Source: Bacteroidota bacterium (GTDB lineage Bacteria; Bacteroidota; Bacteroidia; Flavobacteriales_F; PHOS-HE28). From it: DNA of 64,000 bases. Below, one piece after another: positions 1 to 64,000 of the stretch. Location of the stretch: contig JAKQEI010000104.1 in NCBI GenBank assembly GCA_029573495.1, forward strand, positions 62,001-126,000. The letters are read 5' to 3'. Within the stretch, counting starts at the first letter, position 1. Every line of letters starts with the position of its first letter. The position numbers were made by a program, and so were the translations under genes. The notes below the pieces were generated by a model. The model did no database searches. It saw only the letters and a list, made by a program, of their open reading frames with translations, and was not told the DNA's origin.

Positions 1-1152
1 TCCATCGAAGAGGCGGGCCTCTTCAAACGTGAACGCATCATCACCAGCGAGCAGGGCGCGGAGATCACCGTGAACGGCCGGAAGGTGTTGAACTTCTGCG
101 CCAACAATTACCTCGGCCTGTCCTCACACCCCGAGGTGATCAGAGCCGCGCATGCCACGCTCGATTCCCATGGCTACGGGATGAGCAGTGTACGCTTCAT
201 CTGCGGCACCCAGGACATCCACAAGGAGCTCGAGGCGAAGCTCTCCGCGTTCCACTCCCTGGATGATACCATCCTGTACGCGGCCTGTTTCGATGCCAAT
301 GGAGGTGTGTTCGAGCCACTGCTGACCGAGCTGGACGCCATCATCAGCGACTCGCTGAACCATGCGAGCATCATTGACGGGGTCCGCCTGTGCAAGGCCA
401 TGCGCTACCGCTATGCGAACAACGACATGGCCGATCTGGAACTACAGCTCCAGACCGCACACAAGGATGGCGCCCGCCACATCCTCATCGTCACCGACGG
501 TGTCTTCAGCATGGACGGCATCGTGGCCGACCTCAAGGGGGTCTGCGACCTGGCTGACAAGTATGAAGCCCTTGTGATGGTGGACGAATGCCATGCCGCC
601 GGTTTCATCGGGAAGACCGGTCGTGGCAGTGTGGAGCATTGCGGGGTCACCGGAAGGGTGGATATCATCACCGGCACCCTGGGCAAGGCGTTGGGCGGAG
701 CTATGGGGGGCTACACCAGCGCCCGCAAGGAGATCGTGGAATTGTTGCGCCAACGCAGCCGTCCTTATCTCTTCAGTAATTCGCTCGCACCTTCCATCGT
801 GGGTGCTTCCATCCGCGTGATCGACCTGTTGAGCAGCACGACCGAACTCCGCGATCGATTGGAGGCGAACGTTGATCGTTTCCGCACCGGGATCGAAGCC
901 CTCGGTTTCAAGACGCGTGGGGCCGGAGCCGCCATCGTGCCGGTGATGCTGGGTGATGCGCGCATGAGCCAGGTGATGGCCGATCGGTTGCTGGAGGAGG
1001 GCATCTACGTCATCGGCTTCTTCTATCCAGTGGTGCCCAAGGACACGGCGCGCATCCGGGTCCAGCTCAGCGCAGCCCACACCGATGCCCACATCGATCA
1101 CGCGCTGGCCGCGTTCGGGAAGGTGGGCAGGGAGCTGGGTGTGATCCCTTGA
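1..1152 (+). CDS. kbl: glycine C-acetyltransferase (2-amino-3-ketobutyrate CoA ligase), 5' end missing
   Basis: PLP-dependent enzyme of threonine degradation that interconverts 2-amino-3-ketobutyrate plus CoA and glycine plus acetyl-CoA. The reading frame is open from base 1, and the residues before the first internal GTG (position 70) still fit the family N-terminus ([11 protein letters not shown] then TSEQGAEI), so the true start lies upstream of the window and roughly 15-20 residues are missing. Visible motifs are [12 protein letters not shown], the PLP-contacting [11 protein letters not shown] and the Schiff-base lysine in [13 protein letters not shown]. The close relatives KBL, BioF and ALAS share the fold; the N-terminal match favours KBL. 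The usual partner threonine dehydrogenase is not in view and could lie upstream. Confidence 0.93.
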
Positions 1153-1303
1153 ACCCGCGCAACCCGTGCATTCGCGTCCGGGCGGGCGGGTCGTGTTGCG
1201 GTCATCTGCCGACCTTTTGTTTCCTTCGTGCAGGATCCTCCAGTGAACACTGGCTCTCCCCCTAGGGATCCACATCTATCGGTGAACACCAGATGAACGG
1301 GGA

Positions 1304-2335
1304 ATGGATCCAGTCGAGGGCGGGGAACAAGGGACGATCGAAAGTGGAACGGCTTCCTGCTCGGTCACGGCGCAGGCACTTCTTCAAGCGTTCAGGAACG
1401 ACCGGTTCGTTTTCGGATACAGCGGTCACTTCGGCGATGACCTGACAGCACGCTTGCTGGACCTGAGCGACCGGATGATCGCGGCCATGAGTGGTGCCTC
1501 CATCCATCGGAAACGGTCGGCCTTTCTTCTCGTGGAGGCCTATCAGAACATCATCCGCCACCGGGCCGACCTCCCGCCGCACATCGACAGCGGCGAAGGA
1601 CGCAGTTTCTTCTGCTGCCGGGCGAACCCGTCCGGACAGGACCTGGTGGCCATCAACGGGGTGGCGAGGTGGCGCGTGGATGCCCTCGCGCGTCAACTGG
1701 AGGCCATCCGCGGGATGGACCAGATGGCGCTCAAGGACCTTTCCATGCGCATGCTCCAGGTCCCATCCGAAGGTCGTGGGGCCGGGGTGGGCTTCATCGA
1801 GATGGCACGCCGGTCGGGGAATGAGCTCGGTCATATGTTGCGTGGCCTGGGTGAGGACCATGCGCTCTTCGCTCTCGCAGTGCGCACCGGTGACGCCCAT
1901 CCGCACGAGAAGATCATCCGTGAAGCAGCGATCCTCCATGGCACCGTGGTGATGAACGATATCCTGCTTTACCAGGCTGGTCATTGCTTGCCGGGCATGT
2001 CCGAGGTCGTTGCCGCGATGATCCGCAACGACCTCGAGGGAGCTGTCGGGGGGCTGCCGGTGCTGGCCTGCGAAGCCGCATACTCGGGGGTGGCACGCAC
2101 GCTGGATGAGCTTAGTCCGGGAAGAAGGGGCGTCTGCGTTCTGGCGCGCAAGGCAGGAGGACTGGTATTGGTGCAAGGTGTGGAGGTGGATGGCCTGGAG
2201 GCCGCCGATCAACTGGTCGTCTTTCAACGGTCACCCTGGATTCGGGAGCCTGGACCTGGGCCGGCCTCGTCCATGGTGGTGAGCATGGGGGGGAGCGCGG
2301 AGCATCCCGTCCTGTTGGTGTCGCAGGTGGTCTGA
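1304..2335 (+). CDS. SiaB-like (DUF6272-type) protein with probable internal duplication
   Basis: A 343-residue cytoplasmic protein. Residues about 25-195 resemble the SiaB/DUF6272 family, which is related to GHKL-type kinases: a GxFxxDL start (YSGHFGDDL), a helix with VEAYQNIIRH, and a glycine-rich segment GRGAGVGFIEMARRSG. In Pseudomonas SiaB phosphorylates SiaC in a signalling pathway; here no SiaC (DUF1987) or SiaA/D gene is adjacent, so the partner is unknown. Residues about 210-310 repeat the pattern in degenerate form (YQAGH, CEAAYSGVAR, ARKAGGLVLVQGV), suggesting a second domain copy without the glycine-rich motif. The start is fixed by an in-frame stop 21 bases upstream. Transcribed alone between kbl and rplM. 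Family assignment is from pattern recognition only. Confidence 0.6.
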   Translation: MDPVEGGEQGTIESGTASCSVTAQALLQAFRNDRFVFGYSGHFGDDLTARLLDLSDRMIAAMSGASIHRKRSAFLLVEAYQNIIRHRADLPPHIDSGEGRSFFCCRANPSGQDLVAINGVARWRVDALARQLEAIRGMDQMALKDLSMRMLQVPSEGRGAGVGFIEMARRSGNELGHMLRGLGEDHALFALAVRTGDAHPHEKIIREAAILHGTVVMNDILLYQAGHCLPGMSEVVAAMIRNDLEGAVGGLPVLACEAAYSGVARTLDELSPGRRGVCVLARKAGGLVLVQGVEVDGLEAADQLVVFQRSPWIREPGPGPASSMVVSMGGSAEHPVLLVSQVV

Positions 2336-2381
2336 GCCCGCCACCCGACCTGGAAGGATGCGCGTCGTCCACACCGGTGTG

Positions 2382-2411
2382 TTGGTTTTCCGGAAGAAGG
2401 ATCTATCTTCG
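2382..2411 (+). promoter_or_regulatory. Bacteroidota-type promoter for rplM-rpsI
   Basis: TTG at 2382-2384 and TATCTTCG at 2404-2411 are separated by 19 bases, matching the TTG / TAnnTTyG layout of Bacteroidota promoters. The element ends 41 bases before the rplM start. No other gene begins nearby. Confidence 0.6.
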
Positions 2412-2452
2412 CACCCCGTTTCCGGGAAACCAGCCTTTTAAACCCACGAACC

Positions 2453-2908
2453 GTGGCATCGACGACCCACACCACCAGCATGGCCAATGTGGCCACCGTG
2501 CAGCAAGAATGGCTGCTCGTAGATGCTGAGAACGAGACACTTGGCCGCCTCGCCAGCAAGGTGGCGATGATCGTGCGCGGCAAGCACAAACCCACCTTCA
2601 CCCCGCATGTGAACTGCGGCGACCATGTGGTGGTGATCAACGCCGACAAGATCCGACTCACCGGCAACAAGCTGGACGATAAGGAGTACCAGCGCTACAG
2701 CATGTATCCTGGTGGTCAGCGTCGTGAGGTGGCCCGCAAACTCCTCGGCCGCAAGCCGGAGGCGGTGCTGGAGCACGCCGTGCGCGGCATGCTGCCCAAG
2801 AACCGACTGGGCCGCCGGCTGTTCAACAACCTGCATGTCGTGGCAGGCACTGCACACAAACACGACGCTCAGAAGCCTCGCAAGTTCGACCTGAACACGA
2901 TCAAGTAA
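2453..2908 (+). CDS. rplM: 50S ribosomal protein L13
   Basis: Large-subunit protein that binds 23S rRNA early in assembly. The body matches L13: [17 protein letters not shown], the [19 protein letters not shown] segment, YSMYPGGQR and [14 protein letters not shown] chose the GTG at 2453 because it gives a 13-residue N-terminal extension before ATVQQEW, the same length as in flavobacterial L13; the ATG at 2480 would give a shorter protein. It is followed one base after its stop by rpsI, the standard L13-S9 pair. The motif TATCTTCG at 2404-2411 probably drives the pair. Confidence 0.97.
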
Positions 2909-2909
2909 G

Positions 2910-3296
2910 ATGGAAGCCGTCAACAGCCTGGGCCGCCGCAAGACCGCGGTCGCACGCGTGGTCCTCTCAGAAGGTTCCGGCGTGATCACCGTGAATGGCC
3001 GCGAAAGCGCCGATTATTTCCCGGTCACCATCCAGCAGTTCAAACTGCAGCAACCCTTCGCCCTTACCGAAACGGTGGGCAAGTACGATGTAACCGCCAC
3101 GGTCGATGGCGGAGGCATCACCGGCCAGGTGGAAGCCGTGCGCCTGGGCATCGCCCGCGCATTGGTGAAGATCGATGCCGAGCACAAACCGAAACTCAAG
3201 GCCGAGGAACTGATGACCCGTGACCCACGTGCCGTGGAACGGAAGAAGTTCGGACGCAAGAAAGCGCGCAAGCGTTACCAGTTCAGCAAGCGTTAA
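2910..3296 (+). CDS. rpsI: 30S ribosomal protein S9
   Basis: Small-subunit protein of the 30S head whose basic C-terminal tail reaches the P site. The 128-residue length is normal. Diagnostic features are the start NSLGRRKTAVARVV, the VNGRESADYFP segment, GGGITGQVEAVRLGIARAL and the basic end ARKRYQFSKR, which finishes in the conserved lysine-arginine pair that contacts tRNA. It begins one base after the rplM stop, so the two are co-transcribed. A 106-base gap with a strong stem-loop separates it from rpsB. Confidence 0.98.
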   Translation: MEAVNSLGRRKTAVARVVLSEGSGVITVNGRESADYFPVTIQQFKLQQPFALTETVGKYDVTATVDGGGITGQVEAVRLGIARALVKIDAEHKPKLKAEELMTRDPRAVERKKFGRKKARKRYQFSKR

Positions 3297-3321
3297 GGTC
3301 CCTGCGCTTGTTCAGGATCCA

Positions 3322-3362
3322 ATCCCGCTGGACTCTTCGGCAACGAAGGCTACCAGCGGGAT
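3322..3362 (+). ncRNA. structured leader in front of rpsB (candidate autoregulatory element)
   Basis: Two nested perfect stems: ATCCCGCTGG (3322-3331) pairs with CCAGCGGGAT (3353-3362), and CTTCG (3335-3339) pairs with CGAAG (3344-3348) around a GCAA loop (3340-3343), which is a GNRA tetraloop. An asymmetric internal loop of 3 and 4 bases lies between the stems. There is no U-tract, so it is not a typical terminator. It ends 40 bases before the rpsB start, a position used by ribosomal-protein leaders that bind their own product. The regulatory role is inferred. Confidence 0.5.
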
Positions 3363-3402
3363 GCCTGTATCAACGGGAACAAGGAAAGTGAACGACAACA
3401 AG

Positions 3403-4188
3403 ATGGCACGTCTCGAATTCAAACAGCTGCTCGACGCCGGGGTGCACTTCGGCCACCTCAAGCGCAAGTGGAACCCGAACATGGCACCCTACATCTTCGA
3501 TGAGAAGAAGGGGATCCACATCATCGATCTGAACAAGACCGCGGTGAAGCTCGAGGAGGCTGCGGCCGCCATGAAGAGCATCGCCCGCAGCGGCAAGAAG
3601 GTCCTCTTCGTGGCCACCAAGAAGCAGGCGAAGGACATCGTGACCGAGAAGGTGAAGACCACCGGCATGCCCTATGTCACCGAGCGTTGGAGCGGTGGCA
3701 TGCTCACCAACTTCGGCACCATCCGCCGCACCATCAAGAAGATGGCCACCATCGATCGGATGAAGACCGATGGCACCTTCGACAACATGAGCAAGCGCGA
3801 GCGCCTGCAAGTGAGCCGCCAGCGGGAGAAGATGGAGAAGAACCTCGGTTCCATCGCCGACCTCACCCGCCTGCCCAGCGCGCTGTTCATCGTGGACATC
3901 GTGAAGGAGCACATCGCCGTGGCGGAGGCGAAGAAGCTGAACATCCCCACCTTCGCGATGGTGGATACCAACAGCGACCCGACCAAGGTGGACTTCCCGA
4001 TCCCCGCCAACGACGATGCCACCAAGAGCATCGAGCTGATCGTTGACGTGATGATCCAGGCGATCAACGAAGGCATCGAGGAACGCAAGAACGACAAGAC
4101 CGCCGTGGACGAGAACGACGCCGAGGAAGGCACGGAGGAGACCGCGGAAGTGGAGGCTGGAGAAGAAGCTTCCGAGGAGAACAATTGA
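3403..4188 (+). CDS. rpsB: 30S ribosomal protein S2
   Basis: Small-subunit protein bound late in 30S assembly, next to S1 in the translation initiation region. The 261-residue product has the S2 signatures LLDAGVHFGHLKRKWNPNM near the N-terminus, then TKKQAKDIV, RWSGGMLTNF, and DTNSDPTKVDFPIPANDDA. I start at the ATG at 3403 (MARLEFKQ), which matches homologue length; a GTG at 3388 and an ATG at 3361 are in frame upstream, but the latter lies inside the leader hairpin. The tail after residue 235 is very acidic (EENDAEEGTEE type), as in other Bacteroidota S2 proteins. The next gene is tsf, the universal partner, after a 69-base gap containing a hairpin. Confidence 0.96.
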   Translation: MARLEFKQLLDAGVHFGHLKRKWNPNMAPYIFDEKKGIHIIDLNKTAVKLEEAAAAMKSIARSGKKVLFVATKKQAKDIVTEKVKTTGMPYVTERWSGGMLTNFGTIRRTIKKMATIDRMKTDGTFDNMSKRERLQVSRQREKMEKNLGSIADLTRLPSALFIVDIVKEHIAVAEAKKLNIPTFAMVDTNSDPTKVDFPIPANDDATKSIELIVDVMIQAINEGIEERKNDKTAVDENDAEEGTEETAEVEAGEEASEENN

Positions 4189-4192
4189 TCAG

Positions 4193-4228
4193 CAGGACGG
4201 GTCGGGACAGGACGGCGGACCCGTCCTG
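4193..4228 (+). promoter_or_regulatory. hairpin between rpsB and tsf
   Basis: CAGGACGGGTC (4193-4203) and GACCCGTCCTG (4218-4228) form a perfect 11-bp stem with a 14-base loop, starting five bases after the rpsB stop. No run of T follows, so it is more likely an attenuator, RNA-stability or processing element than a full terminator. It may set the ratio of EF-Ts to S2. Confidence 0.5.
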
Positions 4229-4257
4229 ATCATCCCACCGTCCGCAACCGAAACCCC

Positions 4258-5097
4258 ATGAGCACTATGGCTATCACCGCCGCTGATGTGAACAAGCTGC
4301 GCCAGATGACCGGCGCGGGCATGATGGACTGCAAGAAGGCCCTCACCGAGGCCAATGGCGACTTCGATGCCGCCATCGACATCCTGCGCAAGCAGGGTCA
4401 GAAGGTCGCCGCCAAGCGTGCCGACCGCGATGCCACCGAAGGCCTCGTGATCGCGAAGACCAATGCCGCGGGCGACCACGGCGTGCTGGTCTGCGTGAAC
4501 TGCGAGACCGACTTCGTGGCCAAGAACGCGGACTTCAGCGCCATGGCCGAACGCATGGCCACCATCGCCCTGGAGAAAGGGGTGAACAGCGTGGAAGGGC
4601 TGAAGGCCGCAGCGTATGACAGCAATGGCATGACCGTGGCCGAGAAGCTCATCGAGCAGACCGGTGTGATCGGCGAGAAGATCGATGTGAGCGCCTGTGC
4701 CGAGGTGAAGGCGCCCTTCGTGTACGCCTACAACCACCCTGGCAACAAGGTGGCCAGCCTGGTGGGCCTGAACAAGGCCGGCTTCGAAGGCGCCGCCAAG
4801 GACGTGGCCATGCAGGTGGCCGCCATGGGCCCCGTGGCACTGGACAAGGCCAGCACCCCGCAGAGCGTGATCGACAAGGAGCTCGAGATCGGCAAGGAAC
4901 TCGCCATCCAGGAGGGCAAGCCCGCCGACATGGCCGAGAAGATCGCCCATGGCCGCCTCAACAAGTTCTTCAAGGAAAGCACCCTGCTCGCCCAGGAGTT
5001 CATCAAGGACAACAAGCTGAGCGTGGAGCAATACCTGAAGAACCAGGACAAGGAGCTCACCGCAACCGACTTCAAGCGTCATTCGCTCACCGTCTGA
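4258..5097 (+). CDS. tsf: translation elongation factor Ts
   Basis: Guanine-nucleotide exchange factor that regenerates EF-Tu-GTP. The N-terminal UBA-like domain is clear (AADVNKLRQMTGAGMMDCKK then ALTEANGDFDAAIDILRKQG), followed by the core motif VLVCVNCETDFVAKN and the second half HPGNKVASLVGLN and QEGKPADMAEKIAHGRLNKF. Length 279 residues is usual. The ATG at 4258 is used; a second ATG at 4267 (MAITAADVN) is equally plausible. It follows rpsB as in nearly all bacteria and ends in front of a Rho-independent terminator, so pyrH downstream must have its own promoter or read-through. Confidence 0.97.
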   Translation: MSTMAITAADVNKLRQMTGAGMMDCKKALTEANGDFDAAIDILRKQGQKVAAKRADRDATEGLVIAKTNAAGDHGVLVCVNCETDFVAKNADFSAMAERMATIALEKGVNSVEGLKAAAYDSNGMTVAEKLIEQTGVIGEKIDVSACAEVKAPFVYAYNHPGNKVASLVGLNKAGFEGAAKDVAMQVAAMGPVALDKASTPQSVIDKELEIGKELAIQEGKPADMAEKIAHGRLNKFFKESTLLAQEFIKDNKLSVEQYLKNQDKELTATDFKRHSLTV

Positions 5098-5119
5098 TGC
5101 TTTTGAACTTCGCATAGTG

Positions 5120-5150
5120 GAGGGGGGCTTCGGCCTCCCTCTTTTATTTT
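5120..5150 (+). terminator. Rho-independent terminator of rpsB-tsf
   Basis: A 9-bp stem GAGGGGGGC (5120-5128) / GCCTCCCTC (5133-5141), with one G-T wobble and a TTCG tetraloop, is followed by TTTTATTTT. It lies 22 bases after the tsf stop and ends 9 bases before the pyrH start, which separates the two transcription units. Confidence 0.85.
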
Positions 5151-5159
5151 GGCCCACGC

Positions 5160-5870
5160 ATGACCAACACGTACAAGCGCATCCTCCTGAAACTCTCCGG
5201 CGAGAGCCTCATGGGCAGCAAGTCCTACGGCATCGATAGCGATCGCCTGAACCAATACGCCGACGAGATCATCGCCATCGCCAGCAAGGGCGTGCAGGTG
5301 GCCGTGGTCATCGGCGGGGGCAACATCTACCGCGGCATGGAGGCCGAAGGCGCCATCGATCGGGTGCAGGGTGACCACATGGGCATGCTGGCCACCGTGA
5401 TCAACAGTCTTGCGCTGCAGAGCGCACTGGAGGCGAAGCAGTACAAGACCCGGCTCCTCACCGCCATCAAGATGGAGCAGATCGCCGAACCCTTCATCCG
5501 ACGTCGCGCAGTGCGCCACCTGGAGAAGGGGAGGATCGTGATCTTCGGTGCAGGAACCGGCAATCCCTACTTCACCACCGATACGGCGGCCAGCCTGCGC
5601 GCCATCGAGATCGAGGCTGATGTGATCCTGAAGGGTACGCGCGTGGATGGCATCTACACGGCCGATCCAGAGAAGGACAAGAACGCCACGAAGTATGACC
5701 GGATCTCCTTCGATGAGGTGTACAAGAAAGGCCTCAACGTGATGGATATGACAGCGTTCACACTTTGCAAGGAGAACAACCTGCCCATCATCGTATTCGA
5801 CATGAACAAGCCGGGCAACCTGGGACGCCTGCTATCTGGCGAACCCGTTGGAACACGCGTCGAACTCTGA
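5160..5870 (+). CDS. pyrH: UMP kinase (uridylate kinase)
   Basis: Phosphorylates UMP to UDP with ATP, the committed step of pyrimidine nucleotide supply; bacterial UMP kinases are hexamers of the amino-acid kinase fold. Visible motifs are [11 protein letters not shown] at the N-terminus, [13 protein letters not shown] for phosphate binding, [16 protein letters not shown], and [17 protein letters not shown]. Length is 236 residues, as in the family. It begins 9 bases after the T-tract of the tsf terminator; the segment TTATTTTGG inside that tract resembles a -7 element but is a poor match. frr follows 46 bases later. Confidence 0.97.
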
Positions 5871-5888
5871 GCGACACGCGCCCGCCGC

Positions 5889-5896
5889 TACTTTTG
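5889..5896 (+). promoter_or_regulatory. promoter -7 element of frr
   Basis: TACTTTTG is an exact match to TAnnTTTG and ends 20 bases before the frr ATG, in the gap after pyrH. No good TTG is seen at the expected -33 distance. Confidence 0.5.
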
Positions 5897-5916
5897 CCAC
5901 TCCGAAACGCACCGCG

Positions 5917-6477
5917 ATGATCGATACTGCCGCCGCCATCCAGACCTGTGAAGAGCATATGCGCAAAGCCGTTGACCACCTGGACAACGAGCTTCAGAAG
6001 ATCCGTGCCGGCGCCGCCAATCCCGGCATGCTCGACACCGTGCGCGTGGACTACTATGGCCAGATGGTGCCGCTCTCGCAGGTGGCCTCGGTGAACACCG
6101 GTGATGCGCGCACCCTGTTCGTGAAGCCCTGGGAGAAGAAGATGATCGAGGCCATCGAGAAGGCCATCATCGGCGCGAACCTCGGCTTCAATCCGAGCAA
6201 CAATGGTGAGAGCGTGATCATCCACGTGCCCATGCTCACCGAGGAGCGCCGAAAGGCATTGTCCAAGTCGGCCCATGCGGAAGGAGAGCATGCCAAGGTG
6301 GGTATCCGGAGCAGCCGTCAGAAGGCCATGGAGGCGATCAAGGCCGCCAAGAAGGATGGCCTTCCCGAGGATGCCGCGAAAGGCCTGGAAGGCGACGTGG
6401 AGAAGCTCACCGGCATCTACAACAAGAAGGTGGACGCACTGATCGAGACGAAGGAGAAGGACATCATGAAAGTGTGA
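5917..6477 (+). CDS. frr: ribosome recycling factor
   Basis: Works with EF-G to split post-termination ribosomes. The 186-residue product carries the conserved helical-domain motif ELQKIRAGAANPGMLD and VRVDYYG, the second domain VASVNTGDARTLFVKPW, and the C-terminal helices EERRKALSKSAHAEGEHAKV. The ATG at 5917 is chosen since it gives the family length; the frame is open upstream into pyrH. The stop codon forms the first three bases of a perfect 32-bp palindrome shared with the convergent radical SAM gene. Completes the rpsB-tsf-pyrH-frr order found in many bacteria. Confidence 0.97.
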   Translation: MIDTAAAIQTCEEHMRKAVDHLDNELQKIRAGAANPGMLDTVRVDYYGQMVPLSQVASVNTGDARTLFVKPWEKKMIEAIEKAIIGANLGFNPSNNGESVIIHVPMLTEERRKALSKSAHAEGEHAKVGIRSSRQKAMEAIKAAKKDGLPEDAAKGLEGDVEKLTGIYNKKVDALIETKEKDIMKV

Positions 6478-6506
6478 GTTGATGTGCACATGTGCACATC
6501 AACTCA
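6475..6506. repeat. perfect 32-bp palindrome spanning both stop codons of a convergent gene pair
   Basis: The left arm TGAGTTGATGTGCACA (6475-6490) is the exact reverse complement of the right arm 6491-6506, with no spacer. The first three bases are the frr stop and the last three are the stop of the minus-strand radical SAM gene, so both transcripts end in the same sequence. It could fold as a 14-bp hairpin in either RNA and serve as a bidirectional terminator, although no T-run follows, or it could be a protein-binding site. Confidence 0.85.
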
Positions 6507-7535
6507 GGCCCACACCGGGCTCCCCTCACTGCAGTTCCGGCACATCTCGATGCTGCTGCGCGATGTGAGCAGTGACCGCCTGAAGTCATTGTAAGCCTGA
6601 CTGTTCCACAACTCGCGGAAACTGTGCGTACGCAGGTCGCCGAGCACGTGGTGCGCATCCTTGTCGAAACAGCACGGCACCACGCGACCATCCCAGGTGA
6701 TCACGCAGCTGTGCCACATCTTCCAGCAGTCGTCGCTCAGCTTGTTCTTCACCTGCCAGCTACCATCGCCCTGACGACGGTAACGGGCATACTTGTCCTG
6801 GGTGGGTATCAAGGGGTGGTCGTCCTTCGGATCATAGACCTGTGCGGTCTTCAGCCACAGATCATCCACGCCGATCCGCTTCGCGAGCGCTCGTGCCTCC
6901 GGGATCTGATGCTCGTTCGGCTTCACCACCAGGAATTGGAACACCACATGTGGCGTAATGCTCTTCAACCTCTTCTTCCACTTCACGATCCGTTCCGCGC
7001 CCTCGACCACCTTCGCCAACTCGCCTTCGCGGCGGTACGCGGAGTAGGTGTCCTGATCCGTGCCATCGAGGGATATGATGAGCCGAGACAAGCCACTGCG
7101 CACGGTGGCCTCCGCTTTCTCCTCGGTGAGGAAGTGCGCATTGGTGCTGGTGTTGGTGTACAGACCCTTCCGGCTCGCCACCGAGACCATGTCCAGGAAG
7201 TCCGGGTTGATATACGGCTCGCCCTGGAAGTAAAAGGTCAGCGCCCAGAGGTCTTCACCCAGTTCATCCATCACGCGTTCGAAGAGATCCTGCTTCAGGT
7301 TGCCGGTGGGCCGGGTGAAGGCACGCAGGCCGCTCGGGCACTCGGGGCAACGCAGGTTGCAGGCTGTGGTGGGTTCGAAGCTGATGCTGAAGGGCATCCC
7401 ACTGATGCGCGGTTCACGCGTGCGTTTCGCCCGCTGGTAGCTGGTCCATAGTCCCGCCGCATTGCGCAGCCGACGAGGGGTGGCCTTGCGTGACCACTCC
7501 AAGGCATCGCGGACCGGTGCGAACATGGACGACAA
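6504..7535 (-). CDS. radical SAM/SPASM domain protein
   Basis: A 343-residue enzyme with the radical SAM cluster motif CNLRCPEC (CxxxCxxC) at about residues 59-66, preceded by FEPTTA as in SPASM-type enzymes, and a C-terminal SPASM-like region with cysteines in CVITWDGRVVPCCFDKD and in the final MCRNCSEG. These would bind one [4Fe-4S] cluster for SAM cleavage and at least one auxiliary cluster. Substrate unknown: there is no precursor peptide, glycosyltransferase or sulfatase gene next to it. Homologues of this layout often modify peptides or act in cell-surface biosynthesis. Convergent with frr; an internal Met at residue 4 is an alternative start. Confidence 0.85.
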   Translation of the reverse strand: MSSMFAPVRDALEWSRKATPRRLRNAAGLWTSYQRAKRTREPRISGMPFSISFEPTTACNLRCPECPSGLRAFTRPTGNLKQDLFERVMDELGEDLWALTFYFQGEPYINPDFLDMVSVASRKGLYTNTSTNAHFLTEEKAEATVRSGLSRLIISLDGTDQDTYSAYRREGELAKVVEGAERIVKWKKRLKSITPHVVFQFLVVKPNEHQIPEARALAKRIGVDDLWLKTAQVYDPKDDHPLIPTQDKYARYRRQGDGSWQVKNKLSDDCWKMWHSCVITWDGRVVPCCFDKDAHHVLGDLRTHSFRELWNSQAYNDFRRSLLTSRSSIEMCRNCSEGSPVWA

Positions 7536-7559
7536 GGTACGGGCGTTGCCACCTGCCTG

Positions 7560-7567
7560 TTACTTTG
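7560..7567 (+). promoter_or_regulatory. possible -7 element upstream of the DUF5686 gene
   Basis: TTACTTTG differs by one base from TAnnTTTG and lies 38 bases before the start at 7606, in the short gap between divergent genes. Weak on its own. Confidence 0.25.
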
Positions 7568-7605
7568 GCAAGCAATGGCACGTCCTAGGACGAGACCATT
7601 CATGC

Positions 7606-10047
7606 ATGAGGCTGCTATTGCTCATCGTCCTGGCGATCACTTTTCCCGAATTCGTCCTTGCCCGCACCATCCAGGGCCGGGTGGTCGACAGGGAGACCCA
7701 TGAGGCACTGGCCTTCGTGCACGTGCTGGCTGATGGGGAGCGGCAGGGGGCGACCAGCGATATCGATGGGCGGTTCGTGATCGAGGTGGTCGCCTTGCCG
7801 GTGAACCTGAGATTCAGTTATGTGGGTTACGCACCGTTGGTCGTCGAGGTCTCCACGGAAGGACCCCTGGAGGTGGCCCTGCAACGCAACGCGGTGGAGT
7901 TGCGAGCCGTGGACATCCTCCCAACGGAGAACCCCGCGCACCGGATCATCGACCGCTGCCGCGAGGGGCGGGAAGAGAACGACGGGATGCGCAACCGGAG
8001 CCACCGGTACATGAGCTACAGCAAGACCATCTTCACCGCGGATGTACCACCACCGGATAGCGCGATGGTCATGGACACTACGGCGGGCGCCACCGTGGAC
8101 AGCAGTGATCTGGAGATGCGACGGTTCCTCGAGTCGCAATACCTCTTCCTCATGGAGAGCGCCACGCGCAAGAGCTACCTGCCACCGGCGGCCGAGCGCG
8201 AGGAGGTCCTGGCGATGCGCGTCAGCGGCCTGAAGGACCCTTCCCTGCTTGCGCTTGCCGCACAGACCAAGACCTTCAGCATCTACGATCCGCAGATCGG
8301 CATCTCACAGAAGCTCTACCTCGGACCGCTCGCGCCGGGCAGCACGCGCAAATACCTCTTCCTGCTGGAGGACACCCTGTACCAGGGCAAGGACAGTGTG
8401 TTCGTGATCAGCTACAAACCGCGCAGCCGGACGAAATTCCTCGGGCTCAAAGGGCTGCTGTACATCCACTCGGACGGTTATGTCGTGCAGAACGTGACCG
8501 CTGAAGCCGCGGAACGCGATGGCAGTGCCAGCATCCGCTTCCAACAACTGCACGAGAAGGTCGGTGGAAGGGCCTGGTTCCCGGTTCAGCTCAATGCCTT
8601 CATATACCTGGACAATGTCTCCTTCAATGGGTTGAAACCATACGGCGTGACGCGTACCTACCTGAAGGACATCGAGGTGGATGCGGACATACCCAGGCGT
8701 GAGGTGCGCGGACCGGAGATCGTGATGGACCGAATGAGCACACGGCAGGACGATGCCTACTGGAACGCCCTGCGTACGGATACCCTCGAGGACAAGGCCC
8801 TGAAGACCTACCACGTGCTCGACAGCCTCGGTGAGGCGGAGGACCTGGACAAGAAGGTGAAGTGGCTCTCGGCCCTGATGTCCGGACGCCTACCGATCGG
8901 TCCGGTGGACCTGTTGCTGGACAAGGTGCTACGGTACAATGGTTACGAAGGTGTGCGGCTGGGAGTGGGTCTGGCCACGAACGACCGGATCAGCCGATAC
9001 GCACAGGTGGGCGGCCATGCGGGCTATGGGTTCAAGGACAAGGCTTGGAAATATGGCGCATTCCTGCTGGTGCGGCCGTGGTATGGACGGGATATCGCCC
9101 TGCGTCTCTTCCACGAGATCGAGGTGGTGGAGAGCGGCGGCGTGGCCTTCGATGGACCACGACCATTGTTGACGAACGAGAGCGCACGCTGGATCTATGT
9201 GAACCGGATGGATCAGAGCGAGCGTTCCGGCGGACGCTTCGAGTTCCGGGCGGGTTCCTACACACGGCTGTGGATCGGTGCCGAGCGCGAGACGCGTGTG
9301 AACCTTCAGGGCTACCAATACGCGGAACGCTTCAACGAATCGGTCACCATCCTGCGCGATCGGTTCACCACCGGCGGTCTCACTTTCGGTATGCGCTTCG
9401 CCTTCCGGGAACGACTTGCGCGTCTTCCTGATCGCGAAGTGTCCCTTGGCACGCGTTGGCCCATCCTTTCCATTCAGGCGTTCAAGGCGGTGGGTGGCCT
9501 CTTGGACAGCGAGTGGTCCATCTGGCGCGTGAACGCGGCCATCGACAAGACCTTCCATCTGCGACTGGTGGGGGACCTCTCGGTGCGTATGATGGGCGGG
9601 GTCGCCGATCCGACCGCCCCGTACCCCTACTTGTTCAACATGCGCGGTACGAACGACTTCCGGCCCGCCCCTGTGCCGGATGGCCGGCGGTTCCTGGTGG
9701 CGGCGGACAACACCTTCCAGACCATGCTGCCCAATGAGTTCCTCGCGGACAGCTACGCAGCACTGCATGTGAAGCACAGCTTCGGGACCCTGCTCGTAAA
9801 GGGGAAGCACTTCAAGCCGAGGCCCGGCCTCTTGTATAATGCGGTCGTTGGGTCCCTCCAGAACGCTGATGCCCACCGCGGATACAGCTTCTCCGAGCTC
9901 ACCGATCCGTTCCTTGAGGCTGGTCTCGTCGTGGATGGCCTCTTGGGGACCCTCGGAGCGGGGATCTACTACCGCCACGGTCCGCTGGCGTTCGATCGGT
10001 CCGCTGACAACCTCGCCTACAAGATGTCGGTCTCGTTCACGTTCTGA
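7606..10047 (+). CDS. DUF5686 / carboxypeptidase-like regulatory domain outer-membrane protein
   Basis: An 813-residue secreted protein typical of Bacteroidota. A signal peptide (MRLLLLIVLAITFPEFVLA) is followed by a carboxypeptidase-regulatory-like beta domain at about residues 22-105 (IQGRVVDRETHEALAFVHV, TSDIDGRFVI, RFSYVGYAPL), the usual N-terminal domain of TonB receptors and related barrel proteins. The remainder resembles DUF5686, with long amphipathic strands, and ends in the aromatic KMSVSFTF, consistent with an outer-membrane barrel. Function of DUF5686 is not established. The ATG at 7606 is chosen because the frame upstream has no signal peptide. First gene of a plus-strand cluster with an MMPL exporter 73 bases downstream. 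Confidence 0.78.
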   Translation: MRLLLLIVLAITFPEFVLARTIQGRVVDRETHEALAFVHVLADGERQGATSDIDGRFVIEVVALPVNLRFSYVGYAPLVVEVSTEGPLEVALQRNAVELRAVDILPTENPAHRIIDRCREGREENDGMRNRSHRYMSYSKTIFTADVPPPDSAMVMDTTAGATVDSSDLEMRRFLESQYLFLMESATRKSYLPPAAEREEVLAMRVSGLKDPSLLALAAQTKTFSIYDPQIGISQKLYLGPLAPGSTRKYLFLLEDTLYQGKDSVFVISYKPRSRTKFLGLKGLLYIHSDGYVVQNVTAEAAERDGSASIRFQQLHEKVGGRAWFPVQLNAFIYLDNVSFNGLKPYGVTRTYLKDIEVDADIPRREVRGPEIVMDRMSTRQDDAYWNALRTDTLEDKALKTYHVLDSLGEAEDLDKKVKWLSALMSGRLPIGPVDLLLDKVLRYNGYEGVRLGVGLATNDRISRYAQVGGHAGYGFKDKAWKYGAFLLVRPWYGRDIALRLFHEIEVVESGGVAFDGPRPLLTNESARWIYVNRMDQSERSGGRFEFRAGSYTRLWIGAERETRVNLQGYQYAERFNESVTILRDRFTTGGLTFGMRFAFRERLARLPDREVSLGTRWPILSIQAFKAVGGLLDSEWSIWRVNAAIDKTFHLRLVGDLSVRMMGGVADPTAPYPYLFNMRGTNDFRPAPVPDGRRFLVAADNTFQTMLPNEFLADSYAALHVKHSFGTLLVKGKHFKPRPGLLYNAVVGSLQNADAHRGYSFSELTDPFLEAGLVVDGLLGTLGAGIYYRHGPLAFDRSADNLAYKMSVSFTF

Positions 10048-10120
10048 TCGCCGATCCCCGCTTCATTTCGCACCTTTGCCCGCTCCCGTGGCTCCTTTAG
10101 GATCCGGGAACGATGCGACG

Positions 10121-12547
10121 ATGTGGGCTTGGTTGGCCAATAGGGTATTGCGGAACCGGCTGGTGATCCTGATCGCCGTGGCCTTGTGCACCGTGTTCCT
10201 GGGGTACAAGGCCTCCAAGGTGGGGATGAACTACAAGCACGGTGGTCTCCTGCCGAAGACGGACAGTGCGTACGTGGAGTATGAGCGCTTCCTGCACACC
10301 TTCAGCGAGGACGGCAATGTGATCGTGGTCGGCACGGACGGCGGGGACCTTTACACACCGGTGAACTTCACCGCATGGTATGAGCTCGGCAATGACCTGC
10401 GAGGCATCAATGGCATCGACAGCATCTTCAGCGAGGCACACCTGTTCGAACTCGTACGTGATGACAGCTTGAAGCGCTTCATCGTGCACCGGGTGATGAC
10501 GGAGCCGCCGGGTGATCAGGCCGGAATGGACTCGCTCCTGGGACGGATCCGTTCACTGCCCTTCTACAACGGGCTGTTGTACAACGAAAGCACCGGGGTG
10601 AGCCTGATGATGGTGTTCGTGAACGCACCGCTCTTCGACACCGATGCCCGAACGGAGGTGGTGAGGGCACTGGGTGATCGGATCGATGCCTTCTCCGCAG
10701 CGACCGGCATCCGGACGCATGTGAGCGGCCTGCCCTGGATCCGGGTGAAGAGCACCCAGCTCGTGAAGGGCGAGATGCCCTTGTTCATGGGCCTCAGCCT
10801 CTTCGTCTGCGGACTCCTGCTGCTGTTGTTCTTCCGGAGCTGGCGGGTGATGTGGATCTCGCTCGGTGTGGTCGCCATCAGTGTGATCTGGAGCTTCGGC
10901 GCCATGTCGCTCCTCGGGTACCGCATCACCATCCTGCAATCGGTGATCGCACCGCTGGTGATCGTGATGGGGGTGCCTAACTGTGTGTTCCTGATCAACG
11001 CCTACCACTACGAGTTCGTGCGGCATGGGAACAAGATCAAGTCGCTCCAGCGTGTGATCAGTCGCATCGGTGCGGCCGCATTCATGACCAATGCCACCAC
11101 CGCGGTGGGCTTCACGACCTTCTGCTTCACGAGCAGCTCCACGCTGCAGGAATTCGGCTGGGTGGCCACGATCGGCATCATGACCCTTTGGGTGTTGAGC
11201 ATGCTGCTGATCCCGATCCTTTTCAGCTTCATGCCGGCGCCGAACCCACGCCACCTGAGCCACCTCGACCGGCACTGGCTCGACCGCGTGGTTGAATGGA
11301 TCGTACGCATCTCCAAGGAGCAGCGGCCGTTGATCTATTCCGTGACCACCCTCTGCACCGTCGTCGCCATCATCGGCATCCTGCGGATCAAGGATGAGAG
11401 CCGGATCGTGGACGACCTGCCCGAGGACAACCCAGTGCTCACGGACCTGCGCTTCTTCGAGTCCAACTTCAAGGGGGTCATGCCATTGGAGGTGGTCGTG
11501 GACACGAAGAAGAAGGGCGGCGCCCTGACCGACGCGACCTTGAAGCGGATCGTGAAGCTCGAGGACACCCTGTCCACCTATCCGGAGTTCAGCAAGCCGA
11601 TCAGCATCGCAGGCGCGGTGAAGTTCACGAAACAGGCGTTCTATGGTGGCAACCCGGACAAGTACGCACTGCTGACCAGCACGGACAAGACCTTCATCCT
11701 GCCCTATCTGGAGGGTGCCAGCGGCAAGGAGGGCATGGCGCGCGCCTTCATCGACAGCACCCGCAAGGTCACCCGGATCACCGTGCAGATGGCCGACGTG
11801 GGCACCACCAGGATGGATGGCCTTCTTTCCGGTCTGCGTGCCCAGGTCGACAGCATCTTCGATCCGGCGAAGTATGTCGTCACGCTCACCGGCACTTCCG
11901 TTGTCTTCCTGAAGGGCAGCAGCTACCTGGTGAGCAACCTCATCATCAGCCTGTTCTGGGCGGTGGTGATCATCGTGTGCCTGATGGCACTCCTGTTCAA
12001 TTCGTTCAGGATACTCGTCGTGGCGCTGATCCCGAACATGATCCCCTTGATCTTCACCGCAGGCCTCATGGGCTTCTTCCATATCCCGATCAAGCCGAGC
12101 ACGATGCTCGTGTTCGGTATCGCGCTCGGGATCGCGGTGGACAACGCCATCCATTTCCTCGCGCGCTACCGGCTCGAACTGAAGCTGACCGGCGGGGACC
12201 TGCAGAAGAGCGTGGACCTTGCCACTCGCGAGGTGAGCGTGGGCATCATCTACACCAGTGTCGTCCTGCTCGCCGGATTCTCCCTCTTCTCCTTCTCGCA
12301 CTTCGGTGGCATCCGGGCACTGGGTGTGCTCACCACCATCACACTGCTCGTGGCCATGCTTACCAATCTCCTGGTGCTTCCGGCCCTGTTGCTCAGCCTG
12401 AACAAGCATATCATGAGCAAGGCCTTCGAGGAACCCCTGCTGGAGATCATGGACGAGGAGGAGGACATCGAGTTGATGGAACTGAAGCTGGACGTGCCAG
12501 CCTCGGCACCGGACGCGGCCGAAGGGGATGAGATGAACGAACGATAG
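10121..12547 (+). CDS. RND/MMPL family transporter
   Basis: An 808-residue inner-membrane permease. It begins with an N-terminal helix (LVILIAVALCTVFLGY), a periplasmic loop of about 200 residues, then a helix bundle containing LFMGLSLFVCGLLLLLFF and VIAPLVIVMGVPNCVFLINA; the pattern then repeats in the second half, ending with helices around LVFGIALGIAVDNAIHFLARY. This two-fold duplicated layout is that of MMPL/Patched-like RND exporters, which move lipids, hopanoids or other hydrophobic molecules. No periplasmic adaptor or TolC gene is adjacent. The start at ATG 10121 excludes upstream frame shared with the end of the DUF5686 gene. The acidic tail (EIMDEEEDIELME) is cytoplasmic. rfbA follows after 6 bases, so they are co-transcribed. 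Confidence 0.85.
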   Translation: MWAWLANRVLRNRLVILIAVALCTVFLGYKASKVGMNYKHGGLLPKTDSAYVEYERFLHTFSEDGNVIVVGTDGGDLYTPVNFTAWYELGNDLRGINGIDSIFSEAHLFELVRDDSLKRFIVHRVMTEPPGDQAGMDSLLGRIRSLPFYNGLLYNESTGVSLMMVFVNAPLFDTDARTEVVRALGDRIDAFSAATGIRTHVSGLPWIRVKSTQLVKGEMPLFMGLSLFVCGLLLLLFFRSWRVMWISLGVVAISVIWSFGAMSLLGYRITILQSVIAPLVIVMGVPNCVFLINAYHYEFVRHGNKIKSLQRVISRIGAAAFMTNATTAVGFTTFCFTSSSTLQEFGWVATIGIMTLWVLSMLLIPILFSFMPAPNPRHLSHLDRHWLDRVVEWIVRISKEQRPLIYSVTTLCTVVAIIGILRIKDESRIVDDLPEDNPVLTDLRFFESNFKGVMPLEVVVDTKKKGGALTDATLKRIVKLEDTLSTYPEFSKPISIAGAVKFTKQAFYGGNPDKYALLTSTDKTFILPYLEGASGKEGMARAFIDSTRKVTRITVQMADVGTTRMDGLLSGLRAQVDSIFDPAKYVVTLTGTSVVFLKGSSYLVSNLIISLFWAVVIIVCLMALLFNSFRILVVALIPNMIPLIFTAGLMGFFHIPIKPSTMLVFGIALGIAVDNAIHFLARYRLELKLTGGDLQKSVDLATREVSVGIIYTSVVLLAGFSLFSFSHFGGIRALGVLTTITLLVAMLTNLLVLPALLLSLNKHIMSKAFEEPLLEIMDEEEDIELMELKLDVPASAPDAAEGDEMNER

Positions 12548-12553
12548 TCGACG

Positions 12554-13417
12554 ATGAAAGGCATCATCCTTGCCGGGGGCTCCGGAACACGCCTGCATCC
12601 GCTCACGCTCGCGGTGAGCAAGCAGTTGATGCCGGTCTACGACAAGCCGATGATCTACTACCCGCTCAGCACGCTGATGGCGGCTGGCATCCGGGAGATC
12701 CTGATCATCAGCACACCGCACGACCTGCCGAGCTTCCGGAAGCTGCTCGGGGACGGCTCCTCGCTCGGCTGTGCGTTCACCTATGCCGAACAGGTGGTCC
12801 CCAACGGACTGGCGCAGGCCTTCGTCATCGGGCGTGAGCATGTGGGTACGGACAGTTCCGCGCTGATCCTGGGCGACAACATCTTCTATGGAACAGGACT
12901 GGGTCGGAAGTTGAGCGAGCACACCGCACCGGACGGAGGCCTGGTGTTCGCTTATCACGTGAGCGATCCGGAACGGTACGGTGTGGTGGAATTCAATGCG
13001 GAGAACCGGGTCATCAGCATCGAGGAGAAACCGTTGAAGCCCAAGAGCAATTTCGCGGTACCCGGGCTCTACTTCTACGACAACGATGTGCTCGACATCG
13101 CGCGAGACCTGAAGCCGAGCGCCCGCGGGGAATACGAGATCACCGACGTGAACAAGGAGTACCTGCGGATGGGGCGCTTGAAAGTGGAGATCCTGGACCG
13201 CGGCACGGCCTGGCTGGACACGGGCACCTTCGCCTCGCTTACCCAGGCAGGACAGTTCGTGCAGGTGATCGAGGAACGTCAGGGACTTCGCATCGGCTGC
13301 ATCGAGGAGGTGGCCTACAAGAAGGGCTTCATCGATGCGGGACAGCTCGAGACGCTCGCCCAACCCTTGTTGAAGAGCGGTTATGGGGAGTACCTGCTGA
13401 AGCTTCTTCGTTCCTGA
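12554..13417 (+). CDS. rfbA: glucose-1-phosphate thymidylyltransferase (RmlA type)
   Basis: Makes dTDP-glucose from dTTP and glucose-1-phosphate, the first step towards dTDP-rhamnose and other deoxysugars. The 287-residue product has the nucleotidyltransferase signature [16 protein letters not shown], the sugar-phosphate segment [25 protein letters not shown] with the metal-binding Asp, [13 protein letters not shown] and the C-terminal ITDVNKEYL and AWLDTGT. Other dTDP-rhamnose genes (rfbBCD) are not adjacent, which is unusual and leaves the fate of the product open. It overlaps the following prenyl synthase by one base (TGATG), implying translational coupling. Confidence 0.93.
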
Positions 13418-14361
13418 TGAGCGCGTACAGGGCGTTGTTCGACGCGCATGTGGAGCGCTGGTCCGCGGAACTGCCTCCTGGCGATCTCTATGCGCCCATG
13501 GCCTACCTGCTCGCATTGCCGGCCAAACGGGTCAGACCGGTGCTCACGCTCATGGCCTGTGACCTGTTCGGCGGGGATCCGCGAACTGCGTTGGACCAGG
13601 CGCTGGCGATAGAGCTCTTCCACAACTTCACCCTGATGCACGATGACATCATGGATGCGGCGGTCTTGCGCAGGGGCCGACCCACCGTGCACGCGCATTG
13701 GAACGTGAACACCGCCATCCTCAGCGGCGATGCGATGCTGGTGATGGCCTATTCCGTGCTTGGAGCCGATCCCATTGTCCTGGAGGTCTTCAACAAGCAT
13801 GCGCTGGAGGTCTGTGCGGGACAGCAGCTCGACATGGAATTCGAACGACGTACGGATGTCAGTCTTGGGGAGTACAAGGAGATGATCCGTTTGAAGACGG
13901 CGGTGCTTCTGGCGGCCGCACTGCGCATCGGTGCCATCAAGGCCGGGGCAGGTCGGGCGGATCAAGAAAGGATCGCGGCGTTCGGTGAGGGTGTCGGACT
14001 GGCCTTCCAATTGCGTGATGACCTCCTTGATGCGTTCGGTGAAACGGCCATGACCGGCAAGGAGCAGGGGGGGGATCTACGGAACGGGAAGAAGACCTGG
14101 CTGCTCATCCGCGGACTCGAGGTGGAACGCGAACGCGGATCGACAACCCTGCACGACCAACTCGCCCGGGACCCATCCGAACGGGATGTTGCGGTCATGA
14201 TCACTGCGCTGCGCGATCTGGGGGTGGAGCAGGAAGCCCAGCAGGAGGTGCAACGCCTCGCCGGGACCGCGCTCGATGAACTGGAGCACATCGATCCCAT
14301 TGGTGAGCGTTCGGCTGCCTTGCGTGCGCTGGCCGTCTCCTTGGTCGAACGGACCGCTTGA
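13417..14361 (+). CDS. polyprenyl (geranylgeranyl/farnesyl-type) diphosphate synthase
   Basis: Condenses isopentenyl diphosphate with allylic diphosphates to build isoprenoid chains. Trans-prenyltransferase motifs are present: KRVRPVL near residue 35, the first Asp-rich motif HDDIMDAAVLRRG with DDxxD, GDAMLVMAYSVL, and the second motif FQLRDDLLDAFGE followed by KKTWLL. Length 314 residues suits short-chain or medium-chain enzymes; the residues just before the first DDxxD (FHNFTLM) would set chain length, but I cannot assign it. Last gene of the DUF5686-MMPL-rfbA cluster, convergent with the TIGR01777 gene 26 bases on. Confidence 0.9.
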   Translation: MSAYRALFDAHVERWSAELPPGDLYAPMAYLLALPAKRVRPVLTLMACDLFGGDPRTALDQALAIELFHNFTLMHDDIMDAAVLRRGRPTVHAHWNVNTAILSGDAMLVMAYSVLGADPIVLEVFNKHALEVCAGQQLDMEFERRTDVSLGEYKEMIRLKTAVLLAAALRIGAIKAGAGRADQERIAAFGEGVGLAFQLRDDLLDAFGETAMTGKEQGGDLRNGKKTWLLIRGLEVERERGSTTLHDQLARDPSERDVAVMITALRDLGVEQEAQQEVQRLAGTALDELEHIDPIGERSAALRALAVSLVERTA

Positions 14362-14387
14362 CCGGTACCGGGACCGATGCCCATCCA

Positions 14388-15302
14388 TCACCTGGACCGG
14401 TCCGGCAGGAGCAGGTCGTGCAAGGCTGGTTCCAATACGCCGAACTTGAATTCGAAGCCCGTCCTGGCCAATAGTTCGCTGGACGTTCGTGAACCCTTCA
14501 ACAGGATGGAGGCCATCTCTCCGAACAGGAGACGCAGTGCGAAGCCGGGAACACGGGGCATGAAGTAGGGCTTGTTCCTCACAAGCGCGATCGTACGCAT
14601 CAGATCATCGTTGGTGACATCATGGGAGGCACACACGTTGTATGCTCCGCGCATGTCCGGGCTGAACAAAGCGGCGACATAGGCTTCCACCAGGTCATCA
14701 AGGTGTACCCAGGGCACCCATTGGCGTCCGCTACCCAACGCCGATGCGATGCCCAGGTCGACCACGGGCAGCAGCCTGGTCATGGCTCCACCGTTGCGGG
14801 CCAGGACCATCGGCGTTCGCAACTTGACCACGCGTGTCAGCCCGTTCCATTCGTCGACCGCCCGCTCCCATTCCGCGCTGATCCGTGCGATGGTGTCGTT
14901 CCCTGGTGGGTCAGCCTCCACATACCGATGCTCCGAGGTGATGGCACCGTAGTACCCGATACCAGCGGCGCTCACGAAGGCGTCCAGCGATGCCGACCGG
15001 TCCAAGGCTGTGCGGAGCAGCAGGCGAGACGAGTACGTACGGCTGTCGATGAGCTCCTGCACGCGCGTTGAGCTCCAGCGTTGGTCGGCGATACCGGCTC
15101 CCGCCAGATGGACCACGTGCGTCACACCATCCAAACAGCGTTGGTCGAGCCAGCCCTTCCCGATATCCCAGCCGAAGGACCGAGGATCGGCCGGATCCGG
15201 ACTTCTTCCCAGCCGATGGACCAGATGACCATCGGCCGTTAACCGCCGATCCAATGCGGTGCCGATGAGGCCTGAAGCTCCTGTGATCAATACGGTGGCC
15301 AT
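14388..15302 (-). CDS. TIGR01777 family NAD(P)-binding epimerase-like protein
   Basis: A 304-residue extended short-chain dehydrogenase/reductase. The Rossmann glycine motif is at the N-terminus (VLITGASGLIGTAL), followed by VVHLAGAGIADQRW and the SAAGIGYYG motif typical of TIGR01777 proteins; later motifs are RTPMVLARNGGAM, PWVHLDDLVEAY and YNVCASHDVTN. The C-terminal SELLARTGFEFKF belongs to the DUF1731-like tail. E. coli YfcH is a family member; its substrate is unknown. It lies alone on this strand, convergent with the prenyl synthase gene. Confidence 0.88.
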   Translation of the reverse strand: MATVLITGASGLIGTALDRRLTADGHLVHRLGRSPDPADPRSFGWDIGKGWLDQRCLDGVTHVVHLAGAGIADQRWSSTRVQELIDSRTYSSRLLLRTALDRSASLDAFVSAAGIGYYGAITSEHRYVEADPPGNDTIARISAEWERAVDEWNGLTRVVKLRTPMVLARNGGAMTRLLPVVDLGIASALGSGRQWVPWVHLDDLVEAYVAALFSPDMRGAYNVCASHDVTNDDLMRTIALVRNKPYFMPRVPGFALRLLFGEMASILLKGSRTSSELLARTGFEFKFGVLEPALHDLLLPDRSR

Positions 15303-15376
15303 CCTTGCTCTCTTTGGACAACGAAGGAATGGGCCCGTGGTTCACCCCGCACCGGTCTTAACAAGGATCGGCAGGA

Positions 15377-17047
15377 TCAAGGCAGCACGATATGCATCAC
15401 GTGAAGCGCCCCATCGGTGCTCCGGAGCTCGATGATCGTGACTCCTTGATGCGTAGGTGGAACGTCGACCGCGACGAAATCGGCGCCGTTCGATCGGAAG
15501 GTCCCGGCCTTCACGATGCGACCATCGGCACTGATGACCCGCAGGTCCGCGCGCATGGCGGTCGAACGTATCCAGATGCGATGGGGGTCGGAAGGATCCT
15601 GATACAAGGAGGGCCCCTTCGCTCCGTTGGACATCAGTCCTGCGGTGAGGCATTCCGGGTCGGAAGCAGGCGCCAGAACGACCGACAATACCGCGGATGC
15701 CGCACAGGGCGGCGCACCGACGGTATACGTGTGGATGCCGGTGAGCGAGGTTCCTGGAACGAACACACCGTCCGTCGGGTTCCCCTGCGGGTCGATCCAT
15801 TGGCCACCCATCACCGGAGTACCACCGAGCTGCTCGAAGAGGTCGATGGCCGGACCGTTCTCGCAAATACTGATGGCGGCATCCTCGCCGGCACTCTGGG
15901 CGCTGCTCACCTCCACCGTGAAATGATAGACGCGCGTTGCGATGACCGGACATCCATTGTCCCTGGCACGTATCCAGAACGAGTAGGTGCCGGGTGCCAG
16001 CCCTTCCGAGCACAGTTCCAGGTCCACCGGGTTCGTGCCGCTGAGCGTGTGATCCACACTGGGCAGGATGCTGTCGATGTTCGAGGTAAGGTCCAGTTCC
16101 TGCACATCGTCAGGGTCGCTGATGGTGATCGTCGCACAGAAAGGCCCATCACCACATACCGCGATCGATCGGTCGGCAGCGATGCTCGCGGTCCCGGAAG
16201 TGGATGAGACGATCCCACTTTCCTCGGCAGGGGGTTGGTTCGAACAGGGTACGACGTTGAACACCATGTCGCGCATGATGCTTCCGACGACCGCACCGTC
16301 AGCATCCTGTTCCGTCACCTTCACAACGACCACGAAGGAGGCGGACGCCGTTGGTGTGAATTCGATCAACCCCGACCCCGGATCCAGGGTCATTCCATTG
16401 TACGGTTCAGCACCGGAGTAACCGGTGTTGTACTGCACGGGCAGGGGGGTGGGGCTGCCGAAACGTGCAGCGATGAGCTCGTAGACCATTTGGTGACCAT
16501 CCGGTTCATAGGCACCAGCATCGAAGGAGACCGGCTGCCCGGCACAGAAGGTCGGGATGCGGTCGTTGATGAAGACAGGTGCCGTATGGCAAGCACCCGT
16601 CGGATTGTTCAAGGTCGTCTCGACGTAAATGCCCGGGCCGCCCATCAGGTTCAGGCTTGAGTTCCGGCAGCACAGGTACCAGCTGATGTTCCAACCGGTG
16701 CATGGGCTCAGATAGACGGTCGTGCGATAGGTGTTCAGCTCATAGCCCAACAGGCCGCCTCCATTGCAGGTGGTGTTCTGCAGTTCGCTCGGGCAGATCG
16801 AGGATGCATCGACAACGCTCACCGGCTGCATGCCTGTCGTGCTGAATTCCACGCCGCATTCGTTCCGGAAGTAAAGCGTCTGTCCAGCGAATGGGTCCCC
16901 TCCGCAGTCACGGAACAGTTGCAGGGTGACCTCGTGGAAGTTGTTGCCAACGCAACGTGTGAAGATGGTACCGCCGGCGTAGTGATTGGCACTACCCGAG
17001 GTGAGGGCTAAACCCAGGACGATGGCCGAGACGAGGCGTGGACACAT
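15377..17047 (-). CDS. secreted protein with the N-terminal module of the giant surface protein
   Basis: A 556-residue exported protein of unknown function. A signal peptide (MCPRLVSAIVLGLALTSGSA) precedes a cysteine-rich module, about residues 20-275, that is clearly homologous to the N-terminus of the 3247-residue protein at 24545: shared motifs are GNN, LFRDCGG against FFRDCNG, W-I-W-LCCRN, FINDRIPTFCAGQP against FINDPVPFGCVGQP, and the closing IEFTP and RDMVFNVVPC. The middle looks like Ig or cadherin-type beta domains, and the last 85 residues resemble a divergent T9SS type A sorting domain. Start at ATG 17045-17047 chosen for the signal peptide. Likely surface or extracellular. Confidence 0.65.
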   Translation of the reverse strand: MCPRLVSAIVLGLALTSGSANHYAGGTIFTRCVGNNFHEVTLQLFRDCGGDPFAGQTLYFRNECGVEFSTTGMQPVSVVDASSICPSELQNTTCNGGGLLGYELNTYRTTVYLSPCTGWNISWYLCCRNSSLNLMGGPGIYVETTLNNPTGACHTAPVFINDRIPTFCAGQPVSFDAGAYEPDGHQMVYELIAARFGSPTPLPVQYNTGYSGAEPYNGMTLDPGSGLIEFTPTASASFVVVVKVTEQDADGAVVGSIMRDMVFNVVPCSNQPPAEESGIVSSTSGTASIAADRSIAVCGDGPFCATITISDPDDVQELDLTSNIDSILPSVDHTLSGTNPVDLELCSEGLAPGTYSFWIRARDNGCPVIATRVYHFTVEVSSAQSAGEDAAISICENGPAIDLFEQLGGTPVMGGQWIDPQGNPTDGVFVPGTSLTGIHTYTVGAPPCAASAVLSVVLAPASDPECLTAGLMSNGAKGPSLYQDPSDPHRIWIRSTAMRADLRVISADGRIVKAGTFRSNGADFVAVDVPPTHQGVTIIELRSTDGALHVMHIVLP

Positions 17048-17067
17048 GGTGTGGCGATGGTACCGCG

Positions 17068-17075
17068 TGAAGATA
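17068..17075 (-). promoter_or_regulatory. possible -7 element of the secreted protein gene
   Basis: On the minus strand this reads TATCTTCA, one base from TAnnTTCG, ending 20 bases before the start codon. The spacing fits other promoters in the window. Confidence 0.3.
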
Positions 17076-17106
17076 GCAGGTCCTCCGGGCCAACGCCAGC
17101 AGGTGG

Positions 17107-17985
17107 TCAACGCGCCCGCTCGATGGTCTTCAGATCCTCGTCCAAGAAGCCCTCCTTCTTGCCAAAGATCGAGGCATCGTCCCTGAGGTACATCAGTTCT
17201 CCGGTGCCCACATTGAACACACGCTTGAAGCAGTGCTTGTTCTTGTTGTCCCCGGTCAGCACCACATCGCTTATGGTGATGCCCTTGGAGGCCTTCTCAA
17301 GCGCCGTTGCCAGCTGGCTCAAGGCCATCACCTGGCTGGGTGCGGTGTAGAACTCCTTTACCGCCGCGGCATCGGGCAGGCTCTTGTCCAGATGCTCCTT
17401 GGCCAGCCATAGCTCGGTCTCACGCACCGACCTGTTGCGCGAGGCGTAGGTCCGGTCCGCTGTGGTCTTGTCGGTGATCTTCCCACCCTCCACCAGGGAG
17501 AGGTAGTTCTGCAGATGCTTCAGGTAAACGTCCAACAGCTGGGCGAGGCCCTGTTCGTCGATCGCCTTGGGGTCCATCTGGATGAAGGCAAGCTCATGCT
17601 CCGAGGGGATGCTCGTGAAGGCGTTCCCGGTCTGCTCCAGCGTTTCCCCTTTCTTCGGCTTCCATCCTTTCACCAAAGTGAGGAATGTCGCCTCGAACTT
17701 CACCGGATCGGTCTTACGTGTCTTCAGCAGGTAGGTCCGGTCGGGAGAGATGGGTTGCGCGGCCAATTCCGCCACGGTCATGAACTCCGGGTCCGAGGTG
17801 AACTTCCAATTCGACTTCACGCTCTCGATCATCGTCCGGTTGTAGGGCGAGTCTCCTGCATCAAGCACCACCACGGTGCGGGTGGCTTTCGCGGCCTTCA
17901 CCGCACCGGCATCGAAGCTGCCGTATTGGGCGTGAAGGACCTGGGTGAGGAGCAGCGTGGTCGTGGCGATGGATCGGATGGACAT
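17107..17985 (-). CDS. secreted protein of unknown function
   Basis: A 292-residue protein with a signal peptide (MSIRSIATTTLLLTQVLHAQ). I recognise no family. The N-terminal third has an alternating pattern TRTVVVLDAGDSPYNRTMIE and TSDPEFMTVAELAAQ, which could be an alpha/beta domain; the rest is mainly helical (LLDVYLKHLQNYLSLVEG, VMALSQLATALEKAS) and ends in a basic-acidic segment GKKEGFLDEDLKTIERAR. No lipobox or T9SS sorting domain is seen, so it is probably periplasmic. The start is chosen for the signal peptide and fits a TATTTTCG promoter element 26 bases upstream. Sits 59 bases upstream of the preceding secreted gene on the same strand. Confidence 0.6.
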   Translation of the reverse strand: MSIRSIATTTLLLTQVLHAQYGSFDAGAVKAAKATRTVVVLDAGDSPYNRTMIESVKSNWKFTSDPEFMTVAELAAQPISPDRTYLLKTRKTDPVKFEATFLTLVKGWKPKKGETLEQTGNAFTSIPSEHELAFIQMDPKAIDEQGLAQLLDVYLKHLQNYLSLVEGGKITDKTTADRTYASRNRSVRETELWLAKEHLDKSLPDAAAVKEFYTAPSQVMALSQLATALEKASKGITISDVVLTGDNKNKHCFKRVFNVGTGELMYLRDDASIFGKKEGFLDEDLKTIERAR

Positions 17986-18011
17986 GTTGGGTTCCGTTGT
18001 TCGGTCGGGGG

Positions 18012-18019
18012 CGAAAATA
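18012..18019 (-). promoter_or_regulatory. promoter -7 element of the 292-residue secreted protein
   Basis: The minus strand reads TATTTTCG, matching TAnnTTCG, 26 bases before the start codon in the gap between divergent genes. Confidence 0.45.
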
Positions 18020-18052
18020 GTGCCATGTTCTCGCGACCTTCGCAACCAACCG

Positions 18053-18418
18053 ATGAGCGCACCACTTTCATTGTTCGATCAGCAGGTCATGCGTCGCTCC
18101 TTGGAAAAGAGCGACGTGCTTCAACTCACCATCGCCCAGCTGATCAAGGACCTGAACCTGGAGGAGGGTTCGATCCGCATTCCGCCGGATCCGACCCAGG
18201 CCATGGAGGATCTCCGTGCTCAGCTGGTGCCTGAGTTGGAACGCATCGCCCGGCAGGGGGGGCATGTGCTCCGGTCCGTACTCTACCGGGTTGATCTGCC
18301 GGGGTCCGGTGTCGACGACCTCCTTGCCACGGGCGATCATGATGCACTTTCCGCCATGGTCGTACTGCGCTGCTTGCAGAAGGTCCTGACCAGGTTGCGC
18401 TTCAAGGGCGACTATTGA
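18053..18418 (+). CDS. small conserved-looking protein of unknown function
   Basis: A 121-residue soluble protein starting MSAPLSLFDQQVMRRSLEKS. It is mostly helical, with no signal peptide or membrane segment, and includes DLNLEEGSIRIPPDP and LRSVLYRVDLP, then a helix with the end LRCLQKVLTRLRFKGDY. I do not recognise a family. The start at ATG 18053 is chosen because upstream sequence contains the divergent gene promoter; the upstream frame is open but unlikely. Codon use is like that of neighbouring genes. It precedes sucA by 110 bases, and sucA has its own promoter. Confidence 0.6.
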   Translation: MSAPLSLFDQQVMRRSLEKSDVLQLTIAQLIKDLNLEEGSIRIPPDPTQAMEDLRAQLVPELERIARQGGHVLRSVLYRVDLPGSGVDDLLATGDHDALSAMVVLRCLQKVLTRLRFKGDY

Positions 18419-18480
18419 CCCGTCCTGACGGTGTGTGTCCTGAGGAGCCGCAACGGATCCCCGTGCCGTCCGTATCAGGC

Positions 18481-18507
18481 TTGCCGTCCGGCTCATAGCT
18501 AACTTCG
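18481..18507 (+). promoter_or_regulatory. promoter of sucA-sucB
   Basis: TTG at 18481-18483 and TAACTTCG at 18500-18507, separated by 16 bases, resemble a Bacteroidota promoter; spacing is slightly short. The -7 element ends 21 bases before the sucA ATG. Confidence 0.5.
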
Positions 18508-18528
18508 CCCCGCCGCTCCGGCCGTGTG

Positions 18529-21315
18529 ATGGACAAATACTCCTACCTCAGCAACGTCGACAGTGCCTGGCTGGACGACCTCTACCAACAGTATCAGAAG
18601 GATCCCGCCAGCGTCGAGACGAGTTGGGCCCGCTTCTTCGAGGGCTTTGAGTTCGCCAAGTCGGTCGAGGGTGGCGCCGAAGCCACGGACACAGCACCGA
18701 GAAAGGCGCCTGCGCCGGGGGGGAATGAGCGGTTCGAGAAGGAGTTCCGGGTCATCGAGCTCATCCAAGGCTATCGTTCGCGTGGGCATCTCTTCACGAA
18801 GACCAACCCGGTTCGGGAACGACGCACCTACACGCCCACCCTGGACCTGGCGAATTTCGGATTGAGCGAAGCCGATCTTGACACCGTGTTCAGCGCGGGG
18901 AACGATGTGGGGCTCGGCCCCGCCCGACTGCGGGACATCGTGGCGATGCTCGAGGAGACCTATTGCGAGAGCGTCGGTGCGGAGTTCATGTTCATCCGGA
19001 ATCCGGAGAAGCGGAAGTGGCTGACCGACCGCATGGAGAGCTCGCGCAATCGACCCGCCTTCTCCATTGAGCAGAAGAAGGAGATCCTGGAGAAGCTGAA
19101 CGAGGCGGTCGTCTTCGAACGCTTCCTCGGGAAGAAGTTCATCGGCCAGAAGCGGTTCAGCATCGAGGGCGCCGAAGCGTTGATCCCGGCACTGGACACC
19201 GTGATCGAACATGGCGCGGAACACGGGATCACGGAGTATGTGATCGGCATGGCGCATCGTGGCCGGCTCAACGTGTTGGCCAATACCCTGCGCAAGAGCT
19301 ACGACCAGATCTTCAGCGAGTTCGAGGGAAAGGACTATGAGGATGACCTGGTAGAAGGGGATGTGAAGTACCACATGGGGTACAGCAGCGTACTGAAGAC
19401 CAATGCCGGGAAGGAGGTGCGCCTAACGCTGGCACCGAACCCGAGCCACCTGGAAGCCGTGGGTCCGATCATGCAGGGGATCTCCCGTGCCATCATCGAG
19501 CACGACGACAAGTTCCAGCAGGGCATCACCGCACCGATCCTCATCCATGGGGATGCGGCCGTGGCCGGGCAGGGGGTGGTGTACGAGGTGGTGCAGATGG
19601 CGGGCCTCAAAGCATACGCCGTCGGGGGAACCATCCACATCGTGGTGAACAACCAGGTGGGCTTCACCACGAACTACATCGATGCGCGCACGAGCACCTA
19701 TTGCACCGATGTGGCCAAGGTCACCCAATGTCCGGTGTTCCATGTGAACGGGGATGATGCGGAGGCGGTGGCCTATACCGTGAAGCTCGCGATGGATTTC
19801 CGCCAGAAGTTCGGCACCGACATATGGGTGGACATCCTGTGTTATCGGAAGCACGGGCACAACGAAGGGGATGAGCCGAAGTTCACGCAACCGCTATTGT
19901 ACAAGGCCATTGCCGCACACCCGGATCCCCGCGAGATATACACCGAGAAGCTGATCGACAGCGGGGTTGAGGGCGCCCGGGAGATGGCCCGGGAAATGGA
20001 GGCCTCCTTCACCAGCATGCTCGATGACCGCCTGAGCGAATCCAAGCAGGTGCGGGTGGGGAGGATCACCAACTTCATGGAGGAGCGCTGGAAGGGCTTC
20101 AAGCGCGCCGAGGCGAAGGACTTCCTGCGATCACCGGAGACCGGTGTCGACGAGGCCACCCTGCGGCTCATCGGAGAGAAGTTGAGCGTGATCCCCGCCG
20201 GCAAGAAGTTCTTCAGCAAGCTCGAGAAGATCCTAGGCGATCGGAAACGCATGATGGAGACCGGCGTGCTGGACTGGAGCATGGGTGAGCTGCTTGCGTA
20301 TGGCTCCCTGCTTCTCGAAGGTCATCCCGTTCGTTTCACCGGGCAGGATGTGGAGCGTGGCACCTTCTCCCATCGGCATGCCGTGGTGCGCATGGAGGAC
20401 AGCGAGGAGGAGTTCATCCACCTCAAGCACATCCGCGAGGGGCAGGCGCTCCTGCAGATCTACAACTCGCTGCTGAGCGAGTACGCCGTCCTCGGTTATG
20501 AGTACGGCTACTCCATGGCCATGCCCCATGCGCTCACCATCTGGGAGGCTCAGTTCGGCGATTTCGTCAACGGCGCGCAGATCATCCTGGATCAGTACCT
20601 CTGCTGCGGCGAGGAGAAATGGGGTACGCAGAACGGATTGGTGCTCCTGCTGCCTCATGGATATGAAGGACAGGGTGCCGAACACAGCAGCGCGCGCATG
20701 GAACGCTTCCTGCAGAGCTGTGCCGATGAGAACATGGTGCTGGTGAACTGCACCACCCCGGCCAACTTCTTCCACGCGCTGCGGCGCCAGCTCGCCTGGG
20801 ACTTCCGCAAACCGCTCGTGGTCTTCAGTCCGAAGAGCCTCCTGCGACATCCCCGATGCACCAGTCCGCTTGCGGACCTGACGAAGGGCGCCTTCCAGGA
20901 ACTGATCGATGACGCGGGCGTTGACCCGAACGAAGTGAGGACCGTGGTCTTCACCCAGGGCAAGATGCATTACGACCTCGCTGAGCATCGTGAGAAGAAC
21001 GGTCTCGCCGATACGGCCCTGATCCGGATCGAACAGTTGCATCCGCTGCCGGCTGAACGGATGCGAGAGGTGATCGCGAAGTATGCGAAGGCGGAGCGTT
21101 ACTTGTGGGTGCAGGAAGAACCGCGCAACATGGGGGCCTGGCAGTACATCGCCATGAATTTCAAGGACGTCGATTGGGAAGTGATCTCCCGACCCGCCAG
21201 TGGAGCCCCCGCCACAGGAAGCAGCAAACGCAGCGCGAAGCAGCAACAAGCCATCATTGAGAAGGCTTTCGCCCACTCCACCACCAACGAAGCGAGCAAG
21301 CGGGTGAACGCCTGA
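18529..21315 (+). CDS. sucA: 2-oxoglutarate dehydrogenase E1 component
   Basis: Thiamine-diphosphate enzyme of the TCA cycle that decarboxylates 2-oxoglutarate and passes the succinyl group to the E2 lipoyl arm. The 928-residue product has the N-terminal E2-binding segment ([18 protein letters not shown]), the core motifs [58 protein letters not shown] and VNGDDAEAV (ThDP/Mg site), and the transketolase-like C-terminal half with [16 protein letters not shown] 18529 is preferred over the adjacent GTG 18526. sucB follows after 28 bases; the E3 lipoamide dehydrogenase is not in the window. Confidence 0.96.
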
Positions 21316-21343
21316 GGATGGACAACGAACAACCGATCGAAGC

Positions 21344-22579
21344 ATGGCCACGGTAGACATCAAGGTCCCCAGTCCGGGAGAGAGCATCACGGAAGTGCGG
21401 ATCGCACAATGGTTGGTGAAGGATGGTGATGTGGTCGAAAGGGACCAGGTGATCGCCGAGATCGACAGCGATAAGGCCACTCTGGAGCTGAGCGCGGAGG
21501 CGGCCGGTCAGGTGAAGCTGCTTGCCGAAGCGGACCAGACCGTGGGGGTGGGGGATGTGGTCGCGCGGATCGATACGAGCGTGGCCGTACCCGCCAAAGC
21601 GGATGCCAAGCCGGCCGCGAAGAAGGAGACCAAGGCCGCCGATGTGGGGAAGGCCGCGACCACGGCCAAGTCGACCGCTGCAGCGAGCGCAACGCCGGTG
21701 GCGAAGGCGATGTTGGACGAGAAGGGGATAGCGGCGGACAAGGTGAAGGGCACCGGGCCCAACGGACGCGTGACCAAGAGCGATGTGAGCGCCTATGTCT
21801 CGGGTGGGGTGAAGGCGGATGCGATCGCGATGAACGGCTGGGGAGGTTCGCGTGACCAGAAGCGGAGCAAGATGAGCTCCCTGCGTCAGACCGTGGCCAA
21901 GCGGCTGGTGATGGCGAAGAACCAGACCGCCATGCTCACCACCTTCAATGAAGTGGACATGAGCGCGGTGATGGCCTTGCGCGACAAGTACAAGGACCGG
22001 TTCAAGGAGACCCATGGGGTCGGCCTCGGCTTCATGAGCTTCTTCACCAAGGCGGTGACCGAAGCGCTCCGCCTCTTCCCGGCCGTGAACGGCCAGATCG
22101 ATGGGGAGGAGATCATCCTGAGCGATTACGCCGATATCGGCATCGCCGTGAGCAGTCCCAAGGGCTTGATGGTGCCTGTGCTGCGGAATGCGGAGAAGAT
22201 GAGCCTGGCCGAGATCGAATCAGGCATCAAAACGCTCGCCGTGAAGGCGCGTGACGGCAAGCTCAGCCTGGATGAGATGAGCGGAGGGACCTTCACCATC
22301 ACGAACGGCGGTGTGTTCGGCAGCATGCTGAGCACGCCGATCATCAACCCGCCTCAGAGCGCCATCCTGGGTATGCACAACATCGTTGAACGCCCCGTGG
22401 CGGTGAACGGTCAGGTGGTCATACGACCGGTGATGTACGTTGCCCTCAGTTACGACCATCGCATCATCGATGGAAAGGAGAGCGTCAGCTTCCTGTACAA
22501 GGTGAAGGAGATGATCGAGGAGCCGAGCAAGCTCATCTTCGGTGCCAGGGACCCCGGCGAGGTGCTTCTGGGGCTCTAG
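21344..22579 (+). CDS. sucB: dihydrolipoyllysine-residue succinyltransferase (2-oxoglutarate dehydrogenase E2)
   Basis: Core of the 2-oxoglutarate dehydrogenase complex, transferring succinyl from E1 to CoA. Domains in order: one lipoyl domain (residues 1-78, modified lysine in [13 protein letters not shown]), an Ala/Lys-rich linker, a peripheral subunit-binding domain (about 118-155, [11 protein letters not shown] and [13 protein letters not shown]) and the catalytic acyltransferase domain ending in the active-site motif [12 protein letters not shown] and [11 protein letters not shown] single lipoyl domain and 411 residues are typical of SucB rather than pyruvate dehydrogenase E2. Directly downstream of sucA, as usual. 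Confidence 0.96.
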
Positions 22580-22752
22580 GAGCATATTGTTCGAACATCC
22601 TTTGCCGAGGAACGCTTTTTGCGTTCTCCGCCGCCTCCATGCACGGTCGGTTGTTGGCGATGAACGGATGTGCGAGTGGATGTCAATGTTACATGAGGCT
22701 ACTTTTATCCGGCCGCATTTGCGCGCGGTCCTATTCACCCAGATCAGTTGAC

Positions 22753-24282
22753 ATGATCCGACCACTACATACGTTCTACCGCACGCTTGCATGTTCGGCG
22801 CTGGCATTGCTCTTCATGAGCACGCAAGCGCAGGTCCTGTTGGATGAGCAGTTCACGGGAGGTGCCAGCACCACGGGATTCACCATCGAGTCGGTCAATA
22901 GCGACTGTGACTGGACATTCGCCCCAGGTGGATTGACAGCCACGACCTTTTCCGTTGATGGTGGTGGCGTGTTGCCTTCCGGTGCCGGGTTCGATGATGA
23001 CTTCGCTTTCCTGGATAGCGATGCTTGCGGGCCTTCCGGGATCACGGTGAACAGCACCTTGATCTCGTCGACCTTCGATGCCAGTGGTGCCTCGGTGATC
23101 ACGCTGAGCTTCTCCCACCAGTTCCAGGCACGCTTGCAATCGTTCTGCAAAGTCGAGGCGTTTGACGGTTCGACCTGGACCGAGATCGTTACTTATACCG
23201 GGACCAGCGTGGGTTATCCCAATCCGGCAGCTACGGCTGTCCATGACATCACTGCGGCAACGGGCGGCTCGAGCGTGGCACAGGTGCGCTTCCAATTCAG
23301 CTCCGGCTGGGACTGGTGGTGGGCCTTGGACAACATCCTGGTGGTGGGATCGGAATGCTCGTTCCCGTCCGATCTGGCAGTGACCGGGGTGACCTCCAAT
23401 GGTGCCACGGTGGAATTCACCCCCAACGGAAGTCCCAGCTATGAATGGGTGATCACCGATGGGTCCCTGCCGGGAGGGGGTGGGGATGTGGTCAACGGTA
23501 CCATGACCGGAGAACAGGTCATGAGCCTGATGGCTGGTACTTCCTACACCGTGTTCGTTCGTTCCATTTGCGATGGTGGCGGGTCCAGCCCATGGTCCAC
23601 GGCTGTCAACTTCGTTACGCCCGCGACCAATGATGAATGCATCACTGCGATACCTATCATGGTCAATGATGACCTCGATTGTGAACAGATCATGGCCGGT
23701 ACGGTCGTTGGAGCCACGCCGTCGAACATCACCTCCACCTGTTTCGGTACGCCGGATGATGATGTGTGGTTCAGTTTCACGGCACAGGCCACCTCGCATC
23801 GCGTTTCGTTGATCAACCTGGGGGGGTCCACGACCGACCTGTACCACGCCCTATGGATCGGCGGCTGCGATGGGCTCACCCTTGTGCCGGGGTCGTGCAG
23901 TGATCCCCAGGAGAGCAACCCCACCGGACTGGTGATCGGAACGACGTACTACCTGCAGGTGTACACATGGACGAGCTCTCCGGACCAGACCTCCGTGTTC
24001 GATGTGTGCATCGGTACGGATCCTGCCATCGGGATCAATGACGACCACGGGATCGCCACCATGCGTGTCTTTCCGAACCCCGCGCAGGACGTGCTCACCA
24101 TCGACGTCGCTGACGCCAGCGTGCAGCGTGTGCGTGTGCTCGATGCATCAGGCCGCGTTGCGCGGGATATTGCGTTCCGGCGCACCATGGACATCGGTCA
24201 GCTCGATCCCGGCTCGTATACCTTGTTGATGCTCGATCGCGATGCGTCCATCATCGGGCGAAGCCGTTTCGTGAAGGAGTGA
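22753..24282 (+). CDS. T9SS-secreted multidomain protein with type A sorting domain
   Basis: A 509-residue exported protein. It has a signal peptide (ACSALALLFMSTQA), an N-terminal jelly-roll-like domain (residues about 25-200, starting LLDEQFTGGAST and containing TLSFSHQFQ and SGWDWWWALDNI, as in MAM or choice-of-anchor J modules), a fibronectin type III-like domain (PSDLAVTGVTSNGATVEF), a second beta domain with CFGTPDDDVWFSF, and a T9SS type A sorting domain (RVFPNPAQDVLTIDV to the end). The cargo is therefore probably attached to the cell surface or released. Start ATG at 22753 fits the signal peptide; a weak -7-like TACTTTTA lies at 22700. No catalytic domain is evident. Confidence 0.75.
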   Translation: MIRPLHTFYRTLACSALALLFMSTQAQVLLDEQFTGGASTTGFTIESVNSDCDWTFAPGGLTATTFSVDGGGVLPSGAGFDDDFAFLDSDACGPSGITVNSTLISSTFDASGASVITLSFSHQFQARLQSFCKVEAFDGSTWTEIVTYTGTSVGYPNPAATAVHDITAATGGSSVAQVRFQFSSGWDWWWALDNILVVGSECSFPSDLAVTGVTSNGATVEFTPNGSPSYEWVITDGSLPGGGGDVVNGTMTGEQVMSLMAGTSYTVFVRSICDGGGSSPWSTAVNFVTPATNDECITAIPIMVNDDLDCEQIMAGTVVGATPSNITSTCFGTPDDDVWFSFTAQATSHRVSLINLGGSTTDLYHALWIGGCDGLTLVPGSCSDPQESNPTGLVIGTTYYLQVYTWTSSPDQTSVFDVCIGTDPAIGINDDHGIATMRVFPNPAQDVLTIDVADASVQRVRVLDASGRVARDIAFRRTMDIGQLDPGSYTLLMLDRDASIIGRSRFVKE

Positions 24283-24303
24283 TGTTCGATCATTGATACA
24301 TCC

Positions 24304-24335
24304 GAAGCCCGCGTAACGACCACTGCGCGGGCTTC
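24304..24335 (+). terminator. terminator-like hairpin after the T9SS cargo gene
   Basis: GAAGCCCGCG (24304-24313) pairs perfectly with CGCGGGCTTC (24326-24335) around a 12-base loop, 21 bases after the stop. No strong T-run follows, but the stem is G+C rich and well placed. Confidence 0.6.
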
Positions 24336-24415
24336 ATCGTTCCATGAAGTCCGCCTCACACCGTTCTGTTGACAAGTGGGATGTGGTCTTGACACGCGAC
24401 CGATCCGACGGGCTC

Positions 24416-24423
24416 TACGTTTG
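24416..24423 (+). promoter_or_regulatory. promoter -7 element of the giant surface protein operon
   Basis: TACGTTTG exactly matches TAnnTTTG; TTGACA sequences lie upstream at 24369-24374 and 24389-24394. It ends 121 bases before the start codon, giving a leader of about 115 bases, longer than the 10-50 bases seen for other genes here. Confidence 0.45.
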
Positions 24424-24544
24424 CTCAGCACATTGAAGTAGTGTTGGGCGTGTTCCGTTCGGGCCGAGGTTGATGTGATCATCCGGTCAATGCGACAAGG
24501 AGACGCCTGCATGCGGAAGAAGTGCGCCACAAGCTGGTCCGTAC

Positions 24545-27500
24545 ATGGCTGAACAACGACGCCTTTTCAACACGGCAGCCCTCGCTGCAGCCGTGCGCTC
24601 CTCTCTCCTTCGATACCTGATCCCCTTCGTGGCCGGAACGCTGCTCTGGCAGACGGAGGCGAAGGCCACGCACGCCATGGGTGGTGACATCACCTACGAG
24701 TGCCTTGGCAATAATCGCTACCGGATCAACATGAGCTTCTTCCGGGATTGCAACGGCGTGAGCGCACCCACTAGCTGCAACAACGGAGACCTCTCGTTCA
24801 ACGTGCGTTCAACGACCTGCAGCGCGAACTTCAACGCATGCTTCGTCCGCCAGAGCATCGACATCGTGACCCCCATCTGTGATGGTGCCGTGGACCGCTG
24901 TACGAACCCCTCCGGCACCTACGGTGTGGAGCGCCATCGCTATTCCGCCATCATCGACCTCTCCGCCTGGGCGGGCTGTGGTACGGACTGGATCATCGAT
25001 TGGGACCTGTGCTGCCGGAACAACGCGATCACCTCGCTGAACAACCCGGGCAACCGCGATCTCTACCTGAGCGCACGCCTGGACAACACGGTGACGCCCT
25101 GCAACAGTTCACCTCGCTTCATCAACGATCCGGTACCCTTCGGCTGTGTGGGCCAGCCCATCGTGTACAACCACGGTGTGACCGATCTCGCCGGTGATTC
25201 TCTGAGCTTCGAACTGGCACCGGCGCGCGGTTCAGGTGGCAGCACGATCCCTTACAGCAATGGATACACCTTCCAGCAACCCGTGATCACCAATGGCGGA
25301 GCCAACGCCGTGACGATCGATCCGGTGACCGGTACCATCCGGTTCACGCCGAGCATCGCCCAGTTCGCGGTGGTGACCGTGCTGGTGCGGGAATACCGGA
25401 ACGGGGTGCAGATCGGCCAGTACCTGCGCGATCTCCAGTTCGCCATCATCGCCTGCAATAACAATAACCCGACGGTGAGCGGGATCAACGGCACCAACAG
25501 CTTCGTGTACAACGTGTGCGCTGGAACGAACTTCTGCTTCGATGTGAACTCCGCCGATGTTGATGCCGCCCAGAACGTGATCATGACCTGGAACGGCGCG
25601 ATCCCGACGGCGACCTTCACCACCACGAACGTGCCCCGTCCCGTCGGCACCTTCTGCTGGACCCCGACCATCGCGGATATCGGTCAGCAGATCTTCACGG
25701 TCTCCGTGGAGGATGATGCCTGCGTGCTCAACGGATCCAGTACGGTCGGTTACCTCATCAACATCACCCCGCCGCTGACACCAGCGGTGGCTGGACCGGA
25801 CCAGAGCGTCTGTGGCTTCACCGCCACACTGGCTGGTCAACAACCTTATACGCAGGCCCAAGGCACCTGGACGGTGGTGAGCGGGGCCGGCACCTTCGCC
25901 AATGCGAACAACCCCACCACCACCGTGAGCGGATTGAGCACGGGTGACAATGTGTTCCGGTGGACCGTGAACTATCAGACCTGTGGCACCACATCCGATG
26001 ACGTGGTGATCCGAGCCTATGACCCCGGGCATCCCGCAGCGAGCGCCGGACCTGCGCAGGACTTGTGCCTTCCCACCAACAGCACCACCCTGGCCGCGAA
26101 CGTGGCCGTTGCGCCGGCGGTGGGCACCTGGACGCTCGTGAGCGGTGCCGGGACCATCACCACACCCAACAGTCCGACATCGACCGTGACCGGGTTGGGG
26201 CAGGGAACGAACGTGTTCCGGTGGACCATTGACAACGGTGCGTGCACGCCACCCACCAGCTCGCAGGTCACCATCCGGGTCTTCAGCAATGTGCAGCCAG
26301 CCGCGAACGCTGGACCTGATCAGCAGCTATGCTCGCCGACATTGAGCACGACACTGGCAGGCAATGCGCCCATCGCACCAGCGAGCGGTCAATGGACCGT
26401 GGTGAGCGGCACGGGCACCTTCGCGAACGCCTCCGTGCGGAACACCACGGTATCCGGTCTGAGCATCGGGGTGAACAGGCTTCGCTGGACGATCAACAAC
26501 GGACCTTGCACACCGCCGACCACCAGCGATGATGTGGATATCGTGGTCTTCAACCCGGCCAGCCCGAACGCGAACGCGGGTCCGGCCCAGCAGGTCTGTG
26601 CGGCCAACGCGACCCTCGCAGGAAACGCCCCGCTCGCTCCGGCCACGGGATTGTGGACCGTGGTGAGCGGCACGGGCACCTTCGCGAACGCCTCCAGCCC
26701 GACTACAGCCGTGTCAGGTCTGGCGGTGGGCCCGAACGTGTTCCAATGGACCTTGAACAACGGCCCCTGCGCCAATGGCATCACCACCTCCCAGGTGACC
26801 ATCACGCGTTTCGACGGCACCGCACCCGGAGCGGCTGCCGGACCCGATCAGAGCCTCTGCACGGCAGCCGGTTCTTCATTCGCATCGACCACGCTCGCCG
26901 CGACAGCCGCACTGGCCCCGGCCACCGGTACCTGGACCGTGGTGAGCGGGACGGCGACCATCACGAACCCGAACTCGCCCACCTCGACCGTCACCGGGAT
27001 CCCTGTCGGAGTAACGACCCTGCGATGGACCATCAGCAATGGGCCGTGCCCGCCGAACTCACCCACCGATGACGTGGTGATCCGTGTATTCGACCGCAAT
27101 GCCCCGGCCGCCAACGCGGGTCCCGCCCAGAACCTCTGTGCACCGGTGACCTCCGTGACACTGGCGGCCAACGCGGCCACCGCACCTGCGGCCGGCACCT
27201 GGACCGTGGTGAGCGGGACCGGCACCTTCGCCAACGTCAACAGTCCGACGACCACGGTCACGGGCCTCGCTTTCGGAGCGAACGTGTACCGCTGGACCAT
27301 CAACAACGGCCCCTGTCCCGGTGCGATCACATCCAGCGATGTGACCATCACACTGTTCAACCCGGCCATCGCGGCGGCGAACGCGGGACCGGACCAGGAG
27401 ACCTGTGGGGTATCCACAGCGACCCTGGCAGGGAGCGCGGTGGCGGCACCAGCCACAGGGACCTGGACCGTGGTGAGCGGTGCGGCCACCTTCGCCAACG

Positions 27501-30500
27501 CGGCAAGCCCCACCACGTCGATCACCGGACTTCCCATCGGCACCACGGTGCTGCGCTGGACGGTGAACAACGGACCATGCGGCAACACTTCGGATGAGGT
27601 GACCATCCGACGCTTCGATCCGAACAACCCGGTGGCGAACGCCGGTCCTGACCAGAGCATCTGTGTACCGGTCGCACCGAACATCGTGACCATGGCCGGC
27701 AGCAACGTGATCGCCCCGGCTGTTGGTACCTGGACGCTGGTCTCCGGGGGAGGCACCATAACGAACCCGAACAGTCCGACCACCCAGATCACCGGTCTTC
27801 CGATCGGCATCAGTGAATTCCGCTGGACCGTCAGCAACGGACCCTGCCCGAACGGGATCACACAGGATATCGTCCAGATCCGCGTCTTCGATTCCGGAAC
27901 TCCGGATGCTGACGCCGGACCGGATCAGTCGCTATGCACGATCAATGGAACCACCACCATGGCTGGGAGTGCGGTCGCATCGCCCTCAACCGGTCTTTGG
28001 ACGCTGGTGAGCGGAACCGGAACGATCGTGGACCCGAACAGCCCGACGACCCAGGTGACGGGTCTGCAGGTGGGGCAGAACATCTTCCAATGGACCGTGG
28101 ACAATGGACCTTGTGTGAACGGGATCACCACGGATCAGATGAGCATCTTCGTTTACGACCCGAGCAACCCGGTGGCCGCAGCGGGTCCGAACCAGAACAT
28201 CTGCACCTCCGTTGGCAACTCGATCACCCTGGAGGGAAGCCCGGTGATATTCCCCGCCACCGGTGTGTGGACCGTGGTGGGCAGTCCGGCGACCATCGTG
28301 GATCCGAACTCGCCGACCACGCAAGTGACCGGCCTTGCCACGGGTAATTACTCCTTCGTGTGGACGGTGAACAATGGCGTCTGCCCCAACCCGATCTCCA
28401 GCAGTACGAGCATCGTGGTCGTAGCCGATGGTACCGCACAGGCGGCGCTGGCCGGACCGGATCAAAGCGTGTGTGGCACCTCCAGTTCCGTGACGATGGC
28501 AGCCAACACGCCGACCGGAGTGGCAACAGGGTCCTGGAGCGTGGTCTCCGGATCGGCGAACTTCAGCAACGTCAACTCGGCTTCGACGACCGTGACCGGG
28601 CTGAGCATCGGGCTGAACAACCTGCGCTGGAGCATCGACAACGGCGCATGCGGCATCACCAGTGATGTCGTCACCATTTTCGTGTACGACCCGAACAACC
28701 CGGTAGCCAATGCCGGCCCGGACCAGCAGCTCTGCACCCCGACGACCAGTACCACCTTCGCCGGGAGCAGCTTGACCATTCCGGCCGTGGGTCAATGGAC
28801 CCTGGTGAGCGGTGCGGGTGTCATCGCCAACCCTTCTTCACCGACGAGCGCAGTGAGCGGTCTGGCGGTAGGGGAGAACGTGTTCCGGTGGCAGGTGAAC
28901 AACGGTGCATGTCCGAACCCCATCACCCAGGACCTCGTCAGCATCTTCGTGTATGACAACGGTGCAGCCGTGGCGAACGCAGGACCGGATCAGGAGATCT
29001 GTACACCGGCCTCATCAGTCACCCTGGTCGGCAACCCGCCGGTAGGATCGGCGATCGGCACTTGGACGAGGATCTCAGGGATCGGGACGATCACCGATCC
29101 CAACGACCCGAACACCACGGTAACGGCGCTCGGAGTGGGCCTCAACATCTTCGAGTGGTCCATCGCCAACGGGAGTTGCGGTACCACGACCGACCAGGTC
29201 AGCATCTTCGTGTTCGATGCCACCAACCCCAACGCCAACGCGGGGCCTGACCAGGAGATCTGCACGCCCGCAAGTACGGTCACCCTGGCTGGTAGCAACG
29301 TGATCTTCCCCGCCAGCGGTACCTGGACGCTCGTGAGTGGTTCCGGTACCATCACCACACCGAACAGTCAGACGAGCACTGTGACCGGACTCACGGTCGG
29401 GGAGAACATCTTCGAGTGGACCGTGCTCAATGGCCCCTGCGCGAACGGAGTGACCAGCGATCAGGTGAGCATCTTCGTATTCGATGAGACGAACCCGGTC
29501 GCTGCGGCCGGGCCGGACCAGCAGCTCTGTTCGCCGACCTCCACGAGCACATTGACCGGTAGCTCGGTGATCTTCCCGGCGTCGGGTTCGTGGTCACTTA
29601 CCCAAGGAACGGGGACGATAGCCGATCCGAACGCGCCGACCACATCCGTGAGCGGATTATCCGTGGGCATCAACATCTTCACATGGACCGTGGAGAATGG
29701 ACCCTGCGCGAACGGGACCACGACGGATGAAGTACGGATCCTCGTGTATGACGAGAACAACCCGGATGCTGATGCCGGTCCGGATCAGGAGATCTGCACC
29801 CCGAACAGTACGGTGACCTTGAGCGGCAGCGCGGTGACGACACCTGCCATCGGTACCTGGACGATCATCAGCGGCAGTGCGGTCATCGCGGATCCGAACG
29901 ACCCGAACACCACGATCAGTGGCCTTGGTGTCGGTGAGGTGGTGCTGGAGTGGACCGTGGACAATGGCCCCTGCGCCAACGGGACCACCACCGACCAGGT
30001 GAGCATCTTCATCTTCGATGAGAGCAACCCCGACGCAAACGCCGGTGCGGACCAGGACCTCTGCACTCCGAACACCATCACCAGCCTGGAGGGCAGTTCG
30101 GTGACCTTCCCTGCGGTGGGCACCTGGACACTGGTGAGCGGACAGGGATCGATCACCGATCCGAACGACCCGAACACCACGGTGACCGACCTTGGCGTGG
30201 GTGAGAACATCTTCGAATGGACCGTCTACAACGGACCCTGTGCGAACGGGACCACGAACGACCAGGTGAGCATCTTCCTGTTCGATCTGAACAACCCCGT
30301 ACCGGATGCCGGGCCGGACCAATCGCTGTGCACACCGACCACCTCGACCACCCTGCAGGGCAGCGGTGTGACCTTCCCGGCCTTTGGTACCTGGACCGTT
30401 ATCCAGGGAACCGGTGACTTCGCGAACCCGAATGATCCGAACACCACGGTGACCGGCCTGAGCATCGGCGAGAACATCTTCCAATGGACCATCGACAATG

Positions 30501-33500
30501 GCCCGTGTGAAACGGACGGCGGCTCGGATCAGGTGAGCATCTTCCTCTACTTCGACGAGAACCCCCTGGCCTTCGCCGGTCCTGATCAGGAACTATGCAC
30601 CATCAACGTGACCACCACGACGATGGCGGGCAGCGCGGTGACCTTCCCAGCCGTCGGCACCTGGACGCTCGTGAGCGGCACCGGTACCATCGCGAACCCG
30701 AACGACCCGAACACGGTCATCTTCGATCTCGGCATCGGGGAGAACATCTTCGCCTGGACCGTGGACAACGGGCCCTGCTCCAGTGGCATCACCACCGATC
30801 AGGTGAGCATACAGGTGTTCGACGAGAACAACCTCAACGCCAATGCTGGTCCCGATCAGGATCTGTGCACGCCTGCCACGAGCACCAGTTTGACAGGAAG
30901 TGCCCTCGTATTCCCGGCCACAGGCCTGTGGACCGTGGTGAGCGGCACAGGCACCATCACCGATCCCACCAACCCCAATACGACCATCACGGGACTGGGC
31001 GTGGGGACCATCGTGGTGGCCTGGACCGTGGACAACGGGCCTTGTTCGAGCGGGATCACCAGTGATCAGATGATCATCCGCTTATTCGATGAGAACAATC
31101 CCGTGGCCGATGCCGGACCCGATCAGGAGCTCTGCTCGAGCGATCCGCAGACCACCATGCAGGGAAGTGCGATCATCGCTCCGGCCAGCGGAACCTGGCA
31201 ACTGGTAAGCGGCACGGGTACCATCGTGGATCCCAGTTCGCCGACCACCCAGGTGACCGATCTCGCGATCGGGGAGAACATCTTCCTATGGACCGTGTCG
31301 AACGGACCTTGCGCGAACTCACTGACCGAGGACCTGGTGACCATCTACGTGTTCGACGAGAACAACCCTGATGCGGGCGCCGGACCGGACCAGCAGGTAT
31401 GTACACCCGTGACAGAGGCCATCATGGCGGGTACTCCATACACCTTCCCGGCCACCGGCACCTGGACCCTCGTGAGCGGTCAGGGCACCATCGGTGATCC
31501 AGACAACCCCAACGGTGTGATCACCGACCTCGGCATTGGCGTGAACACCTTCCGCTGGGAGGTGTACAATGGCGGTTGCACGAACCAGCTGACGAGTGAT
31601 GAGGTGGACATCGTCCTCTTCGATGCCTCTGCACCTCCTGCCGATGCCGGACCCGATCAGGAGTTCTGCGCGCCGGACGATGCGGCGACCATCACCGCCA
31701 ACCCACCGGTGGGTGCGGCGATCGGTACCTGGGCGCTCGTCCAAGGGACCGGTGTCATCGCGGACCCCTCCTCGCCGAGCACCACGGTCAGCGGCCTCAC
31801 CGTGGGCGAGAACATCTTCACCTGGACCCTGCAGGGCGGCATTTGTGTCACCACGGTGGATTCGGTGAGCCTCTTCGTCTTCGATCCGAACAACCCGATC
31901 GCGAACGCGGGTCTCGATCAGGAGCTCTGCATGCCGGAGGATTCGGTGATGATGGCGGGCAGCAACCTCATCTTCCCGGCCACCGGCACCTGGACGACCT
32001 TGATCGGCAGCGGTGTACCGCAGGCACCGAACGATCCGGGTACGATCATCACCGGGATCAGCCTTGGCCTCAACCGTTTCCAATGGGAGGTCTACAACGG
32101 TCCCTGTGCGAACAGTCTCACCGTGGACGTGGTGGATGTGACCCTCTACGATGACACCACTGCGGCCGCGAATGCCGGACCCGACCTGCAGCAGTGCCTG
32201 CCGATCACGGAGATCAACCTGCAAGGGGAGACCCCTCCCGCCCCTGCGGAAGGCACCTGGACACTGATCGCTGGTACCGGGGTGATCGCGGAGCCGAACA
32301 ACCCGACCACCTTGATCACCGGTCTCTCACAGGGGATCAACACCTTCGTATGGACCCTTGAATGGGATCCCTGCCCGAACAACGGCGTGCTCTCGGATAC
32401 GGTAAGCGTGTACGTGTATGATCCTGCGGCACCGCTGGCATCCGCAGGACCCGACCAACAGCTGTGTACCCCGACAAGTACATCGGTGCTCACGGGTAAC
32501 ACGCCGGCCATACCTGGCGTGGGCACCTGGACGGTGATCGGCGGAACCGCCGTGATCACGGATCCCAATGATCCCGTGAGTCCGGTATCCAACCTCGAGG
32601 TCGGTGAGCACACCCTGGTGTACGAGATCTACAACGGTATCTGTGGCTTCGGACCGCCGAGCACCGATACCCTGGTGATCCGGGTATATGACGGTGAGGC
32701 ACCCCCCGCGGCCGTGGGCGAGAGCATCAATGCCTGCACACCGGTGGATGACATCACGCTGCAGGGCAACACACCGGTCTTCCCAGCGATCGGCACCTGG
32801 ACCGGTGCGAGCGGTACGATCAATGCCCCGAATGATCCAGCTTCCACCGTGTCCGGCCTTGGTGTGGGTCAGCATGACTTCACCTGGACCATCGACAACG
32901 GCGCATGTGGAACGACCAGCGCGGTGCAGAGCGTCTTCATCTTCGATGATCAGGCGCCCGCGTCCGACGCCGGACCCGATCAGGAGTTGTGCCTGCCGAA
33001 CACCAGCGCCACACTCGCCGCCAACGCCGTGATCTTCCCGGCATCGGGCTTCTGGACCGTGATCGCCGGTGGCGGTGCGGTCACCGATCCGCTCTCTCCG
33101 ACCTCCGAGGTCACCGGCTTGACCCTTGGGACCAATACCCTGCGTTGGACGATCTCGAACGGCCCGTGCGGCACCACGCAGGACGAGGTGACCATCACCG
33201 TGTTCGATGACCAGCAACCCGTCGCCAACGCCGGACCTGATCAGCAGCTCTGCACGCCTGAGAGCAGTACGACCCTTGCCGGTAGTGCGGTCACCTTCCC
33301 CGCGACCGGTACCTGGGTGTTCGTGACCGGCTCCGCGACCCTGAGCGATGCCAACTCACCCACGGCCACCATATCCGGTCTCGCGGTCGGCGTATACGCG
33401 CTGCAATGGGTGGTGGACAACGGTCCTTGCGCAAGCGGTACGACCACCGATGAAGTGACCATCACGGTCTACGATGCTTCCAGTGCGCCGGCAGCGGCAG

Positions 33501-34288
33501 GTCCCGACCAGGACCTCTGTACTCCGATCACGGATCCGGTGACGATGCTCGCCAGTGCACCTTCGGCACCGGCGACCGGTCAGTGGACCCTGGTGAGCGG
33601 TGCGGCTACCATCACGGAGCCGGGTAGTCCCTTCACCACCATCTCGGACCTGGGTCTAGGGGAGAACGTCTTCGAATGGACGGTGGACAACGGTCCTTGC
33701 GGTACCACCACGGACCGGATCACCATCCGCGTCTTCGACAGCACCGTGCCAGCAGCGGATGCCGGCAATGATCAGGAGCTGTGCCAGCATGAGACCACGA
33801 CGGCCACCTTGGACGCGACGCCGGCCACCAGCACGGCCGTTGGTTCCTGGACCCTGCTTGCCGGAAGTGGGAACATCACCTCCCCGGGTGATCCGAACAC
33901 CACAGTCACCGGGCTCGCCCTGGGATCGAACGTGTTCGTTTGGACATTGAACAACGGCGCCTGTGGCAGCACCTCGGATACGGTGCGCATCGTGCTGAAG
34001 GATTGCCTGACGCTCACCATCCCGAACGCTTATTCGCCGAACGATGATGGGGTGAACGACATCTACACGATCGAGAACATCCAGTATTACCCGCAGAACA
34101 CCTTCATCGTGTTCAACCGATGGGGCAACAAGGTCTTCGAAGCCACGCCGTACACGAATACCTGGGACGGAACGAGCCAGTTCGGCTCGGCCTTCGGTGA
34201 GCTCCTCCCCGAAAGCACATACTACTACGTGCTCGACCCTGGAACAGGCGATGAGGCGTTCACCGGTTACATCTACCTGCGCCGCTAA
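24545..34288 (+). CDS. giant SprB-like surface protein with 31 tandem domains and gliding-type C-terminal sorting domain
   Basis: A 3247-residue protein. Residues 1-40 form a signal peptide (LIPFVAGTLLW, then AKA). Residues 40-415 hold a cysteine-rich module also found in the 15377 gene product, followed by an Ig-like domain. Residues about 416-3150 are 31 tandem domains of about 88 residues, consensus AGPDQxLCTP, then GTWTxVSGxGTI, VTGLxVGxNIFxWTVxNGPC and a linker FDxxNPxA. Every domain keeps two cysteines. The last 90 residues (AYSPNDDGVNDIY, FNRWGNKVF, GYIYLRR) are the gliding motility-associated C-terminal domain that directs T9SS type B export. By analogy with SprB it is probably a mobile or fixed surface adhesin paired with the downstream SprF-like protein. 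Adhesive role and gliding are inferred. Confidence 0.9.
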   Translation: MAEQRRLFNTAALAAAVRSSLLRYLIPFVAGTLLWQTEAKATHAMGGDITYECLGNNRYRINMSFFRDCNGVSAPTSCNNGDLSFNVRSTTCSANFNACFVRQSIDIVTPICDGAVDRCTNPSGTYGVERHRYSAIIDLSAWAGCGTDWIIDWDLCCRNNAITSLNNPGNRDLYLSARLDNTVTPCNSSPRFINDPVPFGCVGQPIVYNHGVTDLAGDSLSFELAPARGSGGSTIPYSNGYTFQQPVITNGGANAVTIDPVTGTIRFTPSIAQFAVVTVLVREYRNGVQIGQYLRDLQFAIIACNNNNPTVSGINGTNSFVYNVCAGTNFCFDVNSADVDAAQNVIMTWNGAIPTATFTTTNVPRPVGTFCWTPTIADIGQQIFTVSVEDDACVLNGSSTVGYLINITPPLTPAVAGPDQSVCGFTATLAGQQPYTQAQGTWTVVSGAGTFANANNPTTTVSGLSTGDNVFRWTVNYQTCGTTSDDVVIRAYDPGHPAASAGPAQDLCLPTNSTTLAANVAVAPAVGTWTLVSGAGTITTPNSPTSTVTGLGQGTNVFRWTIDNGACTPPTSSQVTIRVFSNVQPAANAGPDQQLCSPTLSTTLAGNAPIAPASGQWTVVSGTGTFANASVRNTTVSGLSIGVNRLRWTINNGPCTPPTTSDDVDIVVFNPASPNANAGPAQQVCAANATLAGNAPLAPATGLWTVVSGTGTFANASSPTTAVSGLAVGPNVFQWTLNNGPCANGITTSQVTITRFDGTAPGAAAGPDQSLCTAAGSSFASTTLAATAALAPATGTWTVVSGTATITNPNSPTSTVTGIPVGVTTLRWTISNGPCPPNSPTDDVVIRVFDRNAPAANAGPAQNLCAPVTSVTLAANAATAPAAGTWTVVSGTGTFANVNSPTTTVTGLAFGANVYRWTINNGPCPGAITSSDVTITLFNPAIAAANAGPDQETCGVSTATLAGSAVAAPATGTWTVVSGAATFANAASPTTSITGLPIGTTVLRWTVNNGPCGNTSDEVTIRRFDPNNPVANAGPDQSICVPVAPNIVTMAGSNVIAPAVGTWTLVSGGGTITNPNSPTTQITGLPIGISEFRWTVSNGPCPNGITQDIVQIRVFDSGTPDADAGPDQSLCTINGTTTMAGSAVASPSTGLWTLVSGTGTIVDPNSPTTQVTGLQVGQNIFQWTVDNGPCVNGITTDQMSIFVYDPSNPVAAAGPNQNICTSVGNSITLEGSPVIFPATGVWTVVGSPATIVDPNSPTTQVTGLATGNYSFVWTVNNGVCPNPISSSTSIVVVADGTAQAALAGPDQSVCGTSSSVTMAANTPTGVATGSWSVVSGSANFSNVNSASTTVTGLSIGLNNLRWSIDNGACGITSDVVTIFVYDPNNPVANAGPDQQLCTPTTSTTFAGSSLTIPAVGQWTLVSGAGVIANPSSPTSAVSGLAVGENVFRWQVNNGACPNPITQDLVSIFVYDNGAAVANAGPDQEICTPASSVTLVGNPPVGSAIGTWTRISGIGTITDPNDPNTTVTALGVGLNIFEWSIANGSCGTTTDQVSIFVFDATNPNANAGPDQEICTPASTVTLAGSNVIFPASGTWTLVSGSGTITTPNSQTSTVTGLTVGENIFEWTVLNGPCANGVTSDQVSIFVFDETNPVAAAGPDQQLCSPTSTSTLTGSSVIFPASGSWSLTQGTGTIADPNAPTTSVSGLSVGINIFTWTVENGPCANGTTTDEVRILVYDENNPDADAGPDQEICTPNSTVTLSGSAVTTPAIGTWTIISGSAVIADPNDPNTTISGLGVGEVVLEWTVDNGPCANGTTTDQVSIFIFDESNPDANAGADQDLCTPNTITSLEGSSVTFPAVGTWTLVSGQGSITDPNDPNTTVTDLGVGENIFEWTVYNGPCANGTTNDQVSIFLFDLNNPVPDAGPDQSLCTPTTSTTLQGSGVTFPAFGTWTVIQGTGDFANPNDPNTTVTGLSIGENIFQWTIDNGPCETDGGSDQVSIFLYFDENPLAFAGPDQELCTINVTTTTMAGSAVTFPAVGTWTLVSGTGTIANPNDPNTVIFDLGIGENIFAWTVDNGPCSSGITTDQVSIQVFDENNLNANAGPDQDLCTPATSTSLTGSALVFPATGLWTVVSGTGTITDPTNPNTTITGLGVGTIVVAWTVDNGPCSSGITSDQMIIRLFDENNPVADAGPDQELCSSDPQTTMQGSAIIAPASGTWQLVSGTGTIVDPSSPTTQVTDLAIGENIFLWTVSNGPCANSLTEDLVTIYVFDENNPDAGAGPDQQVCTPVTEAIMAGTPYTFPATGTWTLVSGQGTIGDPDNPNGVITDLGIGVNTFRWEVYNGGCTNQLTSDEVDIVLFDASAPPADAGPDQEFCAPDDAATITANPPVGAAIGTWALVQGTGVIADPSSPSTTVSGLTVGENIFTWTLQGGICVTTVDSVSLFVFDPNNPIANAGLDQELCMPEDSVMMAGSNLIFPATGTWTTLIGSGVPQAPNDPGTIITGISLGLNRFQWEVYNGPCANSLTVDVVDVTLYDDTTAAANAGPDLQQCLPITEINLQGETPPAPAEGTWTLIAGTGVIAEPNNPTTLITGLSQGINTFVWTLEWDPCPNNGVLSDTVSVYVYDPAAPLASAGPDQQLCTPTSTSVLTGNTPAIPGVGTWTVIGGTAVITDPNDPVSPVSNLEVGEHTLVYEIYNGICGFGPPSTDTLVIRVYDGEAPPAAVGESINACTPVDDITLQGNTPVFPAIGTWTGASGTINAPNDPASTVSGLGVGQHDFTWTIDNGACGTTSAVQSVFIFDDQAPASDAGPDQELCLPNTSATLAANAVIFPASGFWTVIAGGGAVTDPLSPTSEVTGLTLGTNTLRWTISNGPCGTTQDEVTITVFDDQQPVANAGPDQQLCTPESSTTLAGSAVTFPATGTWVFVTGSATLSDANSPTATISGLAVGVYALQWVVDNGPCASGTTTDEVTITVYDASSAPAAAGPDQDLCTPITDPVTMLASAPSAPATGQWTLVSGAATITEPGSPFTTISDLGLGENVFEWTVDNGPCGTTTDRITIRVFDSTVPAADAGNDQELCQHETTTATLDATPATSTAVGSWTLLAGSGNITSPGDPNTTVTGLALGSNVFVWTLNNGACGSTSDTVRIVLKDCLTLTIPNAYSPNDDGVNDIYTIENIQYYPQNTFIVFNRWGNKVFEATPYTNTWDGTSQFGSAFGELLPESTYYYVLDPGTGDEAFTGYIYLRR
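25790..34000 (+). repeat. 31 tandem repeats of about 265 bp in the giant surface gene
   Basis: The coding array contains 31 in-frame units of 85-94 codons, each beginning near AGPDQ or a variant (AGPAQ, AGPNQ, AGADQ, AGNDQ, AGLDQ) and ending in a short acidic or Asn/Pro linker. Units 1-7 mostly carry FANA or FANV plus SPTT, units 8-22 mainly carry DPN with SPTT or DPNTT. Unit 27 (from about 32690) is the most divergent, reading VGESINACTP in place of AGPDQ, and is short. DNA identity varies, so the array is old in part but has stretches, such as units 13-19, that look recently exchanged. Confidence 0.9.
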
Positions 34289-35262
34289 TGAACATGCGCT
34301 CAACAGCCACGCGCAACATGCACGAACAGATGAACAGCATCGCGAAACGGATCAAGGGCACGGCGCTGACGTTGCTGCTCACCACGGGCCTCTTCGCCCA
34401 GCAGGATCCGCAGTTCACCCAGTACATGTTCAACCTGCTTGCGATCAACCCGGCCTACGCCGGCAGCGCGGACAGGGTGAGCTTGAAAGCCCTCAGTCGC
34501 CACCAATGGGTGGGATTCGAAGGGGCACCCACCACCCAGACGCTCACGGTGCACTCACCGCTGGGACGCGAGAGCATCGCGCTCGGTGGGACCGTGATGC
34601 GTGACAGCCACGGGCCCATCACCCAGTACACCTTCATGGCGGACTTCGCCTATCGGATCTTCATGGGTGATGCGAAGCTCGCCTTCGGCCTGAAGGGCGG
34701 GCTCAACCTCTTCCAGGGACAGTTCGCCGACCTCAGTCCGCTGGTCCAGGGCGACCAGGTGTTCCAACAGAACGTGAGCACGAAGATGGACCCACAATTC
34801 GGCTTCGGGGTGATGTACTACAGCGATCGCTATTTCCTCGGCCTGAGCACACCGAAACTGCTGCGCACGGAGTTCTTCGAGACCGATTCGCTCGCCTTCG
34901 TCTCCTCCCCCGGTCAGCGTCCGCACTACTTCCTCACGGGTGGTTATGTGTTCGACATGGGGCTCTATCACAAGTTCAAGCCCACCTTCCTGGTGAAGGC
35001 CGTGCAGGGTGCACCGATCAGCTTCGACCTCAGTGCCAACTTCCTGTTCTACGAGAAGTTCTGGCTGGGGGCCATGTACCGCCACACCGATGCGGTGGGC
35101 GCCCTGGCCCAATACTACATCACCGATGACCTATCCGTGGGTTATGCCTACGACTACCCGTTGAGCACCCTGCGCAACTACAGTGGAGGTTCGCACGAGG
35201 TGATGCTGGGCCTCGACCTCGGTAAGAAGCCGAAAGGCATCCGTTCACCACGCTACTTCTGA
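34288..35262 (+). CDS. PorP/SprF family outer-membrane protein
   Basis: A 324-residue protein with the family start QQDPQFTQYMFNLLAINPAYAGS just after a signal peptide (TALTLLLTTGLFAQ), then a region of beta strands (ALGGTVMRDSHGPITQY, AYRIFMGDAKLAFGLKGG, FGFGVMYYSDRYFLGLSTP). SprF-type proteins sit in the outer membrane and are needed to display partner SprB-type adhesins carrying type B sorting domains; each giant protein often has its own SprF. The start overlaps the last base of the giant gene stop (TAATG), so translation is coupled. Met at 34330 (MNSIAKR) is an alternative start closer to the signal peptide. Confidence 0.92.
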   Translation: MNMRSTATRNMHEQMNSIAKRIKGTALTLLLTTGLFAQQDPQFTQYMFNLLAINPAYAGSADRVSLKALSRHQWVGFEGAPTTQTLTVHSPLGRESIALGGTVMRDSHGPITQYTFMADFAYRIFMGDAKLAFGLKGGLNLFQGQFADLSPLVQGDQVFQQNVSTKMDPQFGFGVMYYSDRYFLGLSTPKLLRTEFFETDSLAFVSSPGQRPHYFLTGGYVFDMGLYHKFKPTFLVKAVQGAPISFDLSANFLFYEKFWLGAMYRHTDAVGALAQYYITDDLSVGYAYDYPLSTLRNYSGGSHEVMLGLDLGKKPKGIRSPRYF

Positions 35263-37463
35263 TGATGACCAACACCATGCGACCGCACCGTGCACACTTC
35301 GGGGTGTTGCTCCGATCCTTGATCGTCATGCTCCTCCTGCCGGTCTCCCTTCAGGCCCAGAAGCTGAAGGAACGCCTGGCCGACAGGGCCGCCGAGCAGT
35401 TCGACTATCCGCACATGGCGGCCATTTACGAGGACCTGATCGTGAGTGGCAAGGCAGATCCTTCCGACATGCGCCGACTCGCGCTCGCCTATCGGAAGAT
35501 GGGGCAACCGCAGAAGGCCGAAGCCACCTACCTCAAGTTGATGGGCACCGGCGCCCAGACACCGGATGATGTCTTCGCTTATGCCGAGCAGTTGCGCGCC
35601 AATGGCAAGTACCCGGAAGCCTTGGAATGGTACGGTGCCTATGCGGCCCTGCGTCCGGAGGACATGCGTGCACAGGCCTACGTGAAGAACCCGCGCATCT
35701 TCGAACGACTGTTGCGCGATTCCGCGAGCGCCGTCATCCGCACCCTGCCGATCAACTCGCCGGAGGCGGATCTGGCACCCAGCATCATGGAGGAGTTGCT
35801 GCTCTTCGCCAGCGCACGTGGAGAAGGTGTGGGTGGCAACAGGCTCTACCTCTGGGATGAGCAACCCTACCTCAACCTTTACACGGCCCTTTGGAAAGGA
35901 GAGACAGCGGAGGACCCGTTGGTCATGCGGCGGGAAGTGAACAGCCGGTACCACGATGGGGTCGGGTCCTTCGATTCCGTGGCCAGTCGGCTGTACTTCA
36001 CGAGGAACAATTACTACTACGGCACGCTGGACAAGAACACCAAGGGAGAGCTCAACCTCGGGATCTTCTACAGCAGTGTCGTCACCGGTGAGTTCGGACA
36101 GCCCGAATGGGGTAACCTGGTTCCTTTCGAACACAATGATGCGGACGTGAACCTGGGTCATCCGTCGGTGAGCCCCGATGGCAAGAAGCTCTTCTTCGCC
36201 AGTGATCGGGCGGGAGGACAGGGCGGTACCGATATCTGGTATTGTGAGAACCTCGGCAACCAGTGGGGATCACCGATCAACATGGGGCCGGAGGTGAACA
36301 CTTCCGGGAACGAGCTCTTCCCGTACCTGCACCGCGATAGCACGCTCTACTTCGTGAGTACCGGCCATCCTGGGCTTGGAGGCTACGACATCTTCTACTC
36401 CCGACTCTCGAAAGCCGGCCCTGGCAAGGTGTTCAACCTCGGATATCCCATGAACACCCGGTTCAATGATCACGGGCTCATCTTCTTCAACGATACCACC
36501 GGTTTCTTCGCGAGTGATCGTCCAGGAGGCAAGGGAAGTGATGACATCTACGGGTGTACGATCCGACCGCCGACCGTTTACCTCGCCGGTATCGTGATCG
36601 ACAAGGAGACCCGACAGCCGATCGAAGGGGCCACCATCCAGATGAAGGATGAGAACGGCAAGTTCATCGACCGGTTCAAGGTGGAGAGCGAACCGGGTGG
36701 GAAGTTCAAGATAGAGGTCCCGTACCACGACAAATACGTTCTCATTGCCAATCGCACCGGCTATTTCCAGAAGGAACACCCGCTCAGCACCAATGAGGAT
36801 GCCCTGGAGGAGATCGTAGTGGAGATGCAGAAGTACGACTATGCGGCAGAGGGCATCGTGTATCATGGTGAGACCGGACAGCCCTTGGAAGGGTCGACCG
36901 TCGTGCTCGTGGATGGCGCGGACAACGAACTTGAACGTCTCACCACCGATGCCTCCGGCAAGTATGCGTTCGCCCTCAAGCCGGAGTCCGACTATCGGAT
37001 TAAGGTGGAGAAGGAAGGCTTCTTCAAGCAGAGCGCCAGGATCAGTACGAAGGGCAAGCCGAACGGCGTGATCAAGACGGACTTCAAGCTCTTCCCGCTC
37101 GTCGTGGACCAGGTCGTCCGCCTGGAGAACATCTTCTACGATTACAACAAGTGGAACATCCGTCCGGATGCCGCCATCGAACTCGACAAGCTCGTGGCCA
37201 CGCTGCTGGACAACCCCACGGTGAAGATCGAACTGAGCTCCCATACGGATTGCCGAGGCAAGGACGCATACAACCTGAAGCTCTCGGACAAACGGGCCAA
37301 GAGCGCTGTGGACTACATCATCAGCAAGGGCGTGCCCAAGGAGAACATCACCAGCAAGGGCTATGGCGAGAGCCTGCCCAGCGAGTCCTGTGCCTGCGAG
37401 CAGTGCTCGGAGGACCAGCACCAGCGGAACCGCCGCACGGAGTTCAAGGTGCTTTCGAAGTAG
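35262..37463 (+). CDS. OmpA family protein with TPR and PD40 repeats (PorE-like)
   Basis: A 733-residue envelope protein. Domains in order: signal peptide (LLRSLIVMLLLPVSLQAQ), TPR-like helices (residues about 40-135), a WD40-like PD40 region with HPSVSPDGKKLFFASDRAGG and GFFASDRPGGKGSDDIYG, two carboxypeptidase-regulatory-like domains (about 440-610) and an OmpA domain (about 625-733, ELSSHTDCRGKDAYNLKLSD) that binds peptidoglycan. Such proteins (PorE/SprE neighbours) anchor the T9SS or its SprF partners to the cell wall. The C-terminal end has an unusual cysteine cluster ESCACEQCSED within the OmpA domain, also seen in related proteins. It starts one base into the SprF stop (TGATG), making a coupled three-gene operon. 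Confidence 0.9.
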   Translation: MMTNTMRPHRAHFGVLLRSLIVMLLLPVSLQAQKLKERLADRAAEQFDYPHMAAIYEDLIVSGKADPSDMRRLALAYRKMGQPQKAEATYLKLMGTGAQTPDDVFAYAEQLRANGKYPEALEWYGAYAALRPEDMRAQAYVKNPRIFERLLRDSASAVIRTLPINSPEADLAPSIMEELLLFASARGEGVGGNRLYLWDEQPYLNLYTALWKGETAEDPLVMRREVNSRYHDGVGSFDSVASRLYFTRNNYYYGTLDKNTKGELNLGIFYSSVVTGEFGQPEWGNLVPFEHNDADVNLGHPSVSPDGKKLFFASDRAGGQGGTDIWYCENLGNQWGSPINMGPEVNTSGNELFPYLHRDSTLYFVSTGHPGLGGYDIFYSRLSKAGPGKVFNLGYPMNTRFNDHGLIFFNDTTGFFASDRPGGKGSDDIYGCTIRPPTVYLAGIVIDKETRQPIEGATIQMKDENGKFIDRFKVESEPGGKFKIEVPYHDKYVLIANRTGYFQKEHPLSTNEDALEEIVVEMQKYDYAAEGIVYHGETGQPLEGSTVVLVDGADNELERLTTDASGKYAFALKPESDYRIKVEKEGFFKQSARISTKGKPNGVIKTDFKLFPLVVDQVVRLENIFYDYNKWNIRPDAAIELDKLVATLLDNPTVKIELSSHTDCRGKDAYNLKLSDKRAKSAVDYIISKGVPKENITSKGYGESLPSESCACEQCSEDQHQRNRRTEFKVLSK

Positions 37464-37548
37464 GTAGGTCAGGGACCAGGGAAGATCGGCGGGTCATCGC
37501 ACTAGCGGTGGCCCGTCGGTCGTTCAAGGGGAGCGTGTGTCCGACCAC

Positions 37549-38655
37549 CTACCTCATCCGCGCCTGCGCGCGAGGCGCGTAGAAGCTCTTCGACCGCGCG
37601 ATCCGTTCGAATGCCGATCGGGCAAGGTCCTTCTTCCCGGATCGGTCCATCGCGAGCGCATGATACCAGTCGGCCTCTTCGTCGAACACTTGGAAGCGAT
37701 GGTGGGCCGCGCGATCCAGGAAGCCCTCCGCTCGTTCCGTGAGGCCGAGGTTGTAGCTGCACAGGCCGGCATAGAACAAGGCGTTCACGTCATCCGGGTA
37801 CTGCGTCAGCAGGAAGCCCAGTTCCTCCAGGCAGCCCTTGTGGTCGTTGCGCACGAACTTGTCCAGCGCCTCGTCCATGAAGGTGAGGTAGGCCACACGC
37901 CGTTCCTCCTGGCGCGCTGCCTGCTGCTCCAAGGCGCTGGTGTACCGCGCATCCACCCCGGTGGTGAGCTGCTCGATCCCCGGGCTGCGACCGTACATCT
38001 CCTTCGGATGCAACAGTTTCAGATCGTGCAGGTACACGAGTTGCAAGGATGGCTTGTGCCGGCTCTCCAGCGAGCGATCGACCGATGTGGCCGTGGTCGG
38101 TGCCGTCGTGGTGATCGGCTCCAATGGCTCGATGGTCGTGCGGTCCACGGTGCTTGTGGAAGCGGGGGTCCTCAGTTCGGCATGGGCGAGGCTGTGCCTT
38201 TCGGTGGTCGCATGGCCGATCCGCAGGCTCTCGGGGAGCTCCACCCCTGAGCTGATCTCGGCTGGCCGGATCGCGACCACTACCTCCTCCACATCGCTTT
38301 CCGGCTGCGCGGAGTGCTCCAGGTGTGGTTGAACAACCGGACCGGGATCCGGGTTCCCGCGGCCCAATTGATAACCGACGATACCGGCGACAACCACCAC
38401 GCCAGCGATGAAGGTGCGCGTCATCCAGGCGTTCCCGCCACGTACGGGAGCCTGGGCATGCAGTGCTTCCAAGCCACCGATCCCACCCGGCTGCATCAAT
38501 CCCTCCACGGCATCCTGAAGGAGCGGATCCGCTTCGAGATGAAGCTCCACCTCGTGCGCTTCGGCCGGATCCAGGCGACCCTCGGCATAAGCCATGAGCT
38601 TCTCCCGGGAGAGGCTGCCTTGTGGCGTGAACAGGTCGTTTCTCCCGTTGGTCAT
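37549..38655 (-). CDS. membrane-anchored TPR protein, probable anti-sigma factor
   Basis: A 368-residue protein starting MTNGRNDLFTPQGSLSREKLM. Residues about 20-60 (LMAYAEGRLDPAEAHEVELHLEADPLL) look like the N-terminal anti-sigma domain of bacterial anti-sigma factors, without the Zn-binding cysteine motif. One membrane helix follows (TFIAGVVVVAGIVGYQLG), then a proline/threonine-rich periplasmic linker and C-terminal TPR repeats (LDKFVRNDHKGCLEELGFLL, NALFYAGLCSYNLGL, AEGFLDRAAHH). Overlap of the start with the sigma gene stop (ATGA) fits a sigma/anti-sigma pair. Periplasmic TPRs suggest sensing through protein contacts. Function inferred from context. Confidence 0.65.
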   Translation of the reverse strand: MTNGRNDLFTPQGSLSREKLMAYAEGRLDPAEAHEVELHLEADPLLQDAVEGLMQPGGIGGLEALHAQAPVRGGNAWMTRTFIAGVVVVAGIVGYQLGRGNPDPGPVVQPHLEHSAQPESDVEEVVVAIRPAEISSGVELPESLRIGHATTERHSLAHAELRTPASTSTVDRTTIEPLEPITTTAPTTATSVDRSLESRHKPSLQLVYLHDLKLLHPKEMYGRSPGIEQLTTGVDARYTSALEQQAARQEERRVAYLTFMDEALDKFVRNDHKGCLEELGFLLTQYPDDVNALFYAGLCSYNLGLTERAEGFLDRAAHHRFQVFDEEADWYHALAMDRSGKKDLARSAFERIARSKSFYAPRAQARMR

Positions 38656-39206
38656 GACGCGTCGCGTTGAAGGATGAGGCGCAGGTTCCGACGGCCGTTC
38701 TGGAGGTGGCTGCGGACTTGTTCGATGGGGGATCCGCAGATGGCTGCGACCTGCGCGTAGCTGTGGCCTTCCAGGTGGAAGAGGCGGATGCACCGTTGTT
38801 GTTCTTCGTTCAAGGAAGCGATCGCATGTTCCAAACGCTGCAGGGTGGCCTCGTGCAGCGCCTTTTCCTCGAGGTCGGCTGCATCCGCGCCCGGGTCATC
38901 GACGAAGGCCGTGGTCGGGCGTTCGCGGCGAAGCAGCTGCAGACAGCGGTTCCGCATCACCGTGTGGATCCATGGCCTGAAGCGTTCCACCTCGTGCTTC
39001 ATCATCAGTTCCTTCAATCCTGCGAAGAGCTCCACCACCTCATCCTTGCTGCGTTCCGGATCACGCAGGTATTTCATGCCCACGCCATAGAGCAGTTCGG
39101 AGTAGCGGTCCCAAAGGTCCCCTAATGCGGACCGGTGCCCCTCCCGCAGGAGACGCACCAGGTCCTCATCGGTCCGGGTCACTATGGCTCGCCGACGCAG
39201 GAACAT
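38652..39206 (-). CDS. ECF-type RNA polymerase sigma factor
   Basis: A 184-residue sigma-70 family protein. Region 2 is visible as ALGDLWDRYSELLYGVG, KYLRDPERSKDEVVELFAGL and WIHTVMRNRCLQLLRRE; region 4 as LNEEQQRCIRLFHLEGHSYAQVA and IEQVRSHLQNGRRNLR. Lacking regions 1 and 3, it is an extracytoplasmic function sigma factor. The ATG at 39204-39206 is one base after the stop of the plug protein gene; a GTG at 39182 is a second choice. It sits between the plug protein and the membrane TPR protein, so a three-gene regulatory operon is likely. Confidence 0.88.
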   Translation of the reverse strand: MFLRRRAIVTRTDEDLVRLLREGHRSALGDLWDRYSELLYGVGMKYLRDPERSKDEVVELFAGLKELMMKHEVERFRPWIHTVMRNRCLQLLRRERPTTAFVDDPGADAADLEEKALHEATLQRLEHAIASLNEEQQRCIRLFHLEGHSYAQVAAICGSPIEQVRSHLQNGRRNLRLILQRDAS

Positions 39207-39207
39207 C

Positions 39208-39948
39208 TCATGGCAAGGTATCCTCCACCGCGCTTCGCAGGGCCTTGCGCCGCTCTGCTTCGTACATCTCACCGTAGGTCTTGGTCTCCACCACGATCAC
39301 GCCGCCGGTCACATCACCATAGCGCGCAGGCAGCCCACCGGTGTAGACGCTCACACTGCTGATCGCACTGGGTGGAACGCGTGGCACCCCACCGCTGATC
39401 TTCACCGCATCGATGAAGCTCACCGTGTTCTCGGTACGCGCTCCCCGGAAGTACAGCCCATCACCGTTCGGGGCCGCCGTGACCCCTGCGAAATTCTTGC
39501 TGAGGAACTGGATGGGATCCTTGCGGGTGGGATCATCCTCGAACTCGGAGGCCAGGAGGCTCATGCGGCTGGGGTCGTCGATATCGATGAGCTTGCGCTT
39601 GTAAGCGATGATCTCGACCTCACCGATGGCATCGATGTAGGCCATCCGTTGATCTCCGAGGTAGGTCGCCCGATCGGGTACGACGTTCACCCCGGTGGTT
39701 TCCTTGGTCTTGAAGCCGGTGAAGGAGATGGTAACGGCGTTCCTGCCCGGTGGAAGCGGCTTCAGAACGAATCTCCCATCCAGGTCCGTGGTCGTGCCGA
39801 CCATTTCACCAGCGACGGTCGTGTACACGTTGGCCATGAACAGCGGTTGGCCCTCCGGGTCGAGCACGCGACCCCGGATCTCGCCGAGGTTCTGCCCGAG
39901 GCTCGCACTGGCGAACAGGGCCGCGATGAAGAAGGATGTATTGCGCAT
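39208..39948 (-). CDS. TonB plug-domain protein without a beta barrel
   Basis: A 246-residue secreted protein. After a signal peptide (SFFIAALFASASLGQ) comes a carboxypeptidase-regulatory-like domain (residues about 25-105, IRGRVLDPEGQPLFMANVY and TTDLDGRFVLKPLPPG) and a TonB receptor plug (about 130-230, KNFAGVTAAPNGDGLYFRG, SAISSVSVYTGGLPARYGD, GGVIVVETKT). Full-length receptors have a further 500-600 residues of barrel; here a clean stop follows and no barrel sequence appears in any frame downstream, since the sigma gene begins at once. It may be a stand-alone regulator or accessory plug rather than a broken gene. Start chosen for the signal peptide. Confidence 0.7.
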   Translation of the reverse strand: MRNTSFFIAALFASASLGQNLGEIRGRVLDPEGQPLFMANVYTTVAGEMVGTTTDLDGRFVLKPLPPGRNAVTISFTGFKTKETTGVNVVPDRATYLGDQRMAYIDAIGEVEIIAYKRKLIDIDDPSRMSLLASEFEDDPTRKDPIQFLSKNFAGVTAAPNGDGLYFRGARTENTVSFIDAVKISGGVPRVPPSAISSVSVYTGGLPARYGDVTGGVIVVETKTYGEMYEAERRKALRSAVEDTLP

Positions 39949-40049
39949 CGTTGATCGTTTCCTGGTAGATGCGATGATCGACCGGAATACATAAGAACGT
40001 GGCATCCTCTTCCCTGGATGCAAGGCCAGGAGATCGGTCCGGAACGGCA

Positions 40050-40664
40050 CTACAACTCCTCCGCCACCACCTCGCGCACTCCGGGCACCTCGTGCTTCAG
40101 CAGGTTCTCGATCCCCTGCTTCAAGGTGACCATGCTGCTGGGGCAGCCGCTGCATGACCCGCGCAACGAAACGGTGACGATGCCCTCATCGAAGCTCTTG
40201 AACGCGATGTGGCCGCCATCGCCCTCCACCGCCGGACGGATGTATTCCTCCAGCACACGGATGATCTTCTCGTCATCCGGACCCTTCGCTTCCGCATGCG
40301 TGCTCGCCCGTTCGTTCGCATCAGCGAGGGCTTGCGCAGGTGCATCCTCGTACACCGTGCGTCCATCCGTGCGCAGGTACTCCAATATGTAGTCCCTCAG
40401 CTCCATGCTCACCAGGTCCCAATCCACGCTGTTGTTGCGCGTGACGGTGATGAAGTTGCTGCTGATGAAGACCCCTGTGACGAAGGGCAGGTTGAAGATC
40501 CGTTCGGCAAGCGGGGAAACGCCGACCGGTTCCTCGGGCGTACGGAACTCCAGCAACCGGCCATCCTGAACCAGCATCCGGTCGCACACGTACCGCATGG
40601 TTAGTGGATTGGGCGTTGATTCCACGTAAAGGCTGATGGGACGGGTCATCGGTTCGTTCGCCAT
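40050..40664 (-). CDS. NfuA/NifU-like iron-sulfur cluster carrier
   Basis: A 204-residue protein. The N-terminal domain (LYVESTPNPLTMRYVCDRML, LAERIFNLPFVTGVFIS) is the Nfu N domain, and the C-terminal NifU-like domain (VLEEYIRPAVEGDGGHI) has the cluster-binding motif CSGCPSSM, a CxxC. Such proteins take Fe-S clusters from the assembly scaffold to target apoproteins. Start at ATG 40662-40664 agrees with a TACCTTTG promoter element 21 bases upstream; the longer upstream frame lacks support. Divergent from the copper-handling operon. Confidence 0.9.
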   Translation of the reverse strand: MANEPMTRPISLYVESTPNPLTMRYVCDRMLVQDGRLLEFRTPEEPVGVSPLAERIFNLPFVTGVFISSNFITVTRNNSVDWDLVSMELRDYILEYLRTDGRTVYEDAPAQALADANERASTHAEAKGPDDEKIIRVLEEYIRPAVEGDGGHIAFKSFDEGIVTVSLRGSCSGCPSSMVTLKQGIENLLKHEVPGVREVVAEEL

Positions 40665-40685
40665 GTCGATGTGCGCTGTGCGGCG

Positions 40686-40693
40686 CAAAGGTA
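40686..40693 (-). promoter_or_regulatory. promoter -7 element of the nfuA-like gene
   Basis: The minus strand reads TACCTTTG, an exact match to TAnnTTTG, 21 bases before the start codon. Confidence 0.5.
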
Positions 40694-40762
40694 CCGCCGC
40701 TGGGAGCCTTGGCCTCCCAAGCTTTCCGGAGACCGGTCGCATGCTGACGGCAGGGAGCATCC

Positions 40763-40770
40763 TACTTTTG
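40763..40770 (+). promoter_or_regulatory. promoter -7 element of the copper-handling operon
   Basis: TACTTTTG exactly matches TAnnTTTG and ends only 6 bases before the ATG at 40777, so the mRNA should begin at or next to the start codon. No TTG is seen at the usual -33 distance. Confidence 0.5.
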
Positions 40771-40776
40771 TGCAAC

Positions 40777-41181
40777 ATGCGCTCCTTGCTCACGCGACAC
40801 AAGTGGATCACCTACCTCGTGGTGGGCCTGTTCCTTGTGGCCACGAACGGCATGACCATCAGCCGCATGACCTGCCTCAAGGGTGGGCATAGTGTGGTCA
40901 GTTTGGGTGTGATGGTGGGCTGCTGCCCGGAGGAGGGGGACGGGAGCGATGCCCCGGCATACCGCGCGATCTGCTGCGAACTGGCCTTGGTGAAGGGTGA
41001 GCGGGATAGCTACATCCCCAACATCGGTACCGATGATCATATCGCCACCATTGATCTTTGGCATTGCGTGGCTGATGTATCGCTGCTGGCGCCGGTTCAC
41101 AATGTCACATGGCTGGCTTCCCGACCTCCTCCGCTATCAGCGCCGGACCGGCTTACGGTGATCAGCGTCCAACGCGTCTAG
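40777..41181 (+). CDS. small cysteine-rich HYC_CC_PP-like protein, probable metal handling
   Basis: A 134-residue protein with an N-terminal hydrophobic segment (ITYLVVGLFLVATNG), followed by TCLKGGHSVVSL, a GCCPEE pair, ICCEL and a late SRPPPLS motif. The spaced Cys, Cys-Cys and Pro-Pro features resemble the Bacteroidota HYC_CC_PP family, although the HYC triplet itself is not seen. Such proteins are often found beside TonB receptors and HMA domain proteins, as here, and are suspected copper proteins. The -7 element TACTTTTG ends just 6 bases before the ATG, which points to a nearly leaderless mRNA. Weak family match; metal role inferred. Confidence 0.55.
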   Translation: MRSLLTRHKWITYLVVGLFLVATNGMTISRMTCLKGGHSVVSLGVMVGCCPEEGDGSDAPAYRAICCELALVKGERDSYIPNIGTDDHIATIDLWHCVADVSLLAPVHNVTWLASRPPPLSAPDRLTVISVQRV

Positions 41182-41257
41182 TTCCTTCCTGTTCCCGCCC
41201 ACGTGGCGAAGGGGTCTTGTGACCCGGTGTCCATCACACGAACAGGAAACGAACAAG

Positions 41258-43504
41258 ATGTCATTCACTTCAAGAGGCCTTCTTCTCCTGGTGCGCCTGA
41301 CCTGTATGTCGGCCGTGACCGCACAGGGGATCACTGGGAAGGTGAGCTCAGCGGAAGGGGACGTCCTGACAGGCGCCAACCTGCATTGGCTCGGCACCAC
41401 TATCGGCACGGCCACTGATGCGACCGGAAGCTTCGTACTGATGCAGCCCGGAAGCTGGCCAGCCACGCTCATCACTTCATTCGTGGGCTACAAGGCCGAT
41501 ACCCTGCACCTCAATGCAATGCCCACGACTTCTCTCCGCATCAAGTTGACCTGGGCGGTGGAGATGGGGCCCGTGGAGATCGTCGATCGTGTGGCCGGAA
41601 CGCGCCTGGATACGCGCAGCATCAACGCTACGGAGATCATCGGTCAGAAAGAGCTGAAACGTGCGGCCTGTTGCGATCTGAGCGAGAGCTTCGAGACGAA
41701 CGCGACCGTGGATGTCAACTACAGCGATGCGATCAGCGGTACGAGGACGATCCGCATGCTGGGCCTCGATGGCAAGTACGCGCAGATCAGCTTGGAGAAC
41801 CTGCCCTTCATCCGTGGCCTTTCCACCTCTTATGGGCTCACGCTCGTCCCAGGTACATGGATCAAGGATATCAACCTGAGCAAGGGGATCGGTACCGCAG
41901 TGAACGGCCCGAACGCGATGACCGGGCAGATCGATCTCTGCCTGCTCGATCCGTTGCGCGAACCGATGCTCTTCGTGAATCTCTACGGCAATTCACAGGG
42001 CCGGACGGAGGCGAACGTCCATCTCGCGCAGAAGACCGGCCAGGACAGTGGCAACCTGTTGCTCCTGCACGGGAACCTCTTCCAGCAGGATATGGATCAG
42101 AACCACGATGGCTTCATGGATTCCCCACGCACCCGTCGGTTCAACGTGATGGACCGTTGGATGCGCCGAACGGACCGGGGCATGACCCAGCTGGGCGTAC
42201 GCTACGTGACCGAGGAGCGGAAGGGTGGCCAGACCGCGATGAGCATGCATGATCCCGAACATGTGATCCACGCTGGTGAACCCTATGTGGTGGACATCCG
42301 GAACGAGATGGTCGATGTCTTCGGCAAGCAGGGCATCATCTTCAAGAACGACCCCAGCAAGAGCCTCGGCTTCATGTTCGCCGCCCGGCATCATGAGGCC
42401 GCTTCCCGTTTCGGCAGGCGCAGCTATGCCGGTAGGCAGGACAGCTTCTACGGAAGTGCGGTCTACCAGATGTTGGTGGGCAAGGGCAGCGACCAGCTGA
42501 AGGCGGGAGCGACCTTCCAGTTCGATCGCTTCGAGGAGGCCTTCATGGACAGTGGTTTCGCGAGGATCGAACGCATGCCGGGCCTTTTCGCCGAGTATAC
42601 ACTGTCACGCGGTCCGCTCACCATGGTCGGTGGCCTCAGGGCGGATGCGAATTCCTTTTACGGCGATGTGGTGAGCCCGCGCCTGCACCTGAAATATGAC
42701 CTTGGACCGCTCACCAACCTGCGGCTTTCCGCCGGGCGCGGCTTCCGCAGTACGAACCCCTTCGTGGAGAACGCATCGGTGCTGGCCAGCTCGAGGCGGG
42801 TCGTTGTGGAGGGTTCGTTGGGCATGGAGCGTTCATGGAACTTCGGTGCATCGGCATTGCACAAATTCAAATGGCTCGATCGGAAGTGGGCCATCGGTGT
42901 CGATGTATGTCGCACCGAGTTCCACGACCAGCTCATTGCGGATCTGGATCGCAGTCCCCGTACCGTGGCCTTCTACATGCTTGAGGGAAGCTCTTACGCC
43001 ACCAACGTCCTCACCGATGTGCAGGTCGAGCTGAGCCGGGACATGGACCTCAAGCTCGCGCACCGCTGGTACGACGTGCGCTCCACCTACGATGGGGTCC
43101 TGCGGGAACGACCGTTCACTCCGCAACACCGGGGCATGGCCTCCCTGGCCTTCACGGACCCCAAGGAGCGATGGCGGATGGACATCACCTGGAACTTCTT
43201 TGGTGAAGGGCGGATCCCGTATACCCTCGCCAACCCTGAAGCCCATCGAATGCCGTTGCGCTCCCCGTCTTATTCCACCCTGTCCGGCCAGCTTACCCGT
43301 ATCCTGGGCGATTGGGAGCTTTACCTCGGGGCGGAGAACGCGACCAGCACCCTCCAACGCCAGCAGATCATCGCTCCAGAGGATCCCTTCGGCCCGTATT
43401 TTGACGCCTCCTTGATCTGGGGTCCCACCAACAAGGCGATGGTCTATGGAGGGCTTCGTTTCCAACTCGACCGCAAAGCCGATAAGACACCGAACACACC
43501 ATGA
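41258..43504 (+). CDS. TonB-dependent receptor of the copper-associated type
   Basis: A 748-residue outer-membrane receptor. Signal peptide (LLLLVRLTCMSAVTAQ), then a carboxypeptidase-regulatory-like domain (residues about 22-100, ITGKVSSAEGDVLTGAN and SFVGYKADTLHL), plug (KELKRAACCDLSESFETNATV, RMLGLDGKY, PGTWIKDINLSKGIGTAVNGP) and barrel to the end. The Ala-Cys-Cys-Asp-Leu-Ser-Glu-Ser-Phe-Glu segment at the start of the plug is typical of receptors that sit next to HMA and HYC_CC_PP genes, so metal (copper) transport is likely. Start ATG 41258 chosen for the signal peptide. Its stop overlaps the next start by 4 bases (ATGA). Confidence 0.85.
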   Translation: MSFTSRGLLLLVRLTCMSAVTAQGITGKVSSAEGDVLTGANLHWLGTTIGTATDATGSFVLMQPGSWPATLITSFVGYKADTLHLNAMPTTSLRIKLTWAVEMGPVEIVDRVAGTRLDTRSINATEIIGQKELKRAACCDLSESFETNATVDVNYSDAISGTRTIRMLGLDGKYAQISLENLPFIRGLSTSYGLTLVPGTWIKDINLSKGIGTAVNGPNAMTGQIDLCLLDPLREPMLFVNLYGNSQGRTEANVHLAQKTGQDSGNLLLLHGNLFQQDMDQNHDGFMDSPRTRRFNVMDRWMRRTDRGMTQLGVRYVTEERKGGQTAMSMHDPEHVIHAGEPYVVDIRNEMVDVFGKQGIIFKNDPSKSLGFMFAARHHEAASRFGRRSYAGRQDSFYGSAVYQMLVGKGSDQLKAGATFQFDRFEEAFMDSGFARIERMPGLFAEYTLSRGPLTMVGGLRADANSFYGDVVSPRLHLKYDLGPLTNLRLSAGRGFRSTNPFVENASVLASSRRVVVEGSLGMERSWNFGASALHKFKWLDRKWAIGVDVCRTEFHDQLIADLDRSPRTVAFYMLEGSSYATNVLTDVQVELSRDMDLKLAHRWYDVRSTYDGVLRERPFTPQHRGMASLAFTDPKERWRMDITWNFFGEGRIPYTLANPEAHRMPLRSPSYSTLSGQLTRILGDWELYLGAENATSTLQRQQIIAPEDPFGPYFDASLIWGPTNKAMVYGGLRFQLDRKADKTPNTP

Positions 43505-43881
43505 AGTACCTGATCATCCTGACGCTCTTCCTGGCCAGCAACTCGCTCATGGCCCAGACCGAGGCTGTTGACCCTTATGCGGGCAAGAAGCTCGCACATG
43601 TGGCTATCCAGAGCAGCACCGTCTGTGATATGTGTGAGAAGACCATCGAGGAGAACCTCATCTATGAGAAGGGGGTGAAGAAGGTGGATGTGGACCTGGC
43701 CGCGAACAAGATCCATGTGGATTATGATCCGCGCAAGAACTCGCCGGAGAAGCTTCGGGCTGCCGTGAGCAAGCTCGGCTACATGGCGGATGACCTGCCC
43801 GGGGATGAAGCGGCTTTCAAGAAGCTCCCGCTCTGCTGCCAGAAGGAGGGCTGCGGTAAACCAGCAGGAGAGCAGCGATGA
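43501..43881 (+). CDS. secreted heavy-metal-associated (HMA) domain protein
   Basis: A 126-residue protein with a signal peptide (MKYLIILTLFLASNSLMAQ) and an HMA domain with metal-binding CDMC (SSTVCDMCEKTIEENL), a ferredoxin-like fold ending in LGYMADDLPG. After the domain the tail LPLCCQKEGCGKP adds three cysteines that could form a second metal site. In this setting it would bind copper or a similar ion in the periplasm next to the TonB receptor. It overlaps the receptor gene and the following gene by 4 bases each (ATGA), so the genes are translationally coupled. Confidence 0.9.
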   Translation: MKYLIILTLFLASNSLMAQTEAVDPYAGKKLAHVAIQSSTVCDMCEKTIEENLIYEKGVKKVDVDLAANKIHVDYDPRKNSPEKLRAAVSKLGYMADDLPGDEAAFKKLPLCCQKEGCGKPAGEQR

Positions 43882-44399
43882 GCGGCTTGATCCGTACCGT
43901 CCGTGGTCATACACCACGGTTCGGAGCCGATGCCTTCCTCGCAGAGACGGCCGTGGTGATCGGTGATGTGGTAATGGGCGACCATTGCAGCGTCTGGTAC
44001 AACGCGGTGGTGCGCGGGGATGTCCATGGGATCCGCATCGGCCATCGTGTGAACATCCAGGATGGAGCCGTGTTGCATGCCACGTTCGAGAAGTGTGGGC
44101 TCACCATCGGTAACGATGTGAGCATCGGGCACAACGCGATCGTGCATGGATGCACGGTGGAGGACAAGGTGCTCATCGGGATGGGCGCCATCGTGATGGA
44201 CCAGGCCGTGATCGGCGCCGGCAGCGTGGTCGCGGCGGGAGCTGTCGTCACCCAGAACACCATCGTACCGCCCGGCAGTCTCATGGCGGGCGTACCCGCG
44301 AGGCGCATCGGTACGGTGGGCAAGGAACTGAGCGAGGGGGAGATCGAGCGGATCGCCCGCAACTATCTCCGATACGCGGGCTGGTTCAAGGAAGGCTGA
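43878..44399 (+). CDS. gamma-carbonic anhydrase family protein
   Basis: A 173-residue left-handed beta-helix protein made of hexapeptide repeats (ETAVVIGDVVMGDH, SVWYNAVVRGDVHGIRIG, NVQDG-like NIQDGAVLHAT). Candidate zinc ligands are in LHATF and SIGHNAIVHGC. Members of the YrdA/PaaY/CaiE subgroup may hydrate CO2 or have other roles. It starts inside the stop of the HMA gene (ATGA) and its 3' end overlaps the convergent murI gene by 14 bases. Whether it belongs functionally to the metal operon, for instance as a metalloprotein, is unclear. Confidence 0.88.
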   Translation: MSGLIRTVRGHTPRFGADAFLAETAVVIGDVVMGDHCSVWYNAVVRGDVHGIRIGHRVNIQDGAVLHATFEKCGLTIGNDVSIGHNAIVHGCTVEDKVLIGMGAIVMDQAVIGAGSVVAAGAVVTQNTIVPPGSLMAGVPARRIGTVGKELSEGEIERIARNYLRYAGWFKEG

Positions 44400-45210
44400 G
44401 GCGGGACTCCTGGTCCCAGGTGGCCTGTTGTACCGGTGCACCCTCAAGTCCGAGTCGCTCCATCATGTGCCGGAACTGTCCGGGATCACCGCTGGTGTAA
44501 CAGCGCAGCTCGCCGATGGAAGCGACATGCGCCATGATGCCGTCCCGGTGCAACACCCGCTCCACCTGCCGCGCGATGGCGGGTGCCGGATCGATCACGC
44601 GCACCTCGGGCCCCACGATGCGCTCGATCAGCGGTCGCACCAGCGGATAATGGGTGCAGCCCAAGACCAGCGCATCGATGTGGCGCTTGAGCATCGGCTC
44701 GATCCAATCACGCAGCATCCGCTCCGTTACCGGTGTGTCGAACTCCCCGGCTTCGATCTGTTTGACAAGCCCCGGGCAGGGTTGATGGATCATCTCCACG
44801 CCCTGGGCGAAGCGCTCCACGATGGTGCCATACAACGCGCTTTGGAAAGTGGCCACGGTGGCCATCACCCCGACGACTCCGGTGCGCGTGTGCTCCACGG
44901 CCGGCTTCACCGCCGGTTCCATGCCCACGAAGGGCACATCCGGATAGGTCTCTCGCAACGGTCTCAATGCCGCCGCACTGGCGGTGTTGCAGGCGATGAC
45001 GATCACTTTGGCACCCTTGTCCAACAGGGCTTCGGTGATGGCGAAGCTGAACCTCCGCACCTCTTCCAGACCACGCGGCCCGTATGGCACATGAGCTCCA
45101 TCGCCGAAATAGAGCAGGCGCTCCGTGGGGAGCGCCTGCCTGATCCTTGCAGTGACCGTGAGGCCGCCGATGCCGGAATCGAAGATGCCGATCGGACGGT
45201 CGTCGGTCAC
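44386..45210 (-). CDS. murI: glutamate racemase
   Basis: Makes D-glutamate for peptidoglycan. The 274-residue product has the N-terminal GIFDSGIGGLTV and YFGDGAHVPYG, and the two catalytic cysteines in VIACNTAS and LGCTHYPLV. It is the last gene of the minus-strand envelope cluster, 12 bases after the ompH gene upstream of it. Its end overlaps the gamma-carbonic anhydrase gene by 14 bases on the opposite strand. Confidence 0.95.
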   Translation of the reverse strand: MTDDRPIGIFDSGIGGLTVTARIRQALPTERLLYFGDGAHVPYGPRGLEEVRRFSFAITEALLDKGAKVIVIACNTASAAALRPLRETYPDVPFVGMEPAVKPAVEHTRTGVVGVMATVATFQSALYGTIVERFAQGVEMIHQPCPGLVKQIEAGEFDTPVTERMLRDWIEPMLKRHIDALVLGCTHYPLVRPLIERIVGPEVRVIDPAPAIARQVERVLHRDGIMAHVASIGELRCYTSGDPGQFRHMMERLGLEGAPVQQATWDQESRLSLP

Positions 45211-45222
45211 GGAGCTGATCCG

Positions 45223-45738
45223 TTACTGGATGCCGAGTTTGGCCTTCACCAACGGGAGGATGTCCTCGCCTTTCTCGAAGTAAAGGACGGTGCCGGTGCT
45301 CACGTCGAACACGTAGGTGAAGTTGTTCTCGGCTGCGACATCGGCAATGGCCTTGTTGGTGCGATCCACCATCGGTCGAAGCAATTCCTCCTCCTGCTTG
45401 GCGAGGTCTTCCTGAGCCTTCTCCTGTGCTGCCTGGATACGCGTCTCCAGGTCACCGATCTCACGCAACGCCATATCCTTCTCCGTCTGCGTCATCGTTT
45501 CGGCCCGCGCCTGGGCATCGGCCACTTTCGCCTGGTATTCAGTCCCCATCGCTTTCAGTCGCTCGTCCAGGGTCTTGGCGAAGGCTTGCATCTTGCTCTC
45601 GGCATCCTTCCGCTCCGGGAGCATCAACATCAACTTTTGCCGGTCGATATGCCCGAGCTTGGTCGCCGTTTGGGCAAAGGCTGCGGGTACGCTGGTAAGT
45701 GCGAGCGCGCAGGCGATCATGAAGTGCTTCATCGTCAT
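45223..45738 (-). CDS. OmpH/Skp family periplasmic chaperone (first copy)
   Basis: A 171-residue protein with a signal peptide (MKHFMIACALALTSVPAAFA) and a coiled-coil Skp body: LGHIDRQKLMLMLPE, then long charged helices (MQAFAKTLDERLKAMGTEYQ, QEKAQEDLAKQEEELL) and a strand TYVFDVSTGTVLYFEKGED. Skp/OmpH holds unfolded outer-membrane proteins on their way to BamA, two genes upstream in this operon. The ATG at 45736-45738 overlaps the stop of the second OmpH gene (ATGA); the next ATG at 45732 would give the signal peptide directly. Confidence 0.9.
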   Translation of the reverse strand: MTMKHFMIACALALTSVPAAFAQTATKLGHIDRQKLMLMLPERKDAESKMQAFAKTLDERLKAMGTEYQAKVADAQARAETMTQTEKDMALREIGDLETRIQAAQEKAQEDLAKQEEELLRPMVDRTNKAIADVAAENNFTYVFDVSTGTVLYFEKGEDILPLVKAKLGIQ

Positions 45739-46412
45739 TTGGTTTTCATCTGGTCGCGTCCACCGGTGTCCATGCGTTGTTGTGGACTGTCCTTTCCCCC
45801 ATCGGGTGGCGTGGTTTCGCGGTCATTGTCCGCGGGAGGTTCGCCGAAGTCCTCGTCCTCGCGAGTGTTCCCACTGTTCTTGTCCTTGCCCGGGCGTATG
45901 CCCAGCTTCCGGAGCACGCTGTCGCTCTTGTCGTATTTCTCGCTGGCGAAGAGCAGGTTGCTCGACTGGCCACCCAGGTCGAACACGGCCACGTAGCTCT
46001 GGCCGGCCACTTCCTTCACCGCGTTGTACACACGGTCCTGGATGGGCTGGATCAGTTCCACCCGTTTCTTGAACAGATCACCCTCGGGTCCGAAACGCTT
46101 CTTCTGAAGGTCGCGCGCCTCCCGTTCGCGGCGGTCGATCTCGTCCAAGCGTGATCGTTTCATCTCCTCGGTCAGCAGGATCGCCTCGGCATTATACGCA
46201 TCGCGCATGCGCTTGATCTGCTGGTAACGGTCGTCGATCTCGTCCTGCCATTGTTTGGAGGAACGATCCAGCTCCTTCTGAGCCGATTCGTACTCCGGCA
46301 TCTGGTCCAGGATGTAGCGCGTGTTCACGAACGCGATACGCTGGGCCATCAACACCGGCGCATGGGCCAGGGTCGCCAGCAGGAACAGGGTGATCAGGGG
46401 GATGCGTTTCAT
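45735..46412 (-). CDS. OmpH/Skp family periplasmic chaperone with disordered tail (second copy)
   Basis: A 225-residue protein: signal peptide (ITLFLLATLAHAPVLMAQ), Skp body starting IAFVNTRYILDQMPEYESAQ, coiled coil to about residue 165 and strand VAVFDLGGQSSNLLFASE. It is longer than the first copy because of a hydrophilic, Pro/Asp/Glu-rich tail of about 50 residues after LRKLGIRPGKDKN, probably disordered. It sits between bamA and the first OmpH gene, a common arrangement in Bacteroidota. The start at ATG 46410-46412 fits a TACTTTCG promoter element 11 bases upstream. Confidence 0.9.
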   Translation of the reverse strand: MKRIPLITLFLLATLAHAPVLMAQRIAFVNTRYILDQMPEYESAQKELDRSSKQWQDEIDDRYQQIKRMRDAYNAEAILLTEEMKRSRLDEIDRREREARDLQKKRFGPEGDLFKKRVELIQPIQDRVYNAVKEVAGQSYVAVFDLGGQSSNLLFASEKYDKSDSVLRKLGIRPGKDKNSGNTREDEDFGEPPADNDRETTPPDGGKDSPQQRMDTGGRDQMKTK

Positions 46413-46423
46413 GCGGAAGCCGT

Positions 46424-46431
46424 CGAAAGTA
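46424..46431 (-). promoter_or_regulatory. promoter -7 element within the bam cluster, upstream of ompH
   Basis: The minus strand reads TACTTTCG, matching TAnnTTCG, in the 40-base gap between bamA and the longer OmpH gene, 11 bases before the start. It could give ompH-ompH-murI their own transcript. Confidence 0.45.
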
Positions 46432-46452
46432 GGCGATCCGGGACGGTGCGGG

Positions 46453-48993
46453 TCACAGTTCGCCAAGATCTATGCCGATCGTGAAGTGGAACTGACTGCG
46501 GGCCATGTTGGGCAGGCCCGGAACATCGTCCAGACGCCAGCCATAATCAAGGCCCATGGGTCCGAACATGGGCAGGAAGAGACGCAGGCCCACCCCTGCC
46601 GACCTGTACAGCTTGAAGGGGGAGAAGGTGTCGAACGAGCTCCAGGTCTTGCCCGCCTGCGCGAAGGCCAGCGTGTAGATCGTGGCCGATGGGTTCAGCG
46701 AGACCGGGAACCGCAGCTCCGCGGTGTACTTGTTCACGACGAAGTTGCCCGTGTTCGGGGACAACGAGAAGTCGTCGTAACCGCGCAAGCCCACCACTTC
46801 GCGGCCGTCGAGCTGGAAGCCGGTGAGCGCCGCACCACCCAGGTAGAACCGTTCGAAGGGGGAGTTGCCCACCGCATCGTTGTAACGGCCCAGGAAGCCG
46901 AAGCCCGCGCGCATCATCAATACCAGGTTGTGGCCGGACTTGCTTCGCGTGAGCTTGTTGAACCATTGCGTGGTGAACTTCCACTTGTGGAACTCTGCCC
47001 ACTGGTAGCGCTGCTCGGGCGGCAGCGAGCGGAAATCACGTCCGTTGGGGAACCATAGCGAAAGGGGGGGGGTCGCCTTCACGCTGAAGCTGATGTCGGA
47101 ACCTGTCCGGGCGAAGAAGGGCTGGTCCACTGAGTTCCGCGAGATCTGGAACTGGTAGGCCAGCACGTTGCTGTTCCCGTTCACGAAGTCGAAGACAACG
47201 CTGCCGCTGCTGAAGTTGCGCAGGTCGTAGTTCTGGTAGCTCAGGGTCTGCCGAAGGATGAAGTAGTCGTCCGGCCAGGTGAGGCGCTTGCCCAGGCCCA
47301 CCGTAGCCCCCCAGATCACCAGCTTCTGCAGGTTGGGGTTGCGTATCCGCCCCGCATCCGTGTCAATGAACGTGCGCTCCCCATTGGACTGCACCGAGCT
47401 GTATCCGGAAAGGCTGAACGAGTTCGGCTTGCGGCCACCCAGCCAGGGCTCCACGAAGCTGAGGCTGTAGCTCTGGAAGAAGCGGCCGTTGGTCTGCGCC
47501 CGCAGGTTCAAGGTCTGCCCATCACCCGCCGGCAGCGGGGCCCAGGCGCCCTTCTTGAAGGTGTTGCGCAGGCTGAAGTTGGTGAAGGAAACCCCCAGGG
47601 AAAGCACAACGCGCCCGGCACCCCAGCCACCGCTCAACTCAAGTCGATCGCTCGGCTTCTCCTCCACCGTGTACTCGAGGTCCACCGTGCCCGTGCGGGG
47701 GTCCTGGATCGGGTTCACCCCGAGCGATTCCGGGTTGAAGTAACCCAGGGTGCTCAGTTCACGCTGCGTCCGGATCACGTCACTGCGGTTGAAGAGCTGC
47801 CCCGGCTTCGTCCGGATCTCCCTTCGGATCACATGCTCGTTGGTCTTCGTGTTCCCCTTGATCAGGATGCTCCGGATCCGGAACTGCCGCCCTTCGCGGA
47901 TGCGCAGGTCCAGGTCGATGCTGTCGCCCTCCACCAGCAGTTCCACCGGGTCAGGATAGAAGCTCAAGTAGCCGTCATCCATGTACAACGAGGTGATGTC
48001 CCGACCGCTCGGGTTCATGTACAGGCGGCTGTCCAGCAACTTCTTGTTGTACACATCGCCCTTCCGGATGTTCAGGATCGAGAGCAGCGTATCCGTGCTG
48101 TGCTTGGTGTTGCCGGTGATGGACACGTTGCGCCAGTGGAATTTCGCTCCCTCATCCACGGTGATGCGGATGCCGATCCGCTTGCTGCTCACGTCGTACA
48201 CCGTATCCTTCACGATGGCGGCGTTGCGGTAGCCCTTCTCGTTGTACACATCGAGCACCGCGTTCTTGTCCCCCTTGAACTCGTTGCTGATGAACTTGCT
48301 ACCGCCGAAGGGATTGTACCAACGCTTGCGCTTGGTCTTCTTCATGGCACGCCGCAACCGCCGGTCGCTCACGTTCTCATTGCCCTCGAATGCGACCTCC
48401 TTGATCTTCACCTTGGGTCCCTTTTCCACCTTGATGATCAGCAGGTCGCTGTTCTCAGGGGCGGTCGCAGCGGTATCCGGCCGTTGGATGATGTCCACCG
48501 TGGTGCGCAGGAACCCCTTTTCCAGGAAGTACTTGCGGATGACGGTGCGGGTGTTGGCCACCACCGCGTCGTTCACCTGCTGCCCGCGGATCAGCTGGAT
48601 CTCATCGCGCAGCTTGTCACCCTCGTTCTTGGTGACGCCCTCGAACTTGAAGCGGGACAATCGGGGCTTTTCGGTAACGATGATGTGCAGGAAGATCGTG
48701 CGTCCGCGGATCTCGGCCGCCTCGATACTGATGTCGCTGAAGAGCTTCTGCTCCCAGAGGTTCTCGATGGCACGGCTGATGCGCTCACCCGGGATCGTCA
48801 CCTTGTCCCCGACCTGCAGTCCTGTGAATAGTTTCACCGCGTTGGGGTCGGTGGTCTTGGTGCCGCTCACCGTGATCCCACCGATCTCGTATTCCAACGG
48901 AACGGCCGGGTCCATCACCGGCTGCGTGGTGACCTGTGCGATGGACGTGATCACCGACAGGCCAAGGAAGAAGGAGAGGAGCGCGCGCATCAT
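46453..48993 (-). CDS. bamA: outer-membrane protein assembly factor BamA
   Basis: An 846-residue Omp85 protein that inserts barrels into the outer membrane. Signal peptide (LLSFFLGLSVITSIAQ), several POTRA domains (residues about 35-430, with GGITVSGTKTTDPNAV and RFKFEGVTKNEGDK at domain starts), then a 16-strand barrel with RLELSGGWGAGRV, LGGAALTGFQLDGREVVGLRGYDD, GPMGLDYGWRLD and the final HFTIGIDLGEL. The motif VGLRGYDD corresponds to the VRGF/Y motif of Omp85 proteins. Its start overlaps the uppS stop (ATGA). Gene order murI-ompH-ompH-bamA-uppS is typical of Flavobacteriia. Confidence 0.95.
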   Translation of the reverse strand: MMRALLSFFLGLSVITSIAQVTTQPVMDPAVPLEYEIGGITVSGTKTTDPNAVKLFTGLQVGDKVTIPGERISRAIENLWEQKLFSDISIEAAEIRGRTIFLHIIVTEKPRLSRFKFEGVTKNEGDKLRDEIQLIRGQQVNDAVVANTRTVIRKYFLEKGFLRTTVDIIQRPDTAATAPENSDLLIIKVEKGPKVKIKEVAFEGNENVSDRRLRRAMKKTKRKRWYNPFGGSKFISNEFKGDKNAVLDVYNEKGYRNAAIVKDTVYDVSSKRIGIRITVDEGAKFHWRNVSITGNTKHSTDTLLSILNIRKGDVYNKKLLDSRLYMNPSGRDITSLYMDDGYLSFYPDPVELLVEGDSIDLDLRIREGRQFRIRSILIKGNTKTNEHVIRREIRTKPGQLFNRSDVIRTQRELSTLGYFNPESLGVNPIQDPRTGTVDLEYTVEEKPSDRLELSGGWGAGRVVLSLGVSFTNFSLRNTFKKGAWAPLPAGDGQTLNLRAQTNGRFFQSYSLSFVEPWLGGRKPNSFSLSGYSSVQSNGERTFIDTDAGRIRNPNLQKLVIWGATVGLGKRLTWPDDYFILRQTLSYQNYDLRNFSSGSVVFDFVNGNSNVLAYQFQISRNSVDQPFFARTGSDISFSVKATPPLSLWFPNGRDFRSLPPEQRYQWAEFHKWKFTTQWFNKLTRSKSGHNLVLMMRAGFGFLGRYNDAVGNSPFERFYLGGAALTGFQLDGREVVGLRGYDDFSLSPNTGNFVVNKYTAELRFPVSLNPSATIYTLAFAQAGKTWSSFDTFSPFKLYRSAGVGLRLFLPMFGPMGLDYGWRLDDVPGLPNMARSQFHFTIGIDLGEL

Positions 48994-49760
48994 CCGGGTG
49001 TCACTTGTTCACTGATGAGGCCGAAGCGGCGCTCGCGGCATTGGTAGTCGATCACGGCCTGGAAGAGATGTTCCTTCCGGAAGTCGGGCCACATCACCGG
49101 CGTGAACCAGAGCTCGGCATAGGCGATCTGCCAAAGGAGGAAGTTGCTGATCCGGTGCTCGCCGCTGGTGCGGATGAGCAGTTCCGGGTCAGGGATGCCG
49201 GCGGTACTGAGCCGTTCCGCCACCGTGGCCTCCGTGATGGCCTCCGGTCGCAACCGCCCTTCCTTCACCTCCTGCGCGATGGCACGGACCATGCCCACCA
49301 GTTCCCAGCGCGCGCTGTAGCTCAGCGCCAGGGTGATGGTGATCTTGTCGTTCTGGGCGGTGGCGGCAATGGCCTCCAGCAGGGTCGTCCGGCAGCTCTC
49401 GGGAAGCGCATTGGTGTCGCCGATGGTGTTCAGGCGCACTCCATTCGCGTTCAACTCCTCCAGTTCCCCAACGACCGTCCGCACCAGCAGGTCCATCAAG
49501 GCGTCCACCTCCGCTTTCGGACGATTCCAGTTCTCGGTGCTGAAGGCGTAGAGCGTCAGGTGCTCCACCCCGATCTCCCGGCAGGCCACCAGCGCCTCCC
49601 GCACGGAACGCACGCCGTTCGCGTGTCCCACCACCCGGTGCTCGCCCTGGCGCTCGGCCCACCGACCGTTACCATCCATGATGATGGCGATATGCCGTGG
49701 GACCCGCCTGGGGTCGATGCGCTGCTTCAGCGCTTCATGGATGTCCTCGGGGCGTTCCAA
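48990..49760 (-). CDS. uppS: isoprenyl transferase (undecaprenyl diphosphate synthase)
   Basis: Cis-prenyltransferase that makes the C55 lipid carrier for peptidoglycan and surface polysaccharides. Motifs: HIAIIMDGNGRWA near residue 25, TLYAFSTENWNRP, and the C-terminal LLIRTSGEHRISNFLLWQIAY with ELWFTPVMWPDF. No in-frame ATG or GTG lies in a sensible place upstream of the first motif; I use the TTG at 49758-49760 (MERPEDIHEALKQ when read as Met), giving 256 residues, near the family norm. A TTG at 49781 is an alternative. The frame is open further upstream, overlapping DUF6089, but that part does not resemble UppS. Coupled to bamA. Confidence 0.9.
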   Translation of the reverse strand: MERPEDIHEALKQRIDPRRVPRHIAIIMDGNGRWAERQGEHRVVGHANGVRSVREALVACREIGVEHLTLYAFSTENWNRPKAEVDALMDLLVRTVVGELEELNANGVRLNTIGDTNALPESCRTTLLEAIAATAQNDKITITLALSYSARWELVGMVRAIAQEVKEGRLRPEAITEATVAERLSTAGIPDPELLIRTSGEHRISNFLLWQIAYAELWFTPVMWPDFRKEHLFQAVIDYQCRERRFGLISEQVTPG

Positions 49761-49791
49761 AACGGGTGCGAAGATCGCCAAAAGGCTTGGA

Positions 49792-50640
49792 TCAGCGCCG
49801 CTTGCGCATCCAGTTGTACTGTTCCTCGCAATCGGAGAAGCGGGAGATGATGTAGGTGACCGAAAGCCCGGTGTACTGGTACCAATCCCGGGTGTCGGCG
49901 TCGCCCCGGGCACGGCCCTCGTTCGGGTAGTCCGGCAGCTGGCCCAGTACGCCCGGATCGGCCAGGGTGGCCGCCAATGGGCCGTTCTCAAAGGCGAGTT
50001 GGTCCCGGTCCACATAGGTCCCGCTCACATCGTCGATGTAGTCGGTGTACGTCCGCCGCAGGCCCCATTCCACCTGGAAGTCAAGCCGCCCCACGTTCCA
50101 TTTGAAGCCGACCCCGAAGGGGATGCATACTTGGTCCACCGCGTAAACGTCTGAGCCTGGCCGCGCCGTGGTCCCCTGTCCTTCAGTGCCCAGCGTTTGC
50201 AGGTCGTACCATTCGCCGTTCAGTTCCGCCTGGGGGGAGGCCCGGAAATAGGCCAGGCCGGCGAATACGAAGGGGGTCCACATTTTGCTGTCCTTGTCCT
50301 TGCTCCGGTATTTCCGGAAGTTCACCTCAACGAGCGCGGACAGCTCGATCAAGCGCGCCTTGAAATGGAGGTTCCGCAGCAGCTGCAGCGTGTCGGAAGA
50401 ACGGCTATCGTAAGCCTGCAGGGTGCCATTCAGCGCCTGGAGCCGCACGGCATAGCGGTCGCTGAAATTATACCGGTACAGGACCCCATAGGCCAGCTTG
50501 GTATCCTTCGGATAATGCCTGTATGGATTGAGGTCGCCGATGTAATAGGTCACCCCGCCAGTAACGCCCAATTCGCTCACTTGGGCACGCAGGCCGGTCA
50601 GGCTGAGGAAGGCGAGTATCAGGATGAGATGGCGGAGCAT
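49792..50640 (-). CDS. DUF6089 family outer-membrane barrel-like protein
   Basis: A 282-residue protein with a signal peptide (LILILAFLSLTGLRAQ) and repeated amphipathic strands (ELGVTGGVTYYIGDLNPYR, AYGVLYRYNFSDRYAVRLQA, YTDYIDDVSGTYVD). The opening and the DYIDDVSG pattern match the DUF6089 family, which is found next to uppS and bamA across Bacteroidota; function is unknown, but a role in envelope biogenesis is likely. The promoter element TACCTTCG lies 50 bases upstream in the gap to nadK. Confidence 0.85.
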   Translation of the reverse strand: MLRHLILILAFLSLTGLRAQVSELGVTGGVTYYIGDLNPYRHYPKDTKLAYGVLYRYNFSDRYAVRLQALNGTLQAYDSRSSDTLQLLRNLHFKARLIELSALVEVNFRKYRSKDKDSKMWTPFVFAGLAYFRASPQAELNGEWYDLQTLGTEGQGTTARPGSDVYAVDQVCIPFGVGFKWNVGRLDFQVEWGLRRTYTDYIDDVSGTYVDRDQLAFENGPLAATLADPGVLGQLPDYPNEGRARGDADTRDWYQYTGLSVTYIISRFSDCEEQYNWMRKRR

Positions 50641-50690
50641 CCGTCGTGCAACGCGCAGGACCGCGGTTTGGTACGTGGTCCGGCGTGCCG

Positions 50691-50698
50691 CGAAGGTA
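50691..50698 (-). promoter_or_regulatory. promoter -7 element of DUF6089-uppS-bamA
   Basis: The minus strand reads TACCTTCG, matching TAnnTTCG, in the short gap before DUF6089 and just after the nadK stop, 50 bases before the start. Confidence 0.45.
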
Positions 50699-50700
50699 AT

Positions 50701-51591
50701 TCACGCCCTCGGAGGACCGGACCGGACATCCAGGCCCCAGCTCAGCTTGGTCCGCAGCGTATCCAGGAAGTCCGTGTTCTCCAGCTGCACCATCTTGACC
50801 GTGAACCCGGCGCGTTGGATGGTGATCAAACTCTGCCCATCGATGCTGGCACTCCGCGAGTCGAGGTTCATCAGGCACCGGTCCGAACGGGCCTCCAGCC
50901 GAAGGGTGATCGTGTAATGGTCCGGGATCACGAATGGCCGAACGTTCAGGTTGTGCGGGCAGATCGGATTGATCACCAGCACATCCGAGGTAGGGTAGAG
51001 GATCGGACCACCGCAGCTCAGCGAATAGGCGGTGGAGCCCGTGGGGGTGGCGATGATGAGGCCGTCCGCCCAGTAAGTGTTCAGGTAGTCAGCGCCGAGG
51101 TGCACATGCACGGCGATCATGCTGCTGCTTTCCCGCTTGTGGATGCTCACCTCGTTCATCGCGAAGTTCAACCGCCCCAAGGCTTCCTGATGGTCGGTCA
51201 CCTCAAGCAGGGAGCGTTCCTGCAACAGGTATCGCCCGCCCATGATCGACGCCAGCGCGTGCTCCACGGTGTCCAGCCGGACATTGCTGAGGAAGCCCAG
51301 GCGCCCCAGGTTGATCCCCAGGATCGGGACTTCCGCCCGACCCACCCACGCCACGGTGTCCAGCAGGGTGCCATCGCCACCGAGACCGATGCAGAGGTCC
51401 AGATCGGCCTGCCGCAGGTCGTCCATCGAAAGCACGGGCCACGCATGTGCCATCCCTGACTCGTTCAACCAAGCAGCCAGGGCCGGGGAGAGCAGGGGTT
51501 CCATGCCGTGCGCCACCATCCGGGCGATGGTGCTCATCATCACCGGAGCGCTTTCCGCCTCCATGGCCCGTCCGTTCACACCGATGCGCAT
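50701..51591 (-). CDS. nadK: NAD kinase
   Basis: Phosphorylates NAD to NADP. The 296-residue product has the GGDG motif in LGGDGTLLDTVAWVG, followed by ILGINLGRLGFLSNV, ALNE-type FAMNEVSIHKRESS, DGLIIATPTGSTAYSLSCGGPI and PHNLNVRPFVIPD. Length and motifs are normal. It follows the Omp85-like gene by 3 bases and sits before DUF6089, a conserved order in Bacteroidota. Confidence 0.95.
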   Translation of the reverse strand: MRIGVNGRAMEAESAPVMMSTIARMVAHGMEPLLSPALAAWLNESGMAHAWPVLSMDDLRQADLDLCIGLGGDGTLLDTVAWVGRAEVPILGINLGRLGFLSNVRLDTVEHALASIMGGRYLLQERSLLEVTDHQEALGRLNFAMNEVSIHKRESSSMIAVHVHLGADYLNTYWADGLIIATPTGSTAYSLSCGGPILYPTSDVLVINPICPHNLNVRPFVIPDHYTITLRLEARSDRCLMNLDSRSASIDGQSLITIQRAGFTVKMVQLENTDFLDTLRTKLSWGLDVRSGPPRA

Positions 51592-51594
51592 CCG

Positions 51595-52992
51595 TTAGAA
51601 AGGTTGTGTGAAATGTAGGAAGAAACCGTGCTGTGCCTGGTCGTTCACCGAATACTCCGCGCGCAACACCTGGTCATAGCTCGTCACCAGGTCGAGGCCG
51701 ATGCCGTTGCCATTGATCCACCGGTTGGCAAGGAAGTTCTGTGAGGCGTACCGACCGTCCCAAACGCGCCCAAGGTCGCTGTAGAGGTCCAGGTACAGGG
51801 CGATGTAGAAGGTGCGGAAGGCCTCCATGGGGATGTGCTCCAGCCGATAGGTCCGGGGCTTGATCAGCTGGAAGATGAGGTTCGCCTTGCCCAGGAAGAA
51901 GTGTTCCCCATCGATCACGTTATACTCGTACCCACGCACGTAGTGGCTGTAACCCAGGCCCTCCTGCACGAAGTAAGGGGGCGTGCCGAAGGTGTACTTG
52001 CCGCGTACCGAGAGTCCCAGCGTCCACTTCTCATGCAGGTGCAGCCAGCGCTTGGAGGTGGCGTACAGGGTGGTGATGTCCGGTGCGGCGATGTCCAGCA
52101 TGCCCAGCCCGTAACGGTCTAGGCGCGCTTCCTCATAGTGACCGCGGCGCGGGAAGGCGCGGAAATCGCGACGGTCCCATATGAAGGAATACCCCAGGGT
52201 GAGGAAGCGGGTCCTTGTGGCCGGCCCGTCGAAGTAGTCCAGCGCCCGCTGGATGATGGTGTCCCGGACTTCCGCCTGGGTGTAACGCACGCGCCAGGTG
52301 TGCCTGATGTCATGGCTGCGGCGCAGGGTCATCTCCACATCGGCCTTCCATTGTTCGCGGTTGCTGCCCGCCGGTTCGCGGATCAGCGTGCGGATGTTGT
52401 CCACGGTCCCGGTGTTGATCTCGCTCTGTTCCTCGTAGCTCACCCCGGCGCTGATGCCCCAGCGTTGATCGCGGGTGAGGTTGGGCACCTTGTAGCGCAG
52501 GGCGAACTGGCGGGTATAGCCGAACTGCGCCTTGATGTAGCCGGTCTCGTTGCGGCCGCGCAGGTTGTACCGGTACAGGTACAGTCCATAGTTCACGCGG
52601 TCGAAGTCGCGTGTGAGCCACCAGGTGTTGAAGTTCGGATCAGCGAGGTCGAAGATGATGGCGGGCCACAGGTACCAGCGTTCGTTCACCGTCACCTCCA
52701 CCATCACGTGCCGTTGGTCCAGGTAGAGAGGGAGTACGGTCACGGTGTTGAAGAGCCCCGTGTTCATCAGGTTCTGCCGGCTGCGCTCCAGGCGTTGGTA
52801 CAGCGCTTCGTGGCCAAGCGTATCCCCCTCGAACACCACCAGTTCACGCAGGATGATCCGCGCCTTGGTCGTCCGGTTGCCGCTGATGGCGATGCCCACG
52901 ACCTCGACGACCGTATTCTCCGGAGCGGTCGGTTGCGCCATCGCAGGGCCGATCAGGATGAGCAGCAGGAACGGGAACAGGGCGCGGCGCAT
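51595..52992 (-). CDS. second Omp85-superfamily outer-membrane protein (BamA/TamA-like)
   Basis: A 465-residue protein with a signal peptide (LFPFLLLILIGPAMA), one POTRA domain (residues about 25-105, VEVVGIAISGNRTTKARIIL, LMNTGLFNTVTVLPL) and a barrel with the VRGYEYNVIDGEHF motif equivalent to the Omp85 VRGY loop, ending in FFLHFTQPF with a terminal Phe. A single POTRA separates it from BamA; TamA has three. It lies 3 bases from nadK and 9 bases from the CBS gene, so it is co-transcribed with them. It may insert a specific subset of outer-membrane proteins or export lipid; function unknown. Confidence 0.85.
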   Translation of the reverse strand: MRRALFPFLLLILIGPAMAQPTAPENTVVEVVGIAISGNRTTKARIILRELVVFEGDTLGHEALYQRLERSRQNLMNTGLFNTVTVLPLYLDQRHVMVEVTVNERWYLWPAIIFDLADPNFNTWWLTRDFDRVNYGLYLYRYNLRGRNETGYIKAQFGYTRQFALRYKVPNLTRDQRWGISAGVSYEEQSEINTGTVDNIRTLIREPAGSNREQWKADVEMTLRRSHDIRHTWRVRYTQAEVRDTIIQRALDYFDGPATRTRFLTLGYSFIWDRRDFRAFPRRGHYEEARLDRYGLGMLDIAAPDITTLYATSKRWLHLHEKWTLGLSVRGKYTFGTPPYFVQEGLGYSHYVRGYEYNVIDGEHFFLGKANLIFQLIKPRTYRLEHIPMEAFRTFYIALYLDLYSDLGRVWDGRYASQNFLANRWINGNGIGLDLVTSYDQVLRAEYSVNDQAQHGFFLHFTQPF

Positions 52993-53001
52993 GCCGGCTG
53001 A

Positions 53002-53664
53002 TCACAGGTTGATGAAGCGCATGAGCTCCTCATACCGACCGCGCAGGTCATCATGGAAACGGGAGCCCTGATACGTGGTCTTCACCATGATCTCATATCG
53101 CTCGAAGCTCTGTAGGATGTCGCTGACGTCCTCCCTGTTGATCTTCAGGGTCACCTCCAGGCGGTTGGTGTCCGGAAGGGTGTGGCTGTACACGCTCAGG
53201 ATCTTCGCGTCATTGCCCTCCACGATGCGGGCGATCTGGTGCAGGCTGTAATCGACCTGGTTCATCTCCAATACGAGGATGCTGCCCGGTTCATGGATGT
53301 TGGCCACGTCCGCCAATTTGCGCAGGGCCTCGTGTTCCGTGATGGCGCCCAGATAGCGCCCCATCTCGTCCAGCACCGGCACCACGGTGAGGCCACGTTC
53401 CGTGAAAAGCCGCATCACGTCGTAGATGTGCTGGTCTCCGCGGATGAAGGGGATCTCCACCTGGTCCATGACCCCGCTCACCGTGCCGTAGGCATCGTTC
53501 CGGTCCACCAGGTCCTGTTCGCGCACAAGGCCCACGAGTCGCCCGCCTTCCACCACCGGTAGATGCCCCACCTTGAACTCCTCCAGCCAGTCCAAGGCGC
53601 GGGAGACATCATCCTGCGGCCGCAGCGGCGGGATGTCCATGGTGATCAGGTCGATGGCGTGCAT
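53002..53664 (-). CDS. CBS domain pair protein with C-terminal ACT-like domain
   Basis: A 220-residue soluble protein. Two CBS domains: residues about 1-55 (MHAIDLITMDIPPLRP, VGHLPVVEGGRLVGLV) and 65-125 (GLTVVPVLDEMGRYLGAIT). The C-terminal part (GSILVLEMNQVDYSLHQIARIV, NRLEVTLKIN) resembles an ACT domain. Together these bind adenine nucleotides and perhaps amino acids to control partner proteins. First gene of the minus-strand cluster, divergent from pdxJ. Confidence 0.88.
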   Translation of the reverse strand: MHAIDLITMDIPPLRPQDDVSRALDWLEEFKVGHLPVVEGGRLVGLVREQDLVDRNDAYGTVSGVMDQVEIPFIRGDQHIYDVMRLFTERGLTVVPVLDEMGRYLGAITEHEALRKLADVANIHEPGSILVLEMNQVDYSLHQIARIVEGNDAKILSVYSHTLPDTNRLEVTLKINREDVSDILQSFERYEIMVKTTYQGSRFHDDLRGRYEELMRFINL

Positions 53665-53695
53665 GTGCTGTCCCGTGGCCCCGCACCCATGACCT

Positions 53696-53703
53696 TACTT
53701 TTG
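53696..53703 (+). promoter_or_regulatory. promoter -7 element of pdxJ
   Basis: TACTTTTG exactly matches TAnnTTTG, 38 bases before the ATG at 53742. The gap is shared with the divergent CBS gene. Confidence 0.5.
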
Positions 53704-53741
53704 GCCACCGGTGACGGGTGGAACAAAGTAAGTGGATAGGG

Positions 53742-54455
53742 ATGACGCGGCTGAGCGTGAACATCAATAAGCTGGCCACATTGCGGAACGCGCGTGGCGG
53801 CAACAACCCGGACGTGGTGCGTTGGGCCCTGGATATCGAGCGTTTCGGCGCGCAGGGGATCACCGTGCATCCCCGTCCCGACGAACGGCACATCCGGCGG
53901 GCGGATGTCAGGGCCCTTCGCCCCTTGCTCACCACCGAGTTCAACATCGAAGGCTATCCTTCCGCGGACTTCATCACCCTGGTCCTGGAGGTGCGACCGC
54001 ATCAGGTCACCCTCGTTCCGGACCCGCCCGGTGTGCTGACGAGCAACGCGGGTTGGGATACGCGCACCCACCGGAAGGTGTTGAGGCAGGTGATCGCCCG
54101 TTTCAAGGACGCGGGCATCCGCACGTCCCTCTTCATGGGTACGGACACCGAGCTCATCGCACTGGCCGCCGAAGCAGGAACGGACCGCATCGAGCTCTAC
54201 ACCGAACCCTACGCCGCCAACTACCATCGTGACCGGGAAGCCGCCGTGGCACCATTCGCGGCAGCTGGCGCCCGCGCCCGGGAACTTGGCCTCGGCCTCA
54301 ACGCAGGTCATGATCTGGACCTCGCCAACCTGGCCTTCTTCAAGGCCATGGTCCCGGATCTGCTGGAGGTGTCCATCGGGCATGCTCTCGTCTGTGATGC
54401 GCTCACCTACGGCATGGAGAACACGGTACAGCTCTATCTCCGCGAACTAAGATGA
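53742..54455 (+). CDS. pdxJ: pyridoxine 5'-phosphate synthase
   Basis: Condenses 1-deoxyxylulose 5-phosphate with 3-amino-2-oxopropyl phosphate to give pyridoxine phosphate (vitamin B6). The 237-residue product has [16 protein letters not shown] at the N-terminus, then [39 protein letters not shown], and [12 protein letters not shown] near the C-terminus. The ATG at 53742 matches family starts; an in-frame ATG at 53718 would add eight residues. Its stop overlaps the hydrolase start by 4 bases. Confidence 0.96.
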
Positions 54456-55249
54456 ATACGGTCGACCTCTTCTACCGGCGCTCGGGCCGGGAAGGCGCAA
54501 CGCCGATCGTGATCCTGCATGGCCTCTTCGGTACCAGCGACAACTGGGGATCCGTGGGTCGTGAGTTGGCGGAACCATCGGATCCGAACATTCCTGCGCT
54601 GGACGTCATCCTCGTGGACCTGCGCGACCATGGAAGATCACCACACACCGAGGCGATCTCCTATCCGATCATGGCCGCGGATGTGCACGCCCTGTTCGAG
54701 AAACTCGGCCTTCAGAACGTTGTGCTCGTGGGGCATAGCATGGGCGGGAAAACGGCGATGACCTTCGCACAGCATTGGCCCGAACTGCTCAAGAAGCTGG
54801 TGGTCATCGACATCGGGCCGCGTGAGCACCAGAACAATCAGGCGCACATCGTGGAGGCATTGCGCACCACGGACCTCTCACCCGGTCGAACACGCAAGGA
54901 GGTGGAGGCGCATATCAGCACCCTGGTCAAGGAGCCCGGTGTGGTGCAGTTCCTGATGAAGAACCTGTACTGGCATACGGAGGATCGACTGGCCTGGCGC
55001 GTCAACGTACCGTTGCTGGACCGTGAGCTACCGGCCATCCTGGCGGCGATCGGTCCGGATAAGGTGTCCGTACCCACCATCTTCATCCGGGGCGGTCAAA
55101 GCGGCTACATCCTCCGCGAGGACATCCCGGCGATCAAGGAGCAGTTCCCGAACAGCTTCGTGGAGACGGTACCCTATGCAGGACACTGGGTCCACGTTCA
55201 GGCACCGGATGAGGTGATCGCCGCCATCCGGTCAAGTGCCGCAGCATGA
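54452..55249 (+). CDS. alpha/beta hydrolase (YbfF-like)
   Basis: A 265-residue serine hydrolase. Motifs: [14 protein letters not shown] (oxyanion region), VDLRDHGRS, nucleophile elbow [15 protein letters not shown], and the catalytic histidine in [11 protein letters not shown]. The pattern matches YbfF-type esterases and thioesterases; substrate unknown. It overlaps pdxJ and the following secreted protein gene by 4 bases each (ATGA), so the three are one operon. Confidence 0.9.
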
Positions 55250-55875
55250 AGAGGGGTCTCATCTGTTCGTTGATCCTCGTCGCTACCGGCCTCGCGCGGG
55301 CGCAGGAGGGCTCGGACTACTTCGCGGGTATGGACCTGCACGATGGGTTGTACCTCACCTTCCAGGACTTCCGCAACAACGCGCCGTCGATCCCGATCGA
55401 TCGCGTGAAGGACGCCCAGGGCTTGACCGTGACCGACCTTCGGCGCGTTTCCGGGAAGTTGTACTGGAGCCCTGACACCGGCGCTCAGCAACCGATCGAT
55501 ATCCGCACGATCTGGGGCTTCTGCCAGAATGATGTCGTGTACATCGGTACGTCCAACGGCTTCTACCGCATCGGCCTCATGGGCAGTCTGTCGCACCTTG
55601 TGGTGGAGCAGACCTACCGTGACTGGGATCCCTACATGTACGGCTATCCGATGGGGGGCGTCACACGCACCGTGCTGGTGCAGCAGTTGCTCGACATGCA
55701 CAGCGGGCGCTTCCTGCCTTTCAACGCCGGCGGAATGGACGAAGCCCTTCAGCATGACCAGGTGCTTTCAGAAGAATTCCGCAACCTGCCCAGGAAGCGG
55801 CGCAACAGCACCGAGGCGCTCTTCCGTTTCCTTCGCCTGTATAACGAGCGCAACCCGCTCACCTTCCCGCAATGA
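55246..55875 (+). CDS. secreted protein of unknown function coupled to pdxJ and hydrolase
   Basis: A 209-residue protein with a signal peptide (LICSLILVATGLARAQ). I recognise no family. The mature part has DYFAGMDLHDGLYLTFQDFR, a mid-region GFCQNDVVYIGTSNGFYRIG of alternating strands, and a basic C-terminal NLPRKRRNSTEALFRFLRLY. A single Cys, no lipobox and no T9SS sorting signal; probably periplasmic. The start overlaps the hydrolase stop (ATGA). Confidence 0.7.
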   Translation: MKRGLICSLILVATGLARAQEGSDYFAGMDLHDGLYLTFQDFRNNAPSIPIDRVKDAQGLTVTDLRRVSGKLYWSPDTGAQQPIDIRTIWGFCQNDVVYIGTSNGFYRIGLMGSLSHLVVEQTYRDWDPYMYGYPMGGVTRTVLVQQLLDMHSGRFLPFNAGGMDEALQHDQVLSEEFRNLPRKRRNSTEALFRFLRLYNERNPLTFPQ

Positions 55876-55973
55876 TCCCTGTGGAACGATGGTCACGTGC
55901 GTGGCCACCTGCTTTGCGGCATGGGAATTGGCTGGAGCACCTTGACCCAACGAACCGTCAACGATAGGGGCGC

Positions 55974-55981
55974 TATTTTCG
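55974..55981 (+). promoter_or_regulatory. promoter -7 element of the nuclease gene
   Basis: TATTTTCG matches TAnnTTCG and ends 25 bases before the ATG at 56007, in the 131-base gap after the unknown secreted gene. Confidence 0.45.
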
Positions 55982-56006
55982 ACGCCCGCCCACACCCGGC
56001 ACACCG

Positions 56007-57047
56007 ATGAAGCTCCGTCTTTCCTTCCTGATCGTTACCTCCTTGTTCGCCACGCGCTCCTGGGCACAGGATCCGAAGAAGCAGTATGTCCCGGCGCTCG
56101 TGGGCTTCTACAACATCGAGAACCTCTATGACACGATCGATTCACCGGACACGGACGACCATGAGTTCCTGCCCACCGGCAGCAAGCAGTGGACCGGCGA
56201 CCGATATCGGCGGAAATTGGACCATAACGCCCGCGTGATCGCGGAGATGGGCAAGGACCTGCATCCACGCGGAGTGGCCATCCTCGGCCTGTGCGAAGTG
56301 GAGAACCGAACGGTGGTCCAGGACCTGGTGAACACCACCGCGCTCAAGGAGCGGCATTACGCGATCGTTCATGAGGACTCACCGGACCGCCGCGGTGTCG
56401 ATGTCGCCCTGATCCACGACCCGGAACTCTACCGCGTGTTCAACCACAGGTCCTACCGCCTGGCCATGGCTGACACGTCCTTCCGAACCCGTGACCAGTT
56501 GCTCGTGAGCGGTGTGCTCGACGGCGACACCACGCACGTTATCGTCTGTCACTGGCCATCACGCCGAGGGGGTGAGAAGCGTTCGGAGCCCAACCGGAAA
56601 GCGGCTGCGGAACTGGCCCGTCACATCATCGACTCCCTCCTCACCGAGAACAACAATGCGCACATCCTGCTCATGGGCGACCTGAACGATGACCCGGTGA
56701 ACGTGAGCGTTTCCCGGTTCGTGAACGCCACCGGCGACCGGAAGAAGGCCGTGGACAAGGTCTTCTTCAATGCGATGTACGAGCCCTACATGAAAGGGAT
56801 CGGTACACTGGCCTGGCGCGATTCCTGGAACCTGTTCGACCAGATCATACTCTCGCCGGCTCTCCTGACCGGAGCCGGAGGTCAGTACAAGTATTATGGC
56901 GTGCGGATCTTCAACGAAGGCTACCTGCGGCAGACCGAGGGGAACTTCGCGGGCTATCCGTTGCGGACCTACGTGGGCGATACCTATCAGGATGGCTTCA
57001 GCGACCACTTCCCGGTGTTCGTGATCCTGGTGAAGGAGTTGGAGTAG
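56007..57047 (+). CDS. secreted endonuclease/exonuclease/phosphatase family protein
   Basis: A 346-residue protein with a signal peptide (LSFLIVTSLFATRSWAQ). EEP-superfamily catalytic motifs are visible in order: VGFYNIENLYD, LGLCEVENRT, RRGVDVALIHDPE, VCHWPSRRGGEKRSEPNR, HILLMGDLNDDP and DGFSDHFPVFV, which supply the metal-binding Glu and Asp and the final catalytic His. Members cleave DNA, RNA or phosphodiesters. Given the TonB receptor and T9SS proteins on the opposite strand nearby, I read it as an envelope or extracellular nuclease. No T9SS sorting domain is seen, so it is likely periplasmic. Its stop lies 2 bases from the convergent gene. Confidence 0.9.
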   Translation: MKLRLSFLIVTSLFATRSWAQDPKKQYVPALVGFYNIENLYDTIDSPDTDDHEFLPTGSKQWTGDRYRRKLDHNARVIAEMGKDLHPRGVAILGLCEVENRTVVQDLVNTTALKERHYAIVHEDSPDRRGVDVALIHDPELYRVFNHRSYRLAMADTSFRTRDQLLVSGVLDGDTTHVIVCHWPSRRGGEKRSEPNRKAAAELARHIIDSLLTENNNAHILLMGDLNDDPVNVSVSRFVNATGDRKKAVDKVFFNAMYEPYMKGIGTLAWRDSWNLFDQIILSPALLTGAGGQYKYYGVRIFNEGYLRQTEGNFAGYPLRTYVGDTYQDGFSDHFPVFVILVKELE

Positions 57048-57049
57048 GG

Positions 57050-58405
57050 TCAGCGGACGATGATCCGTGCGACCCGGGTGGCACCGTCCACTTCGATGTG
57101 AAGCTGATAGGCACCCGGAGACAACCCATCGACGACCAGGCGGCCGACCGGGCGATCCAAATGATCTTGCTGCACGATGCGACCTTGCACGTCCGTCAGC
57201 TGATATCGCAACGCACCTGTACCGGAGGTGTGGATGGAGACCTGCTCACTGGCGGGGTTCGGGAATACGCTTATCAGCCCTGCGATGTGCTCTTCCACAC
57301 CGACGATCAACTCGATGTCCGCCTCGAAGCGCGGAAGCAGCACCATGTCTCCGGCGTAGAGCGCTATACCGGTGACCGTATAGGTGGCCCCGATGGTGGG
57401 GTAGTGGTAGTGGAGCAGGTCGTCGATGAAGAGCGACCCCTGGCCATTTCCAGCCGGCCAGTCGAAGTCGAAGGGGTCCGGTGCGTTCTGGCAGACAAGC
57501 TCCGGGACACGAACGAGCACGCTCTCCCATTGTTCTTCAGCCAGTGAGCCCATTTCCACCTCCACCGGTCCAGGTACTACGTGTCCGGAGCTGATCCGCT
57601 CCAGGTATTGGACGGCGATGATGCGGGTGCGTGAGAAGGCCCATGGATCATCCAGCCCGGAGAACTCGTCCACCGTACCGATCACCCGGACACTGTCGCC
57701 AGCGGCCAGGTCGGGATCGGCGGCGTACAGCACTTCGATACCGCTCCAAGGCCCGCTGCCAGCCTGGATGAAGACGCTGTTGGGCGCCACGGCCGTGACC
57801 ACACCCTGCGTGCGAACAAAGGCGAAGTTGAGCGGTGAGTAGCCATTGAACTCCTCGGTCTCCTGGATCTCCGCGATAGAGGCGGCTGTTGGTGCGGGCA
57901 GGGTGGAGGTGTTGATCGTCAGGTCATCGATGACGAGGGAGGAGCCATCCCCGGTCGCTTCCACATCGAACACGAACTCGGCATTGCTGGTGGTCGTCGT
58001 GGCCAGGACCGTCTGCAGTACGTACTGCCAGTCCGCGGTGTCGATCTGGAGCACCGTTCCATTCGGAGAGAAGCCACCGTTCTCCTCTCGGCCATCGAAC
58101 AAGCGTGTCCCGATCCGGCCACGCCCCCGCACCCAGTAGCGTACCTCGTAGATCCGATAAGCCTCGACGGGGAGTCCGGTGGTGGTCAGTGATGCAGGCT
58201 GGGCCAACCCCATGCGCATCGCACTCGTTCCGCCATGCACCGGATCGGTGATCTGGCTGATGCTGTCCAAGGGGATGGTGTTCTGCGATCCAACGAATCC
58301 CTCAGGTACAGCTTCCGTCCAGGCCTCGAAGCCGGATTGCAGGATGATCTGCGCATGGCCGGAGTGGCTCATAACAAGGCACAGGAGGATGAGGAATGCT
58401 CGCAT
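57050..58405 (-). CDS. T9SS-secreted protein with jelly-roll and OB-fold-like domains (paralogue 1)
   Basis: A 451-residue protein. Signal peptide (LILLCLVMSHSGHAQ), a carbohydrate-binding-like jelly roll (residues about 20-170, SGFEAWTEAVPEGFVGSQ, EVRYWVRGRG, LVIDDLTIN), an OB-fold-like segment (about 185-320, SPLNFAFVRTQGVVTAV, VFIQAGSGPWSGIEVL, AAGDSVRVIGTVDEF) and a T9SS type A sorting domain (SVFPNPASEQVSI to the end). The OB segment resembles the one fused to extracellular nucleases such as ExeM-type proteins. About collinear with the gene at 58554. Function inferred: surface binding of nucleic acid or glycan. A TAGCTTTG promoter element lies 13 bases before the start. Confidence 0.75.
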   Translation of the reverse strand: MRAFLILLCLVMSHSGHAQIILQSGFEAWTEAVPEGFVGSQNTIPLDSISQITDPVHGGTSAMRMGLAQPASLTTTGLPVEAYRIYEVRYWVRGRGRIGTRLFDGREENGGFSPNGTVLQIDTADWQYVLQTVLATTTTSNAEFVFDVEATGDGSSLVIDDLTINTSTLPAPTAASIAEIQETEEFNGYSPLNFAFVRTQGVVTAVAPNSVFIQAGSGPWSGIEVLYAADPDLAAGDSVRVIGTVDEFSGLDDPWAFSRTRIIAVQYLERISSGHVVPGPVEVEMGSLAEEQWESVLVRVPELVCQNAPDPFDFDWPAGNGQGSLFIDDLLHYHYPTIGATYTVTGIALYAGDMVLLPRFEADIELIVGVEEHIAGLISVFPNPASEQVSIHTSGTGALRYQLTDVQGRIVQQDHLDRPVGRLVVDGLSPGAYQLHIEVDGATRVARIIVR

Positions 58406-58418
58406 GGGTTCGTTCTCC

Positions 58419-58426
58419 CAAAGCTA
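58419..58426 (-). promoter_or_regulatory. promoter -7 element of T9SS paralogue 1
   Basis: The minus strand reads TAGCTTTG, an exact match to TAnnTTTG, 13 bases before the start codon. It is downstream of the terminator of the next gene, making this gene a separate unit. Confidence 0.5.
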
Positions 58427-58507
58427 GACCGTGGATGCGGACGCGACCACACGTCGGAGAAGTTCTTGGTGGGTCCCTACTGGTCCGATGACAATTGTCT
58501 GAACGGA

Positions 58508-58537
58508 AAGGGGCCGACCCTCGCAGGCCGGCCCCTT
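58508..58537 (-). terminator. terminator after T9SS paralogue 2
   Basis: On the minus strand AAGGGGCCG (58537-58529 side) pairs with CGGCCCCTT (58516-58508 side), a perfect 9-bp stem with a 12-base loop, followed by a short TTTCC run. It lies 16 bases after the stop of the 58554 gene. Confidence 0.6.
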
Positions 58538-58553
58538 CTGAAGGACGGATGGA

Positions 58554-59897
58554 TCAGTGCTGTACCGAGATGCGTTCCGTGCTGATACCAGCCTCGGTGC
58601 GAACGGTCAACAGGTAGACCCCGTTGGCCAGGTCACCAACGTTCAATACGGCATTATCGGTGGCGGTCACATCGTTCATGACCATGCGGCCGGCCGCATC
58701 CATCAGGACGAGTTCAGCACGACCTGATGCCGCCGGTAGCGTCACGCGCACCAGGTCCGTAGCAGGGTTCGGGAAGATGGCCACATGGATGTCCACGTTC
58801 TCCGTCACGCCGCTGCCTACGCTCACATCGTTCACATCGCGCGGCAGCACGCGCCAGGCGGAGAAGGAGAACTGCGTCGGGCCGGTGACGTTGTAGAACG
58901 CGCCCACGGTCGGGGTGTATTCGTAGAGCACATCATCCACCAGCATGCTGCCCAGCCAGTTCGTGATGGGCCACTCGGCGAAGTTGTTCGGTGCACCGGT
59001 GCATTCCACATCAGGGACGGTCACCAGTACCGATTCCCACTGCTCCTGCGAAGCGCTGGTCGGGTCAAGCACCTCCGGTGCGGGTTCGGCGTTCCCGGAA
59101 CTCATCACCATGAAGGCGCTCACGCCGGTCAATCGCGTGAATCCGAAGTTCTCCTGAACGCTCGCGGTCACTTCAACAAGGTCTCCGCGAACTGGAGCAT
59201 TCGTCGCATCGTTCACGAAGATCCCGTTCCAAGGGCCCGTGCCATCCTGCAGGAAGTAGCCCGTACCGGCCTTGGCTCCCGTGACGATCCCCATGGTGAT
59301 CACGTTCGTGTTCATCAGGGGCGAATCGCCGGAAGCGTCCTCCGTGTACTGGATCTCGTAGATCGTGGCTTCCGTCGGTGGGACCACGACGCCATCGGAG
59401 ATGGTCACATCGTCCACGACCAAATGGTCGGGGCCAACGGTGCCAAGGATCGAGAGGATGAACTCTGCTTCCGCCGTGGTCATTTCCGCAGAGACCGTCT
59501 GGGTCACCTCCTGCCAGTCAGCGGCTACGAGTTCAACGTAGTCGTTGTACGCGGCATAGCCTGAACCCGTGGGACGACCATCATAGATGCCGGTGCGGAT
59601 GCTGCCCGTGCCACGCACCCAGAAGGTGATGTCATAGGAGGCACCTGCGGTCACGCTCTGGGCGACCGTTGTGAAGCGCTTGTGGGTACCCGTGCTCAGT
59701 TGCAGGCGAACCGCGCTGCTGCCGCTGTGCGGGTTGTTCGTTTCCTGGAAGATGCTGTCCGTAGAGAGGTTGTTCCGGGCCCCCACGAATCCATCGGGCA
59801 GGCCGTCCGTCCAGGATTCCAGGTCACTGGTGAAGACCTGGGCGTTCATGCTGGTGGCACCGATCAGGAGCAGGGCGCCGAGGGTAATGTGTTTCAT
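58554..59897 (-). CDS. T9SS-secreted protein with jelly-roll and OB-fold-like domains (paralogue 2)
   Basis: A 447-residue protein paralogous to the 57050 gene along its whole length: LESWTDGLPDGFVGARN, SYDITFWVRGTG, YEIQYTEDASGDSPL, VITMGIVTGAKAGTGYFLQDG with GPWNGIFV, EQWESVLVTVPDVEC and a T9SS type A sorting domain (AIFPNPATDLVRVTL). Signal peptide LGALLLIGATSMNAQ. It lies downstream of the DUF5689-like lipoprotein and TonB receptor genes on the same strand, 38 bases away, and is followed by a terminator, so it is probably the last gene of that operon. Confidence 0.78.
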   Translation of the reverse strand: MKHITLGALLLIGATSMNAQVFTSDLESWTDGLPDGFVGARNNLSTDSIFQETNNPHSGSSAVRLQLSTGTHKRFTTVAQSVTAGASYDITFWVRGTGSIRTGIYDGRPTGSGYAAYNDYVELVAADWQEVTQTVSAEMTTAEAEFILSILGTVGPDHLVVDDVTISDGVVVPPTEATIYEIQYTEDASGDSPLMNTNVITMGIVTGAKAGTGYFLQDGTGPWNGIFVNDATNAPVRGDLVEVTASVQENFGFTRLTGVSAFMVMSSGNAEPAPEVLDPTSASQEQWESVLVTVPDVECTGAPNNFAEWPITNWLGSMLVDDVLYEYTPTVGAFYNVTGPTQFSFSAWRVLPRDVNDVSVGSGVTENVDIHVAIFPNPATDLVRVTLPAASGRAELVLMDAAGRMVMNDVTATDNAVLNVGDLANGVYLLTVRTEAGISTERISVQH

Positions 59898-59935
59898 GCG
59901 CGTTGGATGTTGGAGGTTAATGAATGGAACCGGCT

Positions 59936-61207
59936 CTAGTCCACGTTGATCCGGATATTGTCCAGCTCCCAGGTCTTGCCGTCGGTGCTCGAACCGGTGT
60001 ACTTGAAGGCGATGTGGGTGTTCGCACTGATGAAGGCGTTCAGGTCGAGGTCGCCGCTCGGGGTCCAGGTCCAGCTGCCGGTGCTGAGCGCGGGGCTGAG
60101 GTTCGTCCAGGTGCCGGTGCTCGGATCGCCGCTCACATAATCAGTGCTCACCAGCACCTCGAGCGCGGCCCCATTGTAGTTGCACGCGGTCACGAAGCTC
60201 AGACGCGGGTTCGTGCGGGAGGTCAGGTCGATGGAACGGCTGATCAACCACGACTGGCCGGGCACGTTCACATTGTTGATGTAGTTCTTGCACTGACCGT
60301 AGGCCGTGCCATCGATGCTCCCGATCGTGTTCGTGTTCCAGGGGATGTTGTTGTCCGACCATTGGCTCCAGCCATCGGAGGCCACGTTCCCATCGTTGAA
60401 GTTCTTGAAGAAGAAGGGGCATGTGTTCGCCGGTGTGGTGCCATCGCAGCGGGTGCCGTTCATCTGCACGCCGGCCATGTTGCGGTTGCTCAATTGGATG
60501 GTGGTCCCGAAGATGCCCGCCACGCATACGATGGAGCCTTTGCCGAGCGGCAAGGGCTGTCCCGCGTAGCTCGCATATCCGCTCGTGCGCACCATCACTG
60601 AGGAACCGGTGCATCCACGGATGAAACGCTCGCCGACCGTCTGTGCAGCGGCATTCGCCCAGGTCTGTCCGCAGGGGTCCTCGAACTCCACGTCGTTCAC
60701 TCGGATCAATCGGCTCTGCAGGGTGTCCATGGCCTGCAAGGTGAGCTGGCTCGTGGTGACGTTCAGGGGCTCGACGTTCACACCGGTCGCCTGTTTCACC
60801 GTGTTGTTGTCCACGTCAACGCTGTCCAACTGCATCAACCCGTTGTACGGAGCAAGCACCGTTCCTGGCAGGTAGATCCGGATGCTGTCGCCGATGTACA
60901 GCCCGCCGCTGTTCAGCAACCGCAGCGTGAGGCCACCCGTATGGTCCTGCACACTGATGTTCTTGTAGAAGTTGCCATCCACTTCATCCGCCGTCACCAC
61001 CGCGTACACGCTCTTCGACTCGGGGAAGTGGACACGCGTGCCGGTGTAGAGCGCTTTCAACTCGGCGATGGTCATCACACTACCGACCGGCAGCACCCGC
61101 TCCGGCGGGGTGTCGAATTCCTTCTTGCAGGCGACGGCCACCACGGTCAGGCCAAGGGCGAGCACCAGGGTGCGCGTGTTCTTCACGGAAAGGGTTTGCA
61201 TGGGCAT
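59936..61207 (-). CDS. DUF5689-like surface lipoprotein with choice-of-anchor-type C-terminal domain
   Basis: A 423-residue protein. The N-terminus (LVLALGLTVVAVACKKEFD) has a lipobox-like AVAC with Cys near residue 27, followed by the charged KKEFD, as in exported Bacteroidota lipoproteins. Residues about 40-250 match the DUF5689 pattern, with MTIAELKALYTG, VYAVVTADEVDGNFYKNISV and DSIRIYLPGTVL, which is an OB-like fold. Residues 265-423 form a jelly roll (FFKNFNDGNVASDGWSQW, SWLISRSIDLTSR, WELDNIRIN). Probably held on the cell surface as partner of the TonB receptor, whose gene it overlaps by one base. Confidence 0.75.
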   Translation of the reverse strand: MPMQTLSVKNTRTLVLALGLTVVAVACKKEFDTPPERVLPVGSVMTIAELKALYTGTRVHFPESKSVYAVVTADEVDGNFYKNISVQDHTGGLTLRLLNSGGLYIGDSIRIYLPGTVLAPYNGLMQLDSVDVDNNTVKQATGVNVEPLNVTTSQLTLQAMDTLQSRLIRVNDVEFEDPCGQTWANAAAQTVGERFIRGCTGSSVMVRTSGYASYAGQPLPLGKGSIVCVAGIFGTTIQLSNRNMAGVQMNGTRCDGTTPANTCPFFFKNFNDGNVASDGWSQWSDNNIPWNTNTIGSIDGTAYGQCKNYINNVNVPGQSWLISRSIDLTSRTNPRLSFVTACNYNGAALEVLVSTDYVSGDPSTGTWTNLSPALSTGSWTWTPSGDLDLNAFISANTHIAFKYTGSSTDGKTWELDNIRINVD

Positions 61208-63741
61208 CAGAAACTGAAGGTCAACATGGCGAAGTAGTTCCGCCCGAAGAGGTAACTGTATTTGGGGGGGAACCGGTCGACGTCCATGCGGTCATACCGC
61301 AGTTGTTCGAAGCCACCCACCTTGAAATCCTGGTTGTCGAGCACGTTGCTCACGGAGAGGTTGAACGCGATCCGGTACTTGCGTTTGATCATCCACGACT
61401 TGCCCGCAAAGGCATCCACGGTCATGTTGTCATCCAGCTTCTCCTGGGTCAGCAGACCATCCCACTGCGGATCGGTCACCACGAGATTATCGACAGCCGG
61501 CTCCGTGCGGCGGTCCGGGTTCGGGTCCAGGTAGATGTTCCCGAACCAGTTCACGTTCACGCCAGCGAACCAGAACTTGGGCGAGTTGTAGCGCAACCCA
61601 AGGGACGCGGCGGTCTGCGGCATGCCGCCGACCTTGTAGTTCTTCCAGTATACGGTGCGTTCGGAGGCGAAAACCTCCGGGCTGTTGTTGCGCGTGATCG
61701 TGGCCATAGGTCGCGAATCATAGCGATAATCGCCACCGGCATATACCGCGGTCATCTGCCATGTGCTGGTGAGGTTGGCCTCAAGACCGAGCTCGACCCC
61801 GCGGTTGATCTGATCGACACCCGTCATGTTGTAGTTCACGATGGTGAGGTATTCATCGTGGTAGAAGCTCCGCGACCAGAGCTGATCGTAGATCCTGGTG
61901 TAATAGAGGGTGGCGCGTCCCTTCAGGCGAGGGAACCGCACCACGTAGCCGATATCGCCGGTATACACCTTCTCGCTCGTGAGCCCGGGTATGGCCCCAT
62001 CATGGACCCGCGGGCTCAGGTAGGCGACGTTGGTCGCTGGCGGTCGGCTCAGGAAGGCCGCGTTCGCTGCGATGAAGTGCCGCCCGGTGACCTTGTAGAG
62101 GCCACCTGCCTTGATGCCGAAGTTCAGGAAGCCGTGGTCCTCACCCTTCCCTTTGGACGTCTCGGGAAAGCGGCCATTGCGAAGGTTCCCGTCGCGCCAG
62201 AAGGTGGTCTGTGCCACGGAAGCACCCACATAGGCCTCCACCTTCTGCCACTTCTTCTCAAACTGGCCGAACACGTTCACCAAACGCGTGTTCATGTAGT
62301 AGTCCCAACCGAACACATCCCCGACCTCCACCAGCTTGTTCGGACGGTCCAGGTCGTTCTGGGAGATGATCGTGTCATTGAAGTCGCGGTCCGCGAACTG
62401 GTCGATGTCGACCCAATAGTCACCGCCGAGCAGGTCGGACACCGTGTTGAAGTAGTGTGTGCGCTGCAGGTTGAAGCTGCCGCCAATGGTCACATGACGG
62501 TCGTTGGTCATTTCCTTGCTGTACACACTGTTGATGCCGATCCGGTTGGGGTCGGCGCGTTGCTCCTGTACGATGTACTTGCTCCGGTTGCCGGTCACAT
62601 CGTTCCCCGCGATGCCGTTCGCATTCCGCACCGTGTAGAGGTTCTTGCCATTGGCGAAGTACAACTGGTCCCAGTCGATCTGCCGTGCGTTCACATCGGT
62701 GCGCCAGGCCTCCTGCAACTCTGCATAGACCGCCGGGTTCGTCTCGCGGTAGTAGCTCGGCAGGTAGCGGTAATAGTCTGCCCGTGGGTCCTTCGCATCG
62801 AACCAGTTCAATCCGGAGGAACCATCGCGACCGAAGGTGTAGAAGAGGCTCGTGTTCCACTCCGTGCCTTCGCTGGGCTTGTAGTAGTGGCTCGCCATCA
62901 GCAACGGCTTGTGGTCGAAGGTCATCCGGGCGTTCCGCTTCTCACCGTTCTGATAGCCCCAGTTCGGGTTGTAATAGCTGGTGCCAGCCAGGTCATAGGC
63001 CTCCTGCACCGCCACCCCGGACCGGCCCTGGACGATCGGGGCTCCGAAGCCGGAGAAGCTCACACTGTGCTTCTCGTTGATCTTGTGTTCGGCGCTCAGG
63101 AAGTAGGCGTACGCATCGAAGGAGGTGCCTTCCACATAACCTTCCTCCGCCCAGCGTCGCGAACCACTGAAGCTGAAGGACCATCCGTTCTTCATCAATC
63201 CGGTGGAACCGGTCACCATCATGCGGTTGCGATAAGCCCTGTTGGTGGAGGCGTAGGAAACGCGGATGCCTTTGCGCAGGCTGCTCGACCGGACGTTGAT
63301 ATCCGTGGAACCGCCCACCCCACCGAAGTTGTAACGGGTGGCGCCAAGTCCCGTGCGTACCTGCATCCACCTGGTCACGTCGTTCAGGCCCGCCCAGCTT
63401 GACCATTGCGCCCAGCCGGTCTCCAGATCGTTCACGAGCACCCCGTTGATGGTGACCAGGGTGTTCTCCGAATCGTATCCACGGATGCGGAAGCGCGCAG
63501 AACCGAAGTTGAAGCCGGCAACGGCCGTGAACACGTCGCGAGAGGATTGCAGAATGCCGGAAATGTCCTGCGACCCGAGTTCCGCATCCAGGTCGTCCGC
63601 CGTAATGGTGAACACCGGCAACTGCGGCCGGTTCACGGCACTGGTGTCGGGGATCACGGGAGTCAGGGTCGTGTCCGATTGTGCCTGGGCACCAGTAATG
63701 ACAGCGCCGACAAGGGCGGTCGCGAGTAGGGTCCTGATCAT
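61207..63741 (-). CDS. TonB-dependent receptor of the nuclease/DUF5689 locus
   Basis: An 844-residue outer-membrane receptor. Signal peptide (TLLATALVGAVITGAQAQ), no carboxypeptidase-like domain, a plug (residues about 45-160, FTITADDLDAELGSQDISGI, FRIRGYDSENTLVTINGV, VGGSTDINVRSSSLRKG) and barrel to NYFAMLTFSF with a terminal aromatic Phe. Many strands carry Tyr-rich loops (YRYLPSYYRETNPAVY). Start at ATG 63739-63741 chosen for the signal peptide; a TACCTTTG promoter element lies 79 bases upstream. First gene of an operon with the DUF5689-like lipoprotein and a T9SS protein. Cargo unknown; nucleotides or organic phosphate suggested by the neighbouring nuclease. Confidence 0.88.
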   Translation of the reverse strand: MIRTLLATALVGAVITGAQAQSDTTLTPVIPDTSAVNRPQLPVFTITADDLDAELGSQDISGILQSSRDVFTAVAGFNFGSARFRIRGYDSENTLVTINGVLVNDLETGWAQWSSWAGLNDVTRWMQVRTGLGATRYNFGGVGGSTDINVRSSSLRKGIRVSYASTNRAYRNRMMVTGSTGLMKNGWSFSFSGSRRWAEEGYVEGTSFDAYAYFLSAEHKINEKHSVSFSGFGAPIVQGRSGVAVQEAYDLAGTSYYNPNWGYQNGEKRNARMTFDHKPLLMASHYYKPSEGTEWNTSLFYTFGRDGSSGLNWFDAKDPRADYYRYLPSYYRETNPAVYAELQEAWRTDVNARQIDWDQLYFANGKNLYTVRNANGIAGNDVTGNRSKYIVQEQRADPNRIGINSVYSKEMTNDRHVTIGGSFNLQRTHYFNTVSDLLGGDYWVDIDQFADRDFNDTIISQNDLDRPNKLVEVGDVFGWDYYMNTRLVNVFGQFEKKWQKVEAYVGASVAQTTFWRDGNLRNGRFPETSKGKGEDHGFLNFGIKAGGLYKVTGRHFIAANAAFLSRPPATNVAYLSPRVHDGAIPGLTSEKVYTGDIGYVVRFPRLKGRATLYYTRIYDQLWSRSFYHDEYLTIVNYNMTGVDQINRGVELGLEANLTSTWQMTAVYAGGDYRYDSRPMATITRNNSPEVFASERTVYWKNYKVGGMPQTAASLGLRYNSPKFWFAGVNVNWFGNIYLDPNPDRRTEPAVDNLVVTDPQWDGLLTQEKLDDNMTVDAFAGKSWMIKRKYRIAFNLSVSNVLDNQDFKVGGFEQLRYDRMDVDRFPPKYSYLFGRNYFAMLTFSF

Positions 63742-63820
63742 CGGCGGGCTGCGAGAAGGTCTTGTCCCGCCCGGGCATTCTCCAGACCACAACGGGTAGG
63801 AGGTGCACAAAAGCGGTCGG

Positions 63821-63828
63821 CAAAGGTA
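63821..63828 (-). promoter_or_regulatory. promoter -7 element of the TonB/DUF5689 operon
   Basis: The minus strand reads TACCTTTG, an exact match to TAnnTTTG, 79 bases before the receptor start. Confidence 0.5.
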
Positions 63829-63933
63829 ATTGTCCGGACCGCACGATCCAGGTTCCCGCAAGGTTACCTGATCAACGACTTTTCTGGGGATTCCATCGAA
63901 GCGCCGACCCTGTCCATCGAATTGCGCTAGTCC

Positions 63934-63965
63934 TTGCTTTTCAGCGCTTTCCGTCGTTACTTTTG
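63934..63965 (+). promoter_or_regulatory. promoter for a gene beyond the right edge
   Basis: TTG at 63934-63936 and TACTTTTG at 63958-63965, 21 bases apart, match the TTG / TAnnTTTG layout. The remaining 35 bases have no start codon with a long open frame, so the gene lies outside the window. The gap 63742-64000 holds otherwise nothing I can identify. Confidence 0.6.
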
Positions 63966-64000
63966 CTGGCTTTTCGGCGAACCTCCCAGGTCGTTGCTAC

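Follow-up and report, generated by a model that had tools for sequence, protein, structure and literature searches.

The stretch of DNA analysed here (the window, 64,000 nucleotides long, in whose numbering all positions are given) encodes a TonB-receptor-like protein with a plug but no barrel, followed by an ECF sigma factor and a membrane protein with a TPR domain. This raises the question of what a receptor fragment contributes to a sigma factor operon, and whether, as the first-pass annotation had proposed, its state is read by the TPR protein acting as an anti-sigma factor.

Organisation of the locus

All three genes lie on the minus strand, and the features of the locus are as follows:

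39967..39993, minus strand: ECF-type promoter motif upstream of the plug gene, TATGTATTCC-N11-GCATCT, with one mismatch to the genus pattern and missed by strict expressions
39208..39948, minus strand: barrel-less TonB-receptor-like gene (plug gene), 246 aa, comprising signal peptide, NTE domain, TonB-box-like linker, plug and short tail
39658..39879, minus strand: NTE (carboxypeptidase-regulatory-like) domain, aa 24-97 (Pfam PF13620)
39574..39633, minus strand: linker between NTE and plug, aa 106-125, with a TonB-box-like strand (GEVEIIAY, aa 109-116), aligned with homologues
39298..39510, minus strand: TonB plug domain, aa 147-217 (PF07715)
38652..39206, minus strand: ECF sigma factor, 184 aa (Pfam Sigma70_r2 and r4_2; TIGR02937)
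37549..38655, minus strand: membrane anti-sigma factor with C-terminal TPR domain, 368 aa (zf-HC2, homologue alignment and model)
38533..38607, minus strand: anti-sigma (ASD/ZAS-like) domain, aa 17-41 (zf-HC2), with the zinc-motif cysteines lost in this protein
38365..38415, minus strand: single hydrophobic (transmembrane) segment, approximately aa 81-97, read from the sequence
37555..37935, minus strand: C-terminal TPR helices, aa 241-367 (model blocks of pLDDT 60-93, at least 80 in 10 of 13 blocks)

Between the plug gene's stop codon and the sigma gene's ATG lies a single base (39207), and the sigma gene in turn overlaps the anti-sigma gene by 4 bases. The gene boundaries first annotated are exact. 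The plug match of the 246-aa protein (26.1 bits against a curated Pfam cut-off of 23.9) places it in the plug family, and no Pfam match to a barrel family was found along its length. The regulatory-like domain noted at first is indeed present, as a CarboxypepD_reg domain (60.7 bits, Pfam), but it is not an STN signalling domain, for which the protein gave no match at E values up to 1. Nine of the twelve residues invariant across 63 homologues lie in the plug domain. With a signal peptide judged by reading from the hydrophobic N-terminus, the protein is probably an exported receptor mimic, incapable of transport, and the linker strand may represent a TonB box.

The sigma factor scored 88.5 bits against the sigma70-ECF model TIGR02937 (NCBIfam cut-off 42.9), with regions 2 and 4 over their Pfam cut-offs, which places it among the ECF sigma factors. 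Against the FecI-like Bacteroidota model Sig70_bacteroi1 (TIGR02985) it scored 58.7 bits, below the cut-off of 126.4. The suggestion that the TPR protein is an anti-sigma factor is supported by a zf-HC2 match at its N-terminus (24.7 bits, Pfam cut-off 22.2), which corresponds to a class I ASD/ZAS domain; the C-H-C-C zinc ligands are retained in many homologues of other families and lost in most aligned members of the genus. No FecR match was obtained for this protein at E values up to 1. Its C-terminal TPR matches are under the Pfam cut-offs, and five residues of this part (N291, F294, Y295, F324 and E327) are invariant in 33 homologues.

AlphaFold models of the plug protein and the anti-sigma factor were made with only seven input sequences and are weak (mean pLDDT 62.4 and 58.1, respectively), the usable parts being the NTE and TPR domains; the linker region of the former is of low confidence. 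Fold searches with the plug protein model ranked teneurin and carboxypeptidase domains sharing its fold first; below them came two SusC transporter NTE domains (9hfj and 6ytc) and segments of FepA, PirA and PfeA.

Conservation and origin of the gene module

Of 45 genomes of the genus, 34 carry a barrel-less homologue, and such proteins also occur in many further families of the class; they likewise end soon after the plug domain. The three-gene order was sought in other genomes, as the first-pass annotation had advised, and was found at 17 of 17 loci of the same genus (including the window's own and L011, which has broken frames) and at all six named loci, three of which (L022, L024 and L026) are probably the same records as genus loci. 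This recurrence exceeds what chance would give. Outside the genus, sigma and anti-sigma genes lie near the plug gene at 33 of 40 loci, either as an operon or divergently; the plug genes of the f4, f19 and f3 loci are unlinked to a sigma gene. Clustering of shared neighbours over 49 loci recovered the three module families in 49, 42 and 42 of them, with other neighbour families recurring in at most 11, a few of these in more than one bacterial family. All 11 genus genomes lacking the plug gene also lack the cognate sigma factor (best matches of 49 bits or less), and none of them has the anti-sigma factor. On a tree of 20, this all-or-none presence requires two or more separate changes. The set is well supported, from sequence comparison, as a module of plug, sigma and anti-sigma genes. 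It should also be noted that the sigma family is wider than the circuit, occurring in 216 of 395 genomes of the class.

One clade takes in 54 of the 55 sampled barrel-less proteins, which supports a near-single origin of the plug-only form. The dN/dS of the plug gene (0.10-0.17) supports purifying selection on it. Most of the genomes searched also encode a full-length relative (about 1250 aa), with best matches of 36-40% identity.

Promoter motif

A shared promoter motif had been put forward as a way to map the regulon, and such a motif was detected. Its general form is TATGGAAT-N13-KCATC, or TRTGGAAW-N14-CGTCT, and its genus form is TRTGCRWTC-N12-GCATC. The motif, which was defined on part of the same loci in which it was counted, was present upstream of 57 of 66 plug genes, with shuffled means below 0.1 per set; the nine plug genes without a loose match within 130 bases include that of the window, with its one mismatch. 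The 57 include four of six unlinked plug genes, and among 15 divergent sigma genes 13 were preceded by the motif. Sigma genes lying downstream of a plug gene had a motif of their own in none of 45 cases. Among 20 sampled sigma/anti-sigma pairs without an adjoining plug gene, four carried it (L117, L118, L119 and L127). The sigma factor of the module probably recognises this motif.

The exact genus pattern gave 55 matches in 31 module-bearing genomes (20 plug promoters and 35 others) and two in the 11 genomes without the module, with one for the reversed control. The matches include some that are likely due to chance, such as one before a ruvA-like frame (L172).

Predicted regulon

From the motif searches, the regulon is predicted to be a small envelope set containing MuiA/DUF4139, alpha-2-macroglobulin-like and NTE-domain proteins as well as some TonB or TonB-like proteins. 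Apart from the plug protein, the predicted targets look mostly exported, judging by their N-termini. TonB transducers were predicted as targets in two genomes of one family only. A 313-aa protein of the genus (L164) matched TonB_C above the Pfam cut-off (29.5, cut-off 24.6) and below that of NCBIfam (18.5 bits, cut-off 27.1). Five matches in f20 before a TPR-like gene (L180, L185, L195, L198 and L204) overlap other long frames and were set aside as targets, yet are within the 82 counted.

DUF4140 paralogues of 627-683 aa in module-bearing genomes had motif scores of 6.1-27.9 bits in five of six cases, the sixth (L294) having a wrong start. Of the ten scored genomes lacking the module, nine showed no frames other than ones of 544-610 aa, with negative motif scores; in G006, the remaining one, a frame of 640 aa scored 8.0, within the range of the weaker positives. 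The comparison, in which four of 30 loci yielded no frame and some start codons were wrongly chosen, is only suggestive. The locus L136, described below, lacks the motif.

Does the anti-sigma factor read the plug protein?

It is proposed that the anti-sigma factor holds its cognate ECF sigma factor through the cytoplasmic domain, which one membrane helix would join to a periplasmic TPR domain. A presumed envelope signal would free the sigma factor for transcription of the motif-bearing genes, namely its own operon, the plug gene and the small envelope set described above (with TonB or TonB-like proteins in some lineages). The NTE of the plug protein would most likely dock on the TPR domain, as STN domains do on FecR-type anti-sigma factors, and may thereby set the stability of the anti-sigma factor, presumably giving feedback, with TonB box and plug reporting TonB or receptor status. 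Such a self-amplifying envelope circuit of Bacteroidota, including the docking step, is put forward tentatively, at a likelihood slightly below even. Docking of this kind is described for FoxA/FoxR in the accessible part of PMC11637429, and for VreA in that of PMC2729926, where it is proposed rather than demonstrated. A point against the explanation is that deletion of vreA left the regulon unchanged under phosphate starvation, according to the portion available of PMC4971064.

Distance co-variation between the NTE and TPR domains was weak (partial r of 0.21, with 9 of 500 permutations as high), compared with 0.14 (16 of 500) between the plug domain and the cytoplasmic anti-sigma domain and 0.01 between the plug and TPR domains, these belonging to five uncorrected tests. 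The hint is nonspecific because the plug domain co-varies about equally with the cytoplasmic domain, which is out of its physical reach. With the control comparable in strength to the hint, the sensor explanation was given less weight and its rival more, and the chance that the anti-sigma factor reads the plug protein would fall slightly short of even.

The main rival is that the plug protein is an output and not a sensor, i.e. an envelope effector induced by the sigma factor, for example a periplasmic protein occupying TonB or protecting empty barrels, with adjacency serving as convenient co-regulation. The motif kept by unlinked plug genes and the motif-bearing pairs with no adjoining plug gene, which together count against a simple receptor role, favour this explanation, as do the mostly exported-looking remaining targets. 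However, no other gene family extends beyond 11 of the 49 clustered loci, the plug gene keeps close to the sigma gene in two arrangements at 33 of 40 loci outside the genus and at every genus locus checked, and the three genes are absent jointly from the 11 genomes. One exception, found by reading, is a DUF4139-like gene divergent to a related sigma gene (L136). An effector role is a serious contender, although on balance somewhat doubtful.

A more specific form of the sensor explanation casts the plug protein as a decoy receptor, dead for transport, that gauges free periplasmic TonB capacity. Its permanently exposed TonB box would be pulled whenever real receptors leave TonB unengaged, the NTE would report this to the TPR anti-sigma factor, and the sigma factor would adjust TonB supply and the envelope proteins. 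This is unlikely, but if true it would mean that the TonB energy system has its own dedicated sensor of supply and demand.

The module could also be a variant of FecIRA-type TonB cell-surface signalling whose receptor gene has been cut short or whose barrel partner is encoded elsewhere. A receptor-like protein, an ECF sigma factor and a membrane anti-sigma factor do occur together, and the full-length relative is widespread, but STN and FecR matches are both absent, the sigma factor falls well below the Sig70_bacteroi1 cut-off, and the proteins end shortly after the plug and fall almost entirely in one clade. Such a variant is very improbable, and the classical FecIRA reading was rejected, being contradicted on the two defining domains; the difference from FecIRA perceived at first thus holds. 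A truncated pseudogene of a full receptor or an assembly error, which the broken plug and sigma frames of L011 (in G001, a 66% complete genome) and a G060 anti-sigma gene split across two frames might suggest, is hardly credible and is refuted by 19 open, aligned plug proteins of the genus and dozens more elsewhere, by the low dN/dS and by the gene's own promoter motif. Neither of the two findings named at first as refuting the proposal was obtained, since homologues lack a barrel as well and the three genes stay together in other genomes.

Comparison with known systems

None of the papers returned by the literature searches combined all the elements of this circuit, and no such circuit was seen in the accessible part of a study of Flavobacterium psychrophilum sigma motifs (PMC9723704). 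That a receptor without its membrane pore is apparently switched on by the sigma factor encoded with it, in a large group of environmental bacteria, suggests that the cell envelope is monitored in a manner not described so far. A true link to TonB would reveal how the supply of TonB is matched to the many TonB-dependent receptors of a cell. The predicted promoter code and regulon make envelope control in Bacteroidota open to direct testing.

The circuit resembles VreA-VreI-VreR of Pseudomonas in its presumed working but is no member of that system, having neither an STN domain nor a FecR match. The anti-sigma factor here combines ASD/ZAS and TPR domains, unlike VreR, which we take to be of the FecR type. 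In the excerpts available of PMC2729926 and PMC4971064, VreAIR (PUMA3) of Pseudomonas aeruginosa also has a barrel-less receptor-like protein and the operon order receptor, ECF sigma, anti-sigma, with VreR as a CSS-type sigma regulator. The sigma-dependent genes named there include exbB2D2 and tonB4, to which the predicted TonB transducers (two genomes, one family) and TonB_C-like proteins of the genus may be compared. As described in the same excerpts, VreA consists of STN and TolA/TonB-like domains without a plug, whereas the protein here consists of NTE and plug, and vreAIR is not under the control of its own sigma factor, whereas the operon here carries the sigma-type motif.

FecIRA and other TonB transducer CSS systems, as far as the available parts of PMC9249621 and PMC11637429 describe them, share a receptor-derived periplasmic part, an ECF sigma factor and a membrane anti-sigma factor. 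They differ in having a full receptor with a beta-barrel, an STN domain and a FecR-type anti-sigma factor, none of which was matched here, nor does the sigma factor reach the TIGR02985 cut-off. SusC-type TonB-dependent transporters of Bacteroidota, among which the nearest full relative (about 1250 aa) is a TBDT, share the NTE and plug, whereas the protein here is without a barrel and tied to a sigma/anti-sigma pair. Pairs of ECF sigma and class I (ASD/ZAS) anti-sigma factors share the cytoplasmic anti-sigma domain and the one hydrophobic segment; here, in contrast, a periplasmic TPR domain is added and, in many families of one class, part of a receptor appears to have been recruited into the sigma circuit as its third member.

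Organization and conservation of the three-gene module

Three genes abut on the minus strand of the window at 39948–37549, in the following order:

First gene, minus strand: protein of 246 aa with a carboxypeptidase-regulatory-like N-terminal domain (NTE) and a TonB plug, exported as judged by sequence reading
Second gene, minus strand: ECF sigma factor, 184 aa
Third gene, minus strand: membrane protein of 368 aa, combining an anti-sigma domain with a TPR region at the C-terminus

The gap of one base between plug and sigma genes and the 4-base overlap of sigma and anti-sigma genes, as given in the first-pass annotation, were both confirmed. As with the export of the plug protein, the membrane helix of the anti-sigma protein was assigned by reading the sequence. 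Zinc anti-sigma domains have C-H-C-C ligands, which are kept in many homologues outside the genus, with the cysteines gone in most aligned genus members. Within the TPR part, which was modelled best in a predicted structure with a disordered middle, residues N291, F294, Y295, F324 and E327 (window numbering) are invariant among 33 homologues.

The same annotation proposed a search for this gene order elsewhere, and it was found to be kept: sigma and anti-sigma homologues adjoin the plug gene in 17/17 genus loci and 6/6 named loci. The named relatives found, six in number, are all MAGs (five labelled Flavobacteriales, one uncultured Bacteroidetes), and the genome of the window itself comprises 306 contigs. 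Outside the genus, both partners lie near the plug gene in 33 of 40 loci, arranged as an operon in some families and divergently in others, and were not found nearby in seven (L095, L096, L101, L110, L114, L115, and L116). An additional reading frame intervenes in the module of locus L107, and the anti-sigma of L084 scores only 16.8 bits. Clustering of the frames over 49 loci placed the three module families in 49, 42 and 42 loci, with the next cluster reaching 11.

The barrel-less protein was detected in 34 of 45 genus genomes, namely 30 with loci, genomes G048 and G052, a broken copy (G001) and a contig-end piece (G059). Neither the cognate sigma (best matches ≤49 bits) nor the anti-sigma was found in the 11 genomes without it, and no cognate sigma was found in G052, whose plug gene sits at the start of a contig. 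A tree of 20 genus genomes, nine of the 11 plug-lacking ones among them, requires at least two changes between presence and absence. It should also be noted that the module of G001 (L011; genome 66% complete) has broken frames and that the anti-sigma of G060 is split over two frames (G060:C1:2202628-2203700), either through decay or assembly error.

Origin of the barrel-less protein

All 19 genus proteins aligned stop shortly past the plug, with a tail that opens with ETKSYFDLY or a similar sequence and, except in L008, is short. Among the matches listed for a sample of 395 genomes from across the class (up to six candidates were scored for each genome), more short proteins were found in many families. 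Forty such loci were fetched, of which L110 runs off its contig and was excluded from both tree and motif test. In a quick tree built from 82 sequences, with SH-aLRT supports only, one very distant outgroup and many weakly supported deep forks, 54 of the 55 barrel-less proteins grouped in a single clade (support 87) nested within a family of ~1250-aa TonB receptors, the exception being L107, next to a full receptor. Since all but one fall in one clade inside the receptor family, the tree fits loss of the barrel mainly once.

Against four relatives, dN/dS was 0.10–0.17 for the plug gene, 0.20–0.30 for the sigma and 0.18–0.30 for the anti-sigma, ratios that are rough because several dS values exceed 1. 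The possibility of a truncated pseudogene, raised in the annotation, is contradicted by this ratio and by the recurrence of barrel-less homologues in the genus and in many other families. Among full-length proteins, the plug protein is most closely related to the ~1250-aa receptor (L018–L020, L058, L137–L156), present in most of the class genomes sampled. In family f4 (L095 5967–11347, L096 6029–11278) a plug-only gene with the motif described below is found not by a sigma gene but ~0.9 kb upstream of the gene for the 1250-aa receptor.

Promoter motif

A shared promoter motif, which the annotation had suggested looking for, was detected. Genus plug genes are preceded, mostly 45–61 bases from the start, by TRTGCRWTCC-N11-GCATC, and a strict expression for it matched 25/29. 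The form in other families is TATGGAAT-N13-KCATC or TRTGGAAW-N14-CGTCT. A loose expression, drawn up after earlier motif results had been seen and so not independent of them, matched within 130 bases of 57/66 plug genes (27/29 genus, 12/16 other operonic, 14/15 divergent, 4/6 unlinked; L093, L107 and L110 excluded), with shuffled means of 0.005 to 0.085 per set and none in reversed sequences. Loci of family f41 have no good site by the genus matrix, yet match the loose expression. Sigma genes carry their own copy in 13/15 divergent loci and in 0/45 cases behind a plug gene.

The motif also precedes 4/20 sigma/anti-sigma pairs without an adjoining plug gene (f33 twice, f22, f37), so the circuit can occur with no plug gene alongside. 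Related motif-less pairs were seen at L123, L126, and L135, next to genes read as encoding YfiR-like, TPR and sensor proteins. In place of the −35-like TATGGAAT of other families, the genus has TRTGCRWT. It is possible that sigma and promoter co-evolved in this genus, in which the zinc ligands are also gone from most of the anti-sigmas aligned.

Predicted regulon

The exact genus pattern gave 55 matches in 31 module-bearing genomes (20 at plug promoters themselves, 35 others) and two in 11 module-less genomes, with one reversed-control match across all 42. An f20 pattern gave 31 matches in nine genomes, of which 14 fall at the plug/sigma locus, and none in three other-family genomes, the reversed control giving four and one, respectively. 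A third pattern gave 53 matches in 21 genomes (control 5) and one in six genomes without a sigma match.

From the 142 listed matches, 131 distinct sites were examined, of which 32 lead to plug genes, seven to sigma genes (including L260, from a genome with an unlinked plug gene), 82 to other genes and 10 to none, the last including all three sites from sigma-less genomes. An ATG lies within 70 bases in 54 of the 82, and 50 of these 54 have a hydrophobic N-terminus, a count that is not an independent test as start choice favoured such termini. Predicted targets were clustered by blastp among the 82, with Pfam or NCBIfam scans on representatives only; 29 fell in no cluster.

Predicted target clusters
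14 proteins without a name (f1, f19, f20, f33, f52): ten aligned
12 DUF4139/MuiA proteins (f1, f4, f20, f46): two scanned
6 proteins: one scanned, with a weak cyclase-like match
5 alpha-2-macroglobulin-like proteins, two clusters: both long frames scanned contain MG2, the partial frame L256 gave no match
4 genus proteins: two scanned, TonB_C barely above the Pfam cut-off; TonB_C-bearing L164 stems from the window's own genome
3 TonB transducers from two f33 genomes: all scanned, starts of two 98 and 123 bases from the site

In the alignment of the family of 14 (A7: L181, L194, L205, L219, L232, L240, L243, L262, L264, and L265), some proteins have an N-terminal NTE-like part and others a TonB-box-like strand; the members scanned (L205, L264) gave no Pfam or NCBIfam name except for the NTE part.

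Proposed function and comparison with known systems

Taken at the level of sequence, the results point to a conserved module of near-single origin, under purifying selection and with a shared motif. The sigma factor is predicted to read this motif and, since it is found at its own operon or at both divergent genes, would exert positive feedback on the operon or on both genes. The plug protein would be exported, with its NTE domain touching the TPR domain of the anti-sigma. Across 39 loci, NTE and TPR distances co-vary beyond the share of the sigma (partial r 0.21, 9 of 500 permutations as high; five pairs tested, uncorrected), with no co-variation of plug and TPR (0.01). The plug also co-varies with the cytoplasmic anti-sigma domain (0.14, 16 of 500), so residual background is likely. 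A TonB-box-like strand lies in the variable linker of several homologues, e.g., LPTITVVANRWE in L006. We consider the chances slightly under even that the plug protein, by acting on the anti-sigma, is a sensor or feedback element of the circuit. More tentatively, it could be an effector, an envelope output induced by the sigma factor through the motif ahead of its gene.

A search of the open-access literature turned up no account of a plug-only protein partnering a sigma factor. Among described systems, the closest is VreA-VreI-VreR of P. aeruginosa, which the present one at most resembles in its working. According to two papers (PMC2729926, PMC4971064), VreA is barrel-less and mostly soluble and, like the plug protein, is encoded first, followed by sigma and anti-sigma; exbB2D2-tonB4 is among the Vre sigma-dependent genes, and deletion of vreA left the regulon unaffected in the condition tested. 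By the same accounts, VreA differs in having STN and TolA/TonB-like domains instead of NTE and plug, and vreAIR is not self-regulated, in contrast to the self-feedback predicted here. In the Fox system, the signalling domain of the receptor binds and protects the anti-sigma (PMC11637429). The contrast with the FecIRA type drawn in the earlier reading holds: neither STN nor FecR was matched, and the present system is therefore not a member.

Neighbouring genes

At 40636–43504 (+), a 181-aa reading frame lacking Pfam matches precedes a TonB receptor that has both an NTE domain and a barrel and is 746 aa long from the start used. On the other side, the successive genes at 24545–37463 (+) form a type IX secretion cargo cluster that runs convergent to the operon. 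Their products are a PKD-repeat protein of 3247 aa bearing a CHU_C signal for type IX secretion, a PorP/SprF protein and an OmpA-PD40-NTE-TPR protein.

Follow-up and report, generated by a model that had tools for sequence, protein, structure and literature searches.

The five genes at positions 56007 to 63741 of the window (the whole 64-kb stretch of DNA that was analysed) probably encode a module that takes DNA up through the outer membrane for natural transformation. Sequence comparison makes the receptor and the lipoprotein orthologs, by position and architecture, of RA0C_RS04915 and RA0C_RS04920 of Riemerella anatipestifer, and markerless deletion of either of these genes brought natural transformation below detection (Huang et al. 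2021, PMC8459023). For the organism studied here, we infer DNA binding, passage of DNA through the receptor, the role of the nuclease-like enzyme, and any function of the locus. An earlier sequence-only reading had proposed a surface system for scavenging nucleic acid or organic phosphate. Its outline, a nucleic-acid lipoprotein/TonB pair with a nuclease beside it, was borne out, the R. anatipestifer counterparts being essential (PMC8459023); the phosphate or nutrient purpose was not.

Locus organization

All five open reading frames were confirmed at the positions given in the sequence-only reading, with families as described there. The TonB-dependent-type outer-membrane receptor (844 aa; 61207..63741, minus strand) has a Plug domain (PF07715, 35.8 bits, cut-off 23.9), and its stop codon is overlapped by the start codon of a 423-aa surface-type lipoprotein with DUF5689 and choice-of-anchor J domains (59936..61207, minus strand). 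T9SS-exported protein A (58554..59897, minus strand) and its paralog, protein B (57050..58405, minus strand), come next. The fifth gene (56007..57047, plus strand) encodes a Sec-exported, nuclease-like enzyme of 346 aa of the EEP family (PF19580); it is convergent with the minus-strand genes across a gap of 2 bp and therefore lies outside the operon, and a single operon of all five genes was ruled out on this ground. Possible Bacteroidota-type promoters were located on the minus strand at 63821..63851 (TTG-N20-TAnnTTTG with 1 mismatch, 80 bp 5' of the receptor) and at 58419..58449 (14 bp 5' of protein B); the pattern had 2 matches in the whole 64 kb, with 2.7 expected by chance.

Orthology to the transformation genes of R. 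anatipestifer

The genome used as R. anatipestifer is probably of that species, judging by its gene order and domains. It carries recA, dinB, sdhBAC, comEC, two genes, an EEP gene, the receptor, and the lipoprotein, in that order, exactly as the numbering RA0C_RS04870-04920 requires and with domains as in PMC8459023; dprA, DUF1343, and a multi-HHH protein lie near the positions predicted from locus tags. From the matching order and domains, the EEP gene was assigned as RA0C_RS04910. The window receptor and its counterpart were reciprocal best matches (E about 2e-118, about 395 bits both ways, 35% identity), and the lipoproteins matched by BLASTP at E 1e-13 with only 25% identity. Homologs of ComEC, DprA, HHH, and DUF1343/NamZ are present in the window's own genome. 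HHH proteins were found in 36/37 genomes of the class, receptor present or absent, and being near-universal they do not give a competence-specific phylogenetic profile.

In R. anatipestifer, transformation was lowered in tonBA and tonBB mutants, the former without an iron-uptake defect (PMC8383284). RA0C_RS04910 was outside the set of genes deleted in PMC8459023, and the EEP gene was absent from the hits of the 3000-mutant screen in that work, which was not saturating. Flavobacterium johnsoniae has homologs of the pair, yet was not transformable under the conditions tried (PMC8459023); the role of the pair could be specialised in Riemerella.

Neighbourhood conservation in Bacteroidia

The receptor belongs to a family spread through class Bacteroidia; no match was obtained when viral contigs were scanned with it. 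Across the class, from Flavobacteriales to Bacteroidales, Chitinophagales, and Saprospirales, a module of three genes is kept: that for the TonB-type receptor; immediately 3' of it, that for a DUF5689 lipoprotein; and that for a Sec-exported EEP protein, which usually lies on the 5' side of the receptor gene in divergent orientation, about 100-170 bp away. For loci with enough sequence, the lipoprotein directly followed the receptor in 21/21, 76/76, and 20/20 in three counts, and in the same counts the EEP gene adjoined the receptor in 14/21, 57/68, and 18/19. The receptor and a strong DUF5689 match occurred in the same 22 genomes and in no others, and all 22 had the EEP gene (P 2.5e-7 within the class). 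This neighbourhood conservation is far beyond chance. Co-occurrence of all five genes had been expected; the receptor, lipoprotein, and nuclease do adjoin class-wide, but the T9SS proteins are a minority addition, present in 13/81 loci.

In the tree, the window EEP protein falls within the module EEP clade, as a member whose gene has been relocated. In the window lineage the nuclease gene has moved to the 3' end, where it is convergent, and two T9SS proteins with ExeM-like OB-fold segments have been added. The EEP protein might instead be a linked but functionally separate enzyme, such as an envelope phosphodiesterase, kept close for regulatory reasons. We give this about one chance in four: the gene is divergent and not in the operon, it was shifted in the window lineage, it lies 16-41 kb away in four genomes of one genus, and EEP_3 is found also in genomes without the receptor. 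However, it is directly 5' of the receptor in the 57/68 loci, which span several orders, and adjoins the operon even after relocation. The EEP enzyme is kept here as a candidate DNA-processing nuclease of the uptake module.

Domain content of the exported proteins

The EEP protein scored 407.9 bits against PF19580 Exo_endo_phos_3 (cut-off 27), and its catalytic-motif residues (N36, E38, E99, D127, H182, D225, N227, D228, D278, D333, and H334) were invariant in 29 homologs. The sequence-only reading had called it a secreted nuclease. The family and a signal peptide-like N-terminus agree with this, but T9SS tail and lipobox are both absent, and the protein is therefore predicted to stay in the periplasm and not to be released; a periplasmic location is probable.

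The T9SS type A sorting domain (TIGR04183, cut-off 23) was found in the two T9SS proteins at 33.2 and 44.6 bits, and the two share 37% identity over 449 columns. Protein A consists of an N-terminal jelly-roll domain resembling carbohydrate-binding modules, an ExeM/DUF5689-like OB region at about 174-362, and the tail; protein B has an OB-type segment and the tail. The OB-type region of the T9SS family profile matched the solved ExeM-like EEP proteins 9sf8/9sf9 at their residues 2-81 (E 5e-8) and the ExeM/NucH model at its N-terminus (E 8e-8), in keeping with the earlier description of segments 180-320 as OB-like. One end of the 9sf8/9sf9 chains matches the T9SS proteins, and the other end matches the EEP family. 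The OB region is also homologous to DUF5689 by profile comparison (E 5e-8). The conserved module points to DUF5689 as a possible nucleic-acid-binding domain. PF16100 (RMI2, an OB protein) matched protein B at E 0.004, below the cut-off, and does not enter the OB assignment; no significant internal repeat of two OB folds was obtained for DUF5689 by profile comparison. Fold searches with the models of the lipoprotein and a T9SS protein gave matches solely to the jelly-roll domain; since this domain filled the lists, the OB assignment comes from profiles, and the DUF5689 half of the lipoprotein received no independent fold placement.

The lipoprotein scored 134.3 bits against PF18942 (DUF5689, cut-off 28.6) and 62.2 bits against NF038128, and it aligned end to end with NF052645 (M949_1556 lipoprotein subfamily) at 155.6 bits, under the curated cut-off of 475. 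The lipobox cysteine is C27, followed by KKEFD. The model (pLDDT 90.6) is all-beta except for the signal peptide and short helices, with a C-terminal MAM/jelly-roll domain (Z 16-17 in the fold search). Profile searches gave no SusD family match for this protein. A SusD-type partner for the receptor was rejected on the missing match and the all-beta model.

The jelly-roll domain of the lipoprotein, like that of the T9SS protein, resembles carbohydrate-binding modules, and in R. anatipestifer M949_1556, the locus tag after which its NCBIfam family is named, was connected with antigenicity and with LPS (cited in PMC4976936 and PMC12566107). Both points would fit an envelope or surface-assembly system with a different ligand (such as a glycan or protein), with the loss of transformation being indirect. 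This is very unlikely given that the OB region is common to nucleases, that the nuclease neighbour is conserved, and that comEC and recA are a few genes off in R. anatipestifer.

DNA uptake or nutrient scavenging

With nutritional scavenging of DNA/RNA or organic phosphate, the receptor would import fragments, the periplasmic EEP enzyme would degrade them, and transformation in Riemerella would be a by-product. A signal-peptide EEP enzyme beside a TonB receptor does resemble a pathway for degradation in the periplasm, one T9SS-protein homolog is fused to Endonuclease I, and in F. johnsoniae nucleases are induced alongside SusCD-like and TonB systems when Pi is depleted (PMC8115612). However, the Pi-induced lipoproteins in that study are polygalacturonase-like and not DUF5689, the conserved neighbourhood showed no phosphatase, nucleosidase, or nucleoside transporter, and phosphate removal lowered transformation in R. 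anatipestifer (PMC8383284). The whole 64-kb window had no match to a Pho box of the E. coli-type consensus, from which Bacteroidota boxes may differ. Scavenging is therefore considered unlikely, and its organic-phosphate form, as first proposed, was not upheld.

For the favoured DNA-uptake module, the surface lipoprotein would capture extracellular DNA through DUF5689, a putative OB-type nucleic-acid-binding region, and the two T9SS-exported OB-domain proteins would probably let the cell surface capture more. Powered by TonB, the receptor would pass DNA across the outer membrane. In the periplasm, the EEP enzyme would probably nick or degrade the duplex that enters, either to deliver single strands to ComEC or to recycle surplus DNA. 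Inside the cell, DprA and RecA would take over. More tentatively, and at somewhat less than even odds, a Bacteroidia-wide three-part importer (TonB receptor, OB-domain lipoprotein, and periplasmic EEP nuclease) may stand in for DNA uptake by the pilus/secretin route; the EEP enzyme would then be the missing nuclease from which single-stranded DNA arises.

The receptor-lipoprotein pair is already known; what the published work found does not contain is the nuclease as a third component, the spread over the class, and the connection between DUF5689 and the OB region, and no published test of the EEP neighbour gene in DNA uptake was found in the literature. The conserved module makes DNA passage over the Bacteroidota outer membrane testable, names RA0C_RS04910 and its orthologs as the third gene, and predicts which Bacteroidia may be capable of DNA uptake, by which genes and resistance can spread. 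If the proposal is true, a DNA-passing TonB-dependent receptor would be a new substrate class for the family.

Comparison with known systems

SusCD-like nutrient importers share with the window a TonB-type receptor and a co-transcribed lipoprotein, but the window lipoprotein is all-beta (a putative OB-type part plus jelly roll) and the conserved partner is a nuclease family rather than a glycosidase or phosphatase set. The Flavobacterium Pus phosphate-utilisation systems (PMC8115612) also combine TonB receptors with lipoproteins and phosphodiesterases; the window differs in its kind of lipoprotein, with no SusD and no E. coli-type Pho box. TonB, SusC, and DNA uptake were not found in the text of a paper on marine DNA degraders (PMC8289736). 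Extracellular nucleases of the ExeM/NucH (and YhcR) type have two building blocks in common with the window, the OB-type domain and the EEP domain, whereas in the window these are separate genes with different export routes, and the scores against NF033681 (ExeM/NucH) were far under the family cut-off of 300 (22.2 bits for the EEP protein and 31.5 bits for protein A).

In R. anatipestifer, as in the window, the receptor and the DUF5689/choice-of-anchor J lipoprotein are adjacent on the same strand with an EEP_3 gene alongside. The R. anatipestifer receptor has an N-terminal carboxypeptidase-regulatory domain, whereas a Pfam search found no such domain (PF13620/PF13715) in the window receptor. 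The nearby comEC and recA of R. anatipestifer are not adjacent to the locus in the window, which in turn has its EEP gene at the 3' end in convergent orientation and adds the two T9SS OB proteins.

Gene content and domains

Open reading frames were called at the positions of all five genes named in the sequence-only reading. The TonB-type receptor (61207-63741, minus strand; TonB Plug domain) is followed by a lipoprotein gene (59936-61207, minus strand), whose start codon overlaps the receptor stop codon, and by genes for two T9SS proteins, A (58554-59897, minus strand) and B (57050-58405, minus strand), which share 37% identity and both carry type A sorting tails scoring above the cut-off. 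By profile search, the lipoprotein contains DUF5689 and choice-of-anchor J domains; its lipobox Cys is followed by an acidic stretch (CKKEFD), as fits surface-exported Bacteroidota lipoproteins. The EEP nuclease-like gene (PF19580, EEP_3; 56007-57047, plus strand) is convergent with the operon, 2 bp from its last gene. Its product is most likely periplasmic, since the N-terminus is signal peptide-like and neither a lipobox nor a T9SS tail was found in the protein. Upstream of the receptor, a divergent gene (window 63934 to the contig end; L036:15935-18259) encodes a long repeat-rich surface protein and runs off the contig.

Region 179-254 of the T9SS family profile matches the N-terminus of the solved ExeM-like chains 9sf8/9sf9 (E 5e-8), whose C-terminal half is matched by the EEP profile (E 2e-7); two parts that are separate in the window are thus joined in one natural protein. 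The OB-like segments ascribed earlier to the T9SS proteins were borne out as far as this match of 179-254 goes; the fold itself comes from knowledge of the ExeM/YhcR families, from which we take the N-terminal part of 9sf8/9sf9 to be an OB fold. The lipoprotein DUF5689 region aligned with the T9SS OB region using hhalign (probability 94.8%, E 5e-8, 160 columns), and whole-protein profile comparison of the lipoprotein and T9SS protein gave E 4e-7. The lipoprotein and the T9SS proteins thus have two blocks in common, jelly roll and DUF5689/OB, in swapped order. In the predicted lipoprotein model (pLDDT 90.6), fold search identified the C-terminal domain as a MAM/gingipain-adhesin jelly roll (Z 16-17); because this domain filled the fold-search lists, the evidence for an OB fold in DUF5689 comes from profiles and from the pattern of strands. 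In one relative (L110:13256-15154), a T9SS-tailed protein in the T9SS position is fused to Endonuclease I (PF04231).

Conservation and gene order

A search of 148 evenly drawn phylum genomes with the receptor profile gave 22 full-length matches (at least 988 bits), none outside the class. The same 22 genomes, and no others, had a DUF5689 match above 130 bits, and all 22 also carried PF19580 (chance of this last within the class 2.5e-7). A GTDB contig scan with the receptor alignment returned more than 590 relatives, the best 80 of which include Bacteroidales, Saprospiraceae, Chitinophagaceae, Sphingobacteriaceae, and Crocinitomix, many being MAGs bearing submitters' names. For linkage counts, three sets of loci were picked by receptor alone. 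The lipoprotein lay directly 3' of the receptor on the same strand wherever sequence sufficed (21/21, 76/76, and 20/20 loci), and the EEP gene lay within 1.5 kb 5' of it in 14/21, 57/68, and 18/19 loci, nearly always divergent, with a median gap of 108-174 bp. Exceptions were four genomes of one genus, with EEP 16-41 kb off, and a few with none near. Of the 81 receptor loci from the GTDB scan, 13 had T9SS proteins, most of them in nearer relatives; of the five genes, receptor, lipoprotein, and EEP co-occur across the class, and the T9SS proteins are additions in a minority of loci.

In the window and its sister locus L067, EEP is at the operon 3' end. Their copies cluster in the EEP tree (96/57) beside that of L068, which has the canonical order, and all three fall within a well supported clade holding all copies from receptor-lipoprotein-EEP modules; other EEP_3 paralogs, some lacking a signal peptide, fall outside. 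The EEP gene has thus been relocated in the window arrangement.

Several variants were seen. In two genomes (L054:10463-11437 and L061:5429-6397) the pair is flanked on its 3' side by a second EEP_3 paralog that lacks a signal peptide, and tandem or double-length DUF5689 lipoproteins follow the receptor at L049, L056, L058, L062, L072, and others. At L032 (genome G134), EEP adjoins a weakly related receptor and there is no DUF5689 lipoprotein, an arrangement resembling the one described for Galbibacter in PMC8459023. The window's own genome (G000) encodes a second EEP_3 protein with a lipoprotein-like N-terminus, outside the module clade (L037:160-1182, contig C136), and, at a contig end, a partial receptor of the same family (C93:17-1063; 493.6 bits), which is either a duplicate or a contaminant (genome contamination 8.5%).

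Correspondence with Riemerella transformation genes

Among 5.39 million CC-licensed papers, a single one mentions DUF5689 (PMC8459023); it describes a transposon screen of Riemerella anatipestifer for natural transformation. In that species an operon encodes RA0C_RS04915, an outer-membrane protein with a carboxypeptidase regulatory-like domain, and RA0C_RS04920, which has DUF5689 and DUF5017; transformation was abolished when either gene was removed by markerless deletion. The authors of the screen proposed that RA0C_RS04920 binds DNA and that RA0C_RS04915 gives it passage across the outer membrane, did not identify the strand-degrading nuclease, and found RA0C_RS04915 homologs only in Flavobacteriaceae. 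In a companion paper (PMC8383284), tonBA and tonBB mutants transformed poorly, and the tonBA mutant showed no defect in iron use.

Each of the 22 lipoproteins in a first alignment matched the NCBIfam family that takes its name from R. anatipestifer M949_1556, and one family of genomes exceeded its cut-off. One of these, on a contig of 2,164,087 bp, has the order recA, dinB, sdhB, sdhA, sdhC, comEC, two genes, EEP, receptor, lipoprotein (Pfam searches confirmed recA, comEC, EEP, receptor, and lipoprotein; dinB and sdh were assigned by eye). With locus tags in steps of 5, this order reproduces RS04870 (RecA), RS04895 (ComEC), RS04915, and RS04920 of PMC8459023; the domains agree, and dprA, the DUF1343 gene, and a 3-HHH-unit protein lie near tag-predicted positions. 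The genome is thus probably that of R. anatipestifer ATCC 11845 or of a nearly identical strain, and its EEP gene, divergent from the receptor and 271 bp away, would be RA0C_RS04910, whose transcript was measured in PMC8459023 and which is absent from the deletion mutants listed there. The Riemerella and window receptors are reciprocal best matches (E about 2e-118, 35% identity), and the lipoproteins align across both domains (25% identity, E 1e-13).

Among competence-related proteins, the window's genome encodes ComEC (contig C259), DprA (the window's contig), an HHH protein, and a DUF1343/NamZ protein. Since nearly all class genomes have HHH proteins, with or without the receptor, this background is no more than permissive evidence of competence.

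Proposed function

The OB-domain surface proteins may capture DNA, which would pass through the receptor driven by TonB and be processed in the periplasm by the EEP enzyme before ComEC, DprA, and RecA take over. Of this scheme, experiments have shown only that receptor and lipoprotein (and TonB) are genetically required, and they did so in R. anatipestifer; that DNA is bound, that it passes through the receptor, and that EEP takes part are inferences. A nutrient function, including the scavenging of organic phosphate proposed in the sequence-only reading, is the weaker explanation, because no E. coli-type Pho box was found in the 64-kb window, including upstream of the receptor (Bacteroidota boxes may differ from that consensus), the conserved neighbourhood showed no phosphatase or transporter, and the systems that Flavobacterium induces under Pi depletion differ in kind (PMC8115612).

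The receptor/lipoprotein pair and its link to transformation were already published (PMC8459023). The CC-licensed papers searched did not yield a conserved EEP nuclease as third component, a spread of the module over the class rather than Flavobacteriaceae alone, or homology between DUF5689 and the OB region; nor did they yield the added T9SS proteins and the relocated nuclease of the window lineage.
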